Part shown: piece by piece, positions 1 to 64,000 of the stretch | Numbering within the stretch: the first letter of the stretch is position 1 | Layout of the letters: every line of letters begins with the position of its first letter | Assembly (NCBI GenBank): GCA_022495995.1 | Contig: JAFEMH010002100.1 | Location: forward strand, 186,001 to 250,000 | DNA length: 64,000 bases | Reading direction: 5' to 3' | Source of the DNA: Adenophora triphylla var. japonica | Taxonomy: Eukaryota; Streptophyta; Magnoliopsida; Asterales; Campanulaceae | Program-made: the position numbers and the translations under genes | The notes under the pieces: model-generated | Told to the model about the DNA's origin: nothing | Seen by the model: only the letters and a program-made list of their open reading frames with translations | Databases searched by the model: none

Positions 1-1209
1 TCACAAACTGGAAAAAAAGAAGATAATATTAAAAAACAAAAGTAAAGCAAATATGAAACTAAAAAAAAAAATATAAGAAATAAAACTAAAATCAACTTTA
101 CAAATAAGTAAAAGAAATCAAATCATAATCGAAAGAAAAAAATAAAAAAATAATCCAAAAAAAATTCTTATTTAAAGTCAAGTTGTAAATTATCTTACAA
201 AAATAGCAAAAGCAAAATGAAAAAAACTTTAATAATTAAAAAAGAAAAAAATCTAATGCATAAAAGAAAATCAATATCAATATAAAAACTTAGAAAAAAA
301 ATGCAAATAAAAATGAAAATTAAAATTAAAATTCTAATAATTAAAAAGTGAATGAAACATTCACAAACATAAACGAAATAGAAAAAAGCAAGAAATAAAA
401 TCAAAATAAAGTCGAAAATTTATAAAATAAAGTAAATTAAAATTAAAATCAAAATCAAAATCAAAATAATAAACAAAAACATAAATATAAAATACAAATC
501 CTAATCAAAATAAGCCAAAAGAGATTATAAAGAAATCACTCACAAATTCGAAAAAAAAATAATTTTGTGAATACTTACAATAGCATTTTACAATAGCATT
601 CCCTAGAACCTTGACACATTTTCTTTCTTCATGAATCCGTCTCTACAAAAATGATGGAGAGCAAAAAACAAACATTTGTCAAAAGGAAATTAGTGTTTAT
701 ACACTTGAATGAAGAAAATGGATGACTCTTCAATTATTGATCTTTTATGAATAGTCTAAAAGTATTTTTAATTATTGTATTAGTTAGTATTACAACCTTT
801 AAACTTCAACTTGTTTCATATTCCCGTTGTTTATTCTTCTATATGTTTAGTAATATATAGCAAGATTAAATTACGTTGGTGTGTCTTTTGAATTTTCATA
901 TGCACGTTACTAATGAACATAATGTGAAACTAATGCAATGATTGTTCATGTTCTTAACGGTTGAAGTATACTAAACGATGAAGATATGAACAATCTTCCG
1001 TTCATGAATTTGTAAAGTCTCTCTTCATGATATGTAGTTAATGTCGAATTTAATTGTGAGACTTATCTAGTGTCAACCTCTAGTATATATATGATTTCTA
1101 TCTAGATTATATACTTCTTCTTTTCATATGTAATGATGATCAAATGAAAATCACCATATTTCTTCTTGGAAAATACTTAAAGTTAATACCTATTACTTTT
1201 AACTAATGA
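1..1209. other. A-rich intergenic flank, no gene seen
   Basis: This stretch is strongly A/T-biased, with short AAAATC-type simple repeats near 430-475. The only open frame is a hydrophobic low-complexity artefact of poly-A/T. No LTR terminus, coding domain or RNA gene is recognisable. It is the left flank of the large LARD-type element that starts at 1215, and its last five bases (1210-1214, CCTTT) are that element's target-site duplication. Confidence 0.6.
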
Positions 1210-1214
1210 CCTTT

Positions 1215-2178
1215 TGAATGAACGCTCGCCGAAAAAATAAAAATAGGGAGTCACCATGCCGTTTTAAAGGAAACATTGAAAACCTTTGAAATGAGAAAAT
1301 GGGTTCGGGGATCAGGTTACGTGTTGGGAAGAACCGAGAGTTCACCCAACATGCCTCGTCCGTAGACGAGTCTTTCTATCGTTCAACATCAAAATCATTC
1401 ATAAGTGTGTGCAATTGTGTGAGACAAAATATGTATAAAAATGCATTTTAATGCTTTATTGATAAACTGCGAGAAATACAACTTGTGAGCCACTTATTTT
1501 GAGGGGACACGTCCCGATTACAACGAGGCAAACAGATTACAAATGAAAATGGACCTGCTGCAGTTGGCTAAGTATGTCGCCCGACACAGGACCATGAATG
1601 GCCAGTTGTGTCGCAGGACATACTACGCCATATGCAGAGGTTTACAACTAGGTTAATTACAGAGACAAGACAATATCAACAACAAGGTTAACAAAAATGG
1701 AATTAACAGCAACAACGAGATTGAAACAAGGCAACAAAGAGATTGAAATAATGGAAATGTATAATTGTAACGAGACTATAACAATACCAATCTAATCGGT
1801 TCTAGCCTGATGAACAATACCAAATGCGGCAAAACCCATGAATCAACGAGGAGAGAGAGAAATGGAATTTGCATCAACGAGGAGAGCAATTTAGAGATCA
1901 CAGGGGGAGAAAAACAACACTCAGATGAGTGGTGAATATAGATGATTCACACCCATCTTCGTTTCTAAACCACAAATAACATGAACTGAAACACTTGTGT
2001 AAATAAAGCACCAAAATCAATACATGACTATCACCAGTAAACACCAAGGCAGAGCAACATCTAATTACAGATCAACGAATTATTCGTGAAGAACAGGGCA
2101 ATGGCATGGATGATTAAACCAGAAGAGAAATGAAGAATGAGATTTAGAGATTACCCTTGGAATATCCACAATCCTTAT
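1215..2178 (-). repeat. LARD 3' LTR, distal part (before nested Tat insertion)
   Basis: It aligns almost base for base with 18199-19162. It ends on the minus strand in ...CATTCA and is cut at CTTAT (2174-2178), the target site of the nested Tat element; the LTR resumes at 11983. The segment has a paired palindrome at 1575-1620. A possible minus-strand TATA-like signal and AATAAA-like sequences lie near 1425-1460. Confidence 0.92.
1575..1620. repeat. paired-palindrome cassette in LARD LTR
   Basis: TGTCGCCCGACA (1575-1586) and TGTCGCAGGACA (1609-1620) are short inverted repeats 34 bp apart, start to start. The same pair is at 18559-18604 in the other LTR, and a variant pair occurs inside the element at 17890-17934. 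In element orientation it lies about 130 bp upstream of the TATA-like sequence. Confidence 0.7.
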
Positions 2179-2783
2179 TGTTGTGGGCATTTTTTGACAT
2201 GACGACATCTTCAGTTGATCCTGCATAACGAGATGTCATTACACTGTAAGTATTGTTTTAAATATTTACTTGTCCAATATTTCCTAATATTATTATTCTT
2301 ATTTTTCAGTAATTAAGAGAGGAATGCGGAAACAACCTTCAAGCACGTTCAACAGACCTTCAAACGGCTAGGGCGACTTGGTCTCACGGAGGTTGAAAAG
2401 ATAAACCACAATGCCGAGATTGTAGGAACCATATTTGACTCTTTCTTAGTTACTTGTATTTAAGGGGAAATGGAGACGGAAAATGACACTCATGCTCATA
2501 CGCACACACTTTACACACAAACTCTTGTAATCCTCTCCATTATCTTCCGAAGTTGTAATTGTGATCATTATAGTGGAACCTTTAAGGTTGGAGACCTAAC
2601 TCCTGGTTTTTTCCAAAGAGGTTATCACCTCCAAGGTTTTCCTCGTTAACAAATCGCGTTGTCATTGTCTCGTTTTTCATTTTCTTGTTCCATATAATCG
2701 AATTCCATAGTTCCCTCCTTATTATTCAATCCACACACTAAACATAGTTAAGATTCTACTCTATTGTTTTTTCTACCAAAACA
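2179..2783 (+). repeat. Tat element 5' LTR
   Basis: It begins TGTTGTGGGC and ends ACCAAAACA, 605 bp, and is nearly identical to 11372-11977. The few differences are indels near 2211-2215, 2245 and 2310, one C/T near 2412 and a G-run change near 2604. Confidence 0.95.
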
Positions 2784-2786
2784 ATT

Positions 2787-2804
2787 TGGCGCCCACCGAG
2801 GGGC
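2787..2804 (+). promoter_or_regulatory. primer-binding site, Lys-tRNA type
   Basis: TGGCGCCCACCGAGGGGC begins three bases after the LTR end. It resembles the complement of a plant Lys-tRNA 3' end and is the usual PBS class in many Tat elements. The exact tRNA match was judged from memory, not searched. Confidence 0.7.
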
Positions 2805-2850
2805 CTCGTGGTTTATCGGTTATTTGAAACATTTCCTAATCGAATTCACT

Positions 2851-4560
2851 ATGTCTGCACCCACCAATGTGTCCACCGCCGGCAAAGGTCCCACCGTTGT
2901 TCCCACATCAGGAGGTAGAACCGGCTTGTTACCACCGCCTCCTCGGACCAGGATCTCGGCCCAACTCAACCTACGAAGACTCCACAAAAGGGGGCGACCT
3001 CTTCCAATGCGAGATGCCGACATCCGAGTATCCTAACCGGAGTTGAATCAAAGGTTGGACCAGCAAGATAACAATTCGAAGGTGTTGACCAATTCCATGA
3101 TTAAGATGCGTAAAGACCCAACAACTCATAGCATCTCGGCTTGAAAACATATCACCACTGCGCGCAAGGGTTCTCAACTTTGACAACTCCGAGGATCTAC
3201 ATTTCGTAATGAATTCATTCCAATGGGCAATCCTCCTCCGACATCTTTCATGATGTCAACATCTTTGCCCGGGGACATCCCTTTGACACCATCTTCGCAG
3301 GATTCACTCCATTCATCCCATTTATAGACAAAGACCGTCGTCACGACTACTACGGACAACTCTGGTTTGCTTAATAATCTTTTCAATAATAATAATTTCA
3401 ATCGTATTCCTATGGTGACCCTTTTGCGGGAAACCCACTAGCTAAACGGATGCGGGATCTCGTAGAATTAGTAATGAACGTGCAGGTGTGACTCCTCCAA
3501 TTCAACCAAGAATGCAAAAGCTGCTACAATCGGTCTCGGTTTGTCCCAGCAATTGCAAATGTCGACATACCGAAGCGCTTCGGTGTACCATCTATGAAGT
3601 TGTACGACGGCACCACGGACCCGGAGGAGCACGTGGCACACTATCAAGAAAAGATGGACATAATCCATATTCCACTTCAATTCCGGAGGCTTGCTTATGC
3701 GGGGATTTGGATCCACCTTATCTGGACCGGCTCTCAAATGGTTGATTAGGCAACCCCTAGGTTCAATTGGTTCATACGCCCGGCTCATCAACATGTTCTA
3801 TAACCAATTCTCATGCGATCGACAATTTGAAAGGTTGACAAGTGACCTTTACAATGTAACTCAGCTGACCTAATGAAACCCTAAAGGATTACGTCCACCG
3901 GTTCAATAAAGAGGTCTTTGGAAATTCCCAATCTTGACATGTCGACGGCCACGTAAGCATTCAAAATGGGGTTGAAGAAAGATTCGCAGATACCAAGATT
4001 TGGTAATGACTCCTTGTAAGCGGTGGAGGAAGTCGGGAGCGGGGCATTGAGATTCATAAGGCCCGGAGGAAGATGAGCTGCGAAGATCAAAGTCATCATC
4101 CAAGACGTCGACATATGACCATCCCGATAGAAAGACTGAATCGTCCCATCGCGAAACAACCGTCCCAATCCTTATCCGAGAATTGACACTAGCAAAATTA
4201 ATTCAATAGACGGTGAGGATGAAGATAATGATAATGTGCCTAACATTTCGATTATTGTTTTTACGTTGATATTTCAGTGTACTTTGCGCAATGGGCAACT
4301 TTGGGAGACAAAGCCGAGATGGCCAAAGAAAACGGACAAAACCACAGGATGGCGTGACAAATCAAAATGGTGTGCTTACCATGAAGACTTTGGGCATGTT
4401 ACGAAGACCGCATCGCGTTAAGAAAGGAGATCGGTTACTTGCTCTCGAAAGGACATCTTAAGGAGGCTGTTGGGATCCGTAAAGAAGAAAGTCCGAAAGT
4501 ACTGAAGCTCCTCATGAAGGTGAAAGACCGGTTTCTCCCCAAAGATCAACAAAGGTGATC
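2851..4560 (+). pseudogene. Tat gag (capsid and zinc knuckle), broken
   Basis: The proposed start is the ATG at 2851, about 65 bp after the LTR, giving a Ser/Thr/Pro-rich N-terminus. The capsid-like core is spread over two frames between 3570 and 3870; the segment with PALKWLIRQP is typical of retrotransposon Gag. A Cys/His motif (CAYHEDFGHVTK) is at about 4370-4410, with one knuckle residue lost at a stop. At least four stops and several frameshifts separate the pieces, so no functional Gag can be made. Homologous reading continues directly into the protease region, as in single-ORF Tat Gag-Pol. Confidence 0.8.
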
Positions 4561-5210
4561 AACTTCATTAGTGGAGGCTCGTAAATATGTGGAACATCCT
4601 ATTACGCCGCAAAGCGACATGCTAAGGAGTCAAAAGATGAAAAGCCGTAGAGACGGCCCGGGATGTCGATACCTTGCCTGCACCCAATTGTCTTTGATGA
4701 AAGTGATCGTGATAACTTGCCGGAACCCCATCATGACGGTCTGGTCATTTCCTTGCGGATCGCCAACTGTACCATACGACGTATTCGGTAGATGGGGGCG
4801 GCTCCGTCAATCTTATTATGTTGGGTACCCTTAAAGAAATGAACATCCCGGAATCGGAGATTGTCAAAAAATCTTCGGATCTTTGGTAGGCTTCAAAGTG
4901 GCGAAGTCAAAGAAACAATGGGGAGATAAAGCTTCCAATATACTCAAAGGGCCTCAACACCGTGGAACGGTTTTGTGTAATTGATTGCGCAACATCTTAC
5001 AATGTAATTCTTGGAAGACCGTGGATTCATGGAATGAAGGCCGTACCCTCCACTTACCATCAATGTGTGAAGTTTCCAACACCTTGGGGTGTCGCTAAGA
5101 TTTACAAAGTGATCAACGGTGGCCAAGGAATGTTACAAAACTTCAATGAAGGCGTCTACATCTCCAAAACAAGCATAGCAATTACCGAAGAAAGTACGTG
5201 AAGTCCTGGA
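4560..5210 (+). pseudogene. Tat aspartic protease region, broken
   Basis: The protease-like motif VDGGGSVNLIMLG is at about 4788-4830, where VD(G/T)GSS is expected around the catalytic Asp. The typical protease C-terminal block YNVILGRPWIHG is at 4998-5034, in a different frame. The reading frame is lost between them. It sits between gag and RT, as expected for Ty3/gypsy. Function would be cleavage of Gag-Pol; the present copy is inactive. Confidence 0.75.
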
Positions 5211-5226
5211 AGCTAAGGAGGATGAT

Positions 5227-6626
5227 GTGAAAGAAGTATTGTTAGATCCTTCCAACCCTGACATCAAAGTACTTATTGGCGGCGACATATCGTCGGATAT
5301 AGAGGAGAAGCTTGTGAACCTATTAAGAAGCGAGAATAAAAGTTTCGCTTGGAAACATGATGACATGACCGGCATTAGCAAAGATGTCATCACTCACAAA
5401 CTTAACATAGATCCCGGCTTCAAACCAGTGCACCGTAAACGTAGAAAGTTTGCGAAACCAAATCGGATCATCAAGGAGGAGGTAGAGCGCTTACTCAAAG
5501 CCAACATGATACGAGAGGTCGATTATCCAAGATGGTTGGCAAATGTGGTTGTGGTAGAGAAGAGAAACGGGAAATGGCGAGTTTGCGTCGACTTCACCGA
5601 CTTAAATAAGGCCTCGCCCAAAAGATCCTTTCCCTTTGCCGCACATAGATTCATTAGTTGATGCCACCTCGTGTCACGAACTCCTCACATTCATGGACGC
5701 GTCCTCGGGATTTCAACAAATTCGAGATGGAACCATCGACCAAGAAGACACCGCCTTCATAACCCCTCGGGTATTTATTGTTATATTGCCATGCCTTTTG
5801 GACTAAAAAATGCGGGTGCAACGTATCAAAGGCTCGTCAACAAGATGTTTAAGGATCGGATTGGGGACACAATGGAGGTATACATCGACGACATGGTTGT
5901 TAAGTCTAAGAAGGCCGAGGACCACATTAGCAATCTCTCTCAAGCCTTTGACATCTTGGATTGTTTCAATATGAAACTTAATCCAGCTAAATGCAACTTC
6001 GAATGAAAGCCGGCAAGTTTTTGGGCTATATGGTCACTAAAAGAGGCATTGAAGCCGCCCCAGGAACAAATACGCGCCATTCTCAACCCGTCATCACCTC
6101 AATCTGTCAAGGACGTCCAAAGACTAACGGGAAAAATTGCCGCACTCACCGATTCATTTCAAAATCCTCGGACCGATGCAAACCTTTCTACGACATCTTA
6201 AGAAAGAACAAAAAGTTTCAATGGGAGGACCAACATGAAAAAGCTTTTCAGAACTCAAAACTTACTTGTCGACACCTCCCTTATTGGCCAAACCTCGGAT
6301 AGAAGAACATCTTTACATCTACCTAGCGGTATCCGAAGGCGCCGTAAGTGCGGTCTTGATAACGTAACGAGATGGCAATCGGCAACCCATCTACTATATA
6401 AGTAAGACACTCTTAGATGCCGAGACCAGAGTATTCTCATTTACAAAAATTAATTTTAGCTTTGATAAGCACATACATTAAATTAAGGCACTATTTTGAA
6501 ACACATACTATTATTGTACGCACTAACTATCCTATTAAGAATGTCATGAGAAAACCGAGAGATGTCGAGTCGAATGGCGAAATGGTCTGTACGATTAAGC
6601 ACATACGACATCAAGTACGAGCCTAG
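5227..6626 (+). pseudogene. Tat reverse transcriptase and RNase H, frameshifted
   Basis: Adjacent frames together show the RT palm and fingers: EEVERLLKANMIREVDYPRW (about 5485), WRVCVDFTDLNKASPK (about 5575), a shifted block near 5690-5800, MPFGLKNAGATYQRLV, and the catalytic YIDDMVVKSK at about 5880 with both aspartates kept. Connection and RNase H sequence follows (FLGYMVTKRGIEA near 6018), then decayed RNase H to about 6626. At least three frameshifts and several stops occur. In an intact element this enzyme copies genomic RNA into cDNA in virus-like particles. Confidence 0.88.
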
Positions 6627-6639
6627 AACCGCAATAAAA

Positions 6640-8480
6640 TCTCAAGCCACAGCGAATTTTGTGGCCGATTTCATCCAACCCTACAACAAGAGGTGGAATT
6701 GGAAGTACAGCAACTTCAAGATGATGACATTCTAAAAATTTGGACTCTCTACATGGACGGTGCTTCCAACATGAGAGGTACGGGTCTTGGAGTTGTACTA
6801 AAATCGCCACAAGGGGACATAATACCACAATCTATCGATTGCGGCTTCAAGGCTACCAACAATGAAGGCTAGAGTACGAGGCACTTATCGCAGTTTAACA
6901 GCGGCCCAAGACTTAGATGTCAAGCATATCCGGGTGTTCATGGATTCATTACTAATTGTTAATCAATACAATGGGTCCTACGTCGCGAAAAATGCTAAAA
7001 TGACGACATATTTGGAAATTGTAAAAATTATTTCGGCCAAATTCAAAACATTTTCCTTGGAACAAATCCCGCGAGAAGAAAATTCTCAAGGCGATGCTTT
7101 GGCAAATTTGGGTTCGGCCTTCAAAAGCTTCTCACAAACCAATATCCCAATCGTGCATGTTGACATCCCAGCAATTGATAATCTCGAGATGTTCGTCCTA
7201 GATGTTGACATACCTTCCTCTCCTGCATCAACCTCTTGGACAGCCCCTATTATCAAGTATCTCTTAGACGATACGATCCCGGTTGAGGAGAAGAATGCGA
7301 GAGCCTTCGGGGTAAGAGTATCTAAATATGTACTTATTGATAATCTCTTGTTTAGAAAATCTGCTGTGAGTCACTACTTAAGGTGTCTAGAAGCGGATAG
7401 AGCCCATCGTGTTCTCAAGGAGGCTGCATGAAGGAGATTGTGGAAATCATACCGGGGGCGAAGTTTACATACTAAAGCTCTAAGGTTGGGCTATTTCGGC
7501 CCACAATGAGAAAAGACGCCATTGACTACGCAAAGAAATGCGATTCCCGTCGCCGACATGGGGACATCCCGCACCAGCCAGCCGAATTGCTACATCCTAT
7601 CCCGTCACCTTGGCCGTTTATGGTTTGGGGAATGGACATTGTAGGAAAACTTCCCAGAGCACCGGGGGACGAGTATTTCTTTTGGCCATGACGAGACTAC
7701 TTTTCTAAGTGGGTAGAGGCCGAGGCATATGTGCAAGTTCGTGATAAAGAAGTAATATCTTTTATCAAAAGGAACATATTTAGCCGATTTGGAATTCCAT
7801 CAGAAATAATTTGTGACAACGGCTCTCGCTTCATCAAAGAAGAGGACCCAAGATTTCTTGACACTGGGGTGTTAAGATGGTAACGTCTTCGCTGTTCACC
7901 CTCAAGCCAATGGACAGCAGAGTCTAGCAACAAAATAATAATCAAGCAACTTAAAAGAGACTAAACCGTAAAAAGGACGTTGGGCGTAAGAATTACCAAT
8001 GGTCCTATGGGCCGACAGACGACATCTAAGAATGCTACCGGTCAAACCCCTATTCACTTGTATTTGGAATCGAATCTGTTATTCCAAACAGAAGTCCTTT
8101 GTACCTACGGCAAGATACGCCTTGCCGACATCCGAAAATAATAAAGACATCTTGATACATTCCTGGATACTGTGGACGAGCTAAGGGATATGGCCAAAGT
8201 TCGCATGGCAAAGATATCAGCCAAAGGGTAGCCCGATCATACAATAAAAACGTCGTGGTCGAAGGTTTCAAGTAGGAGACTTAGTCCTACGAAAGGCATT
8301 CCAAAATACCAAGGAGTCCAATGCGAGCAAGCTCGCCCCAAAATGGGAGGGACCCTACTTGATAGATGCACAAGCCGGAAAAGGAGCATATCGCCTTGCA
8401 ACCTTGGATGGCCAAATGATACCCGAAGTTGGAACGCCATTCATCTCAAAAGGTATTACATTTAAATATGACTTCCCATG
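6640..8480 (+). pseudogene. Tat second RNase H and integrase, broken
   Basis: An RNase H-like block is visible as YMDGASNMRGTG (about 6751) and, after a frameshift, an archaeal-type RNase H segment at 6862-7150 with FMDSLLIVNQ and GDALANLGSAF. A second RNase H is diagnostic for Tat/Athila/Ogre elements, and for Tat in this form. Integrase follows: core WGMDIVGKLP (about 7626) with the first catalytic Asp, CDNGSRF (about 7813) with the second, and VHPQANGQ near 7898 before the expected Glu, which is in a shifted frame. The C-terminal region continues to about 8480. Several stops and shifts are present. Confidence 0.85.
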
Positions 8481-9289
8481 AACTCATCTTTCCGTGTATG
8501 AATCGTATTTTAATTCTTTTCTCCTATGTATCTTTTTAATTATTTACATGATAAGATGTCTCTAACATGCTTTGTGAGAGACGTCAACCTTAGTTGGCGT
8601 CCGTTTTTTAACGTGTTTCTATCTTATGAGGTATTGACACATTTACATGGGGACATATCGAAAGCATGCAAAGAACAACGATTCCTCCTCCGTTAGAGAC
8701 CGGCCATCTCTTCTCAAGTAAAGGTACACAATCCCTTCTAAGGTTTAAAGAGTTAATTACCTCTTTCTAAAGAAGTTAGGTTACCACACCTTCGCCGGAG
8801 CGCAAGTTATCTCACTAATTGAGGTGTGGGGTGGGCCTATATGGGTAAACTCATATAGCTTACCCATTCCCACTCGCTAGATGATTGATCTTAAGCATTA
8901 TTCTTATGGTTATGGCATATTCGTGTCATCTAAGTATCTACGGTTTATGGCATATACGTGTCATCTAAGTATCTACGGTTTATGACATCTACATGTCATC
9001 CTAAATACCTATTATTCGACATACTATCATGTCACCATATGTGAAAAACATACGAAAAATTATCCAAAAAAACAAGCCTTGACGTGCTTGAAAACCATTA
9101 GACCATAACTAAACTAAAATAACCATAATGTATCCAAACCACCAAAGTAAAAGTGCGAAAGTGTTGAACCAACCCAACACTTAAAAGATTGTCTTTGGCC
9201 CTTAAGGACCTATTACAAACCAAACCAAAATAAAAATTGTCTTAAGGGACTCCGCCCCAGAATCATCAACAAAATACCAAAGAACCAAA
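8481..9289 (+). other. Tat untranslated region with 35-bp direct repeat
   Basis: There is no coding potential on either strand. The only notable feature is a short tandem repeat with units starting at 8911, 8946 and 8981. Each unit is 35 bp and begins TATGGCATAT; the third is diverged. Confidence 0.6.
8911..9035 (+). repeat. 35-bp minisatellite, about three units
   Basis: Two units (8911-8945, 8946-8980) are almost identical, with the core TCATCTAAGTATCTACGG. A third, starting at 8981, is diverged. It lies between pol and the antisense ORF, where Tat elements often carry tandem repeats. Confidence 0.8.
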
Positions 9290-11058
9290 TTGTTTTTACC
9301 TTCTTTTTTGTTTAGGTGGCTTACTCGCCGCAGTGTTGTACCGGGTGTCACTTCTCCAACCGTTGGTGCATCTGGACAATTGTTTCATATGGACTTGATG
9401 ACACCTCGCCCTCGTCCCCCACCTCACCTGTTAACTTGGATAGATAGGCACATTCCCCGTGAATATCCCGTGCACCACCTTTTCCTTCTTGGTATTCCTT
9501 CATCATTTTCACCTTGCATTGAGAAACAGTCTTCACTGGCAACGGTTTACAAGAATTCCTCACCTCTCGCTATCTCCTTGTTGTGATCATCTTCACTTTT
9601 CGCCAAACTATTCAACAAGTCCTTAGCTATCTCGCTCTTGTTCTCCCAAATGATTTGCTTAGTTGCTCTATTATCTTCTCACATTCCTTCACTTTATTAT
9701 CGAGATACCAACTTCTCCTTCTTGACCAAAGCAATATCCGTTTTGGATTTCTTCTTCACCAATTCAACTTCTTTTGCCAACTCCTCCACGTATCCTACGC
9801 CGAAAAATAACATCCCGATATTACTAAAAGTTATCACAACCTTTGAAACTATTAAATATTCAATTAATGATGTCTCACCCCGTGATGCCAGGCTCATAAA
9901 TCTCTTCTTGAACTCCCCGCCGACACCCATCAAAAGAGTCTCCAACCTCGATCACTTCCTCTTGGCCGCCTTTTCTTTTCCTCACCCTAGAACCAATCTC
10001 GGCGCTTTCATCAAGAATAGGACTCTTCTTAGGAGCGGGTGGAGGTTTCTTTTCGCCTTGACAATGGGCTCGAAAGCAAGGCCTCGATATCCTCCGTATC
10101 AAAGTCGACCCAAGCTATCGGTTTGGAGACCGCATGGACATAGAGATATTGTCAATAACAAATAACACATCAAATTAATGACAGTTATCAAAGGTAACAG
10201 GATGCCAAGCTTACCGGTAGACATTATTACGAAGTTGAAGCCTTTATATCCTCCTCGGGACACCGACGAAACTTCCAAGAAACCTTTGGGAGATCTCTTA
10301 TCGAGAGGGAGATTGAAAAACTCTTCGATTTTTGCTAAAGTATCTTTTGCAGCGGAAATAACTCTCCCCAATCAATATCTACATGAAAGCAAAAACAATT
10401 ACAATTCAGTTTGTCTCAAGAACAGGAAATCACAAGAGTAAGAATTTAAGTACCTCCTCGGTTCCATTGCTTCGACATCTCATCCTTCTCACCGATTGAC
10501 GTCCTATCAACAAAGAAAAACCTATTCTTCCATCCCCTATCACCGGAGGATGTGCTGCTCATCAAAGGATTTCTACCGACTTCTTTCTAAATAGGTACCG
10601 TTTGGAACCAAAAAGTTGAAGATCATAGGAATGGGCAATTTCGGGGAGCCCTAAGTCTAGTCCGTTTTCTCGGTTTACTTTAAGAACAAAAGCAAATACT
10701 CGCCAAGCCATTGGCATAAGTTGAGCATAAGCCGGTTGAGTTTTTAGAAAGAACTCAAGAACCAACCGTGGGAAAGGGTAGCTAAACCCTAGCAAGAAGG
10801 GATATTCGAAGAAGCGCATCCATTTGGGAGAAACATGGTCGGACCTAAGTTTTATGGAAAAAGGATGAAAAATTACACCACTTGGGAAACAACATTGTTG
10901 TTTTATGGTCTCTATTTGAGAATCATTAAACAAACAAGTTTCTTCACGGGTTTAGTGAGAAGATTTGCGCAAACAAAGTCGTCGAGATTAATCTCTACGG
11001 GACCTTGTGGGGATGACGCTTTCTTGGGTTTGGAAGCGGACATCCCGGTTTTACCCAT
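9290..11058 (-). pseudogene. antisense ORF of Tat element (Transposase_28 / plant-mobile-domain type), broken
   Basis: On the strand opposite to gag-pol, an ATG at 11058 opens a protein with a basic Ser/Pro N-terminus. After one frameshift comes a conserved block (10933-10562) including YPFPRLVLEF and MPMAWRVFAFVLKV, then WKNRFFFVD near 10525. This resembles the 'putative gypsy-type transposon' family (PF04195), assigned from memory. Further exon-like segments follow at 10371-10190, 10102-9875 (Lys/Glu-rich), 9945-9697 (coiled-coil-like) and 9563-9348; the pieces may have been separated by introns. The product's function is unknown. Position between pol and the 3' LTR in antisense is characteristic of Tat elements. 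Confidence 0.7.
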
Positions 11059-11360
11059 GGTTGACAAAGCAAAAAGAGAAGAATAAACAAAGGAAGAAGG
11101 TCGGAGATGGAGTGATTTTACCTTGAAAGCGAACGGCGCCGTGGGCCAAAGGAGGTGAAAAGAAGATTTGAGAAGATAAGTTTTCTCAAGCGGTTAATAA
11201 AAAGGAAAAAGAATCCCTTTTCAAAATTAACTCTCTCCCCAACCGTTCATTTCATCGCCACGTCTCCCAAGAACGTTCCATCGGGCGAGTAACGGTTGGG
11301 TCATTAATTCAAAAGGAAAAACATTTTGCCTCTTCGCTTGCCTACATAGTCAAATGTTTT

Positions 11361-11371
11361 TGGGGACAAAT
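11361..11371 (+). promoter_or_regulatory. polypurine tract of Tat element
   Basis: TGGGGACAAAT immediately precedes the 3' LTR and fits a short plus-strand priming tract. Confidence 0.6.
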
Positions 11372-11977
11372 TGTTGTGGGCATTTTTTGACATGACGACA
11401 TCTTGATTGATCCCGCATAACGAGATGTCATTACACTTGTAAGTATTGTTTTAAATATTTACTTGTCCAATATTTCCTAATATTATTATTCTTATTTTTC
11501 GTAATTAAGAGAGGAATGCGGAAACAACCTTCAAGCACGTTCAACAGACCTTCAAACGGCTAGGGCGACTTGGTCTCACGGAGGTTGAAAAGATAAACCA
11601 CAATGTCGAGATTGTAGGAACCATATTTGACTCTTTCTTAGTTACTTGTATTTAAGGGGAAATGGAGACGGAAAATGACACTCATGCTCATACGCACACA
11701 CTTTACACACAAACTCTTGTAATCCTCTCCATTATCTTCCGAAGTTGTAATTGTGATCATTATAGTGGAACCTTTAAGGTTGGAGACCTAACTCCCGGGG
11801 TTTTTTCCAAAGAGGTTATCACCTCCAAGGTTTTCCTCGTTAACAAATCGCGTTGTCATTGTCTCGTTTTTCATTTTCTTGTTCCATATAATCGAATTCC
11901 ATAGTTCCCTCCTTATTATTCAATCCACACACTAAACATAGTTAAGATTCTACTCTATTGTTTTTTCTACCAAAACA
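11372..11977 (+). repeat. Tat element 3' LTR
   Basis: 606 bp, TGTTGTGGGC to CAAAACA, followed directly by the CTTAT duplication at 11978-11982. It is about 98-99% identical to the 5' LTR by eye. Confidence 0.95.
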
Positions 11978-11982
11978 CTTAT

Positions 11983-12902
11983 ACCACGTTAGGTATAAGG
12001 AGCTTCAAATCCGCTTCGTAGATGGAGAGAGTGCGAGCTCACTGTGAAAAGCTTCAAGGCTGAACCGAATCAATGTGACGCTAATGGCTCTGAACAAGGA
12101 TCGGATTTAGGAGGTAAAATGACCTGAAATTGTTGGTGAATTGGTGGGACGGTGGTGGCTGTGATTGGCGCCGTTGGGTAGAGGAAGAGAACTCGGTGGA
12201 AGCGGTTGTTGATGAATGGGTTTAGAGATGGATGGAGAACGGGTTAGGTCTAGGTTGAGGAGCAATTGGGGAGAGGGATTGGGTTAGGTTTCTGGTGAGT
12301 ATGGCCGCCGGCGAATAGTTTAGAGAGAGAGGATTGGTGTTTGGGTCACCGGCGAACTGGTTTTGGGGGAGAACAGAGAACGGCGATGAAGGGGATTGAG
12401 GTAGAGGGAGGTATAACGGTGAGGAAGGGTTGAGGTGGAAGAGATGGGTGTTGTTTTGGGTTGGCGGCGAGGGAGACCAGGTGAAGGCTTTGGGGGAGAG
12501 CTCAACGAGGAACCAGAGAATGGTGAGATTGCGTTTAGTGAGAGAGTGACCAACGTTTAGAGAGAGAGAGAGAATACAGTGAGAGGCCCCCTTTTTACAA
12601 ATGAAAGAAATCCTTTATTTAACGTAATTTGGGAATGAATTAATATGTCGCACGACGGAAGGAAAATAACCGCTTTCCTTCTAGAACACTGCCTACCAGG
12701 TGGCAAAATCTGGACCCTTCCTGAGTAATTTCTTAAAGGTCCAAACTGCAAAATTCTTTCTAGGTCCTTCCTTAGCGAGAAACTTATAAAAAGCTCCCGG
12801 AAGTCTCGGAATGAACCGGAAATTTACCAAAACGCTCCCAAGCACACTTTATTGAGTAAAAGGAACTTTTATTAGGCCGCGAGTTGGATTGGGGTACTCA
12901 CA
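11983..12902 (-). repeat. LARD 3' LTR, proximal part (after nested Tat insertion)
   Basis: It continues the LTR broken at 2178 and aligns with 19163-20083. In element orientation the LTR begins at 12902 with TGTGAGTACCCC. The other LTR lacks about 13 bp just inside this end. Confidence 0.88.
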
Positions 12903-12914
12903 GAGCCCCTCGGC
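12903..12914 (-). promoter_or_regulatory. probable polypurine tract of LARD element
   Basis: On the minus strand GCCGAGGGGCTC lies directly before the 3' LTR start. It is purine-rich but interrupted by pyrimidines, so the assignment rests mainly on position. Confidence 0.45.
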
Positions 12915-13030
12915 AACGTCACTTATGGAAGAAGTGAGGTTGTCGATAAGAAGGATCCCAAGCCTAACGAGCAGCTGATGATATGGCAGATGGTTAATAG
13001 GGTTGGATGGCTGGACCTTTGGAGAAAGGA

Positions 13031-13073
13031 TTCCTACGTATCCCTAAAAGGGAATCAAGCCAAATTGTAGTTC
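13031..13073 (-). other. conserved CTACG/CGTAG structured motif, LARD copy near 3' LTR
   Basis: On the element strand: outer stem CTAC/GTAG, left bulge GGCTTGAT, inner stem TCCC/GGGA with loop TTTTA. A downstream hairpin CCTTT-CTCC-AAAGG follows on the same strand. The layout matches the copies at 15092-15138, 51790-51846, 55309-55368 and 63044-63110. It is the most diverged copy. Confidence 0.6.
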
Positions 13074-13078
13074 GAAAA

Positions 13079-13494
13079 TATAGGAATGAGCCTGAGGAGG
13101 TATAGGAACAAGCGTAACGAGGTATAGGAACAAGCCAAAAGAGGTATATGAACAAGCCTAAAAAGGCATAGGAACAAGCCTTGAGAGACATAGGAACAAG
13201 CCTTAAGAGACATAGGAACAAGCCTTAAGAGGTATAGGAACAAGCCTAAAGAGGTATAGGGACAAGCCTTAAGAGGTATAGGGACAAGCCTTAAGAGATA
13301 TAGGAACAAGCCTTAAGAGACATAGGAACAAGCCTAAAGAGACATAGGAACAAGCCTTAAGAGACATAGGAACAAGCCTTAAGAGACATAGGAACAAGCC
13401 TAAAGAGGTATAGGAACAAGCCTAAAGAGGTATAGGAACAAGCCTAAAAGGTATAGGAACAAGCCTAAAAAGTATAGGAACAAGCCTAAAGAGG
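13079..13494. repeat. 22-bp tandem repeat array
   Basis: About 19 units of a 22-bp repeat built around TAGGAACAAGCC, with variable tails (TTAAGAGACA, TAAAGAGGTA and similar). There are no unique spacers, so it is a minisatellite. Open frames across it on the minus strand are artefacts of the period (22 codons per three units). It lies about 180 bp inside the LARD internal region from the 3' LTR. Confidence 0.95.
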
Positions 13495-13690
13495 ATCGAG
13501 ATTAACTCAAAAGTATCGCGAGATGAACTTCAAGACTTTTCCGAGAAAGCAAACATAAGACAAGATGATTTGCAGTTGAAATGAGATATACTTTCATACC
13601 TGTGTTGTGCTTACCTGCAAGGGTTCTGCACACGAAGATCACTTGAAGCGATTGGCTGACTTTGGAAACATTTGCCGGGTAGAACACGAA

Positions 13691-13866
13691 CTCTGCTGTT
13701 GATATTACCGTTGCAAGATGGACTCTGCTGATGATTTGACGTTGCGAGACTGACATTGTTGATGATTTTGACGTTGCAAGATGGGTATTGCTGATGCTTT
13801 TCCATTGCAAGACGGATATTGCTGATAATTTTCCATTTCAAGACGGGATTTTGATGATGATTTTCC
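13691..13866. repeat. 31-32-bp imperfect tandem repeat, five to six units
   Basis: Units share the pattern TGCTGATGATTTT...TTGCAAGA. They start near 13691, 13722, 13753, 13785, 13816 and 13848, with 10-25% divergence between neighbours. Confidence 0.85.
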
Positions 13867-15091
13867 AACGAGGCTGATGAGCTTGACGAGCATTGCTTGG
13901 ATACTGAGGCAGCTAGGGCTCTTTCAAATGATGCTGATAAGTCTGAAGATGACGAGACCTATGAAGATAATAAAGGCAGAATATGCCACCTGCGGGATTT
14001 GAAATCTTTGTCCAGGTTATGATTTGAGGAGCAATCCTCACGATCAGATTATGATCACTTGATTATTGTACCCTGTGAGGGGAAAAACACAACACTACTA
14101 GGCACTTTGCATTTTATTCAATTATTGAGATTTTGCTTATGCATTATTAAATTCATTGCACGAGTCCATCTCGGCTGGGGATGAAAATGGAGTGAGGACT
14201 TTGTATGGCCTGACAAGCGAATATGTATGTAGCAATTATGCTATGATGGGATGACTGTGTATATATGATGTATGGGTCGAACCCTCTCCCATGAATTTGA
14301 GGAATGTATGAGTGACGGATGATATGGGGAAGCTAGGCAAGTCGGGGTGTACCCTGAGAGTGCAGATGGCAGCAGGTTGATTTGTTGCTGATAAGAACAA
14401 AGTGTGTCGCGCGCCTGAGGCAGCAAGCAGCAGAGAAAGTGCAGAGAATGATCCCGGCTTTGAAGAGATGACTAGGCGAAGCCCCAGTTGATAATGCAAA
14501 GCAAACCCGGAGGGAATCTGGAGAGCTTGAGAGGACAGCATAGCAAAGCCCCAGCTTGAAGAGATCCAATGCAGTCCCATTACAGGCAAAATCATCATGC
14601 GGCAAAGGGGGCACCCCATCATTTCAGACCTTAGTCAATCAGTCATAGACTTGGAAATATATACGTGCAGGGGCACATCTTTTGAAAAGTGGGAAATGAA
14701 TCCCGATCTTGCATGACATACTCGCTTATGGGTTTGACTCTTTTGAGAGAGTATAAGCACAACAAGGTGTGGAAAAGTGTATGGAAGCCCCTGCTGACAG
14801 AAAGACAGTGTTTGGCTCTATTATTCCTAGAATGTAGAAAGAGAAGACTTGTCGAGACACTTAAAAATTTGTCTTATTTGTGATGATCACAAAGCTACTT
14901 AAAACCCTTTATTGATGTTCGGGTCATTCAACCACCAAAGCTGATATGAACAAATATTTTTATCAATCCTGAGGAGAAAGCCCACTGATATCGAGAATCA
15001 AAACTCCGAAGGATGGAAGGTGTATGGGAATGGTCCTTGAGGAGACCGGATTTTCTGAGATCTGTTTGTGATTTCGACCGGACCAGTTATG
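13867..15091. other. LARD internal non-coding segment
   Basis: No homology to gag or pol is visible in any frame. Frames of up to 128 codons exist on the minus strand (around 14240-14620) but have no recognisable domain and overlap one another in different frames. Confidence 0.5.
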
Positions 15092-15138
15092 GTTGCCTAC
15101 GTTCCCCTTCTTGGGAGGAGCTCAGGTCGCCGTAGTTC
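15092..15138 (-). other. conserved CTACG/CGTAG structured motif, LARD 5'-side copy
   Basis: On the element strand: outer stem CTACG (plus 15131-15135) with CGTAG (15097-15101), bulge GCGACCTGAG, inner stem TCCTC/GGGGA with one G-U pair, then GGCAACC. A downstream hairpin ACCA-TAAC-TGGT follows near plus 15081-15093. Sequence and layout match the Tat/Ogre-type copies. Confidence 0.72.
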
Positions 15139-15535
15139 GGGCTTATCCCGATTGAAGAGAGAAGGAATGTGAAATTTCGAGATTTTGAGGACCTTTGAGG
15201 ATTTTGAGAATTGGAGAATTGAAGATCATGTCCCCTTGGAGTGTCCATGAAAGACACGGACGCGAAGCCCCAGTGGGACATTCGCGGCAAGTGTTTGTGG
15301 AGGAGAAATGAAATATGCTCACATGAAGTGCCAAATGAATGGATTGAATTTGCACAATCTTAGATTGATGATTTTGAACCAAGATAGATTAGATTCCACT
15401 TTAAGCAAGCAACAAAGCATTAATCTGATTTAGATCTCGAAGATATTAGAATGAAACTGCTATTCGGTAGGGACTGTAGCTGGGTTTCCGGGCTTCGATC
15501 GGCCATCGGGTGATTTGAAAAATTGATTGCATCAT

Positions 15536-15728
15536 GACCTCTTGAGATGAGAGGTCGGCTAGGCCTTTTACTGACTGAACCTCTAAAGATGAGAGGTTGG
15601 CTTGCAGGGATGTGTTTGGGAAATCTACGGCGAGGAAGATTGGTTGCCTCTAAGAATGAGAGGTCAAATTTTGCTTTGGCCAAAGGTAAGGGTATGGCAA
15701 TGGGAATATCCTCTAAAAGCGTGAGGAT
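15536..15728. repeat. series of four short hairpins with covarying stems
   Basis: 15536-15556 has stem GACCTC/GAGGTC; 15578-15598 has AACCTC/GAGGTT; 15646-15665 has GCCTC/GAGGT(C); 15708-15728 has ATCCTC/GAGGAT. The loops share TAAAGATGA-like sequence. Starts are 42, 68 and 62 bp apart. Related GAGGAT-TTAAC-ATCCT hairpins follow near 15863 and 15920. Confidence 0.75.
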
Positions 15729-16601
15729 GGTTTGGGATTAGTTGGTGGACTGCTGACGAGAGAAGATCCAAGCTATCGAGAACTTTTGCGAACTTTCAAG
15801 AATTCGGGCTCCTTTTGAACATTGGAGAGCTTTGGAGAGATCGAGGACTTTTGCTGAATGGTGAGGATTTAACATCCTTATTTTGGAAAGCCTCTTGAGG
15901 ATTCTTGCTGGATTGTGAGGATTTAACATCCTTCTTTTGATAACTTGGAAGGCCTCTTGAGGAGTTGAGGATTATCTTTGTCCTTCCTTCATGGCTTGGG
16001 TATTTTACGCACCGCCGACTCTCGAAGCTAATTTCTTGGCATTACTTGGACTTCTCTCGGCAAGGAGCAAATGTGATGGCTAAACAGGGTTTCAAATCAC
16101 GCCGATCTTGAAATGAAAGGGTATTGTTTAGTGAGGGTGAGGTAATGGCTTTCCTATGGGTGAAAGGTTTCAACCGCAATCCCTACCGGATGACCCAAAC
16201 GAGATTAAGTCTTCAGCTTGCTTAAGCTTACTTTGAGGAAGATCCATGCAAATTCATCGAGCAACGAAACGGTGAGGGCGAAGGAAGATATGTGAGCACA
16301 GGAGATGCGAGATGGGGAGTTGGTGAGCCCCAATTTGGGAAGGATATCAGTCGATTTTCTCGATCTGATTAATTTAAACATTAGTCACTTCAAAGCATTA
16401 GTCGGTGAGCAGCACAAGTGATCATTTGGAATAAGACCATTTCAATTGAGTGTAACACAGGTGTGCAAGTGATGTCTCGAGTCTAGCAAGAAAAGAAATA
16501 AAACTTTTATTACTGCAAAGCAAAAATTGGTCCAAAGCGGACTCGACAGACTCACGTCCGACATCAGACATTCTAGATCCTACGAGGACTGATTGACTGC
16601 A
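15729..16601. other. LARD internal non-coding segment
   Basis: It contains repeated GAGGATTTAACATCCTT (about 15863 and 15918) and CCTCTTGAGG inverted repeats. Nothing coding is recognisable. Confidence 0.45.
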
Positions 16602-17060
16602 TCAACTTCGGATGGGAGGAAAAGCATCGTTGACAGCGATGAGGCGAGGACCCTTCTCAATCTTTCTGTCCTTCACAAGTCGTCTCTCCTTAGCTTTCGT
16701 AATCTGATCAAGCAACCGGGCCTCCCACTCACGAGGAAAAATAGCTTCAAGGGTAGCTCGCAACTTTTTGATGGACACACCCTTTGTACTATGCGAACCC
16801 ATGGGCTACGAACCTCCAGACTGGTGGGCCATAATCTTCTCTGCAACGAGCATTTTGGATTCCGAATCAAATGGACGACCACTCGGGCACTTGAATTGCT
16901 TCCGCCTCGGGAATATGGACCAATGAGCGCCGGGAATGAGAGCACACACCCAACTTGCCGTAGCCTTGGAGCGGAAAGAGCATATAGGGTGGAGGATAGG
17001 AAACTTTGAGATGGTATGGGAGATGGGAGGAGTACGGAAGGAGATGGACTCGCGCAACAC
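16602..17060 (-). pseudogene. possible remnant of an Ogre-type ORF upstream of gag
   Basis: Two open segments (17060-16806 and 16802-16602) share a frame and are separated by a single TAG. The second contains KLRATLEAIFPREWEARL and KAKERRLVKDRKIEKGPR, with a protein-like composition unlike the surrounding low-complexity frames. It lies on the element's sense strand, 1.1-1.6 kb downstream of the PBS, where Ogre elements carry an extra ORF1. I do not recognise the family, so the ORF1 link is positional inference. Confidence 0.35.
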
Positions 17061-17770
17061 TTATTAGTGTTCAAGTAAAAATCGGTGTTTTTTTAAGTCC
17101 TATGAACGGTTGGGAAAGGCTAATCCTTTATTTCACGCAATCTAGATCTCGGGGGAACCTAGGGACACACCATCCACAAATACACCAAATGTGTTGAGTC
17201 AAAATTAATAATAGGCAATGATACCTAATCAAAACCGAAGCATTTATGGAACAGACTAGCAGCCCCAATTTCTGGAGAAATTCGGGCAGCATAACGGGTA
17301 TTCCTGAAGAAATTCAAGGAAAAATCCGGCATGACTTCTCGTCGGTGCACGTTGACAAAATGACATGATCTCTCATTAGAACATGCCGTGGGAACGACAT
17401 GTCCTTTCGTGAAACCATGTTGCAATGGCAACATGCCCACACATGCTAGGTTTTGGGATAGATACGAAAGCCTATTAAGAATTTTGAAACAATTCATTTT
17501 AGTGTATTTGAAAATGGCGTGTCAAAACCAACCGTTGGGTAAGGTTAAAAGTGTGGTGCCACCTATAACGCGCTAGGGGGATAGGTTTGACATTAGGCGC
17601 TCAAACGTAGGCGACATACATCACCGTCCGCGATGCCGTCAATCGCACCCGAGGGTTCTAGATCTACGTGATGTAGTGTGCGGATGACTATGTTCCTTTA
17701 TTTTTGAAAATGATTTTTGTTATTTTTTCTTTTTTATATTTTTTATTTGAAAAGGGTGATAAAGGAAAAA

Positions 17771-17790
17771 CAACACACACACACACACAC
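17771..17790. repeat. (AC)n microsatellite
   Basis: About ten CA/AC dinucleotides in the LARD leader region. Confidence 0.9.
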
Positions 17791-17889
17791 CCCACAGAGC
17801 ACAATAGTCAAATGATCAAGAATTTTATCATGGGGACTGCCCCACAATCACAGCTGAACTAGAAACTAAACCTGCATAGTGGCCACTTC

Positions 17890-17934
17890 TGTCGCGTGAC
17901 ACAGGACTGGTGAGGCCAGTTATGTCGCGTGACA
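17890..17934. repeat. paired-palindrome cassette in LARD leader
   Basis: TGTCGCGTGACA occurs twice, at 17890-17901 and 17923-17934 (33 bp start to start). The spacer CAGGACTGG...GGCCAGT resembles the spacer in the LTR cassette (1575-1620). It lies about 250 bp inside the element from the PBS. Confidence 0.75.
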
Positions 17935-18179
17935 GAAGGAGTCACCTTTCCAGAATCTGAACAAAAGGACCAGAAACAGCCCCAGCCTCCAAGCATCAAA
18001 ACAATGTCTCAAGCCTCAAGCACAACAAATAGGAAGCAAGGAAGGGGAGGAAATAAAGCAAAGCAATAAAATGCATTTTAGGCACATAGAATGTCACACA
18101 ACCAAACACACACAAATGAATGAAATGGACGTTGAACAAGCACGAAAGTTTGACCCACTTTTGAAAACCAAGTTACAAA

Positions 18180-18197
18180 TCCCCAGCGGAGTTGCCA
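18180..18197 (-). promoter_or_regulatory. primer-binding site, Arg-tRNA type
   Basis: On the minus strand TGGCAACTCCGCTGGGGA starts one base after the LTR end. It differs by one base from TGGCGACTCCGCTGGGGA, the complement of a plant Arg-tRNA (ACG) 3' end as I recall it. It sets the element's orientation and is the PBS class used by Ogre. Confidence 0.85.
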
Positions 18198-18558
18198 CTG
18201 AATGAACGCTCGCCGAAAAAATAAAAATAGGGAGTCGCCACGCCGTTTTAAAGGAAACATTGAAAACCTTTGAAATGAGAAAATGGGTTCGGGGGTCATG
18301 TTACGTGTTGGGAAGAACCGAGAGTTCACTCAACACGCCTCGTCTGTAGACGAGTCTTTCTATCGTTCAACATCAAAATCATTCATAAGTGTGTGCAATT
18401 GTGTGAGACAAAATATGTATAAAAATGCATTTTAATGCTTTATTGATAAACTGCGAGGAATACAACTTGTGAGCCACTTATTTTGGGGGGCCACGTCCCG
18501 ATTACAACGAGGCAAACGGATTACAAATGAAAATGGACCTGCTGCAGTTGGCTATGTA

Positions 18559-18604
18559 TGTCGCCCGACACAGGACCATGAATGGCCAGTTGTGTCGTGG
18601 AACA
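18559..18604. repeat. paired-palindrome cassette in LARD 5' LTR
   Basis: TGTCGCCCGACA (18559-18570) pairs with the diverged TGTCGTGGAACA (18593-18604), matching 1575-1620 in the other LTR. Confidence 0.65.
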
Positions 18605-19731
18605 TACTACGCCATATGCAGAGGTTTACAACTAGGTTGATTACAGAGACAAGACAATATCAACAACAAGGTTAACAAAAATGGAATTAACAGCAACAAC
18701 GAGATTGAAACAAGGCAACAACGAGATTGAAATAATGGAAATGTATAATTGTAACGAGACTATAACAATACCAATCTATTCGGTTCTAGCCTGATGAACA
18801 ATACCAAATGCGACAAAACCCATGAATCAACGAGGAGAGAGAGAAATGGAATTTGCATCAACGAGGAGAGCAATTTAGAGATCACAGGGGGAGGAAAACA
18901 ACACTCAGATGAGTGGTGAATATGGATGATTCACACTCATCTTCGTGTCTAAACCACAAATAACATGAACTGAAACACTTGTGTAAATAAAGCACCAAAA
19001 TCAATACATGACTATCACCAGTAAACACCAAGGCAGAGCAACATCTAATTACAGATCAACGAATTATTCGTGAAGAACAGGGCAATGGCATGGATGATTA
19101 AACCAGAAGAGAAATGAAGAATGAGATTTAGAGATTACCCTTGGAATATCCACAATCCTTATACCACGTTAGGTATAAGGAGCTTCAAATCCGCTTCGTA
19201 GATGGAGAGAGTGCGAGCTCACTGTGAAAAGCTTCAAGGCTGAACCGAATCAATGTGACGCTAATGGCTCTGAACAAGGATCGGATTTAGGAGGTAAAAT
19301 GACCTGAAATTGTTGGTGAATTGGTGGGAAAGTGGTGGCTGTGATTGGCGCCGTTGGGTAGAGGAAGAGAACTCGGTGGAAGCGTTTGTTGATGAATGGG
19401 TTTAGAGATGGATAGAGAACGGGTTAGGTCTAGGTTGAGGAGCAATTGGGGAGAGAGATTGGGTTAGGTTTCTGGTGAGTATGGCCGCCGGCGAATAGTG
19501 AGAGAGCATTGGTGTTTGGGTCACCGGCGAACTGGTTTTGGGGGAGAACGGAGAACGGCGATGAAGGGGATTGAGGTAGAGGGAGGTATAACGGTGAGGA
19601 AGGGTTGAGGTGGAAGAGATGGGTGTTGTTTTGGGTTGGCGGCGAGGGAGACCAGGTGAAGGCTTTGGGGGAGAGCTCAACGAGGAACCAGAGAATGGTG
19701 AGATTGCGTTTAGTGAGAGAGTGACCAACTT

Positions 19732-19732
<1 letters not shown>

Positions 19733-19765
<33 letters not shown>
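19733..19765. repeat. (AG)n microsatellite
   Basis: About 16 dinucleotides; the other LTR has only about eight at the same place (about 12560-12575), so it expanded after the LTRs separated. Confidence 0.9.
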
Positions 19766-19768
<3 letters not shown>

Positions 19769-20088
19769 CAGTGAGAGAGGCCCCCTTTTTACAAATGAAA
19801 GAAATCCTTTATTTAACGTAATTTGGGAATGAATTAATATGTCGCACGACGGAAGGAAAATAACTGATTTCCTTCTAGAATACTGCCTGTCAGGTTGCGA
19901 AATCTGGACCCTTCCTGGGTAATTCCTTAAAGGTCCAAACTGCAAAATTATTTCTAGGTCCTTCCTTAGCGAGAAACTTATAAAAAGCTCCCGAAAGTCT
20001 CGGAATGAAACGGAAATTTACCAAAATGCTCCCACGCGCACTTTATTGAGTAAAAGGCACTTTTATTAGGTCGCGAGTTTACACCTTT

Positions 20089-20924
20089 ACATAGTATTAA
20101 CACATTAGAACTATTAGACTTCTTTAGATTAACTATTACTAATCACCTTAATATAGTACCCATTCACATACCTTTTAAGGACTATGAATATTATTAGCTA
20201 TTAGGGCGGATACGAATCATCACATAGAAATCAAAGGGTGGATGACGTGGAGGCCTCAGAGTCCGGAGAAACCCAAAGCAATGCCAAGTGTCACAACCCT
20301 AGGCGTTTTCGCCTACTTTCATATATTATAAGTATGGATTTTCCAACAGTACCCTTGTCTATCATAATCCTAATTATGATTAAAATGACATTTGCCTACT
20401 CAACTAAAATTGAAATTATTAAATTTTAACCATAAGTTACACATATTCATAAATTGAAATAGTAAATTGGAGAATTTAACATTAAATTTACGTGTAAATA
20501 TTAGAAAAACTGAAAGAAACAAGTAAAAAAAATTATTTCATACTAATTGCTAAGGCAAGATTTTTCACTTGAGCTGAAGTGTTGAACTTACTTCCTGGAT
20601 ATTTGTCATCTTCCTAATCATCTCATTATTGAACATAGCCTTTTGCTTTTATTTATTGATGAACTGGTGTAATTGAGGGTTGTTTAAAGCTAAAGGATCC
20701 ATCCATGAAGACGAGTTTGAAGACAGATGAGGTTTTTTCTTCTAACCTCAATAACAAAATGATGCTACTAGCAGAAAAATCAAAATGATCAAATCATAAA
20801 ATCCAAAAATACCAACATCATTCAAATAATGCCCAACCAAGATAGTAGAATGTCTCAAACATATCATGATGGGTTCATGATATAACATCTAAACATGTAA
20901 AAGTGGTAAGAGAAGAGGGGGAAA
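20089..20924. other. A/T-rich spacer, nothing recognised
   Basis: This lies between the LARD target duplication and the Harbinger-associated ORF. I see no coding domain. It probably contains one end of the Harbinger element, but I could not define terminal inverted repeats. Confidence 0.5.
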
Positions 20925-21859
20925 TTATCCAAAATTGCCATGAAGGAGCGCATTCGCCATCTCGAGAAGTGACTCTTCATATTCCAAGCCACAAAAATAA
21001 TCAAGGAGTTGCGGCTTCAAAGCCAGTTGACCAGCAATATGTATCTGGTCCATAACAGACAACCCCAAAGGCCAAATCATCTTGTCAAGTTCCTTTCTTT
21101 TATGAACCAAATCTTTTTCATGTCCATTTTAGAAACAAGATCTCCTAAATGGGCTGCAACTTGACTCAATGCACTTGAGCCTTGATCTAGATTCTTGTTC
21201 ATTTCCTTGCCAATTTCTTCATTCACTCGCTTTCGTTTCCCATGCTTGGGTGTTCCTTCTTTCTTAAGGAACTTCTCTTGAGTGATAACTGAAGGACCTA
21301 GGTCCTCAAGCCCTACTTTAGGAGCATCTAAATCATGAAACTCCATGTCTATACCACCTCTACTTTGTTGCAATTCCTCAGCAGCGTCGTTAGGGATTTC
21401 AACAAATTCGCCAATTGAACGATCATTTGCCCACATTTCACACCAATCATGGTAAAGTGGAAAAGACTTCTTTCTTAGTGCTTTTGCATTTGGGTTTTTC
21501 TACACATAAAAAAGACCTAGCATTGTTGATATGGTTCCATGTATCCTTTTCCAAATTTTCAGCTTAGACTCAATGTGCGGGTTTGCCTTTAGACCAATCC
21601 CAGGAAAAGAAATTTCCAAGTCAACCTCAAGTTGTTTGAGATAGCCAGGCCTAAATGCGAATCCATTAGGCCTCCAAAATGTATTGTTGATTTCTTTCAG
21701 GCAATCCATTAATGATTGTTCTTCTTTGGCAGTCCAAGTTCTCCTAGTAGCACCCAATATCTTTACGGTCCCTTTCTTTTGACAGGTGAAAACTTTAGAC
21801 TTCTTACTTTGAATCTCCATATTCATTACTATTGAAATGTAAAACAATAAAAATACCAT
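20925..21859 (-). pseudogene. Harbinger-associated Myb/SANT-like DNA-binding protein
   Basis: Translation from the upstream end shows RRTWTAKEEQSLMDCLKEIN, a Myb/SANT-like helix, then the conserved FRPGYLKQLE and HIESKLKIWKR blocks at 21859-21500. After one in-frame TAG it continues as KSFPLYHDWCEMWANDRS and an acidic/basic middle region with KHGKRKRVNEEI, a possible nuclear signal (21436-21077). A frameshift near 21090 leads to the C-terminal segment with LLEMANALLHGNFG (to 20925). In active systems this protein binds the transposon ends and helps carry the transposase into the nucleus. Confidence 0.82.
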
Positions 21860-22035
21860 TTTATAAGATCAATTTTAGTTCAGTTACATATAAATATTCA
21901 TAATCATGTAAAATACATATATTAAAACTGAAAATGCATGAAATGTTTAGCATACTTTCTAAAGGAAACCATTAAAGATAAATGATTACTATCTAAACCA
22001 ATATGAAGAACTAAATTAACAATGAGTAATGTAAT

Positions 22036-23590
22036 TTAGTTTTCCACTCTCCAAGCATCATGCATCTGATGGGCTAATTCATCCCGCCAAGCAGTCCATT
22101 CACCTGATGTCTCAACGGAGTCTATTAACTCAACCTCACCCATGTTATAATCATTAGCACCAACTCCATTGACTTCATTATTGGCATCATGGTTTTGGTC
22201 AAGCTCCATCTCAATTGGATCAATAATCATCTCTCGACGAATAAAGTTATGTAGAATACAATAAGCCATGACTATTCTACCTTGGGTTCTCATAAGATAA
22301 TAAGAAGGACTCCTAAGTATTCCCCAACGCATCTAAAGTACACTAAAACAACGCTCTATGATATTACGTGCTTGTGCATGCTTCTTGTTAATATATTTCT
22401 CATGATTTTGTGGTTGTTACCCATCTCTAAATGTGGCTAGGTGATATCGTTGACATCGATAAGGTGTTAAAATACCAGATCCATTTGTATATCCCGCGTC
22501 AGTTAAGTAATATTGACCTGTAAACCAAGCCATTTTATTTTATCTAAATTATAAAAAAAGTTGTCAAAATATGTATTTGTTTTACCATGTGGGATCCTCA
22601 ATCCATTAGGCCTAGTAACAACATCACGTAGTACTCTACTATATGTTGCTTAACCTTCCCATCCGGGCAGTACAAATATAAAGTTCATATTTTTATCGCA
22701 TACCCCCAACACATTCATAGCTATTTCGCCTTTTCAAGATCTATATCTTGCTTTGTCTCATTCGACACAATTCACCCTAATGTTTGTACCAGCTAGTGCA
22801 CTTAAGTACCCCTACACAAATAAAGTAAATAAATATGTATAATTTTTACCAAAATTTTTCAAAGTAATGTCTACTTTATTCCATATTACCTCAAAATAGT
22901 TCCACCTTGTATCAATCGAATTACGAGATTCAGGTTCAAGTTTTACGAACAACTCTTAACCAAGCATCACAACTGCATTGAGGACCTCATTGAAATAATT
23001 ACTAATGGTTTGGCCTAATCTCCTGAAGTTGTAAGATATAGTTTTTTTTTATGGTGTGCAAGAATCAAGGTTCTAAAAAGCGCTAGGCGGATGCTAGGCG
23101 GCGGAGCCGGGCCTAGCATTTAGGTGGGGACTAGTCGGGATTAGTTGGGACCTAGGCGGGGCTTAGAACTAGGCATTGGAGAGGGGCCTAGTGTCTAGGC
23201 GGGGCCTAGGCTCCCTTAGGCTGGGTCTTTTAGAACACTGGCAAGAATGGATAAAAATGTTGCTACTTTCTCCTCTAAAGAAACATATTTCGAAGAAGAT
23301 ACCTCTTTATCTCTAACTAAATCACAAAGGACATTGAACGTGTATTGATTCATATGCAAGTTGTTAATGCATGATGTTTCACATTCTCTAAGCATCCTAT
23401 CAAGCTCCTCAATTTGCTTAGAAATCTTATCAACCAGACTGAATTTTTATCCTTCAAATATCCATTTTCAATCATTCATGATCTAGGTGACTGAAGTTGT
23501 CATCATATTGTAGAATACGTGCATAGCCACAAAAATAGCATTCATCGCAATAAAAACTGCCATCTCCTCCTCATTTGTAGATGAATACAT
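22036..23590 (-). pseudogene. PIF/Harbinger DDE transposase, interrupted by MITE
   Basis: Read right to left: an N-terminal region with MNQYTFNVLCDLVRD (about 23350) and KYVSLEEKVATFLSIL (up to 23249), the MITE insertion, then KTISYNFRRLGQTISNYFNE (about 23045-22985), NIRVNCVE (near 22790), CDKNMNFIFVLPGW (about 22700), and after a probable intron YYLTDAGYTNGSG (about 22500), RCQRYHL, ARNIIERCFSVL and LRSPSYYLMRTQGRIVMAYC (22310 on). The family uses D-D-E chemistry with TTA/TAA targets. At least five stops are present. Confidence 0.85.
23066..23240. mobile_element. hAT-type MITE, 175 bp
   Basis: It is flanked by the perfect 8-bp duplication GCAAGAAT (23058-23065 and 23241-23248), typical of hAT. 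Terminal inverted repeats are CAAGGTTCTAAAAAG and, reversed, CAGTGTTCTAAAAG. The interior is G/C-rich with repeated CTAGGCGG-type blocks, in contrast to the A/T-rich host. It lies inside the Harbinger transposase. Confidence 0.9.
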
Positions 23591-23771
23591 TTCTATATAA
23601 CACATAAATTGATAAATATACATTATAAAAATATTACTTTTCTAAGAATTTTTTTACAACAGCAAAATAAATATAAAAAAAAATTGTACACCAAGGGAAA
23701 ATGCAGGACAACAGAGTATCCATGTTGAATCCAAAAACATATATTCAAAATGGACTTGGAAAGAACAATTA

Positions 23772-23912
23772 CTACCTCTGTCCCAAAATAAATGATCAAA
23801 ATAATTTCAATTTTGTTCTTGATTAAGAGAAAATTTGAAAAAAGTTTTAGTCATTCATTTTGGGACGGAGGAAGTGAAAAAGATTTGGTTATTCATTTTG
23901 GGACGGAGGGAG
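23772..23912. mobile_element. Stowaway-like MITE
   Basis: TA duplications (23770-23771, 23913-23914) flank termini CTACCTCTGTCCCAAAATAA and its inverse ending GGGACGGAGGGAG, the standard Stowaway (Tc1/mariner) ends. The right end is duplicated internally at about 23851-23870. Confidence 0.92.
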
Positions 23913-23914
23913 TA

Positions 23915-24106
23915 TATATTAAAAAAGATTTAGGCAAGGTTTCCTCTCAATTTGTTTACAGACAATTTATCAAACACCTTATGTGAAACATTGAAATAAC
24001 ATAGCTATATCATATTGAGTCTAAATTGTAATTACACGCATAATGTTTACCTGATTGCCCACCAAACTTGCGAAAGAACTAACCTTGAATCACCGAATAC
24101 TACAAT
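23915..24106. other. unannotated A/T-rich spacer
   Basis: There is nothing recognisable between the Stowaway MITE and the start of the SIRE-like LTR. Confidence 0.5.
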
Positions 24107-25030
24107 TGTTGAGATAAAAAATAACTTTGTAAGTGTGAGTGTTTCACACGTGTTTACCAAGGATGCTTTCTAATTATTAGGATTTGTATCTTTCTTATTT
24201 TTTAAATATATTTGTAAATATCTTCTTTAATTTATTTAGTTGTTATTAATTATGGACTAACCTATTAATTAGTTTCCTTATTTTAGTGTATCTTTAGATT
24301 ATTTTGTAGGACTCTCACATGTATTAGGAAGCTCTATTTGTGGTGAAGATCAACACAAGAAAGAATCCAAGTCAATGGAGGAAGTATTTGTGATCTTTCT
24401 GGAGATTTACATAGGCTTTATTTTAGGATAGGGTGAATAGGATTTGTTGGAAGAATACTCCAAGATATACATGGATTTGGAAGGAAGATCTCTATATGAT
24501 TTAAGACTTCTTTTTTCTTGAAGGAATCCAATATAAGGAAGGATTGGCTTGATTGACAAAAGTTCAAAGAAAGCTAGAAGTCTAAATATGGAGGATCTTT
24601 TCAAGTAAATCATTCCCTACAACTTAGAATTTTCACTCCTATATAAGAAGACTACATGGTCCATTCATATACACGGTTTTTGATGATGCATTCCTGCGAT
24701 TCCAAAAGAGAGATCAACTATTTTTTAGTGCTTTTGTGAAAGTTATTTTGTTACACAAAGTTCTCATTGAACTTGTGTTTTTAGTGGTTAAGTATTTTGT
24801 TTTTTCTCATGTTTATTTGTAACCAAAGCATTAAATCGTTTATTAAATAGAAGTTTTTGTTGTCTACAGCAAGTTGTTGTAGATAAGTGGTAAACATTAT
24901 TTGTATTTCGTGTTTTATATTTATTATTCCACTGCAAATCTGATCGTGTAGTCCTTGGTGTCATCACATCAGGACTAACACCAGTACTTTGTTCATCTAT
25001 CCGACCGTCCTAGCTACTCAATTTCTTTCA
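24107..25030 (+). repeat. SIRE-like copia 5' LTR
   Basis: It starts TGTTGAGATAAA and ends TTTCTTTCA just before the PBS. It contains a clear TATATAAG promoter box at 24640-24647. No partner LTR is present in the window. Confidence 0.8.
24640..24647 (+). promoter_or_regulatory. TATA box of SIRE-like LTR
   Basis: TATATAAG follows a C-rich context and lies about 390 bp before the LTR end, a plausible U3/R junction. Confidence 0.65.
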
Positions 25031-25032
25031 AT

Positions 25033-25048
25033 TGGTATCAGAACTCCA
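25033..25048 (+). promoter_or_regulatory. primer-binding site, initiator Met-tRNA type
   Basis: TGGTATCAGAACTCC begins three bases after the LTR. Its first ten bases match the complement of the initiator Met-tRNA 3' end, the usual copia primer. Confidence 0.8.
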
Positions 25049-25087
25049 CTCGATTTCATTGAGAGAGATCCAGAAAGAGTAGTCATT

Positions 25088-26104
25088 ATGGATGGTCATT
25101 TAAGTCAATATCGTTCTCCTATTTTAGATGGTACAAACTATGCTTTATGAAAAGCTAAGATGCATCTTTAAATCAAATCAATTGATGAGATGTCGTGGCT
25201 AATCATAATTGCCCCATGGTCTCCTCCTAATGTTGAAAGCAAGGATATAGTGGGTGAAACCTCTGAAAAATCTTACAAACTTAAACCTTTGGAAGACTGT
25301 ACTACAGCAGAAATTACCCTTGCTAATTATAATTCTAGAGCTCTAGGTGCTATATCAAGTTATGTTGATGAACACATATTTCGCCTAGTAATTAATCAGA
25401 ATGTAGCAAAAATAGGTTGGGATATTTTGCAAGGTCAATGTGATGGTGATGATAGTGTAAAGGCTACTAGGTTGAGAATTCTCATGACCAAGTTTGAAAA
25501 CTTGAGGATGAATGAGATTGAAGACATTAAAAGCTATTCAATGAAATTAAGAGAAATATCGAATGCATGTCACTCCCTAGGTGAGCCTATATCAAATGCA
25601 AGGTTGGTAAGTAAGATGTTAAGAACTGTAACTGAAAATTTTAACATCAAAATTGTTGTTGTTGAAGAAGCACATGACACCACGACCATGGGAATATACT
25701 CTTGTGGGTATTCTGACGATGTTCAAAATGAATATGTTAATTCAACAGCAACATAAGGCTGATAGTATTGCTCTTGTTGATGCTCTTTCCAGTGCCTCCA
25801 AAGTTTCTAAAGAAATTGTAGACATCTCTAAAGAAATAGATAAATCTAATTTGGAAATTGAAGATGTGGATTTACTCACTAAAAGGTTTACATCATTTTT
25901 AAAGAACAAAAAGGATAATAAGTTTCCATCAGAAAGCCAAAACACATCAACTTTTGAAAATTCTGAGGAGGATACTAGAAATACATTTAAACAGCCTAGA
26001 GTTTTTCAAAAAGGAAATCTGATTATGTTCACTATAGAGCCTGTGTAAAGGCTTTGGTCACTTTGCTAGTGAGTGAGCCAACACTCTGAAGAAAAAGGGG
26101 ATGA
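25088..26104 (+). pseudogene. SIRE-like copia Gag, N-terminal part
   Basis: The ATG at 25088 opens a copia Gag (UBN2/DUF4219-like). Two early stops (TGA at 25148 and TAA near 25170) precede a long open block (25190-25690) with NSRALGAISSYVDEHIFRL and KSYSMKLREISNACHSLGEP. A frameshift near 25690 leads to a second frame (25760-26040) rich in Lys/Asp/Ser. The zinc knuckle (CKGFGHFASE) follows at about 26050, with its third Cys converted to TGA. The Tekay element inserted immediately after. Confidence 0.85.
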
Positions 26105-26109
26105 GCTTA

Positions 26110-28553
26110 TGTGGGCGCCTCCCAATTCCCGGAACCTATAAACTCGTGTCCCAGGATGGAGGGTCCCAAAATACCATTTAAGAAAAAAACTTTTCTTTAC
26201 TTTAACATGAAAAGTATACAACCCATTTTCAAAACAATTTCAAAATAACCCCTCTACTCGGAGGCAATATACAACCCTGTTTAAACAGTTATAACCTGTA
26301 TAAGTACGAGTACTACAACTGAAAAGGCTCACACAAGCCAACTTTCAAACAAACCAATCTCAGGGTTAATTACAACACCACACAACTGAAACATGTTTAT
26401 AAAAGTTTTATATACAAAACTTTTCCCAAAAGAATAACAACCATGACAATCCCAACTCCCCAAATCAACACATACCCTGACAATCCCAAAAGATGTCCAA
26501 ACTCCTCCCCGGCCTCATCGGTCCGGTCCTCCTGTCTCAGCGGGATCTAAAACAATAAAGGGAGAAAGGGTGAGATAAAATCTCAGCAAGCTATTATGTA
26601 TGCAACAATATGCCATACAATATGCAACACATAACCAGGTTTCTCAATATCAAATACGCAACACATAAATAGGTTGCTCAATATCACATTGGTAAAGCAG
26701 TAAACACATTCCGTTACCTTTTCTTTACCTTTCCCATCTGAATCATACACAGTATAACGGTGGGAGTAATACTCCGCTCATTTGTGAACTGCTAGTGCAT
26801 ATTCACGTCATATACGATCTCTATCGGAGACCCATATAAGATATCAGCTATCTTAGGACTGACTGCACATATCCATAGAAGCTGTACACCCCTAACCCGT
26901 GGCCACAGAAGGGGGAACGGACAGGTATACGGAAATCTAAACACCTTATGAAATATCTTCTCATAAGTTATAGTATTCCATATACCCCCGAGAATCAGCT
27001 GATATAACCATATTCAAGCACATAACCAATACTTGAAAATAAGTCCACCCCATGGAACATCAATACATATATATAACATGGTACTGCAACTCATGTTAAA
27101 CCAATCACAATAGTGCACATATATTTCAACACTATTGAATAACACAATCCAATGACATGGTATGAATACTCATGCTCAACAATTAAACCAGTGCAACACG
27201 TATTTACACACTATGTGCACAACTAATAATGAATATTTAAACACATAAGGGAACAGTAAATATCACATAAGCCCTACACGTTCATAATATAGTATTAGAC
27301 ACCTTCTCTAGAGATTCCATAACAAATTACCAAGTTTTACAAACTTTGGTTTAAGTTCCACCATTGCCTTTCAAGCATTTTCAGATCAATTTTTAAAGAC
27401 CTTTCGTTTATCATTTTGGGTCATTTCAGACTCCATGGTATAGTACTAATGTTGTACTGACATTATAGTTATAGAAGGATCAATTCCATACTAGCTTGCT
27501 TAGGGTTACAAGCTTACAAACTCAGCCTCGGGAACTGTCCACGGGTCCACCTTGATGCCACCAGAAGCTTAAAAGAATTGATCAAATAATTTGGGTTACA
27601 AATTTAAGTGACATCAGAGGATGGAAAAACAACAACACTTACTATAGTTCCCTTAATTAGGATCACAAGCTGCCCATGAAGTGGGCCTTAAGTGATGGTT
27701 TTCCCTTGACTTGGGAACTAGCATAAATGAGATGAAAAGTTTCTAGAGGCATGAGTACACAATAATGGTGTTGCACGATTTATACATTAAGTAGACTAGT
27801 TTCGGCTAATAAACACTACAGAGCACATACGAGGCTCAAAATAATTAAATAAATAAATATACTAGGTTTGTACCAATCAAGAAACAGGACAAAAGAATTC
27901 CATTCTAAACATCCAAATAAAATGACCAATATTACCAAAGATCATTTATACCACATAATAACATTATTTAAATGTATGAACAATTATTTGAACAAAATCA
28001 TAATAACTTACCAAAATTTTCCGAAATAAAAGGAAGATATAATTGGCTAAACTTGCTCTAATCGACTCCCTGATCACAAATATGAAGTCAGAATTTGAAA
28101 CGGAGCAACGGATGATTTTCTACGAATTTTTGAAGGTAACCCTAGGTTTTTGGAACGATACGTATACTGAGAAGTACTGAGGAAGATTAGGAATGAATGT
28201 TCTGGGTGATAATTGATATTTATATAAATATTTACACCTTGGCTCCTTCTAGAATCCAATAATTACAAACAACCACCTTATACTTATTTTTACACATAAG
28301 CTCCTCAAACTTTTTTTTTATAACACTTTCATTTAAATTTTCAAGTGTCATAACTTTGGCATATAATTTCCCTATACTCCATTTAAACATTATATATTCC
28401 AAATCAATATAATAACATCTAAATTCACGGAAATGACCAAATAAACACATAATCAACCCAAATAGCAAATAATGCATAATAGGGAATGCAATGCACCCCA
28501 ACCCCATGTGCTTCACGTGTGACCAAAATGTGCCTAGGTTTAGGGTCGTGACA
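26110..28553 (-). repeat. Tekay 3' LTR
   Basis: 2444 bp; plus-strand ends TGTGGGCGCC and GGGTCGTGACA. It matches 33135-35582 throughout with scattered substitutions and small indels. Confidence 0.95.
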
Positions 28554-28568
28554 CTCACTCCCCCTTAA
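28554..28568 (-). promoter_or_regulatory. Tekay polypurine tract
   Basis: The minus strand reads TTAAGGGGGAGTGAG immediately before the 3' LTR, a strong purine tract. Confidence 0.85.
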
Positions 28569-28593
28569 ATAAAATTTGTCCTGAATTTGGACT

Positions 28594-30198
28594 TCACTTA
28601 TCTGAATGATCAAACAAATCAGGATACTTTTGTTTCATCTCAGATTCCAATTCCCAAGTAGCTTACTCAATGGTGTGATTCTTCCAAAGAACTTTCACCA
28701 CGGGAATACTCTTGGTACGCAATTATCGGACCTGCCACTCCAAAATCCGCAAGGGTACCTCCACATAGGTCATATTCGCCTGGACATCCTCAGGAGGAGA
28801 ACTCAGAACATGAGAGGAATTATAACAGTACTTCCTCAACATGGAAACATGAAACACATCATGGAGAGAAGAAAGAGATGGAGGTAGAGCCAATCGATAG
28901 GCTAACTCACCTACCTTCTCTAACACCTCGAATGGACCAACAAATCTAGTAGCCAACTTCCCTTTGTTGCCAAACCTTTTGATCCCCATTCTTGGTGAGA
29001 TCTTCAAGAATACCAAATCACCAACCTGAAAGGATAACTCCCTTCTTCTAGTGTCGGCATAGCTCTTCTGACGACTCTGGGCTGTCCTCAATCTGTTAAG
29101 GATCACTTTGATCTTTTCAGTTGGGCCTCTAACCAAGTATGGACCCCAAAGTCTAGCCTCACCAACCTCGTCCCAACACATTGGGGACCTACATTTCCTC
29201 CCATATAGTGCCTCATATGGTTCCATCTCAATGCTGGATTGGTAGCTATTGTTATAGGTAAAATTCCACTAAAGGCAAATGGTCTTCCGAAGATAACTGG
29301 AAGTCCATCACACAAGCCCGTAGCATGTCCTCGAGAATCTGAATGGTCCTCTCTGTCTGCCCATCAGTTTGAGGATAAAATGATGTGCTAAAACTTAACT
29401 TAGATCCCAGGGCTTCATGCAAAGCCCTCCAAAACCGCGAGGTGAATCTCGGATCCCTATCAGATACAATGTTGACAGGTACTCCATGCAATCTCACAAT
29501 CTCGCAAATATACAACTGGGCCAATCTCTCCAATGAATACTTGGTTGAAACTGGTAGAAAATGAGCTGATTTGGTCAATCTATCCACAATCACCCATATA
29601 GCATCCATCTTCCTCGAAGTAGGAGGCAATCCAGTCACAAAATCCATAGAAATGCCCTCCTACTTCCATTCCGAAATATCCAGTGGCTGAAGTAATCTTG
29701 ATGGCCTCTGATGTTCCGCTTTGATCTGTTGACAAGTTAAACACTTGGACACAAATTCTGCAATCTCCTTTTTCATGCCATTCCACCAGTAACCCCTCTT
29801 CAAATCCTGATACATTTTGGTGCTTCCTGGATGAATAGCAAATCGGGACTTATGGCCATCCTCTAATACCTGTCTTTTGATCTCTGGGGAAGAAGGTACG
29901 CAAATCCTTCCTTTGAAGGTTAGAATTCCATCCTTGTTCACCGAAAACTCTCCAGACTTTCCATCTTGCAATTTCTCCCTAATTTTCTGCAATTCATTAT
30001 CATTCAACTGAGCTTCCATAAGATTCCCATATAAAGTAGGAACAACTCTGACATTGGCAAACAACATATCACCTCTCACTTTCCGAGACACCAAGGACGA
30101 TAAATGGGCCTTACGGCTAATAGCATCAGCCACCACGTTAGCCTTCCCGGGATGATAAGAAATGACACAATCATAATCCTTCAGAAGCTCCAACCAAC
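28594..30198 (-). pseudogene. Tekay integrase with chromodomain, broken
   Basis: After the RNase H end (YDCVISYHPGKANVVADAIS) comes the HHCC zinc region with CLTCQQIKAEHQRP. The DDE core follows: MDFVTGLPPT (Asp), IVSDRDPRFTSRFW (Asp) and FYPQTDGQTERTIQ (Glu). After a one-base frameshift near 29235 come YEALYGRKCRSP and a GPFEVLEKVG block, then a chromodomain (TYVEVPLRILEWQVR ... PVVKVLWKNHT ... ATWELESEMK) ending at 28594. Stops: TAG at the start of the core (SEWK-stop near 29657) and two in the chromodomain (28720-28722 and 28662-28664). Chromodomains steer integration to heterochromatin in this lineage. Confidence 0.92.
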
Positions 30199-31828
30199 GC
30201 CTCTATCTATTGTTCAATTCCTTCTGGGTAAACAAGTACTTCAGGCTCTTATGATCTGTAAATATCTCAAATTTTGCTCCATACAAGTAATGTTTCCACT
30301 TATGCAATGCAAAAACAATGGCAGCCAACTCCATATTGTGGGTAGGATAATTCTGCTCCGCTGGTGATAACTTCCTCGAAGCATACGCGATTACCTTCCT
30401 ATTTTGCATAAGTACACAACCCAGTCCCTCTTTAGAAGCATCACTGAATATAACAAAGTTCTCACAACCCTCTGAAAGTGTAAGAATAGGAGCTGAAGTC
30501 AATCTCTTCTTCAGTTCAGTAAAGCCAGTTTCAGACTTAGCATCCCATATAAATGGTACATTCTTCCGAGTCAATCTGGTCAATGGAGTTGCAATCCTCG
30601 AAAATCCCTCTATAAATCTTTGATAATACCCCGCTAAACCAAGGAAACTACGAACCTCTGTCACTATAGAAGGTTGTTTCCAATTGACTACGACCTCAAT
30701 CTTTGTAGGATCCACTGCAATACCAGTACTAGATACCACATGACCCAAGAAAGAAATCTGTTCCAGCCAAAACTCACATTTACTGAACTTTGCAAATAAC
30801 TGTTTCTCGCAAAGCACGGATAAAACAATTCTCAAGTGCCTCTCGTGATCTTCCCTGGATTTTGAGTATACCAGGATATCATCAATAAAAACCACAACAA
30901 AACTATCAAGATACGGTTTGAAGATCCTGTTCATCATATCCATAAAGAATGTTGGTGCATTGGTCAACCCAAATGGCATAACAAGAAATTCATAATGCCC
31001 ATACCTTGTTCTAAAAGCTGTTTTAGAAACATCATCTGGCTTGATTTTCAACTGATGGTATCCACTACGCAAGTTCAACTTGGAATATATAACGGAACCT
31101 TGGAGTTGATCAAATAAATCATCAATATGAGGAAGAGGATATTTATTCTTAATAGTAGCTTGATTCAGTAGTCTGTAATCAATACACAACCTCAATGTAC
31201 CATCCTTCTTCCTAACAAACAAAACTGGTGCTCCCCAGGGTGACACACTGGGACAAATAAAACCCCTGTCTATCAACTCCTGCAACTGAATTTTCAACTC
31301 TTTTAACTCAGCTGGAGCCATTCTGTAAGGTGCTTTAGAAATTGGTGAAGTACCCGACAATAAGTCAATACAAAATTCCACTTCTCTATCAGGAGGCATG
31401 GAATACTCAGTTGAGAATACGTCACTAAACTCATTCACAACTGGAACACAAGATAGTTCAGGAGACTTCTTACTAGAGTCTAACACATATGCCAAGTAAC
31501 CCTCACACCCTTTTGATAACAACTTTCTAGCCTTTATTGCAGATATAACATGAATGCCAAATAAAGATTTATCAGCATCAAATATAAACACAGGCACATC
31601 AGGCATAGAAAAGGTGACTCGCTTTCTGCGACAGTCCACCAAGGCATGACAAGAACTCAACCAGTCCATGCCTAAAATAACATCAAAATCTTGGATTGGT
31701 AACTCTACCAAATCCACTGGCAATACATGCCCACATATAATCACCTCACAGTCATGATAGATCAAAGAGGATTCGAGGTGCTCTCCCACAGGAGTAGAAA
31801 CCTCTAGCACATAGGGTAATAACTTAGG
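30199..31828 (-). pseudogene. Tekay protease, reverse transcriptase and RNase H
   Basis: A single long open stretch of about 535 codons. The protease region has [19 protein letters not shown]. The RT has [34 protein letters not shown] and the intact catalytic [13 protein letters not shown]. The RNase H has [38 protein letters not shown] and [11 protein letters not shown]. It is separated from gag by one TAG (31826-31828) and from the integrase by one TAG near 30200 (NNR-stop-RRW, where Gln is usual). Otherwise the frame is open, so it is the best-preserved RT in the window. Confidence 0.93.
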
Positions 31829-33034
31829 CTACTTATGCAATGTAAATGCAAAATGAGATACCATATAAGAATGAGACGATCCAGGGTCGATAAGAATACG
31901 AGCCCTGACCCCCGAGACACGAACAATACCTCTAATGACCGCGGTGGGATCTATCGCGCCTCGATCCAAAGCAAACACCCTACCTTGGACTCTCTCTTTA
32001 GGTTTCCCCTCAATATCTCTTTTCACTCCACCTTTGGGCTGGTCACCCTGTGGTCTACAACCCGCAGCTTGACCCTTTTTGAACTTAGGACAATCCTTTT
32101 TGAAGTGCCCCATCTCCCCACAATTCAGACATTTACCCTGCTTCCTCCAATAGCTATCTACAGAATGCCCTATCCTCTTGCAAAAGTTGCAAATAGTCCC
32201 AAATTGGCTAGATACCGAATGAGTTGAAACTGTTACTGTTCCTCCCTTAGCCACTCCAGAAGTTGAGGATTTAGGCTGACCCTTGCTCTGACCTGAAGTT
32301 TGGCCTGAAAACTTAGCCTTGCTTCCACTACCTTCAGATTTACCTCGATGTTCCTCAATGTCATTTTCAATTTTGTAGGCCATGTTTACTGCCGCGTGGT
32401 AGCTAGGAAAATCATGAGTCAATAATTGCTTTCTGAACTCCAGCCTGAGTCCCTTAAAAAACCTGTAAACCATCATGCCTTCATCTGGTACAAGATGTGG
32501 ACAATACCTCGCAAGCTCTGTAAATTTTGCAGAATATTGGGCCACTGACATTACCCCCTGCTCAAGTTTCAAGAACTCTACCTCTTTCTTATCTTTAGTG
32601 ATCACCGGGATGAAATGCTCCTTGAATTTCCCTGTGAAGTTATCCCAAGTTTGGGGCGTATGGTCCCGCTCCCAACTTTCCTTAAGAATTTGCCACCAAT
32701 GCTCCGCAGGACCCTCTAGTTTGAACACTGCACATCTGACTTTTTCTTCATCTGTGCTCTCCATTGCAACAAAGATTTTATTCATAGCTTCTAGCCACCT
32801 CTCTGCTATCAATGGATCTGGATCCCCGTTGAAACTGGGTGGAGATAATTTGATAAACTTTTCTAACCCCTGTGTTGGCCTTGCCTCAGGTTGCTGCTGT
32901 GCTCGACCCTGAGCTGCCATATTCTGAAGGAATACCCGAAACATAGCCCTCATCTCAGCGTTCTGGTTTCCCCCAGCTCCCTGATCCCCAATGTTTCCCT
33001 GATCTCTCTGCGGGTCATCCCCAGTCCCAGCCAT
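31829..33034 (-). pseudogene. Tekay Gag (capsid, zinc knuckle) into protease N-terminus
   Basis: Start chosen at ATG 33034 (MAGTGDDPQRD), as usual for this family. Capsid: PPSFNGDPDPLIAERWLEAM, AVFKLEGPAEHWWQ, FKEHFIPV and RYCPHLVPDEGMMVYRFFKG. A Ser/Gly-rich linker is followed by a CCHC knuckle CLNCGEMGHFKKDC at about 32095-32140. The open frame runs on into the protease (ILIDPGSSHSYMV, where DTGSS is expected: the T is P here) and stops at TAG 31826. Gag and Pol would be one polyprotein if that codon were sense. Confidence 0.93.
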
Positions 33035-33114
33035 TACAATGATCCCTGCAATAAACACTCGGCATCAGATATCACACACTCCCCCTTAGACTAGACATCT
33101 ATCCTTGACTTCTA

Positions 33115-33132
33115 GCCAAAGCTCTGATACCA
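33115..33132 (-). promoter_or_regulatory. Tekay primer-binding site, initiator Met-tRNA type
   Basis: The minus strand reads TGGTATCAGAGCTTTGGC, two bases after the 5' LTR. The first 12 bases match the initiator Met-tRNA complement. Confidence 0.88.
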
Positions 33133-33134
33133 AT

Positions 33135-35582
33135 TGTGGGCGCCTCCCAACTCCCGGAACCTATAAACTCGTGTCCCAGGATGGAGGGTCCCAAAATACC
33201 ATTTTAAAAAAAAAACTTTTCTTTACTTTAACTTGAAAAGTATACAACCCAATTTCAAAACAATTTCAAAATAACCCCTCTACTCGGAGGCAATATACAA
33301 CCCTGTTTAAACAGTTATAACCTGTATAAGTATGAGTACTACAACTGAAAAGGCTCACACAAGCTAACTTTCAAACAAACCAATCTCAGGGTTAATTACA
33401 ACACCACACAACTGAAACATGTTTATAAAAGTTTTATATACAAAACTTTTCCCAAAAGAATAACAACCATGACAATCCCAACTCCCCAAATCAACACATA
33501 CCCTGACAATCCCAAAAGATGTCCAAACTCCTCCCCGGCCTCACCGGTCCGGTCCTCCTGTCTCAGCGGGATCTAAAACAATAAAGGGAGAAGGGGTGAG
33601 ATAAAATCTCAGCAAGCTATTATGTATGCAACAATATGCCATACAATATGCAATACATAACCAGGTTGCTCAATATCAAATACGCAGCACATAAATAGGT
33701 TGCTCAATATCACATTGGTAAAGCAGTAAACACATTCCGTTACCTTCTCATTACCTTTCCCATCTGAATCATACACAGTATAACGGTGGGAGTAATACTC
33801 CGCTCATTTGTGAAATGCTAGTGCATATTCACGTCTTATACGATCTCTATCGGAGACCCATATAAGATATCAGCTATCTTAGGACTGACTGCACATATCT
33901 ATAGAAGTTGTACACCCCCAACCCATGGCCACAGAAGGGGGAACGGACAAGTATATGGAAATCTAAACACCTTATGAAATATCTTCTCATAAGTGATAGT
34001 ATTACATATACCCCCGAGAATCAGCTGATACAACCATATTCAAGCACATAACCGATACTTGAAAATAAGTCCACCTCATGGGACATCAATACATATATAT
34101 AACATGGTACTGCAACTCATGTTAAACCAATCACAATAGTGCACATATATTTCAACACTATTGAATAACACAATTCAATGACATGGTATGAATACTCATG
34201 CTCAACAATTGAACTAGTGCAACACGTATTTACACACTATGTGCACAACTAATAATGAATATTTAAACACATAAGGGCACAGTAAATATCACATAAGCCC
34301 TACACGTTCATAATATAGTATTAGACACCTTCTCTAGAGGTTCCATAACAAATTACCAAGTTTTACAAACTTTGGTTTAAGTTCCACCATTGCCTTTCAA
34401 GCATTTTCAGATCAATTTTTAAAGACCTTTCGTTTATCATTTTGGGTCATTTCAGACTCCATGGTATAGTACTAATGTTGTACTAACATTATAGTTATAG
34501 AAGGATCAATTCCATACTAGCTTGCTTAGGGTTACAAGCTTACAAACTCAGCCTCAGGAACTGTCCACGGGTCCACCTTGATGTCACCAGATGCTTAAAA
34601 GAATTGATCAAATAATTTGGGTTACAGATTTAAGTGACATCAGAGTATGGAAAAACAACAATACTTACTATAGTTCCCTTAATTAGGATCACAAGCTGCC
34701 CATGAAGTGGGCCTTAAGTGATGGTTTTCCATTGACTTGGGAACTAGCATAAATGAGATGAAAAGTTTCTAGAGGCATGAGTACACAATAATGGTGTTGC
34801 ACGGTTTATACATTAAGTAGACTAGTTTCGACTAATAAACACTACAAAGCACATATGAGGCTCAAAATAATTAAATAAATAAATATACTAGGTTTGTACC
34901 AATCAAGAAACAGGACAAAAGAATTCCATTCTAAACATCCAAATAAAATGATCCAATATTACCAAAGATCATTTATACCACATAATAACATTATTTATTG
35001 GTATGAACAATTATTTGAACAAAATCATAACAACTTACCAAAATTTTCCGAAATAAAAAGAAGATATAATCGTCTATACTTGCTCTAATCGACTCCCTGA
35101 TCACAAATATGAAGTCAGAATTTGAAACGGAGCAACGGATGATTTTCTACGAATTTTTGAAGGTAACCCTAGGTTTTTGGAACGATACGTATACTGAAAA
35201 GTACTGAGGAAGATTAGGAATGAATGTTCTGGGTGATAATTGATATTTATATAAAATATTTACACCTTGGCTCCTTCTAGAATCCAATAATTACAAACAA
35301 CCACCTTATACTTATTTTTACACATAAGCTCCTCAAACTTTTTTTTTTATAACACTTTCATTTAAATTTTCAAGTGTCATAACTTTGGCATATAATTCCC
35401 CTATACTCCATTTAAACATTATATATTCCAAATCAATATAATAACATCTAAATTCACGGAAATGACCAAATAAACACATAATCAATCCAAATAGCAAATA
35501 ATGCATAATAGGGAATGCAATGCACCCCAACCCAACGTGCTTCACATGTGACCAAAATGTGCCTAGGTTTAGGGTCGTGACA
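33135..35582 (-). repeat. Tekay 5' LTR
   Basis: 2448 bp, the partner of 26110-28553, followed by GCTTA at 35583-35587. Confidence 0.95.
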
Positions 35583-35587
35583 GCTTA

Positions 35588-35885
35588 TGTGCGACCCTTA
35601 TTGACAACGAAGATGAAGAGGAGACTGTAAACCTAGCAGTCATGGAAATTTAATCTCAAAATCACGAACATCATTCTGATGCTACTTCAGATGTAGTCAC
35701 ACTAGAGATCACACCCTCTGACTTTGAGTTCAAATGCTTTAATTTTTTTATTTATGAAATACCAGAGGATGAAGAGGAATGTGATGGTAACTTTGAGGAA
35801 TGTCATGAGGCATACGCTAATCTTTTTGTCGACCGGCAAAAACGTATTGAAAAACTTGATGTTTTTTAAAAGGTCAATGAGAAAC
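35588..35885 (+). pseudogene. SIRE-like copia Gag, middle part
   Basis: It continues the Gag right after the zinc knuckle: acidic DNEDEEETVNLAV, then ITPSDFEFKCFNF, EIPEDEEECDGN and VDRQKRIEKL, with a few stops. It lies between the Tekay duplication (35583-35587) and the Athila insertion point; GAAAC (35881-35885) is the Athila target site. Confidence 0.8.
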
Positions 35886-36129
35886 TGATAAATGACTATT
35901 TTATAGACATTTATAGTGTTTTTATTGTATTATTTACTTTAATTTTAATACCAATTAAGTATAATTTAGCTTCTTTTTATTATATATCTTTGATTTTATA
36001 CTTGGTTGGTATTTTGTGTAATTTTACAGGTTTTTAGGACATTTAATGAAGTATAAGGGGTTCAGAGCAAAAGCCTTGGAAATAGAGGGACCAGAAATGA
36101 AAAATCCAGAAGACCAGTCAAAGGAGTTG

Positions 36130-36214
36130 CTGCTCGGCCAAGCACCTCCTTGCCTCAGTCGAGCATGAAGGGACAGAAGGTTGCTTGCTGAGGACTGCCT
36201 TGCTCGGCCGAGCA
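36130..36214. repeat. CTCGGCCGAG palindrome cluster in Athila 5' LTR
   Basis: TGCTCGGCCAAGCA (36130-36143, one mismatch), a diverged CTCAGTCGAGCA (about 36154-36165) and the perfect 14-bp palindrome TGCTCGGCCGAGCA (36201-36214). Confidence 0.85.
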
Positions 36215-36273
36215 CCCTCCTGATCAGCTAAACAGTGCCTTTTTGAAGAGTTGCACCCCTCAAGCCAAATGCC

Positions 36274-36281
36274 TATATAAA
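36274..36281 (+). promoter_or_regulatory. TATA box of Athila 5' LTR
   Basis: TATATAAA followed by GACCCC; the same box is at 43584-43591 in the 3' LTR. Confidence 0.7.
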
Positions 36282-37267
36282 GACCCCTTTGTACTCAATT
36301 TGGGATATCTGAAAATATCTAGAATAGACAAAAGATTACTTATTCATACTCTAGCAATAGATTTGTATACATTTCTCCAAGGTTTATCAATTGTTCTTGA
36401 AGTACTCTCGAAGATTGAAACAATAATATACTGAAGTTTACTTTCAGATTCTCTTTTTACCCTTTACAAGCATAAGTCTTCTTACTCCAATCTTTATTTA
36501 CATGTTATCTTATTACATCTTTATGTTTGTTTTGATAATGGCTATTGAGTAATCCTCCAAATTTTTGGGGTTGGAAACTCAAAAATTATGTAGTCTTCTC
36601 ATTTAAATCAAGTGTTTAAAGTCTTGTTTACCATTTCATAATCAATTCTTTTATATCAATTTGTCACGCTTACAAATATGAGTCGACCATATTCTGTATG
36701 AATCTAGTTAACCAAGAGAAGGATCCCGGTGAAGAATCTTGGTTAACGGAACCATATAAAACAAACTAGGCTCCATTAATCACAATAGTAGTTTAATGGC
36801 CTTTGGATGGTCCGTCAATGGTAAATACGTGGATTTTTATAAACTTAATGGATTCTTTCTATACATAGACCATCGAGAGATAGGGCATGAATAGTAGAGA
36901 ATACACATGCAAAGCCTTCGATTGACAAGTAATGCACAATTTAGCGTATCATCTTTGATTAATGAATTGAATTATATTTTCTATAAACTTGATTTATTTA
37001 TTGACTACATATTATTTGATTTCCAATCCCGGGAATGTTTCATCTTATAAGAATTCAACTAAAGTATTATGTGTATGTTTTATTTATTTTCTTAAACCAA
37101 AACGAAAGTCCCCCATTCTTATTTTAATAAATTCTGTAAAAACTAATATTTTCCAAAGTAAACCCTGTCCTCGTGGGATCGACCCATACTTGTATTCGCT
37201 ATACTATTATAACCCGTGTACTTGCGGTATTTAAAAGAACCGTTAAGGTTTGAAACGAACAAGTTTT

Positions 37268-37285
37268 TGGCGCCATTGCTGGGGA
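37268..37285 (+). promoter_or_regulatory. Athila primer-binding site, Asp-tRNA type
   Basis: TGGCGCCATTGCTGGGGA, six bases after the LTR, resembles the complement of Asp-tRNA, the usual Athila primer. Confidence 0.78.
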
Positions 37286-37393
37286 CAACGGTTTATTTTT
37301 TAATATTTGTCTTTTCTACATATTTCTGTTTTTAAGTTTTCCTTCCAAAATCTGCTGCGTTTGGTTTCTTCGTTGAGTGTTCTTTGCAGTTTA

Positions 37394-38944
37394 TGAAACG
37401 GACTCGGACCTTCCTTGAAGATTTTGATCCAGAACCCGAGAGAACGTTTCACGAAATTCTAAGAAGGTTTAAAGAAGTCTTAGAACAACACGGAAGAAGA
37501 GCCCGCAACACCTCCTAGGACCCTAAGGGACTTCGTTAATCCGAGTACCCCGAGAACTAGTTCTCCTATAGTTGTGCCGAATGCTAATGCGGACATCATT
37601 GAAATAAAGTCGCAATTACTTCATATGGTTATGAATAACCAATATAGAGGAACAGCTTTCGAGGATCCACATCTTTGTGTCCAAACATTTTTGGAATATT
37701 GTGACACCACCCGCATTCAGGGTGTCACACCGAAAGGAATAAGAATGTTCCTTTTCCCATTCTCTCTAAAGGACAGGGCAAAACAATGGTTGAACTCGGT
37801 CCCCCAGAACTCCTTAACAACATGGGACCAAGTTCAAGAGGCTTTCCTAGGGCGTTTCTTCCCACCAAGCAAGACCGCCCAGATTCGTAAAAAGATCACA
37901 AACTTTAGCCAAACAGGAAGCGAATCATTGTATGACACTTGGGAGCATTTCAAAGAGCTCCTACGGATGTGCCCCCACCACGGGCTAGAAAAGTGGTTGA
38001 TTGTGCACACCTTCTACAACGGTCTCACGTTCAAGACAAGAGAGACCATTGATGCCGCTGCAGGAGGGGCACTAATGAACAAAACTGTGGATGAGACATA
38101 CGACCTCATCGAAAATATTGCTTTGAACCACTATTAGTGGTCGAATGAGAGGGAGAAACCGCAAGGGACTCCAGGTAAGTATAATATAGATGTTGTTACT
38201 CTTCTCTCATCAAAAGTTGACATGATATTGAAAAAGTTTGAAAATCTTAATGTCAATCCCGTAAATAACATCAACATTGTTTATGAATTATGTGGGACTA
38301 ACTCACATAATACGGAAAGTTGTGATCCATTTGATGCTACTTCTAGTGATCAAGTAAATTTTGTTAATTCTTATGGGCAGAAGGGGGGTATGTATTCAAA
38401 TACATACAATCCCGAATGGAGAAATCACCCCAACTTCTCCTATAAGAATAACAACACTTTAAATCCGCAACCTTCCACACAACCTCCGGGATTTGCATCA
38501 TAGATATTCAATACTAATTCAAATTCTTTCCCTCCCCCTAAGTCTAAATTAGATCTTTTAATGGACTTTGTTGTTGAAAATAAAAATGCGCAAGAAAAGA
38601 CTAATAACGAATTTAGGGAATGCTTTAAATTGTTGAATGCTAGGTTTGATAACCTAGCCGCGCATAATAAGATGCTTGAAAGTCAACAAGCTCAGCAGGC
38701 CAATATAATGAATAGACCACAAGGGAGTCTTCCCGGTCAACCTCAAAGGCCAAATGAGCATGTTAACGTAATAAACGCTAGGAATGATTATGAGATGACA
38801 AATGAATATCCTAGTGAAGAAAATATTAGTCCAATCCCGATGATGATTGAGACTAATACGAACATTGAAAAGGGGACAGAATCCCCTAAGCTTGCTAAAA
38901 GTTTCGAACCACCTTTCCTCAAAGGGTGGTCAAAAGAGAAGTGA
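37394..38944 (+). pseudogene. Athila Gag, broken
   Basis: The ATG at 37394 begins MKRTRTFLEDFD; a frameshift near 37500 leads to the long open block 37574-38137. This has the Gag capsid core: GVTPKGIRMFLFPFSL, KDRAKQWLNSVP and TWDQVQEAFLGRFFPP. A degenerate knuckle (ELCGTNSHNTESC) is at about 38287, followed by Asn/Pro-rich sequence ending PQPSTQPPGFAS (38503). After a TAG, 38561-38944 continues with a coiled-coil-like segment (FKLLNARFDNLAAHNKMLES). Confidence 0.88.
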
Positions 38945-39648
38945 AAGAGGAATTTACTGAATTTTTAGGAGTTTTGGATGAAATAAACGTAACCATTCAT
39001 TTTTCAGAAAATATACATGAGATGCCTCATTATGCTAGGCCCTTAAAACAAATGCTTTCGGAAAAAGAGAAACTAGAAGAATTTGAAAATATCATTCTGA
39101 CAAAAAGTAAGCGCGATTTTACAAAAGAAACTGCCTCCGAAACTCAAGGATCCGGGAACCTTCTCTATCCCTTGTTGCGTTCGCAGGTGTAATATACACA
39201 ATGCTATGCTCGACTTAGGGGCTAGTGTTAGCATCATGCCTTTATGGATTAGTGAGAGATTAGGTGTGGGGGAACTAAAACCAACCACCATTTCACTCCA
39301 GTTGGCAGATCGCTCCATACAATACCCTATTGGTTTAATGGAGAAAATGCCCTGTCGAATAGGGAACTTAATAATCCCTGTCGACTTTGTTGTCCTCGAA
39401 ATAGAAGAAGACCAAGAAATTCCTGTAATTTTAGGAAGACCATTTTTAGCCACCGCAGGGGTAATAATAGATGTAAAAAATGGTACCTTCTCTCTTAATG
39501 TCGGAAAAGAAAAGGTCGAATTTAATATGCAAAATAATCCCGAGGACACTTTTCAAGAAAAAATTGAAAGTTCACAACCTAAAGATCAAATAATAAATCA
39601 TGAAATAGATGAAATTTTTTTTAGAATGTAGTGATAATGTGTTCGATT
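38926..39648 (+). pseudogene. Athila aspartic protease, frameshifted
   Basis: 38926-39110 reads EFLGVLDEINVTIHF, MPHYARPLKQML; a frameshift near 39108 is followed by the protease at 39206-39631. The active site is LDLGASVSIMP (catalytic Asp kept) and the C-terminal block EIPVILGRPFLATAGVIIDV. The pol polyprotein should continue into RT, but instead reading ends at 39631 and the next 1 kb has no RT homology. Confidence 0.88.
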
Positions 39649-40008
39649 GTTCTGCATGTCCCGTCACTAACCATGCAGCAAAGAAACTCGAAAGAGTAAA
39701 AGTGTCGAGTAAAGCACTTCAAAACGTGCAAGAATTATAGGCAGCTTATTTCACCGGAAAAAGGCACGATATGGAGGATGTTTACGAACTCAAACACTCC
39801 GAAGGGGATGCAATGGTGAATTGTTAGAGACAATAGGCCACCACAATATCATGCATTGCCTGTTTTGATTATCAGAAAGGGGTCGAGCTAATGACCTTAA
39901 CCAAGCATCATCGGTGTTATAAACCGATGGATTAGTTTTATTTTTCTATTTTAATCATTTATTTCTTAATTTTTTCTTTTTTATGTTTCATCCTAATTTT
40001 GTTTTGTA

Positions 40009-40115
<107 letters not shown>

Positions 40116-40124
40116 CAGAAAAAG

Positions 40125-40230
40125 TGCTCGGTCGAGCAGTCCCTTGACTCGGCCGAGCAAGGATGGACAAAAGGTGATAAAAACTGCAAGTTGTTGCTCG
40201 GCCGAGGCAAGGCCTATGCTCGGCCAAGCA
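40125..40230. repeat. CTCGGCCGAG palindrome cluster inside Athila
   Basis: TGCTCGGTCGAGCA (40125-40138), ACTCGGCCGAGCA (about 40146-40158), TGCTCGGCCGAGGCA (about 40195-40209) and TGCTCGGCCAAGCA (40217-40230). The block GGACAAAAGGT between pairs also occurs in the LTR cluster, so this is a copy of the LTR cassette. Confidence 0.85.
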
Positions 40231-40670
40231 AGTCGAATTTGCAGAAATTTTTTTTTAGTAAAAAATAGGGACTTTGGCATTGACTCCTCACTTCGCCTCC
40301 CTAAACCTCTCCACTCTCTTTCTAAAACCCTCAAAACCTCCGCCCCTCACCACCATAAAACCCCCAAATACACCATCAAATCCGGCCATTCAACCATTCC
40401 TTCACCCAAATTCTCCCAAACACATTTCCAACCTTAAAACCCAAAAATTTCACCCCAATTCTTCAAATTTCCGAAACCCTAGTTCTTCCCCAAATTCAAA
40501 AATTGCCCAGATTGGTAAACCAAGTTGATTTCTTTTTGGACATTCAAGCTTCAATCAAGAAGGGAAATAAGTTTACAAGGCAACTTCCTTCTCCAAATTC
40601 GGGTATCAAAAATCTCTCTCTTAATTTTTGCTTTTAGTTGGGTTTTGGATTACTAGCTATTTATCTTGCC

Positions 40671-42000
40671 ATGGAAAGAGGTAGAGGGAAGGGAAGAACA
40701 TCAACTAGGGCCAAAAAGAGGTTCCGTAATGATGGCTCCTCCACCTCTAGGCCAACCCCTACACTAAACACTTTGGGGATTGATTTTCAATCCGAAGCCG
40801 AAGCAGCTAGATTTGCCAAGTTGTGTGGGAAGAGCATTAAGCCCACACAATTCCCCGATATAGATGCAATGAGAGTCTTGGAAATTAGGAACAACATCCG
40901 AACTTTACATCAAGGGTTGAATAGTGTGGATTTTTTGCAAATGAGTGAGAAAACCTACGAAAACATTACCCTTGAGTTCTTAAGTTCTTTGACTAAAAGA
41001 TCAAGAAATTTAATAGATAATGAAACGGGTGAAGAATTTGAGGATACTCGGTTAGGTTTCGGCTTCTAAACTTTCACTACACCCTTGACCTTGAAGAGGT
41101 CAATGATATCCTGGGTTGGCCTTCCATCAGAAACGCCACAAATACCCTCCCCCTCCTTATTTTAATGCAGACATATTTTGGATGCAAATCACTGGCCACA
41201 CTCCTTTCCTCCCCAAAACATCCAAAGCCTCTTTGATAATTCATCCCGTCCTCCGTTATATACATAGGATGTATGCTTGCACCATTTTCGCAAGAGAAGA
41301 TAAGGGGACAATCAACAGGACTGAATTGTTCCTTTTATGGGCATTTGTCACGGGGTATGGGGAGATAAATTTAGGAAAGTGGTTAATTGACCAACTATGG
41401 GATCATGTCTCCCCTAGTTTTCCTGGTGATATTCATATAGGAGGGATGATAACGCTCATAGCAATCTTTGTTTGTGAGCAACTACCGGAGGAAGGTCCCG
41501 ATGCTTGGGTGCCTGTTAGAGGATCAAGGGTGCTTGATAAAGCAACCCTAAAAGTGATGAACATGATTGCTAAGGGTGGGCAAGGAAGGTATACTTGGTT
41601 TGTGGGAGGTGGTGCTAACAAAACACCTCATGCCATTTTGCCCAATGCCAACATTCCGGTGGTATCAATAAACCAACCGAATATTTGGTCCTTCCCATCT
41701 TTTTTGGGTCAAGCATAGGAGGGGAATGCATATTTGAACTTGGGACAAGAAGAAGAAGAACAACAACAACCCAACCCTAACCGAAACCAAATGCCACCCA
41801 ATTTTTACCACCAATTTAACCAAATGTCCATCCAACAAACCCAAATGCTTCAACAACTCAACCACTTCACCCAAAACTTCAATCAATTCCAAGAGAATAT
41901 TGAAGGACGTATTCAACATGTTCAAGGAAGGGTTGATCACATCTACGAATACGGAATGAAGCATTGGGAAAACTTCTACCCACCACCACCACCACTGTGA
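40671..42000 (+). pseudogene. Athila ORF2-type protein (putative plant transposon protein)
   Basis: The ATG at 40671 opens a basic N-terminus (MERGRGKGRTSTRAKKRFR, possible nuclear signal). It continues to 41068, then shifts frame. The second frame (about 41075-41718) holds ADIFWMQITGHTPFLPK, IIHPVLRYIHRMYACTIF and TELFLLWAFVTGYGEINLG, typical of the ATHILA ORF-1 / plant transposon protein families. After one TAG (41716-41718) a Gln/Asn-rich tail with heptad-like repeats ends at a poly-Pro stretch (to 42000). Its role is unknown; I see no signal peptide or membrane segment to support an envelope role. Confidence 0.8.
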
Positions 42001-43158
42001 GTTTCCTTTTATTCTTTCCCTACCATACTTTTTTATAATCCTTGAAACATTAGGGACAATGTTTAATTTAAGTGTGGGGGAGGATCTTGCATTTTATTTT
42101 AGTTTTTCGTTTAGTTTTTATTTTAAATAGCTTAGTTACATTTTTTTCTTTTCTTTGTATGCATTGTTAGAAGCATGTTTTTACTTTTAAAAAAAATTCC
42201 TATGATGATAAAGTATTTTAAGCATTAAAAAAGCTTATATTTATTACCTTTGAAAATCAGTTTCAAATTTCTTGATTCATATTTTTTTCAAAAAGTTTGA
42301 AAACATTTCCTAGAAAATAAATTTAAAGGTATATTAGAAAATAAGATGAAATAGTTATAAATTAATATAGTATAAATAAAATTGTTCTAAAAAGCATTAT
42401 TTTGTGAAAAGTTGGAGCATTGGATACTGTCTTTGTTTTCAAAAGATTATTTTTGCACTTCGGGACTTTCAAATTCATTTTCGAAAGGCACTCATCTCTT
42501 TATGCGCATTTTTTTGGATCACTTTTTCCTCCATTCCATCTTCAAGGCTAGTTAGCATAAAAATAAACACGTCTTGCTTCAATAAACATCTCCACTCAAA
42601 AATTAAAATGAATAAATCATTATTAGAGTGAGACAATAAAGAAGCAAGGTGTGATAGCATTTCAAAAACTTGTATCATCTTTTAAATGCTACCTAAAAAT
42701 GCTAGCCTTGACCCTTTCCTTTCCACTTTCATTAACACGTCCATCAAATTTTGATCCAAAAATCTTGTGCTAAAATCCCTAAAGTGTCTTTCTTAAGTGA
42801 AAATCATCATTTTAAGTCCTTAAAAGTCACATAAAAACATCTTTCTCATCTTAAAAATCTTTTTCAGTTCCAAGCTCCTACATTTCCAAAATCCTGTTTA
42901 GAAAAGCATCTATTTATGCAAAGATTAATTTATAGTTCTTTTATCTATATTCCAATATACATTAGAAGGACCTTCTTAGAAAATATTTTCAAAATTTTTG
43001 AATGATATGAATCAATGTTGAAAGTGATTTTCTTAAAGGCAACATCTTTAACAACACTTAAAATCTGAAGGGGAGCCACTTATTTATTTTTGTCTTTTTG
43101 GCCATTTACTTCTCACTCTTCCATTTTTATTTCACACTTTCTTAGGGACAAACAAGGT
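42001..43158 (+). other. Athila 3' untranslated region
   Basis: Non-coding and A/T-rich. A purine-rich motif TTAAGTGTGGGGGAGG at 42068-42083 duplicates the PPT 1.09 kb downstream. No other structure is recognised. Confidence 0.65.
42068..42083 (+). promoter_or_regulatory. second PPT-like motif of Athila element
   Basis: TTAAGTGTGGGGGAGG is identical over 15 bases to the PPT at 43159-43174. Both are preceded by TTAGGGACAA within 30 bp. Confidence 0.6.
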
Positions 43159-43174
43159 TTAAGTGTGGGGGAGT
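43159..43174 (+). promoter_or_regulatory. Athila polypurine tract
   Basis: TTAAGTGTGGGGGAGT directly precedes the 3' LTR. Confidence 0.85.
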
Positions 43175-44556
43175 TGATAAATGGCTATTTTATAGACATT
43201 TATAGTGTTTTTATTGTATTATTTACTTTAATTTTAATACCAATTAAGTATAATTTAGCCTCTTTTTTTATATATCTTCGATTTTATACTTGGTTGGTAT
43301 TTTGTGTAATTTTACAGGTTTTTAGGACATTTTATGAAGTATAAGGGGTTCAGAGCAAAAGCCTTAGAAATAGAGGGACCAAAATGAAAAATGCAGAAGA
43401 CCAGTCAAAGGAGCTGCTGCTCGGCCGAGCACCTCCTTGCTTCGGCCGAGCATGAAGGGACAAAAGGTTGCTTGCTGAAGACTGCCTTGCTCGGCCGAGC
43501 ACTTCCCTTGCCTCGGTCGAACACCCTCCTGATCAGCCAAACAGTGCCTTTTTTGAAGAGTTGCACCCCTCAAGTCAAATGCCTATATAAAGACCCCTTT
43601 GTACTCAATTTGGGATAACTGAACAGAAGATTACGTATTCATACTCTAGAAATAGATTTGTATACCTTTCTCCAAGGATTATCAATTGTTCTTGAAGTAC
43701 TCTCGAAGATCGAAGCAATAATATACTAAAGTTTACTTTCAGACTCTCTTTTTACCCTTTACAAGCATAAGTCTTCTTAATCCAATCTTTATTTACATGT
43801 TATCTTATTACATCTTTATATTTGTTTTGATAATGGCTAGTGAGTAATCCTCCAAATTCTAGGGGTTGGAAACTCAGCAATTATGTAGTCTTCTCATTTA
43901 AATCAAGTGTTTAAAGTCTTGTTTACCATTTCATAATCAATTCTTTTATATCATTTTGTCACGCTTTCAAATATGAGTCGATCATATTCTGTATGAATCT
44001 AGTTAACCAAGAGAAGGATCCCGGTAAAGAATCTTGGTTAACGGAACCATATAAAACGAACTTGGCTTCATTAATCACAAGAGTAGTTTAATGGCCTAGG
44101 GATGGTCCTTCAGTGGTAAATACGTGGATTTTTATAAACTTAATGGATTCTTGCTATACATGGACCATCCAGAGATAGGGCATGAATAGTAGAGAATACG
44201 CGTGCAAAGCCTTCGATTGACAAGTAATGCACAATTTAGCGTATCATCTTTGATTAATGAATTGAATTATATTTTCTATAAATTTGATTTATTTATTGAC
44301 TACATATTGTTTGATTTCCAATCCCGAGAATGTTTCATCTTATAAGAATTCAACTAAAGTATTTTGTGTATGTTTTATTTATTTTCTTAAACCAAAACGA
44401 AATTCCCCCAATCTTATTTTCATAAATTCTGTAAAAACAAATATTTTCCAAAGTAAACCCTAACCTCGTGGGATCAACCCGTACTTGCATTCGCTATACT
44501 ATTATAGCCCGTTCACTTGCGGTATTTAAAAGAACCGTTAAGGTTTGAAACGAACA
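43175..44556 (+). repeat. Athila 3' LTR
   Basis: 1382 bp, partner of 35886-37261 with a few per cent difference by eye. The TATA box is at 43584-43591. The palindrome cluster upstream of it is better preserved than in the 5' LTR. Confidence 0.95.
43418..43520. repeat. CTCGGCCGAG palindrome cluster in Athila 3' LTR
   Basis: TGCTCGGCCGAGCA at 43418-43431 and 43488-43501 (both perfect 14-bp palindromes), CTTCGGCCGAGCATG near 43440 and a diverged CCTCGGTCGAACA near 43511. The cluster ends about 65-85 bp before the TATA box. Confidence 0.88.
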
Positions 44557-44561
44557 GAAAC

Positions 44562-45000
44562 TCTCAACTGAAATTTCTTCTTTAAAATCTAATCTTGAGA
44601 GAGTTTCCATTGAAAATGACAACCAAAAGGATTCCATGGCCAAACTTGAGGTCATGCTCACCAAATGTGATATTGAACTCGAGAAAACCAAAGCTGAACT
44701 TGAAAAAGCGAATGGGACTTTTAAAAAGTTACTCTAGAAAAGTTAAACTTGAAGAAGTTTTAAACTTGGGAAGTCAAACTAAAACGAGTCTTGGCTATGA
44801 ATCCACTTTTGTAAAAGAAGGTGAAGGTACCTATAAATCTAAAAACTTTCAAAAGGTAGATTCCAAACCTAGGATAAAGAAGTTTGTGTGTCACTACTGC
44901 TTTGCTACATCTCATATCAGGCCTTTCTGTTATCAAAGGATTCATGACCTTGGGGAATCTGCTCCCCAGATGAGCGCCCAGATGTACTCACACTAGAGCT
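44562..45000 (+). pseudogene. SIRE-like copia Gag, C-terminal coiled coil and second zinc knuckle
   Basis: It resumes exactly after the Athila duplication: STEISSLKSNLERVS and MAKLEVMLTKCDIELEKTKA form a heptad-rich coiled coil ending at a TAG near 44737. A second frame carries SKPRIKKFVCHYCFATSHIR, then PFCYQRIHDL, the CCHC-like knuckle that SIRE-type elements have near the Gag/Pol boundary. A decayed stretch leads to the protease. Confidence 0.82.
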
Positions 45001-45750
45001 CACACCGCCAAAATTATGGGTGATTCGTGTGGGTTGAGAAGAAGGATGAGGAGTGTAAGGTTGTTTTCACTTCTCTGAAGCAGTGTGTCTAGCTCTTGGT
45101 ATTTTGATAGTGGGTGCTTAAGGCACATGACAGGTTCAACTGAATTTGTGTCTGATTATTCTCCTGTGAATGGAGGGATTGTGAAATATGGAGGTGGTAT
45201 CCAAGGTAAGATTGTTGGTAAAGGAACCTTGAGTATTAAGGGTCTACCGAATCTCCATAATGTTATTCATGTAGAAGGCCTTAAGGTCAATCTCATAAGC
45301 ATTAGTCATTTGTGTGACGATGATATGCATATGAAATTTGATAAGCAAGTTTGTGAGGTTTTTGATAAAACAGACAATTGTGTCTTTAAAGGATTTAAAA
45401 CTTCTAACAATTGCTATAAGTTTTGTGATATTACAGGTTTTGTTGAAGAGCTGGAGACTACCAATGAAGAATCTGAACAGAAAATTTTAGAGAAAAAGCA
45501 AGAGAATGCAGAAAAGACCGATGTATCCCGTGATGTGATCACATTGCAGCTCACTTTAGCAGAATATAATGGTTGTTCAGATTCAGAGGCATCCTCCAGC
45601 AGCTCAGATAGTGAAGAAGAACGTATGGATAGGTTTAGAGACATTTCAAGCAAAATACAAACGGACCATTCTATCTCACAAGTGGATGGAGACGTGCATG
45701 CAAAGGTAAGCACTAGACTGAAGGCTAGAGTCAATTACAAAGACTCTGCT
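45001..45750 (+). pseudogene. SIRE-like copia protease and linker, integrase absent
   Basis: From 45085 the frame is open: SSSWYFDSGCLRHMTGS is the copia protease active site (D-S-G). LHNVIHVEGLKVNLISISHL completes the domain, and CVFKGFKTSNNCYKF is the start of the pre-integrase region. The HHCC and DDE integrase should follow, but the frame runs straight into an acidic linker (SDSEASSSSSDSEEERMD) and VDGDVHAKVSTRLKARVN, which in related elements lies after integrase. It is cut at 45750 by the solo LTR. Confidence 0.8.
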
Positions 45751-47920
45751 TGTGGGGACCCCGACCCGGAACCTTAGCTCGTGCCCCGAGCGTGAGGGCC
45801 CCCTTACTTGTAAAAGTCGCTTAAATTTAAAACTTTTGTTTATTTTTAAATATACATACTCGACTTTCACAAACTAAAGTAAAACCGACAACACATCTCC
45901 ACTTGGAGATAGGTTTACCAATCAACTTTGTAAAAACAACAACATGTTTTAGTTACATCATATACACAAGCAAACACGTTTTACAAAATCAGTACTAAAT
46001 ACAAGTTCCCCAAAAGAGTAGTATCCTAGTGATACTCCCAACCACAAACTAACTATACAACATACCCTGACAATTCCCAAAAGAAATCCGTCCAAACTCC
46101 TCCTCGGCCTCACTGGTTCGGGCCTCCTGTCTCAGCGTGGTTTAAAACAGTAAAAGGGAGAAGGGTGAGAATAAATCTCAGGAAGCTATTATGCTGCAAC
46201 AAGATGACATACAAGATGCAACACATAACATGTTCACACATAACACCTTGTTAAAGCTGTAAACACATTACATTACCTCGATTTACCTATCTCGTCTGAA
46301 CAATATGTCGTACAACATGGGAGTATTAACTCCTCTCTTTAGTGAACTGTTTACACATATTCACCATCTTATTAGACTCATTTTTCAGAGAACCATATAA
46401 GATTACTCGCTATCTGTAAATGCTTTTGGCAAAGAACATAAGCTATCACCCCAACTGTGGCCAACAGAAGGGGACAGTCACATGTATAATATAATTCGAT
46501 CAATTCATAGAGCTTCCTCCATAATTGATCGAATACTATTATACCCCTAATAAACATCAGCTGATACACACGTTCAAGCACATAAACCGATACTTGAAAT
46601 AAATCCACAATCAAGATATCAATCAATCAACATGGTAGTATTACTCATGTTTAAACCAACACAATAGTGCAACTTATGTTTCAATACACTATTGAACAAA
46701 CACACCATGAATATGTAACCATGCATTGGCACAATATATCACAAATAAGCCTTACATATTCACATACAACATTGCTTAACCACAATAAAAGGTTTAAAGT
46801 TGTTTTACCAAGTTTTACCAACTTTGGTTAAGTTTCCATATTGTTTTCCAACCATTTTCAAGACAAGATTTCATAAATTTCCTAATACCATTTTGGACAA
46901 GTTAAGACCTCAATTGATAGTTCATATATCATACTTTGATTAGGGTCCAAATGGGTTAAAGGATGTATTAGGTAGTTAGGGAAAATTTCTCTAAAAGTCC
47001 AATTCAACCTAGCTGTTAACAGGGCAGGGCACGACTCATGCCCTCCAGCACGACTCGTGCCCCAATTCAGCACGAGTGCAAATTATTACACAACTCGTAT
47101 CACGACTGGGTATGAAAGGAACGACTTGTGCCCTCAGCAAAATTTCCCAACTGATGTTTGAAACATCAGTAAAGGCTTGGAAACCTTCATTTTAACCCTT
47201 ACCCTTTCACAACTCATCCAAAAATCATTTCAATCCATTCCAAACCAAAGAAAAATGTTCCAAAATGCCATGCAACATTTATACATCATAAATTTCAACT
47301 TAACACATCAAATGAACAAGAATTAAAGAAAGAAAATAATAACTTACCTTCAGAAATAAAATGAAGAATGAAAACTTTAATCGGATGGAAATGATCTACT
47401 CAACTTCCCGAACATTTTGACGTAAACAGATCGAAAAACGGACAAGGAATGGATTTATGGGAATTTTTGGAAGGGAAACCTAGGTATTGCTCTTTCTTAG
47501 AACAGAGGAGAGTAACTTGGCTGGCCTTATTGATTATGAAGCTTCTTCAATAAACACCAAGCAATGAGGATATACATTAAAGCATTTTCACTTAAGCTCC
47601 TCTAATAATCTAGTTGAGCCAATTAAGTACCTTTAAGTTACAACCTTTACACTTTAGCACCTCAATATATTTTATAAATTTTTACTTTAATTTCAACAAT
47701 TAAAATTTCAACTACACAACTCCTAATAGTTCAAATTAGTCATTAAATAATTAATTTTTATTTAATAACATACTTAAAATATCAAATAAGTTATTAAAAT
47801 AGTAAAACTAACACATAATAGTCACAAATATAATGCAATGCATGAAATGAGATGCAACGCACGCCACATACACGTGCTCAACATGGGATCAAATTAGTGA
47901 CGGGATTTGGGGTCGTGACA
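45751..47920 (-). mobile_element. Tekay-like solo LTR
   Basis: 2170 bp, TGTGGGGACCCC to GGGTCGTGACA, with the CTGCT duplication at 45746-45750 and 47921-47925. It shares long blocks with the 26110-28553 LTR (for example around 46070-46190) and similar ends, so it is a related but distinct Tekay family in the same orientation. No internal sequence is present, so it is a product of LTR-LTR recombination. Confidence 0.93.
47028..47136. repeat. CACGACTCGTG palindrome cluster in solo LTR
   Basis: GGCACGACTCATGCC (47028-47042), GCACGACTCGTGC (47048-47060), GCACGAGTGC (about 47070-47079), ACAACTCGTATCACGACT (47091-47108) and GAACGACTTGTGCCC (about 47119-47133). The equivalent part of the complete Tekay LTRs lacks it. 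Confidence 0.75.
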
Positions 47921-47925
47921 CTGCT

Positions 47926-48026
47926 GGTCTAAACTGGTCATCCTCCGGGTTACCCAAATTGAGTATTTTTCATTATATATCTCATCTTGAGCCCAAAATT
48001 GTTGAAATAATTAAAGATGAGTGGGG
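47926..48026 (+). pseudogene. SIRE-like copia linker before reverse transcriptase
   Basis: It continues in frame from 45750 after removing the solo LTR and one duplication: NWSSSGLPKLSIFHYISHLE, then PKIVEIIKDEW. This matches the ISxxEPKxxxEAxxDxxW block that precedes copia RT. It is cut at 48032 by the second copia LTR. Confidence 0.75.
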
Positions 48027-48031
48027 TACTG

Positions 48032-49731
48032 TGTTGGGTTTTGGGGTTACAAATGCAACGGAAGAATCTTTATAAACAATCAAAACCCTAGCCTTGAATC
48101 CGTCTAGCATGAAGAGATTAGAAACATATGAAATAGATTTACATACCTTGTAGCGATTATGTTTGTTCAAAACGAATCTCCAAAATTCAACCTTTAAATT
48201 GATGCCGAATCTTCTATCTTCTCCTCTTTATCTACCTTGTGATGAATTGATACAAGCTTTAGGTGATAACGGAATCACCCTCTAATGGTAACCCACACGG
48301 GAACGAACTAAGAACATTTCTTGTAGGATTGCTAGATGATCCTCCGATTATTGAATTGATATTCAATAATCAATAGCCAAAATAATGGAATTATTTGGGA
48401 GCTTTTTGATATTTTGATTCTTAATCAATATCAATCTTTTAGTGTTTCATAAACCCTAAAACAATGTGTGTTTTTGGCTGCAAGAAGGATTGTATTTATA
48501 TCAAATATAAATCCCTAACACTTAGGGAGAATCCTTGTTTAAACCAAAAACCTTTCCAACCAAGGAACAGACATACGAACAGAAATTCGACGCTCGCACG
48601 GGTCGTGCTAGAGGGCATGAGTTGTTCCCCTTTGCAAATTTAGTCGTGATATGAGTCGTTCCTTATTTTGTACTCGTTCTGATCAAGGGCACGATTCGTG
48701 TCAGAGGGCACGAGTCGTTCCCTGTCTTGATTGCACTCGTTTCCACAAGTCGTGACATAAAACACAGTCGTACTGATTCCAATGTCTTGAGTCGTTACCT
48801 TTGTCACGAGTCGTGACCCAGGGCACGAGTCGTGCTCCTGGTCACGAGTCGTGACAAGCCCAAAAATTCCAGTTTCCAATTTTCAGCCAATGCCAAATTC
48901 GTTCTTATGTGTGTGGCTCTTTAGGAATTATATTTATGTTGGTAGTGAGTCAAAACATCGACCTCACAAGACATAAGTGGTTTCTAGCAAACCATTATAT
49001 CCACCCAATTAATATAACATCAAAGCTTGATTCCTTGATAGATCAAATATCACAATCCCTTTGTCCACGATGTCAAATTGAACACGAGTCATGGTCCATG
49101 TCAACTCACATTGTTCAATGTTTTCTCGATCTCGAATATGTTGATAATCCAAGTGCACTTGATCTCTATCAAATCTCTTGAGTGTGGCCACACATTTTAT
49201 CAACACCATTCATCGAGGGGCCCAAGCAAACATCTCTTTCAACGAGAGGGACAAATCCCATCTTGACTTATCATTCTTCCCTACAAGAATCCAATCGTGC
49301 TAACATAGCCCTTATTGCTATCCTATTAAAGATAGTGTTAGACTACATCAAACACAATGTTCATTATGTGGAAGACGATGATAATCTCAGGTACAAAGGA
49401 TTCAATGACATGACTATCATGAGATTTAATCATGACATATATGACTATAGACCATGTCATAAATCTCATTGGTAGGTCATGTCCAGTACTTGTTCTCTAG
49501 CAAGTACCCATAAGTGTAATGTGCATCTTACGAATATAATCATCTCCATGATTATCCATTACCAACTTATACTAGTTATTCACAATAACTAGGGACGCAA
49601 GTTATTACAATAAACATACAAACATATAATAAGCCAAATAAACTTTCTCTATAATAAATGATAAAGACGATTACATAGCGGTTTAAGTTATAAGTCAAAC
49701 ATAACTAAACGCCTAGGGCATTACACCAACA
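48032..49731 (-). repeat. copia 3' LTR
   Basis: Perfect short terminal inverted repeat TGTTGG/CCAACA. The minus-strand TATA-like box is ATATAAATAC (48492-48501). A palindrome cluster (48597-48860) lies just upstream of it in element orientation. Confidence 0.88.
48597..48860. repeat. CACGAGTCGTG palindrome cluster in copia LTR
   Basis: The clearest units are GTCACGAGTCGTGAC (48803-48817 and 48841-48855) and GCACGAGTCGTGC (48823-48835), each symmetric around one central base and 18-20 bp apart. Diverged units include GGGCACGAGTCGTTCCC (48706-48722) and AGTCGTGATATGAGTCGTT (48642-48660). Confidence 0.85.
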
Positions 49732-49740
49732 ATCTCCCAC
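49732..49740 (-). promoter_or_regulatory. copia polypurine tract
   Basis: The minus strand reads GTGGGAGAT directly before the LTR, the common copia PPT form. Confidence 0.75.
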
Positions 49741-50376
49741 TTGCACTAGGCTCCATATATGTATCGTATACCCATGGACCTAACATGACCATCATGCTTT
49801 GCTTGTGCGGGGGGCTTTGTAAGCAGATCCCCAATGTTATCATCGGTTGATACTTTGCATATCTTAACGTCTCCCCTATCAATGAACTCTCGAATGAGAT
49901 GGAAACGTCTAAGTATGTGTTTGGATTGCTGATGTGACCTTGGTTCCTTTGCTTGCGCAATGGAACCATTATTGTCACAATAAAGTTACACCGGATTAGT
50001 GATACTTGGAACAACTTCCAGATCACTAATGAACTTCTTGATCCAAACTGCCTCCTTAGCTGTATCAGATATCGCTATATATTTGGCCTCAGTTGTAGAA
50101 TAGTACTCTGCTTGGAACTCTTCCAACATATCGCACCTCCGTTAAGCATAAACACAAATCCCGACTGCGATCGGAAATCATCTTTGTTGGTTTGGAAGCT
50201 TGCATCTGTATAACTTTTACAATAAGATCATCTTCCATCCCTCCAAAGACCAAAAACGCATCCTTAGTTCTTCTTAAGTACTTAAGGATCGTCTTAAATG
50301 TCATCCAATAGTTCTTACCAGGATCAGATTGGTATCGACTCGTCATGCTTAGAGCATACGAGACGTCGGGTCTAGT
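49741..50376 (-). pseudogene. copia RNase H, C-terminal part of pol
   Basis: Entering from the insertion point: TRPDVSYALSMTSRYQSDPG and FKTILKYLRRTKDAFLVFGG. After a one-base shift comes YTDASFQTNKDDFRSQSGF with MLNGGAICWKSSKQSTI, then decayed sequence. The last block is NNGSIAQAKEPRSHQQSKHI, FHLIREFIDRGDVKICKV and DNIGDLLTKP, ending GIRYIYGA-stop. It is broken by at least two frameshifts. The pol stop lies about 20 bp from the LTR, as in other copia elements. Confidence 0.9.
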
Positions 50377-51355
50377 TGTAGACACCCCATTATGAACCCA
50401 TCGGAGCACATTTATACCGCTCTAAGTCTCGCCTTGAGTCAAGAAGTATAAATCCACCATTTCGTTATGTTTCGTTAAGTTTTGACTAACGACCGTTAGT
50501 TTAAGGCTAAACTGCATACGAAATAACGAGGGAAGGGTAGAATTGTCCACAAACTTCCTTATCTCACGCGGAATAGCGTGTCTCACGTGAGATAAAGGAG
50601 TTCTGCAAACATGCAGATGGCAGTTTCCTTGTCGATTTCAACCTCTTTCGGGATAAAACTCTATCCATCCGGCTAGCCAATGAAGTTTGGATTCTGGAAC
50701 CTTCCTAAGGTGTTTGATCTCATCTTCAACACCTCTCCAACACCTATAAATACCTGAAGACTTTCAGTATTTTGGATCCCAGTCTTTTCAAGTCAAAACC
50801 CCCCACATTTACTGGTTTCTCTCCATGAAAGATTCCTGTAAATCACCCCTAAAATCACTTAAAGTTTGTTTGTCAACCTTGTTGATAAACAAACATCGAA
50901 GCTCGAATCAAGGACTGAGGCAAAGCTCTGTCCGAATCAAGGTTCAACTCTAAACTTGAGTCGAAACTCTGTCTGAATTACTTCACGCAAGGTAATCCTC
51001 CTTTCCCTTTCTAATTGATTATTAGAATAGTATAAATACATTGAATCTAGGATCAGCCTAGAGCCTCCCCAAATCTTGGGGATGGTCTCGAAGCAATCGA
51101 TCCTACATTCCGTTTAACCTCGTTAAATGGATCTTTATTTTATTTATTATTTAAAATATTTTCCGTCTTTGAAAACCTCTCTCTTTTTAGCAAGACCGAT
51201 CTCCGGATTGAGTGGAATGGGTGCTCCTTGACCTTCCCATTCCATAACCTAAGCCCCGAACCCAAAATCTATTTTCAAATGGTTTTTTTTATGTTTCCAA
51301 ACGAATAATATAGGTGGCGACTAAAAAAGATGTTAAAAACTCGTGCATCGCTACA
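50377..51355 (+). repeat. Tat/Ogre-type B1 5' LTR
   Basis: 979 bp, TGTAGACACCCC to GCTACA. The TATA-like box CTATAAATAC is at 50743-50752. A palindrome pair is at 50559-50592, about 150 bp upstream. Confidence 0.92.
50743..50752 (+). promoter_or_regulatory. TATA box of B1 LTR
   Basis: CTATAAATAC, conserved at 54272-54281 in the B2 LTR. Confidence 0.65.
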
Positions 51356-51356
51356 G

Positions 51357-51374
51357 TGGTGACTCCGCTGGGGA
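51357..51374 (+). promoter_or_regulatory. B1 primer-binding site, Arg-tRNA type
   Basis: TGGTGACTCCGCTGGGGA, one base after the LTR, with one change from the B2 site at 54890-54907. Confidence 0.85.
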
Positions 51375-51473
51375 CTGTAAATATAAAGAGGCTTAAACTT
51401 GAGTCAAAAATAAAAGAGAGGTTTTCAAAAAAAAAATAGTAAATAAATTCGATTTTATGTGTCCAGGCCAAGC

Positions 51474-51510
51474 ATATCTCGCACGAGACAGCATGTCACG
51501 CGCGAGATAT
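51474..51510. repeat. TCTCGCGCGAGA-type palindrome pair, B1 leader
   Basis: ATATCTCGCACGAGACA and GTCACGCGCGAGATAT are diverged versions of the B2 palindromes at 54994-55030. Confidence 0.75.
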
Positions 51511-51789
51511 CGCTTCGGCAATCTGGTGTATTCTGGTTTTCCCTGTTCGTCTCAAGGTCCAAGATGAGAGTCGAACATGCAAGGGGGATCCCAGAATTCA
51601 TTATCTGCAGAGTTCCTTCATCTTAAGGCCTCCCTTAAGATGTAGAACTCGAATCCGTACTTGGTTTAAATAATCGATTATTATTTATAAACTGGGTGTG
51701 ATTGAGTTTTTTTAAATTAAAGTCCGGTCCGTTGGGGATTCGGGAGTTGTAATTAAATTATTCATCTCTCTCTCTATCTCTCATTATTT

Positions 51790-51846
51790 GGAACTACGAC
51801 GGCCTGAGTCTTCCTAAATTGGGAGAAACGTATGCAACCACTTGGT
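51790..51846 (+). other. conserved CTACG/CGTAG structured motif, B1 leader
   Basis: Outer stem CTACG (51794-51798) with CGTAT (51829-51833), bulge ACGGCCTGAGT, inner stem CTTCC/GGGAG (51810-51814, 51821-51825) and a following hairpin ACCA-CT-TGGT (51837-51846). Confidence 0.78.
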
Positions 51847-52515
51847 GCGGCCACTATCTGTTTTTTTTTTTTTAATTTTCAAAAAAAAAATCTCTATTTT
51901 ATCTATCACCTAGATTGACTATCACACACGCGCACTCATGTTATAACTGTTATTACACTGCATACCCCGATTAACCCGGGACCCACACTAAGGACGGATG
52001 ACGGTAATCATCTAGTCTCCTGTCTCTCCAAAGTTGGATCATCCCACTCCGCGTATTCAATCCGTCTAGATTGTCATATCGCGGGGAGCCTAGCCTTCCA
52101 GCCCTGCATCGCCACATATCATGTAGATTGTCTTTTTAGGATCACTCTGTGACCGGTCGGTTTTGACTTGGTAATCTCTCTTATTTTTGACAAAAATAAA
52201 GCCATGTAAAATTGACCATAAAGAAGGATTCGGAAAAGTCCCTTAGGAAAAAGAAAAAGTCCCTTCGAAAATGTCCCTTCGAAATGACCCTTTCAGAAGT
52301 CCCTTAAAGAAATAAAAAATAAAATCCTTCTTGAAAAATGATTTTACATGGCTTTATTTTACAATGAATGGTCAATTACCGAGTCCCTAGGTTTGGTTTT
52401 GAATTACGTATACCTGTAAGATTTACCTAGGATACTAGATAGAAAACGGATCTTTGTCCGTCCGACCATGAATTTAGGAAATAAAAAGAGGAAAAATCCA
52501 TCTCTCGGAATGGTT

Positions 52516-52549
52516 GTCTCGTGCGAGACTACCTTGTCTCGCGCGAGAC
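52516..52549. repeat. palindrome pair near gag, B1
   Basis: GTCTCGTGCGAGAC (52516-52529) and GTCTCGCGCGAGAC (52536-52549, perfect 14-bp palindrome), 20 bp apart. Confidence 0.85.
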
Positions 52550-52808
52550 GTTATTTACAGATTTCATGTTTGTGATTGATAATCAATGTACGCTCCCTCC
52601 TTGAGTCAAAACTCCATCTCTAATAAAAATAAAACTTCAAAAAAAAATCGCTCGTGAGGTAATTTTAACCATCATCCTTTTCTCCATCTAGGATCATTTG
52701 GGGCTAATATTCTAAAAGGCGTTTCGTTGGGATATCTCTAGTTCATCTCTAAGGTCGTCAAGTTCCCTTACCTCTCCAACGGTAACAATTCAATTTCTTT
52801 CCAACGCA

Positions 52809-53905
52809 ATGAATTCCGAAGCACTCAAGAAGGAAATTTAGGATCAAAGGACTCTATATGAAGAAATGCTACAAGCCCGAGACGATGAAATGAAGGCCCA
52901 ATTAGAGCTTGAAAGGAGATTCCATGCCGGGGAAATGAAAGCCATGGTTGACGAACTCCGAGCCATAAAACTAAAATTGGCCGAATTAAGCTCAAAGAAG
53001 AAAGAGAATGAGACCTCTTCCGATGATGAAGTATCATACACTAAGAAGGCTAAAAGCCACCTCAAGCACAAGAAAAAGGTGTATGAGTCTAGCTCATCAT
53101 CTTCCTCCTCTGATAATGAGAGTTATACTTTCAAGAAGGAAAGCAAGGAGGAAAGAAAGAACAAACCCCTTACCATGGCAATGCTAGAAAAGAAACTTGC
53201 ATCCCTCGATGTGAGCAAGGGAGCCTCGCTCTCTATTGACTATGAAACCCTTCGTTAATCCATGTCAAAACTTCTTAGAAAATACAAGACACCCAACATT
53301 GCAAAATTCAATGGCACTACTTGTCCAAAATCCCATCTGGAAACCTACTCTTGGGCTATGCTACCTATGGGTGTTGATGACAATCTGCTAGCCCAATGCT
53401 TTCCGTAAACTCTCGATGGTGCCGCTAGAGATTGGTACATGACTCTTCCACTCTCCACAAGGCTTGATTGGCCACTCACCAGTCGTACCTTCCAAGAACA
53501 ATTTGAGGACAACACTACCTACCGCACTACTAGGAGAGACCTTGAGCAAACTAAGCAACAAAAGAATGAGTCATTCACAGACTTCGTCAAAAGATGGAGG
53601 ACCAAACTGACTGAAATCGTTGATAGGCCAAGCCTAGACGAACAAATTCATATCCTACTTCAATGTCTCCGCGAAGAGTACCAAGAGAAGCTTGTCGGCA
53701 ATTACTTCCCTAGTTTCCTCGAACTCCATAAATTGGGCCTTAGAATTGATGAATTGATCCGTCTTAGAAAGAATTCAGAAAAGGAGAATTATCCAACAAA
53801 GGGGAGCACCGGTCTTACCTATCATGATTTTGGTGAGACTACTCTTAAGGAAATGTTCGATGATCTAGTAGGCCAAGGAAAAACTGAAGCCAATGGAAGA
53901 CTATC
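52809..53905 (+). pseudogene. Tat/Ogre-type Gag, N-terminal part (B1)
   Basis: The ATG at 52809 begins MNSEALKKEI, followed by a TAG. Coiled coil LELERRFHAGEMKAMVDELR, a Lys/Ser-rich tract with eight serines, then the capsid: FNGTTCPKSHLETYSWAMLP, DWYMTLPLSTRLDWPL, FTDFVKRWRTKLTEIVDRP and LLQCLREEYQEKLVGNYFPS. Other stops are at 53257 and 53406. The region after FGETTLKEMFDDLVGQGK is cut by the B2 LTR. It is close in sequence to the B2 Gag, with a different N-terminus. Confidence 0.9.
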
Positions 53906-54088
53906 TGTAGACACCCCATTCTGAACACATCGGATCATACTTATACCGCTCTAAGTCTCGCTTTGAGTCAAGAAGTAGAAATCCACCATTTCGTCATGTT
54001 TCGTTAAGTTTTGACTAACCACCGTTAGTTTGGGACTAAACTGCCTACGAGATAACGAGGAAAGGGCAAAACTGTCCACAGGAGCAAT

Positions 54089-54121
54089 ATCTCGCCGCGA
54101 GATGGCGTGTCTCGCACGAGA
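54089..54121. repeat. palindrome pair in B2 LTR
   Basis: ATCTCGCCGCGAGAT and TCTCGCACGAGA; the equivalent B1 pair at 50559-50592 is ATCTCACGCGGAATAGCGTG then TCTCACGTGAGA. Confidence 0.8.
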
Positions 54122-54271
54122 TATCCCCCTTCTGCAGATTGCAAATGACAGTTTCCTCGTCGATTTCAACCTCTTTCCAGGATAAAACTTTATCCATCCG
54201 GCCAGCCAATGAGATTGGGAGTCCAGAACCTTCTGATAGGGTTTTACCTCTCCACTTCTTCATATCCATCC

Positions 54272-54281
54272 CCTATAAATA
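54272..54281 (+). promoter_or_regulatory. TATA box of B2 LTR
   Basis: CTATAAATAC, conserved with B1. Confidence 0.65.
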
Positions 54282-54889
54282 CTTGGTGACTTCCAAGGTT
54301 CAAGGGATCCCCCGTCCACAATTCACACACATTTCGTTGGCTTCTTTCCCTGAAAGGATCCTACGAAATCACCCTAAAACTCACCTCATAGTTTGTTTGT
54401 CAACCTTGTTGATAAACAAACATCAAGCTCCAAGTCAAGGACCGAGGCGAAGCTCTGTCCATATCAAGAGTCGATTCTAAACTTGAGTCAAAACTCTGCC
54501 CAAATCACCTCATGCCAGGTAACCCCTAAATCCCTTTCTAATTGATTGTTAGAGTGGTATAAGTCCATAGAATCTAGGATCGGCCTAGAGCCTCTCCAAA
54601 TCATGGAGACGGTCTCGAAGCAATCGATCCTACATTCCGTTTAACCCCGTTAAATGGACCTTTGTTTGTAATATTTAAAAATCGTTTTTTTCTCTTCTTT
54701 TGAAAACCTCTCCTTTCTTTAGCAAGACCGATCTCCGAATTGGGTGAAATGGATGCTCCTTGACCTACCCATTTCATAACCTAAGCCCCGAACCCAAATC
54801 TTTCAAAAATGTTTTTCTATGTTTCCAATCGAATAATATAGGTGGCGACTCAAAACAAAAAGATAAAATTCTTTCTCACAACGCTACAG

Positions 54890-54907
54890 TGGCGACTCCG
54901 CTGGGGA
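54890..54907 (+). promoter_or_regulatory. B2 primer-binding site, Arg-tRNA type
   Basis: TGGCGACTCCGCTGGGGA, one base after the LTR, is a full-length match to the recalled Arg-tRNA (ACG) complement. Confidence 0.88.
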
Positions 54908-54993
54908 CTTAAAATTAAGAGGCTTAAACTTGCGTCAAAATTAAAAGAGAGGTTTTCAAAAAAAAAAATCGATTTTCTGCTCTCAGATGAGGC

Positions 54994-55030
54994 ATATCAC
55001 GCACGAGATATCATATCTCGCGCGAGATAT
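54994..55030. repeat. adjacent 18-bp palindromes in B2 leader
   Basis: ATATCACGCACGAGATAT (54994-55011) and the perfect palindrome ATATCTCGCGCGAGATAT (55013-55030) are separated by one base. Confidence 0.9.
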
Positions 55031-55308
55031 GGCCTCCAGTCTGGTTGTTTTTCTGGTTTCTCCCGTTTAGCTCATAATCCAAGACGAGAGCCGAACATGC
55101 AAGGGGGATCCCAGAATTCATTATCTGCAGAGTTCCCGCATCTTAAGGCCTCCCTTAAGATGTAGAACTCGAACCTTTAATTCCTTTAAATAATTGATTA
55201 TTGTTTATAAACTGCGTGCGATTGGGTTTTATTTAATTAAAGTCCGGTCCATTGGGGATTCGGGAGTTGTAAATTAAATTATTTATCTCTCTTTATCTCT
55301 CTTTATGT

Positions 55309-55368
55309 GGAACTACGACGGCCTGAGTCTTCCTAATTTGGGAGAAACGTAGGCAACCACTTGGTGCG
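55309..55368 (+). other. conserved CTACG/CGTAG structured motif, B2 leader
   Basis: Outer stem CTACG (55313-55317) with CGTAG (55348-55352), bulge ACGGCCTGAGT, inner stem CTTCC (55329-55333) with GGGAG (55340-55344) and downstream hairpin ACCA-CT-TGGT. It is 400 bp downstream of the PBS. Confidence 0.82.
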
Positions 55369-55750
55369 GCCACTATCTGTTTTCCTTTTGATTTTCAAAA
55401 AAAATCTCTATTTTTATCTATCACCTAGATTGACTATTACACACGCGCACTCATATTATAACTGTCATTGCACTGCATACCCTCTATAAACCTGGGACCC
55501 ACACTAAGGACGGATGACGGTAACCACCTAGTCGCCGGTCTCTCCGAAGTTGGACAATCCCACTCCGCGTATTCAATCCACTTAGATTGTCATATCGCGG
55601 GGAGCCTAGCCTTCCAGCCCTGCATCGCCACATTCTCATGTAGATTGACTTTTTAGGATCACTCCGTGACCGGTCGGTTTTGACTCGGTGATCTTTTCTT
55701 GTTTTTGACCAAAACAAAGCCATGCAAAATTGACAATAAAGAAGGATTCG

Positions 55751-55832
55751 GAAAAGTCCCTTCGGAAAAAGTCCCTTCGAAAAAAGTCCCTTCGAAATGA
55801 CCCTTTCGGATGTCCCTTCAAAAAAAAATACA
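55751..55832 (+). repeat. short AAGTCCCTTCG direct repeats in B2 leader
   Basis: Four to five imperfect units of about 17 bp (AAGTCCCTTCGRAAAA), also seen at 52234-52312 in B1. Confidence 0.75.
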
Positions 55833-55995
55833 TGCATATAGTCCTTCGAAAAAACAATCTTACATGGCTTTGTTTTACAAAAATCGGATTGATTGCTTAG
55901 TCGTTAGGTTCTGATGAAGGCCTTAGAAACCCCTCAAAACGGACTTTCCGTTCCGACCAAAGATTAGGTCTAAATAAAAATCGACTTTCCGTGTG

Positions 55996-56034
55996 ATTAT
56001 CTCGCGCGGGATTACTTATCTCGCGCGGGATAAC
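55996..56034. repeat. TTATCTCGCGCGGGAT direct pair before B2 gag
   Basis: TTATCTCGCGCGGGAT occurs twice, about 20 bp apart. It is a diverged form of the family palindrome, at the same place as the 52516-52549 pair in B1. Confidence 0.75.
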
Positions 56035-56161
56035 GCTTCTGTTTGTTGAATCTGAGCCTGAGCCATTTAAGCCTGCTTCCGACTCGTTGGGGCTAGATCC
56101 TGATATCTGCATCTCTTCTGTCAGTTTTTCGAAGCTACTCAACTTCAAGACTCCCAACACA

Positions 56162-57560
56162 ATGTCCGACATCGACAACATTCCGGGTAATGAGACTCTG
56201 TCCGAAAACAACCACAAACTTCTGGAAGAAGCCAATGATCGCCTAGAAGTGCAAGCTTCCCAAATCCACACTCTCGTGGAAGAAATTCAAGAGCTTAGGG
56301 CTGCACTAGCCAAAAAAGAAAAGAAGAAGAAAAATGATTCTTCCTCCGGAGAAGAGGAGTCATACACTAAAAGGGCCAAGGGTCGCCGCAAAAGCAAAAG
56401 CAAGAAAAAGAAGTACGAGTCTAGCTCGTCATCTTCCTCATCTGACAATGAAAGCTACACATCCAAGAAAGAAAGCAAGGGGGAAAGCAAGAATGAACCC
56501 CTTACCATGGCCATGCTAGGAAAGAAACTTGCATCCCTCGATGTAAGTAAGGGAGCCTAGCTCTCTATTGATTACGAAACCCTTCGTCAGTCCATGTCAA
56601 AGCTTCCTAGAAAGTACAAAACACCCGACATTGCAAAATTCAATGGTACCACCTGTCCCAAATCACATTTGGAGACCTACTCTTGGGCCATGCTACCTAT
56701 GGGTGTTGATGACAACCTGTTAGCCCAATTCTTTCCACAAACTCTCGATGGTGCCGTTAGAGATTGGTACATGACCCTTCCACTCTCAACAAGACTAGAC
56801 TGGCCACTCGCTAGTTGTACTTTCCAAAAGCAATATGAGGACAACTCCACTTATCGCACCACTAGAAGGGATCTTGAGCAAACCAAGCAGCTTCCGAACG
56901 AATCCTTCACAGATTTTGTCAAAAGGTGGAAAACCAAACTGACTGAAATCGTTGATAGGCCAAGCCTAGACGAACAAATTCACATCCTCATACAATGCCT
57001 TAGAGAGGAATATCAAGACAAGCTAGCCGGCAACTACTTTCCTAGCTTCGCCGAACTTCACAAGTCGGGCATACGGTTAGATGACCTCATCAAACAGAAA
57101 AGGGAAGCCAAGAAAGAAAGTGGATTCCGTTACAACAAGAGCTCTTCTTCCTCCTCCAATCCCAAGGATGCATCTGGCAATGCCATTGTCTTCAATCATC
57201 CCAGAAATGGTAAGTACTCTGCGGTACCTCCACCACAAAAGAAGAAGAAAGATAGACATTATGACAAGCTTGAAGGAATCACCCAAGAAGAACTCTTTGA
57301 AGTGCTTGTCAAGAACGGGAAAATCAAACCAAGAGAAGGTGGACCTCCAAAGAAAGATCTTCCTGCCAACCATGCTTATCATCTCTTCTGCAAGTACCAC
57401 AACTTCACCGGTCATGACACCAACTCCTGCTTCCACTTGAAAGACGTCCTCCAAGATTTGTTTGACGATAAAGAGATAGGGTTACCTAATGTTGTTACTA
57501 ATCCTTTGCCAAACAATGAGGTCAATCTGATAGAGATAGAAAGTAGCTTCGAGGACCCTA
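56162..57560 (+). pseudogene. Tat/Ogre-type Gag (B2)
   Basis: The ATG at 56162 (MSDIDNIPGNETLSENN) was chosen because the following frame is open and coiled-coil-like (LEVQASQIHTLVEEIQELRA). A Lys-rich and Ser-rich tract follows, then one TAG at 56558-56560 where B1 has Ser. The capsid runs 56594-57080: FNGTTCPKSHLETYSWAMLP, RDWYMTLPLSTRLDWPL, TDFVKRWKTKLTEIVDRPSL. A Cys/His cluster CKYHNFTGHDTNSCFHLK at about 57390-57443 is the Tat-type zinc knuckle. Gag and protease share one frame. Confidence 0.92.
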
Positions 57561-59134
57561 CTCGTCTAGCCACAATTGTGGACGAGAGCCCTCTTGAATT
57601 TAATGAATCTTTTTTCTGTTATATGATGTCTTGGGAGGAAATCTTAGAACAAAAGGGAAAAGGGTCTAAAACAGTCAACCTACTCACACGATCCGGTCGT
57701 GTGATCACCAACAAAGACCCAAGGGATGAAAATCCTCCAAAACAAGCCAAAGCCTCATTGCCAAACGAACTGGAGGACCCTCTCTTAACTCAGTTAAAGA
57801 AGACACAAGCAAACATCTCGATTTGGGATCTCATAGGAGCATCTCACAAGCACCGTGAGATGTTGAAAAAGGCATTGGCTCAAATGACCATTTCCTCTGA
57901 AGCAACACCCGAAGAGCTCACTCAAATGATTGGCCAAGTGCAATTTGGTAACGTCATCACTTTCACTGACTTGGACCTCCCATCCTATGGGAACAATCAT
58001 CATGAGGCCCTTAACATAACTGCTAAGGTGAATGAGTACCGAATGCCACACATTTTGGTTGACAATGGTTCTGCAATAAATGTCCTCCCAAAGAAAGCCT
58101 TATCATCATTAAGCCTCACCCACAAAGACCTCAAGCCATCTGGGCATACTGTAAGGGGATACGATTGTACTGTTAGAACCGCTCTGGGATCAGTTATGAT
58201 ACCTGTAGAAATGGGGCAAGTCACTATGAGCATCGAATTTCAAGTCATCGACATTCCGGCATCCTTCAACTTACTGCTTGGTCGCCCTTGGCTACACGAC
58301 ATAGGGGGTGTGCCCTCCTCCCTGCACCAATGCATCAAGTTCAGACACAACAATACGATAGTCACCATACACGGAGAGATGGTTACTGCTAGTCCTATCC
58401 TCGAAGTACAACATAGCAATTCTGATTTCCTGTTCAGTGGTTTTGAGATCGAGAAGGAAAGCACTGTGAATGTCATAGAAACTTACAACGAAAATGACTA
58501 CTCCAAGGCACTTTGGTTTTCCGGAAGCCTTCCTGTCTGGAGAATGATGCTAGCAAAAGGGTACTTTCCTGGATTAGGGCTCAGAAAGCACTTACAAGGG
58601 ATAACGGAACCACCACCGGTCCCCCCACTTCACACAAAGCATGGCCTAGGATACATCATCTCCATCCACGATGAGGATGACGAAGAAGAGTGGGGCTTCA
58701 CTCAAACCAAGTGGGAAGGAACCGCATACAAAAGCTACGACGACCCAAAGCCCAAGAATTGTAACCTCAAGCCATATCGAACGACACTCAATGGCTACTT
58801 TGTTCGAGAAGGGGAAAGTATTCCCTACTTTATCTTTTCAGAACCATGGACTGATGATAAAGGAAAGCGCCAATCGGGCTTTGAAATCTTCAGCGACTGC
58901 GATGCTTCTCCAGATGAAACAGAATCCGTCCCACTAATCCCTAATGATTTGTGGGGCACGAAGGCAGAAATGACAAGTGAATGGGACTTTGTGTTGGGAG
59001 AAGACATCTTTGCGGCAGTTCAAGACCTATGCCAATTAGAAGACAAACGGCCGGATCCATGCAATCTCCAAGGGGGACGCTCCAACTACTGCGATTACAC
59101 GAGGGCGATACGAAATGTGATGAGCCAATTCTAA
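57561..59134 (+). pseudogene. Tat/Ogre-type protease with G-patch (B2)
   Basis: Same frame as Gag. The protease active site is ILVDNGSAINVLPKKAL at about 58055, with VDNGS in place of VDTGS, and the C-terminal block is FNLLLGRPWLHDIGGVPSSL (about 58266). A G-patch-like segment follows (LAKGYFPGLGLRKHLQG, about 58550-58600), a known feature of some Tat/Ogre proteases. An acidic spacer with DEDDEEEWG leads to a frameshift near 59100, after which reading continues in the next frame. Confidence 0.88.
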
Positions 59135-60777
59135 ACTGGCACATCACCGGAGGACCAGTTGTTGATGAAGACTTCATGATCAAAGAGCTTGGTTGCACTC
59201 CCCATCCCCGCAGGAAGATAGGCCCTGTAACTTTTATATTAGAAGCAGGCTCCACCTCCGATGAACTCACTCAAGAGGAAGTCGAGGCGGTGGCTGAACA
59301 TGTATTCCCTTACTTCCTTAATGAAAACTTTGTTCTTTCCGAGTACCCTGAGATTGCTAACATCGTGAATGATGAATTAACTAATAATAATCAACATAAC
59401 GAACACGTTAATAATGAATCATACGACGAGATAGATCAAGAAAACGAACAAATCTTAAAAGAATTAGCTAAGCAAGTAGGTTGTTGTGGAAAAAATGGCC
59501 CCGTTGACAACGAGGAAATGCAAACGGTTAACCTTGGGACAACGGAAGACCCCAGAGAAACAAAGGTCGGCAGCTTCTTCAAGGGGGAAGACAGAGAAAC
59601 CTTGACGCAGCTCCTCAGAGAATATGTCGACGTCTTCGCTTGGTCCTACAGAGATATGCCAGGTTGAATCGATCGGTTGTAAAACACAAGATACCGCTGC
59701 TACCCAACGCCAAGCCAGTCAAGCAGAAACTATGCAAAATCAAACCGGAATGGTCAATGCAAGTGAAAGAGGAAATCATGAAACTCTTGAAGGTAGGGTT
59801 CATCAAAGTGATTGAATATCCAGAATGGCTAGCAAACACGGTGCAAGTAGCCAAGTCGAACGGGAAAATACGAGTCTGTGTTGATTTCAGAGACTTGAAC
59901 AAGGCATCCCCTAAAGATGACTTCCCGCTACCAAACATAGACATGTTGGTCGATGCCACAGCAGCATACGAAGTCCGCTCATTCGTCGACGGTTTTGCGA
60001 GGGTATAACCAAATCCTCACGGCGAGAGGAGGATCAAGCACAAACAAAGATTCACCACACCTTGGGAACGTTACGCTACACCTGGTCATGCCGTTTGGTC
60101 TCAAGAACGCCAGGGCTACTTACCAAAGAGCGATCACGACACTATTCCACGACATGATCCACAAGGAAATAGAGGTATATGTGAACGACATGATTATTCA
60201 CTCAAAAGGGACAGATGGTCAAGACTTGAAGATCTCGAGAAAATTCTTCAATCGACTGAGACAGCACAAGATGAGGCTCAACCCCGCCAAATGCTCATTC
60301 GGAGTGGTCAAAGGGAAAGTCTTAGGGTACATGGTCACAGAGCGTGGTATAGAAGCAGATCCCGCCAAGATAAAAGCCATTACAGACATGCCTCCACCCA
60401 GAACACAGAAAGAAGTAAAGGGATTCATGGGCAGAATTCAATATATCAGTCGATTCATCAATCAACTGACTACAATGTGCGACCCCATCTTCAAGCTACT
60501 TAAGAAAAATGCACCTCAAGAGTGGACCGAAGAATGTCAAGAGGCATTCGAGGAAGTTAAGCACTACTTGACTTCCCCACCTATCCTGGTTCCACCGCAC
60601 AAGGAGAAGCCCTTGAAGTTGTACCTCACGGTTACGGACAACGCATTAGGGGCTATGCTCGCTCAAGAACAGCCTGCCTCGCACACAGAGAATGCCATCT
60701 ATTTCGTCAGCCGCAGATTCCAAGGCAGCGAAATCAACTACTCTCCACTCGAAAAGTCCTGCGTTGCTCTCGTCTAG
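59100..60777 (+). pseudogene. Tat/Ogre-type RT and RNase H (B2), broken, catalytic Asp lost
   Basis: The spacer ends VDVFAWSYRDMPG (59667), then a one-base shift to 59640-60008: WLANTVQVAKSNGKIRVCVD and FRDLNKASPKDDFPLPNIDM. A second shift near 59990 is followed by LVMPFGLKNARATYQRAI and the catalytic motif YVNDMIIHSKG at about 60178; the family has YVDD, so the first Asp is Asn. Connection (FGVVKGKVLGYMVTERGIEA) and RNase H (LKLYLTVTDNALGAMLAQEQ, ENAIYFVSRRF) follow to a TAG at 60775-60777. Reading continues in frame at 60778. Confidence 0.92.
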
Positions 60778-62820
60778 TTATCACAAAGGCTAAAGCACTA
60801 TATGGAAGCCTTCCCAGTCCGTCTCATTGCAAAAATGGATCCACTGAAATATATCATAGACAAATCAAATTTGTCTTCGAGACTGGCCAAATGGTATTTC
60901 TTGCTCGCGGGGTATGATATCACTTACGTCACTCAGAAATCCGCCAGGGGGAGTGTATTCGCAGATCAGTTGGCTGAATTTCCTTGCGACGAAGTGAAGG
61001 GGGAAGACCCGCGATTCCCTGATGAGGACATCCTGAGTATAGAAGAAAATAAGTGGCAATTATTTTTCGATGGCGCAGCCAACAAGAGAGGGTTCGGCAT
61101 TGGAATGTTATTGGTAGACCCTAACGACATCTACACTCCACTGGCAGTACGTCTTGACTTTGACGCCACCAACAACACCGCAGAATACGAGGCTTGCATA
61201 GCGGGGCTTGAGGCAGCCCTAGAACGCAACGTGACTGAACTCGAGGTATTCGGGGATTCCCAATTGATCATCAATCAGACATTGAAGATGTGGAGGGTCC
61301 AAGATCCAACCCTTCAAAGATACAGTGCCCATCTCCAAGAGTTGGCGCAACAATTTCAAGAGGTCTCATTCCACTACCTCCCCAGAGACAAAAATCGGTT
61401 TGCGGACGTGTTAGCCACGCTTGCTTCTTTGGTCGAAATCCCTAAAGGAAAAGCAGTCAAACCCTTCAAAATAACACGGCGTACAACTCCTGCATACTGC
61501 GCCGTTATAGATCTCCATGACTGCAAAGACAAATGGTTATCCGAATGTGCCGCTGTTGGGAACTCCGAAGAGAAACCATGGTACCATGACATTTGGAATT
61601 TCATCCAAGATGGAACCATACCGCCGGAGACAGACCCGAAGACTCAGATCGCCCTTAAGAGTTTGGCCACCAATTACGTCATCACCGCTGGCCGTCTATT
61701 CAAGAAACATTCCCAAGGAAACCTCCTTTGTGCCACCGAGGAAGAGGCCCAAGAAATAATGGACCATGTTCATCAAGGCATATGTGGAACCCACATGAGC
61801 GGAAACATGCTCGCCAAAAAGATCATCAGACAAGGGTACTTTTGGCTGACCATGGAAGCCGACTGTACCAAAATGGTCAAGAAGTGCCATAAGTGTCAGA
61901 TACACGCCAATCTCCAGCATGCACCACCTTCCTTGCTGTACCCTATGACTTCTCCTTGGCCGTTCTCTACGTGGGGGATAAACGTGATTGGAAAGGTCAC
62001 ACCCGTAGGAGCCAACGGACACTGCTTCGTCCTAGTAGCCATCGACTATTTCACTAAATGGGTCGAGGCCGCCTCTTACAAAATTCTGAATGCCAGAAAG
62101 GTTGCAAAATTCATCAAGCACAACATCATCTGCCGGTATGGGGTTCCGCAAGAGATGATATCCGATAATGGGTCTCACTTCGAGAAGGAAACCGATCGCC
62201 TACTGACTGAGTACAAAATCACGAGACACAAGTCGTCTCCTTACAGGCCTCAAACGAACGGAGCAGTTGAAGCCGCGAACAAAAGAATCGAGACTATCAT
62301 CAGAAAAATGGCGGTCACTGGAAAAGACTGGCCCGACAAGCTACCATTCGCACTATGGGGATACCGCACTTCAGTCCGGACAGCTACAGGAGAGACTCCC
62401 TACGCCCTCACATTCGGAATGGAGGCTGTCTTACCGATAGAATTGGAAATACCATCACTACGGGTTCTCCTAGAAAACCAATTGAATGAAGTCGACTGGC
62501 TAGGAAGCAGATACGAAGAGTTGGCCCTGTTGGACGAAAGAAGGTTGAAAGCAGCCGAACACACTCAAGCTTACCAAAGAAGAATGGCAAGAGCTTTCAA
62601 CAAAAAGGTCAAGACAAGGAACATCAGAGTAGGTGACCTGGTTCTCCGTGAGCACCGTCCTGGACCTTTCAACCCGCTAGGCAAGTGGGGACCAAGATGG
62701 ATAGGACCCTACATTGTGAAGAAGATATTCTCTGGGGGAGCCCTTCAGCTGGTAGACTTAGACGGAGAATAACTACCGAAGCCGGTCAACATGGACAAGC
62801 TCAAGAAGTACTTCGCGTGA
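60778..62820 (+). pseudogene. Tat/Ogre-type second RNase H and integrase (B2), catalytic Asp lost
   Basis: Open from 60802 to 62772. End of RNase H 1, then RNase H 2: WQLFFDGAANKRGFGIGMLL, NNTAEYEACIAGLEAALE and EVFGDSQLIINQ. Integrase: HQGICGTHMSGNMLAKK and CHKCQIHANL (HHCC); core WGINVIGKVTPV (about 61975), where the first catalytic Asp is Asn, MISDNGSHFEKE with the second Asp, and PQTNGAVEAANKRIETII with the Glu. The C-terminal region has VGDLVLREHRP and KWGPRWIGPYIV. A TAA at 62770 precedes the natural end PKPVNMDKLKKYFA-stop at 62820. Confidence 0.93.
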
Positions 62821-62986
62821 CTTGGCCTCCTAAAAAGAAATCGCTCGCTAGGTTGAAAATCCCGGAAAGGACGGCCTAGGCAAAAATTAGAGCTAGCACA
62901 AGAAAAGAAGCCCGCTAGATTGAAAACCCGAAGGGGCGGTCTAGGCAGAAGAAAGGGTGTGCATAAAAAAAAAAAAAGGGATGCTT

Positions 62987-63000
62987 ATCTCGCGCGAGAT
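62987..63000. repeat. ATCTCGCGCGAGAT palindrome after B2 pol
   Basis: A perfect 14-bp palindrome of the same family as those in the LTR and leader. Confidence 0.85.
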
Positions 63001-63043
63001 TATCCCTCGGCACGGAGCCGTATTTTGTCCTTTTCTCAAAAAT

Positions 63044-63110
63044 AAACTACGTTAGACCTGAGCCTCTTATTTAATTGCTGTAAAAGAGGAACGTAGGCAG
63101 CCTTCGGGTT
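63044..63110 (+). other. conserved CTACG/CGTAG structured motif, B2 3' copy
   Basis: The strongest copy: outer stem CTACGTT (63047-63053) with AACGTAG (63090-63096), bulge AGACCTGAG, perfect inner stem CCTCTT (63063-63068) with AAGAGG (63084-63089), and downstream AGCC-TTCG-GGTT, a UUCG tetraloop hairpin. Confidence 0.85.
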
Positions 63111-63289
63111 CGGTCTAATCAAATAAGTAAATCTACTTTTGTCCTTTTATTAATCGAATGCATTTTTATTAATGACAAAAGGGAAATCCTAACCACAACG
63201 ACTAATTTGCTAAGCTAACAATCTTGAAAAAAATACTAATAAAACCAAACTATTGATCTATCAAAGCAATCTCTTGGTACTCCTAAGAT

Positions 63290-64000
63290 CTAGCCTTTCA
63301 TTGACTTGGTAGGCCGGCGGACATGGTCACCACCGTCTTCGCGGTCCTTCTTGCGCTTTGAGCCCCTCAAAGCAGAGCATCCCTCAAGACGATCAAAGAC
63401 AGACTCCGAAAGCCTCTTGAAGACATTGGGCCTATCCAAAGCTTGCGTCTTTCCAGGCATCCCTTTGCCTCGCCTCTCGTACCAATCCCCGTCGAGAAAA
63501 TCCTGAGTTGGATCAGTTCGTACATTAGCAGGATCAGACTGAGCCTCGCTCCTTCGCAAGATACTGCTGGCCACAAAAGAATCCCCTAGCAGTGAAAGCC
63601 GCAGATCATCAATCTTCTCCGCACTAGGGTGATCGGTATGAAAGAACCAATCCAAATACTTGTCAGACAAGAAGATGCTTGCATTAAAGGTCCGAAGGTT
63701 CGACCAGCGGTCCCGACTAGTTCCTTCACCCCATGCTTGAGCTAGCGCCTGCGCGAACTCTACACCAATATAAGACACTTCACGAGAAGCTCCCTCGAAC
63801 AGATAAGTATCCTGCTGCTGACTAAGCTGACGGAGCACCCGTTTGGGAAAATAAAAGGAAGAATCTCGCAAACCCGGAAGAACAACCCTGTCAAAACCCT
63901 TGGTATTGGCAACATACTTGTTCAACCTCCAATAAGGTGGACACCAAAGAATGTCAGCAGTTTCGGTCTTCGCAATCAACTCAGCCCATTCATCCGCGGA
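63290..64000 (-). CDS. antisense ORF of Tat/Ogre-type element, plant-mobile-domain-like (partial)
   Basis: An open minus-strand frame enters from the right edge (DEWAELIAKTETADILWCP) and runs uninterrupted to a stop at 63290, 236 codons visible. Conserved-looking blocks include YVANTKGFDRVVLPGLRDSS, YFPKRVLRQLSQQQDTYLFE and FAQALAQAWGEG; the C-terminus is very basic (RGSKRKKDREDGGDHVRRPT), a possible nuclear signal. Position and character fit the antisense ORFs of Tat elements that resemble plant mobile domain proteins (PF10536; family assigned from memory). It has no stop or shift here, unlike gag-pol of the same element. The start codon lies outside. Confidence 0.72.
   Translation of the reverse strand, partial: SADEWAELIAKTETADILWCPPYWRLNKYVANTKGFDRVVLPGLRDSSFYFPKRVLRQLSQQQDTYLFEGASREVSYIGVEFAQALAQAWGEGTSRDRWSNLRTFNASIFLSDKYLDWFFHTDHPSAEKIDDLRLSLLGDSFVASSILRRSEAQSDPANVRTDPTQDFLDGDWYERRGKGMPGKTQALDRPNVFKRLSESVFDRLEGCSALRGSKRKKDREDGGDHVRRPTKSMKG

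Follow-up and report, generated by a model that had tools for sequence, protein, structure and literature searches.

A short motif with covarying helices in Tat LTR retrotransposons, a candidate recognition signal on their genomic RNA

Little is known about the way in which plant LTR retrotransposons select their own RNA, and a short, foldable, repeated motif is a concrete object on which the choice can be tested. Such a motif, 62 to 83 letters in size, occurs at 55310 and elsewhere in a 64,000 bp stretch of contig JAFEMH010002100.1 of Adenophora triphylla var. japonica (the window), raising the questions of whether it is kept as a folded RNA and what the fold may do. Our main reading is that the motif is a conserved folded RNA of Ogre/Retand-type Tat elements and serves as a cis-acting recognition signal on the genomic RNA; we put the probability of this at about one half.

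Elements that carry the motif

The motif copies of the window lie in two plus-strand elements, B1 and B2, and in an outer element on the minus strand (Table 1). The LTRs of B2 are 98% alike and its 5′ LTR is followed by GTGGCGACTCCGCTGGGGA, a putative tRNA-type primer binding site (PBS). According to PMC6317226, Ogre/Retand elements of the Tat clade are recognised by a second RNase H placed between RNase H and integrase, and the domain order of the B2 pol frames agrees with the Tat/Ogre host family named in the first-pass annotation. Thus, judged by sequence, the classification of the motif hosts as Tat (Ogre/Retand-type) LTR retrotransposons holds up. The protease match in the B2 gag frame is weak (PF13650, 20.5 bits, below the Pfam cut-off of 24.3), and the B2 gag region showed no CCHC zinc knuckle. 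B1 is interrupted within gag by B2. The outer minus-strand element has a binding site of the same kind as that of B2; its internal region yielded no gag or pol match when B2 gag, two pieces of B2 pol and nine pol proteins of Tat elements were used as tblastn queries (E 1e-4). No motif copy was found in the nested Tat-like element at the mismatch limits used.

Besides an extra open frame, Tat elements have an extended non-coding 3′ region in which tandem repeats are frequent (PMC6317226, PMC7004042). Both traits appear to be represented in the window, the first by 280 open antisense codons that lie between B2 pol and its 3′ LTR (63293-64132, the last part beyond the window) and the second by a 22-base tandem array of 19 copies beside motif copy D in the outer element (13079-13494). 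The antisense stretch is perhaps the extra frame typical of Tat elements; no Pfam match was found for its 236 codons inside the window (63293-64000). By eye, GGAA(T)CAAGCC (plus strand) is common to the array unit and the TGA/P2 part of copy D, as though the array had arisen from a motif copy. Arrays in Tat 3′ UTRs are described as satellite seeds (PMC7004042).

Two further repeats were noted in these elements. Palindromes or near-palindromes of 12 bases such as TCTCGCGCGAGA recur in the LTRs, leaders and 3′ UTR of B1 and B2; in RNA form these could fold into a short stem whose GCGC-type loop is complementary to itself and might act as a dimer contact. The sequence GTGGCGACTC, which makes up half of the primer binding site (the first), is found again a little before the LTR end.

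Table 1. Positions of the elements, motif copies and associated features (window coordinates unless another sequence is named).
Feature	Position	Strand	Remarks
Nested Tat-like element	2177-11980	+	inserted in LTR of outer element; pol matches 4788-8442
Outer element, 3′ LTR	12885-11970 and 2178-1215	-	split by nested element
Outer element, internal region	12886..18198	-	holds motif copies C and D
Outer element, 5′ LTR	18199..20079	-	bounds by self-similarity
B1 5′ LTR	50377..51355	+	end read from binding-site position
B2 5′ LTR	53906..54888	+	starts TGTAGACACC, ends GCTACA
B2 primer binding site	54889..54909	+	GTGGCGACTCCGCTGGGGACT
B2 gag frame	56561..59131	+	PF03732, 34.4 bits
B2 pol frames	59941..62769	+	order RT, RNase H, additional RNase H (PF13456), integrase
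B2 3′ LTR	L103:4712-5692 (window coordinates 66712-67692)		beyond window; 97.97% identical to 5′ LTR, 984 columns
Motif copy A	55310..55371	+	leader of B2; 421 bases after PBS start
Copy A, 5′ half	GAA; P1a 55313-55317; P4a 55320-55323; TGAG 55324-55327	+	
Copy A, middle	P2 55328-55333/55340-55345; AA; P1b 55348-55352; GCA	+	
Copy A, 3′ half	P3 55356-55359/55362-55365; GC; P4b 55368-55371	+	
Motif copy G	51791..51852	+	leader of B1; helices as in copy A
Motif copy B	63044..63118	+	B2 3′ UTR, ~270 bases past pol stop
Motif copy C	15075..15138	-	internal region of outer element
Motif copy D	13008..13073	-	starts 162 bases before PPT/3′ LTR junction of outer element
TCTCGCGCGAGA-type palindromes	50581, 51477, 52517, 52537, 54110, 55016, 62988		
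GTGGCGACTC recurrences	B2 54842-54851; outer element 18232 (minus); L009:3231		
Contig L009	NZ_QPKJ02000028.1, motif at 2827		4160-base contig, Solirubrobacter assembly
Contig L013	JAFUBK010000065.1		contig of roe deer MAG with bacterial genes; motif on foreign-looking end

Motif copies and their pairing

Direct reading of the letters bears out five window copies of the RNA-like motif, three on the plus strand (51791, 55310 and 63044) and two on the minus strand (15138 and 13073). The strand of the two minus-strand copies was missing from the first-pass annotation. The motif head CTACG-N3..6-CCTGA occurs four times in the window versus 0.24 expected, and a count of four was reached by 0 of 100 shuffles.

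For pairing tests we used six copies, four from the window and one each from contigs L009 and L013; the 51791 copy was omitted as a near-duplicate of 55310. MAFFT put the last helix of L009 and L013 out of register, so helices were assigned copy by copy. In the inner hairpin, P2, all 24 outer cells are paired, a result reached by 1 of 720 strand permutations (real order included), which strongly supports the earlier claim that this stem changes in compensating ways. The same claim for the following hairpin, P3, is weakly supported, with 17 of 18 cells paired and 120 of 720 permutations reaching this value, which is not significant on six copies.

A further helix, P4, was missed by the first-pass annotation. 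It joins the letters just before TGA[G/T] to those that follow P3 and a two-letter joint ending in C, and was seen in every copy assigned by hand (n = 7). In the window it reads GGCC/GGCC (55310), TTAGACC/GGTCTAA (63044), CGACC/GGTCG (15138) and TGGCT/AGCCA (13073); in the two contigs it reads TGGACTT/AAGTCCA (L009) and TGGCCTT/AAGGCCG, with one G-U pair (L013). The 13073 copy had been described as diverged, yet P4 is intact there. All 24 P4 cells of the six copies are paired, as in 2 of 720 permutations (real order included), P4 having first been noticed on the very copies used to test it. In an anchored comparison the summed P4 pairing was 34.5 versus a mean of 23.3 (maximum 29) with partners swapped, and was reached by 0 of 265 derangements; with the downstream letters shuffled the mean was 17.1, and 0 of 20000 shuffles reached 34.5. 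As P4 encloses P2 and P3, the part that covaries forms a three-way junction. Its joint letters, TGA[G/T], [A/T]ACGTAGGCA and NC, are nearly invariant among the studied copies.

Folded without pseudoknots, single copies do not reach unusually good energies (z +0.39 to -2.59). L009 then forms P1, the outer helix; L013, 63044 and 13073 form P4 wholly or largely; and 55310 and 15138 form neither cleanly. Single-strand folding of this kind is blind to a knot.

Covariation in a larger set

We parsed 85 copies and placed P4b, the 3′ strand of P4, by reference to P3 and the joint rather than by complementarity; the parser required a C two bases past the P3 end. At least L108:9458, L135 and L140 were parsed in a wrong register and kept, which lowers the counts, and L107 (at a stretch end), L132 (lacking the GAACTACG start) and L177 were left out. 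Among 61 distinct cores, 242 of 305 P4 cells are paired (shuffle mean 192.3), as are 227 of 244 in P2 (mean 199.9) and 171 of 183 in P3 (mean 162.5), each value being reached by 0 of 2000 strand shuffles. Across 15 families, 11 of which are single copies, some decayed or in a wrong register, the counts are 43/75 for P4 (mean 31.2; 0/2000 shuffles), 55/60 for P2 (mean 48.4; 0/2000) and 37/45 for P3 (mean 33.3; 47/2000).

Strand shuffles ignore relatedness, and nearly all copies come from one species. This concern is countered most simply by seven different four-letter P4 cores (GGCC, GACC, GGCT, GGTC, ACTT, CCTT and AGCT), each of which faces its own complement, AGCT with one G-U pair. When partners are slid by one or two columns, the paired share falls for every helix, from 242/305 to at most 95/244 for P4; at a shift of -1, however, 154/183 P2 cells are still paired. 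When all column pairs were ranked by a score for pairing and change, two P2 pairs came first. Only P2 stood out there, along with one P3 pair among distinct cores, and no P4 pair was in the top 20.

At least four P4 pairs are formed in 64 of the 85 copies; the other 21 have three or fewer, as dead copies would. TGAG goes with AA before CGTAG in 54 copies and TGAT with TA in 31, combinations that are fixed in the patterns behind most genome copies. Where both letters were left free, at least two exceptions to this rule were seen among the ~100 matches listed. P2 has three to nine pairs in most parsed copies, and its loop varies widely in length and letters.

These data bear on the alternative that the copies are conserved through recent shared ancestry and that they pair by chance or because of a repeat at the DNA level. 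The copies are indeed related and nearly all of one genome, but pairing is lost on strand swaps between copies, loops and helices change while pairing stays, and the contaminant contigs L009 and L013 obey the same rules; we therefore give this alternative hardly any credence.

The proposal that selection acts on RNA structure and not on protein is upheld in that P2 and P4 stay paired through changes on both sides, and these paired changes span several element families and the two contigs of other sources. An overlapping coding frame was considered as an explanation for the conservation. The motif core contains TGA and TAG, window copies are found outside the gag-pol frames, and stops close all three sense frames in 43 of the 85 copies, two frames in 38 and fewer in 4.

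The outer helix

The first-pass annotation had all three of its helices covary, which fails for P1: CTACG/CGTAG shows no compensating change. Across the six copies and 51791 it is invariant but for two broken pairs, one in 51791 (CGTAT) and one in 13073 (CTACA). Copies beginning GAACTACA occur at 643 places, with the compensating T in [A/T]ATGTAGG in 5 of the ~100 matches listed, which is no sign of P1 compensation. Since P1 hardly varies and does so without compensating change, the case for it is the complementarity of two nearly invariant stretches. It is nevertheless likely that CTACG pairs with CGTAG in the joint between P2 and P3, which would give a pseudoknot.

If P1 forms, the strand order of the motif is that of the hepatitis-delta ribozyme, in which a helix surrounds one hairpin, another hairpin follows, and a second helix knots both. 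Ribozymes of this type have a short, fixed inner hairpin with a conserved loop. The motif could accordingly be a self-cleaving RNA of this kind, for which its strand order and the C before the 3′ strand of P4 in the seven hand-assigned copies would speak; the 85-copy parser demanded this C, and the larger set therefore gives no independent count of it. We regard self-cleavage as very improbable. A short fixed inner hairpin with a conserved loop was not found in the parsed copies, the inner hairpin and loop being free in length. Conservation extends to the letters just before P1, although a cut upstream would not require it; three cuts would ruin the genomic RNA; and no Rfam ribozyme model matches. 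Core letters, hairpin sizes and joints differ from those of the hepatitis-delta ribozyme, and the sequence gives no sign of catalysis.

The hammerhead ribozyme, whose core letters are CUGANGA, GAAA and NUH, was also considered and rejected, as the motif has TGA[G/T], [A/T]ACGTAGGCA and NC instead and there is no Rfam match.

Position along the elements

Copies of the type of copy A start 404-435 bases after the PBS start at all 11 loci in which this was mapped (two in the window, eight in L095-L102 and one in L106). At the other end, copies lie 124 (B2, L106), 153 (L122), 154 (L115), 162 (outer element) and 203 (L108) bases before the PPT/LTR junction. B2 carries the motif three times, in the leader, after pol and before the 3′ LTR, and the position of its 3′ LTR places the 63044 copy in the 3′ UTR of the same element. 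The start of the third copy, L103:4579 (window coordinate 66579), lies 133 bases upstream of the 3′ LTR. P4 has partly decayed in this copy, which belongs to those with three or fewer P4 pairs; 0 pairs were counted from the TGA side, and ATGG is still opposite CCAT. In B1, the 3′ copy (L103:8549) is 135 bases before the 3′ LTR and has the P4 ATGGTC/GACCAT. In L108, L115 and L122 a second copy lies 177-268 bases further upstream.

The search for PBS and PPT was restricted to the strand that carries the motif; the orientation of B1, B2 and the outer element is also given by their LTRs together with frames or binding site. L107 and L122:9639 were not placed for want of a landmark, and 63044 was placed through L103. 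The mapped elements carry their copies on the sense strand, in the leader and the 3′ UTR.

In an alignment of 3′ ends from four unlike families, conservation is largely confined to the motif joints and the letters that run up to the LTR; GCCGAGGGG stands just before the LTR in three of six sequences and is near-identical in the others. Between the B1 and B2 leaders, 60 of 62 motif letters and 795 of 930 others are identical, but 40 of 929 leader windows of equal length match as well as the motif, so this comparison alone is weak.

In another conceivable role, the 3′ copies would aid RNase H in producing the plus-strand primer at the PPT, with the leader copy acting likewise near the PBS. Copies lie 124-203 bases before the PPT in several families, and structures near the PPT have been proposed as RNase H guides in Ty1 and Sireviruses (PMC2829016). 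We consider this role quite unlikely, as the distance to the PPT is not fixed, the 63044 copy is ~3.7 kb from it, and second copies occur 177-268 bases upstream in L108, L115 and L122.

Abundance and occurrence elsewhere

We searched the assembly from which the window comes (2.48 Gb, 8432 contigs). The pattern ACTACG-N2..9-ACCTGAG-N8..38-AACGTAGGC occurs at 21,542 places and ACTACG-N2..9-TGAT-N8..38-TACGTAGGC at 2,995, which include the 48 places of a TTTGAT version. Together, the TGAG and TGAT patterns make 24,537 places in this one assembly, and reversed control patterns gave 0 places in it each time. A 101-base query around 55310 gave 40 scored matches at 99-100% identity, of 685 first-look candidates. 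In a blind sample of 20 stretches of 10 kb, eight exact-core copies were found in four stretches; six of the seven that were parsed form four or five P4 pairs. In the remaining one, L108:9458, the parser register is wrong, and inspection shows four P4 pairs in a shifted register. Two-mismatch matches in L103, L107, L108, L109, L116 and L122 were taken for chance.

Among contigs of prokaryote genomes there were six matches, of which L009 and L013 fit. L009 has an LTR start-like TGTAGACATCC near 72 and a binding site, GGCGACTCCACTGGGGAT, near 3515. It reads as a plant LTR element with the motif apparently inside a long LTR, the second LTR being absent from the contig. L013 is most simply a chimera with plant DNA. 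Both would be plant DNA in bacterial assemblies, one a contaminant scaffold and the other a chimeric contig. L010, L011 and L012 (mutually alike) and L014 were set aside by eye.

In viral contigs, a first pattern scan gave six matches that are phage-like or chance (reading frames were checked for L001 alone), and a second gave two copies of one unrelated sequence; a pol search confirmed no plant element there. A viral profile search kept 80 of 108 matches, all of which lie within the RNase H stretch at 26-38% identity and were rejected. Ten plasmid records gave weak matches of <60% identity and were likewise discarded.

Known RNA families

With Rfam 15 at the gathering score there were 0 matches in the window, L009 and L013, in line, as far as Rfam 15 goes, with the earlier statement that the motif belongs to no named RNA family. 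A permissive run gave chance-like matches near 55310, at E 8.9-9.9. The permissive matches to Dictyostelium SRP, in one of six sources and then in three of five (best E 0.00012), were judged spurious because a single strand aligned and every base-pair partner was missing. A description of the motif was not found in the main texts searched, few of them from subscription journals, nor was the element sequence found in the paper texts in which it was sought. Similar repeat sequences presumably exist in plants.

Proposed role

The first-pass annotation had offered packaging, dimerisation, translation and strand transfer as inferred roles. We favour, in this order, recognition for packaging or early replication, export or stability, help at the PPT and, last, catalysis. 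A recognition role is suggested because the motif is kept at the RNA level, lies in untranslated parts, is present more than once per genomic RNA, and is kept by an element without detectable proteins. Location in untranslated ends and retention by a non-coding derivative, here the one coding-poor element examined, are traits of a packaging signal. In the mechanism we propose, P4 closes a three-way junction with the hairpins P2, which is strongly supported, and P3, which is weakly supported, and the upstream CTACG would pair with CGTAG inside the junction to form a pseudoknot. The fold would most probably be bound by Gag or by another element-encoded or host protein, and the bound fold could mark the genomic RNA for encapsidation or replication. 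Coding-poor elements with the fold might use the proteins of intact elements. Gag binding and a need for the motif in encapsidation are predictions of this model. In Ty3, the best studied Ty3/gypsy element, RNA localisation and packaging need both UTRs and POL (PMC11381356).

An RNA stability or nuclear export element, as in the Evade ENE or the transport elements of mouse IAP and MusD, is the strongest competitor, although we think it unlikely. ENE and double ENE elements take up poly(A) in a U-rich internal loop, and no loop of this type was found in the parsed copies by inspection or with Rfam, which has no such match. Copies are present in 3′ UTRs, as this role would have it, but they also occur in leaders. 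Some Ogre elements have introns, so that unspliced RNA must leave the nucleus (PMC12786077), and Evade has in its 3′ UTR an ENE that increases mobility as well as RNA stability (PMC12501189). According to a 2025 review, the export of plant LTR-element RNA has yet to be studied directly, and there is no direct evidence in plants that decapping supplies the substrates for packaging (PMC12786077).

If the motif is a recognition signal, it may, more tentatively, be a clade-wide identity mark: a pseudoknotted tag at the leader and 3′ end that links or marks both ends of the RNA and may rank among the most abundant structured RNAs of plants, elements without genes surviving through retention of the tag alone. 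The motif suggests what a gene-less element must keep, and it is a marker for Tat 3′ ends that are otherwise hard to align. Its 24,537 places would be rich data for testing pseudoknot covariation.

Comparison with known systems

A survey of structured RNAs in plants (Sack et al., 2025; PMC12218528) resembles this study in being a covariation-based search. It searched near and inside genes and reports 16 candidates there with modest covariation, whereas the motif lies in retrotransposons. In the main text of that paper the words transposon and pseudoknot are absent; an overlap of its Brassica-trans with the motif is conceivable.

Among plant LTR elements, the motifs of Sireviruses are also short and kept in vastly divergent elements, some of them just before the 3′ LTR (PMC2829016). 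The Sirevirus motifs differ from the Tat motif in belonging to Ty1/copia elements and in being palindromic LTR boxes, an inverted repeat or copies of the PPT. The ENE of Evade is, like the motif, a structured stretch close to the 3′ end of the RNA of a plant LTR retrotransposon, and has a demonstrated effect on mobility (PMC12501189). The ENE forms a triple helix with the poly(A) tail, whereas the Tat motif is without the U-rich loop and occurs also in the leader.

The leader and UTR elements of Ty1 and Ty3 are likewise folded, partly pseudoknotted parts of LTR retrotransposon genomic RNA. The likeness drawn here is in the kind of element. Unlike these elements, the Tat motif occurs in short copies, several to one RNA, and is common to several diverged families.
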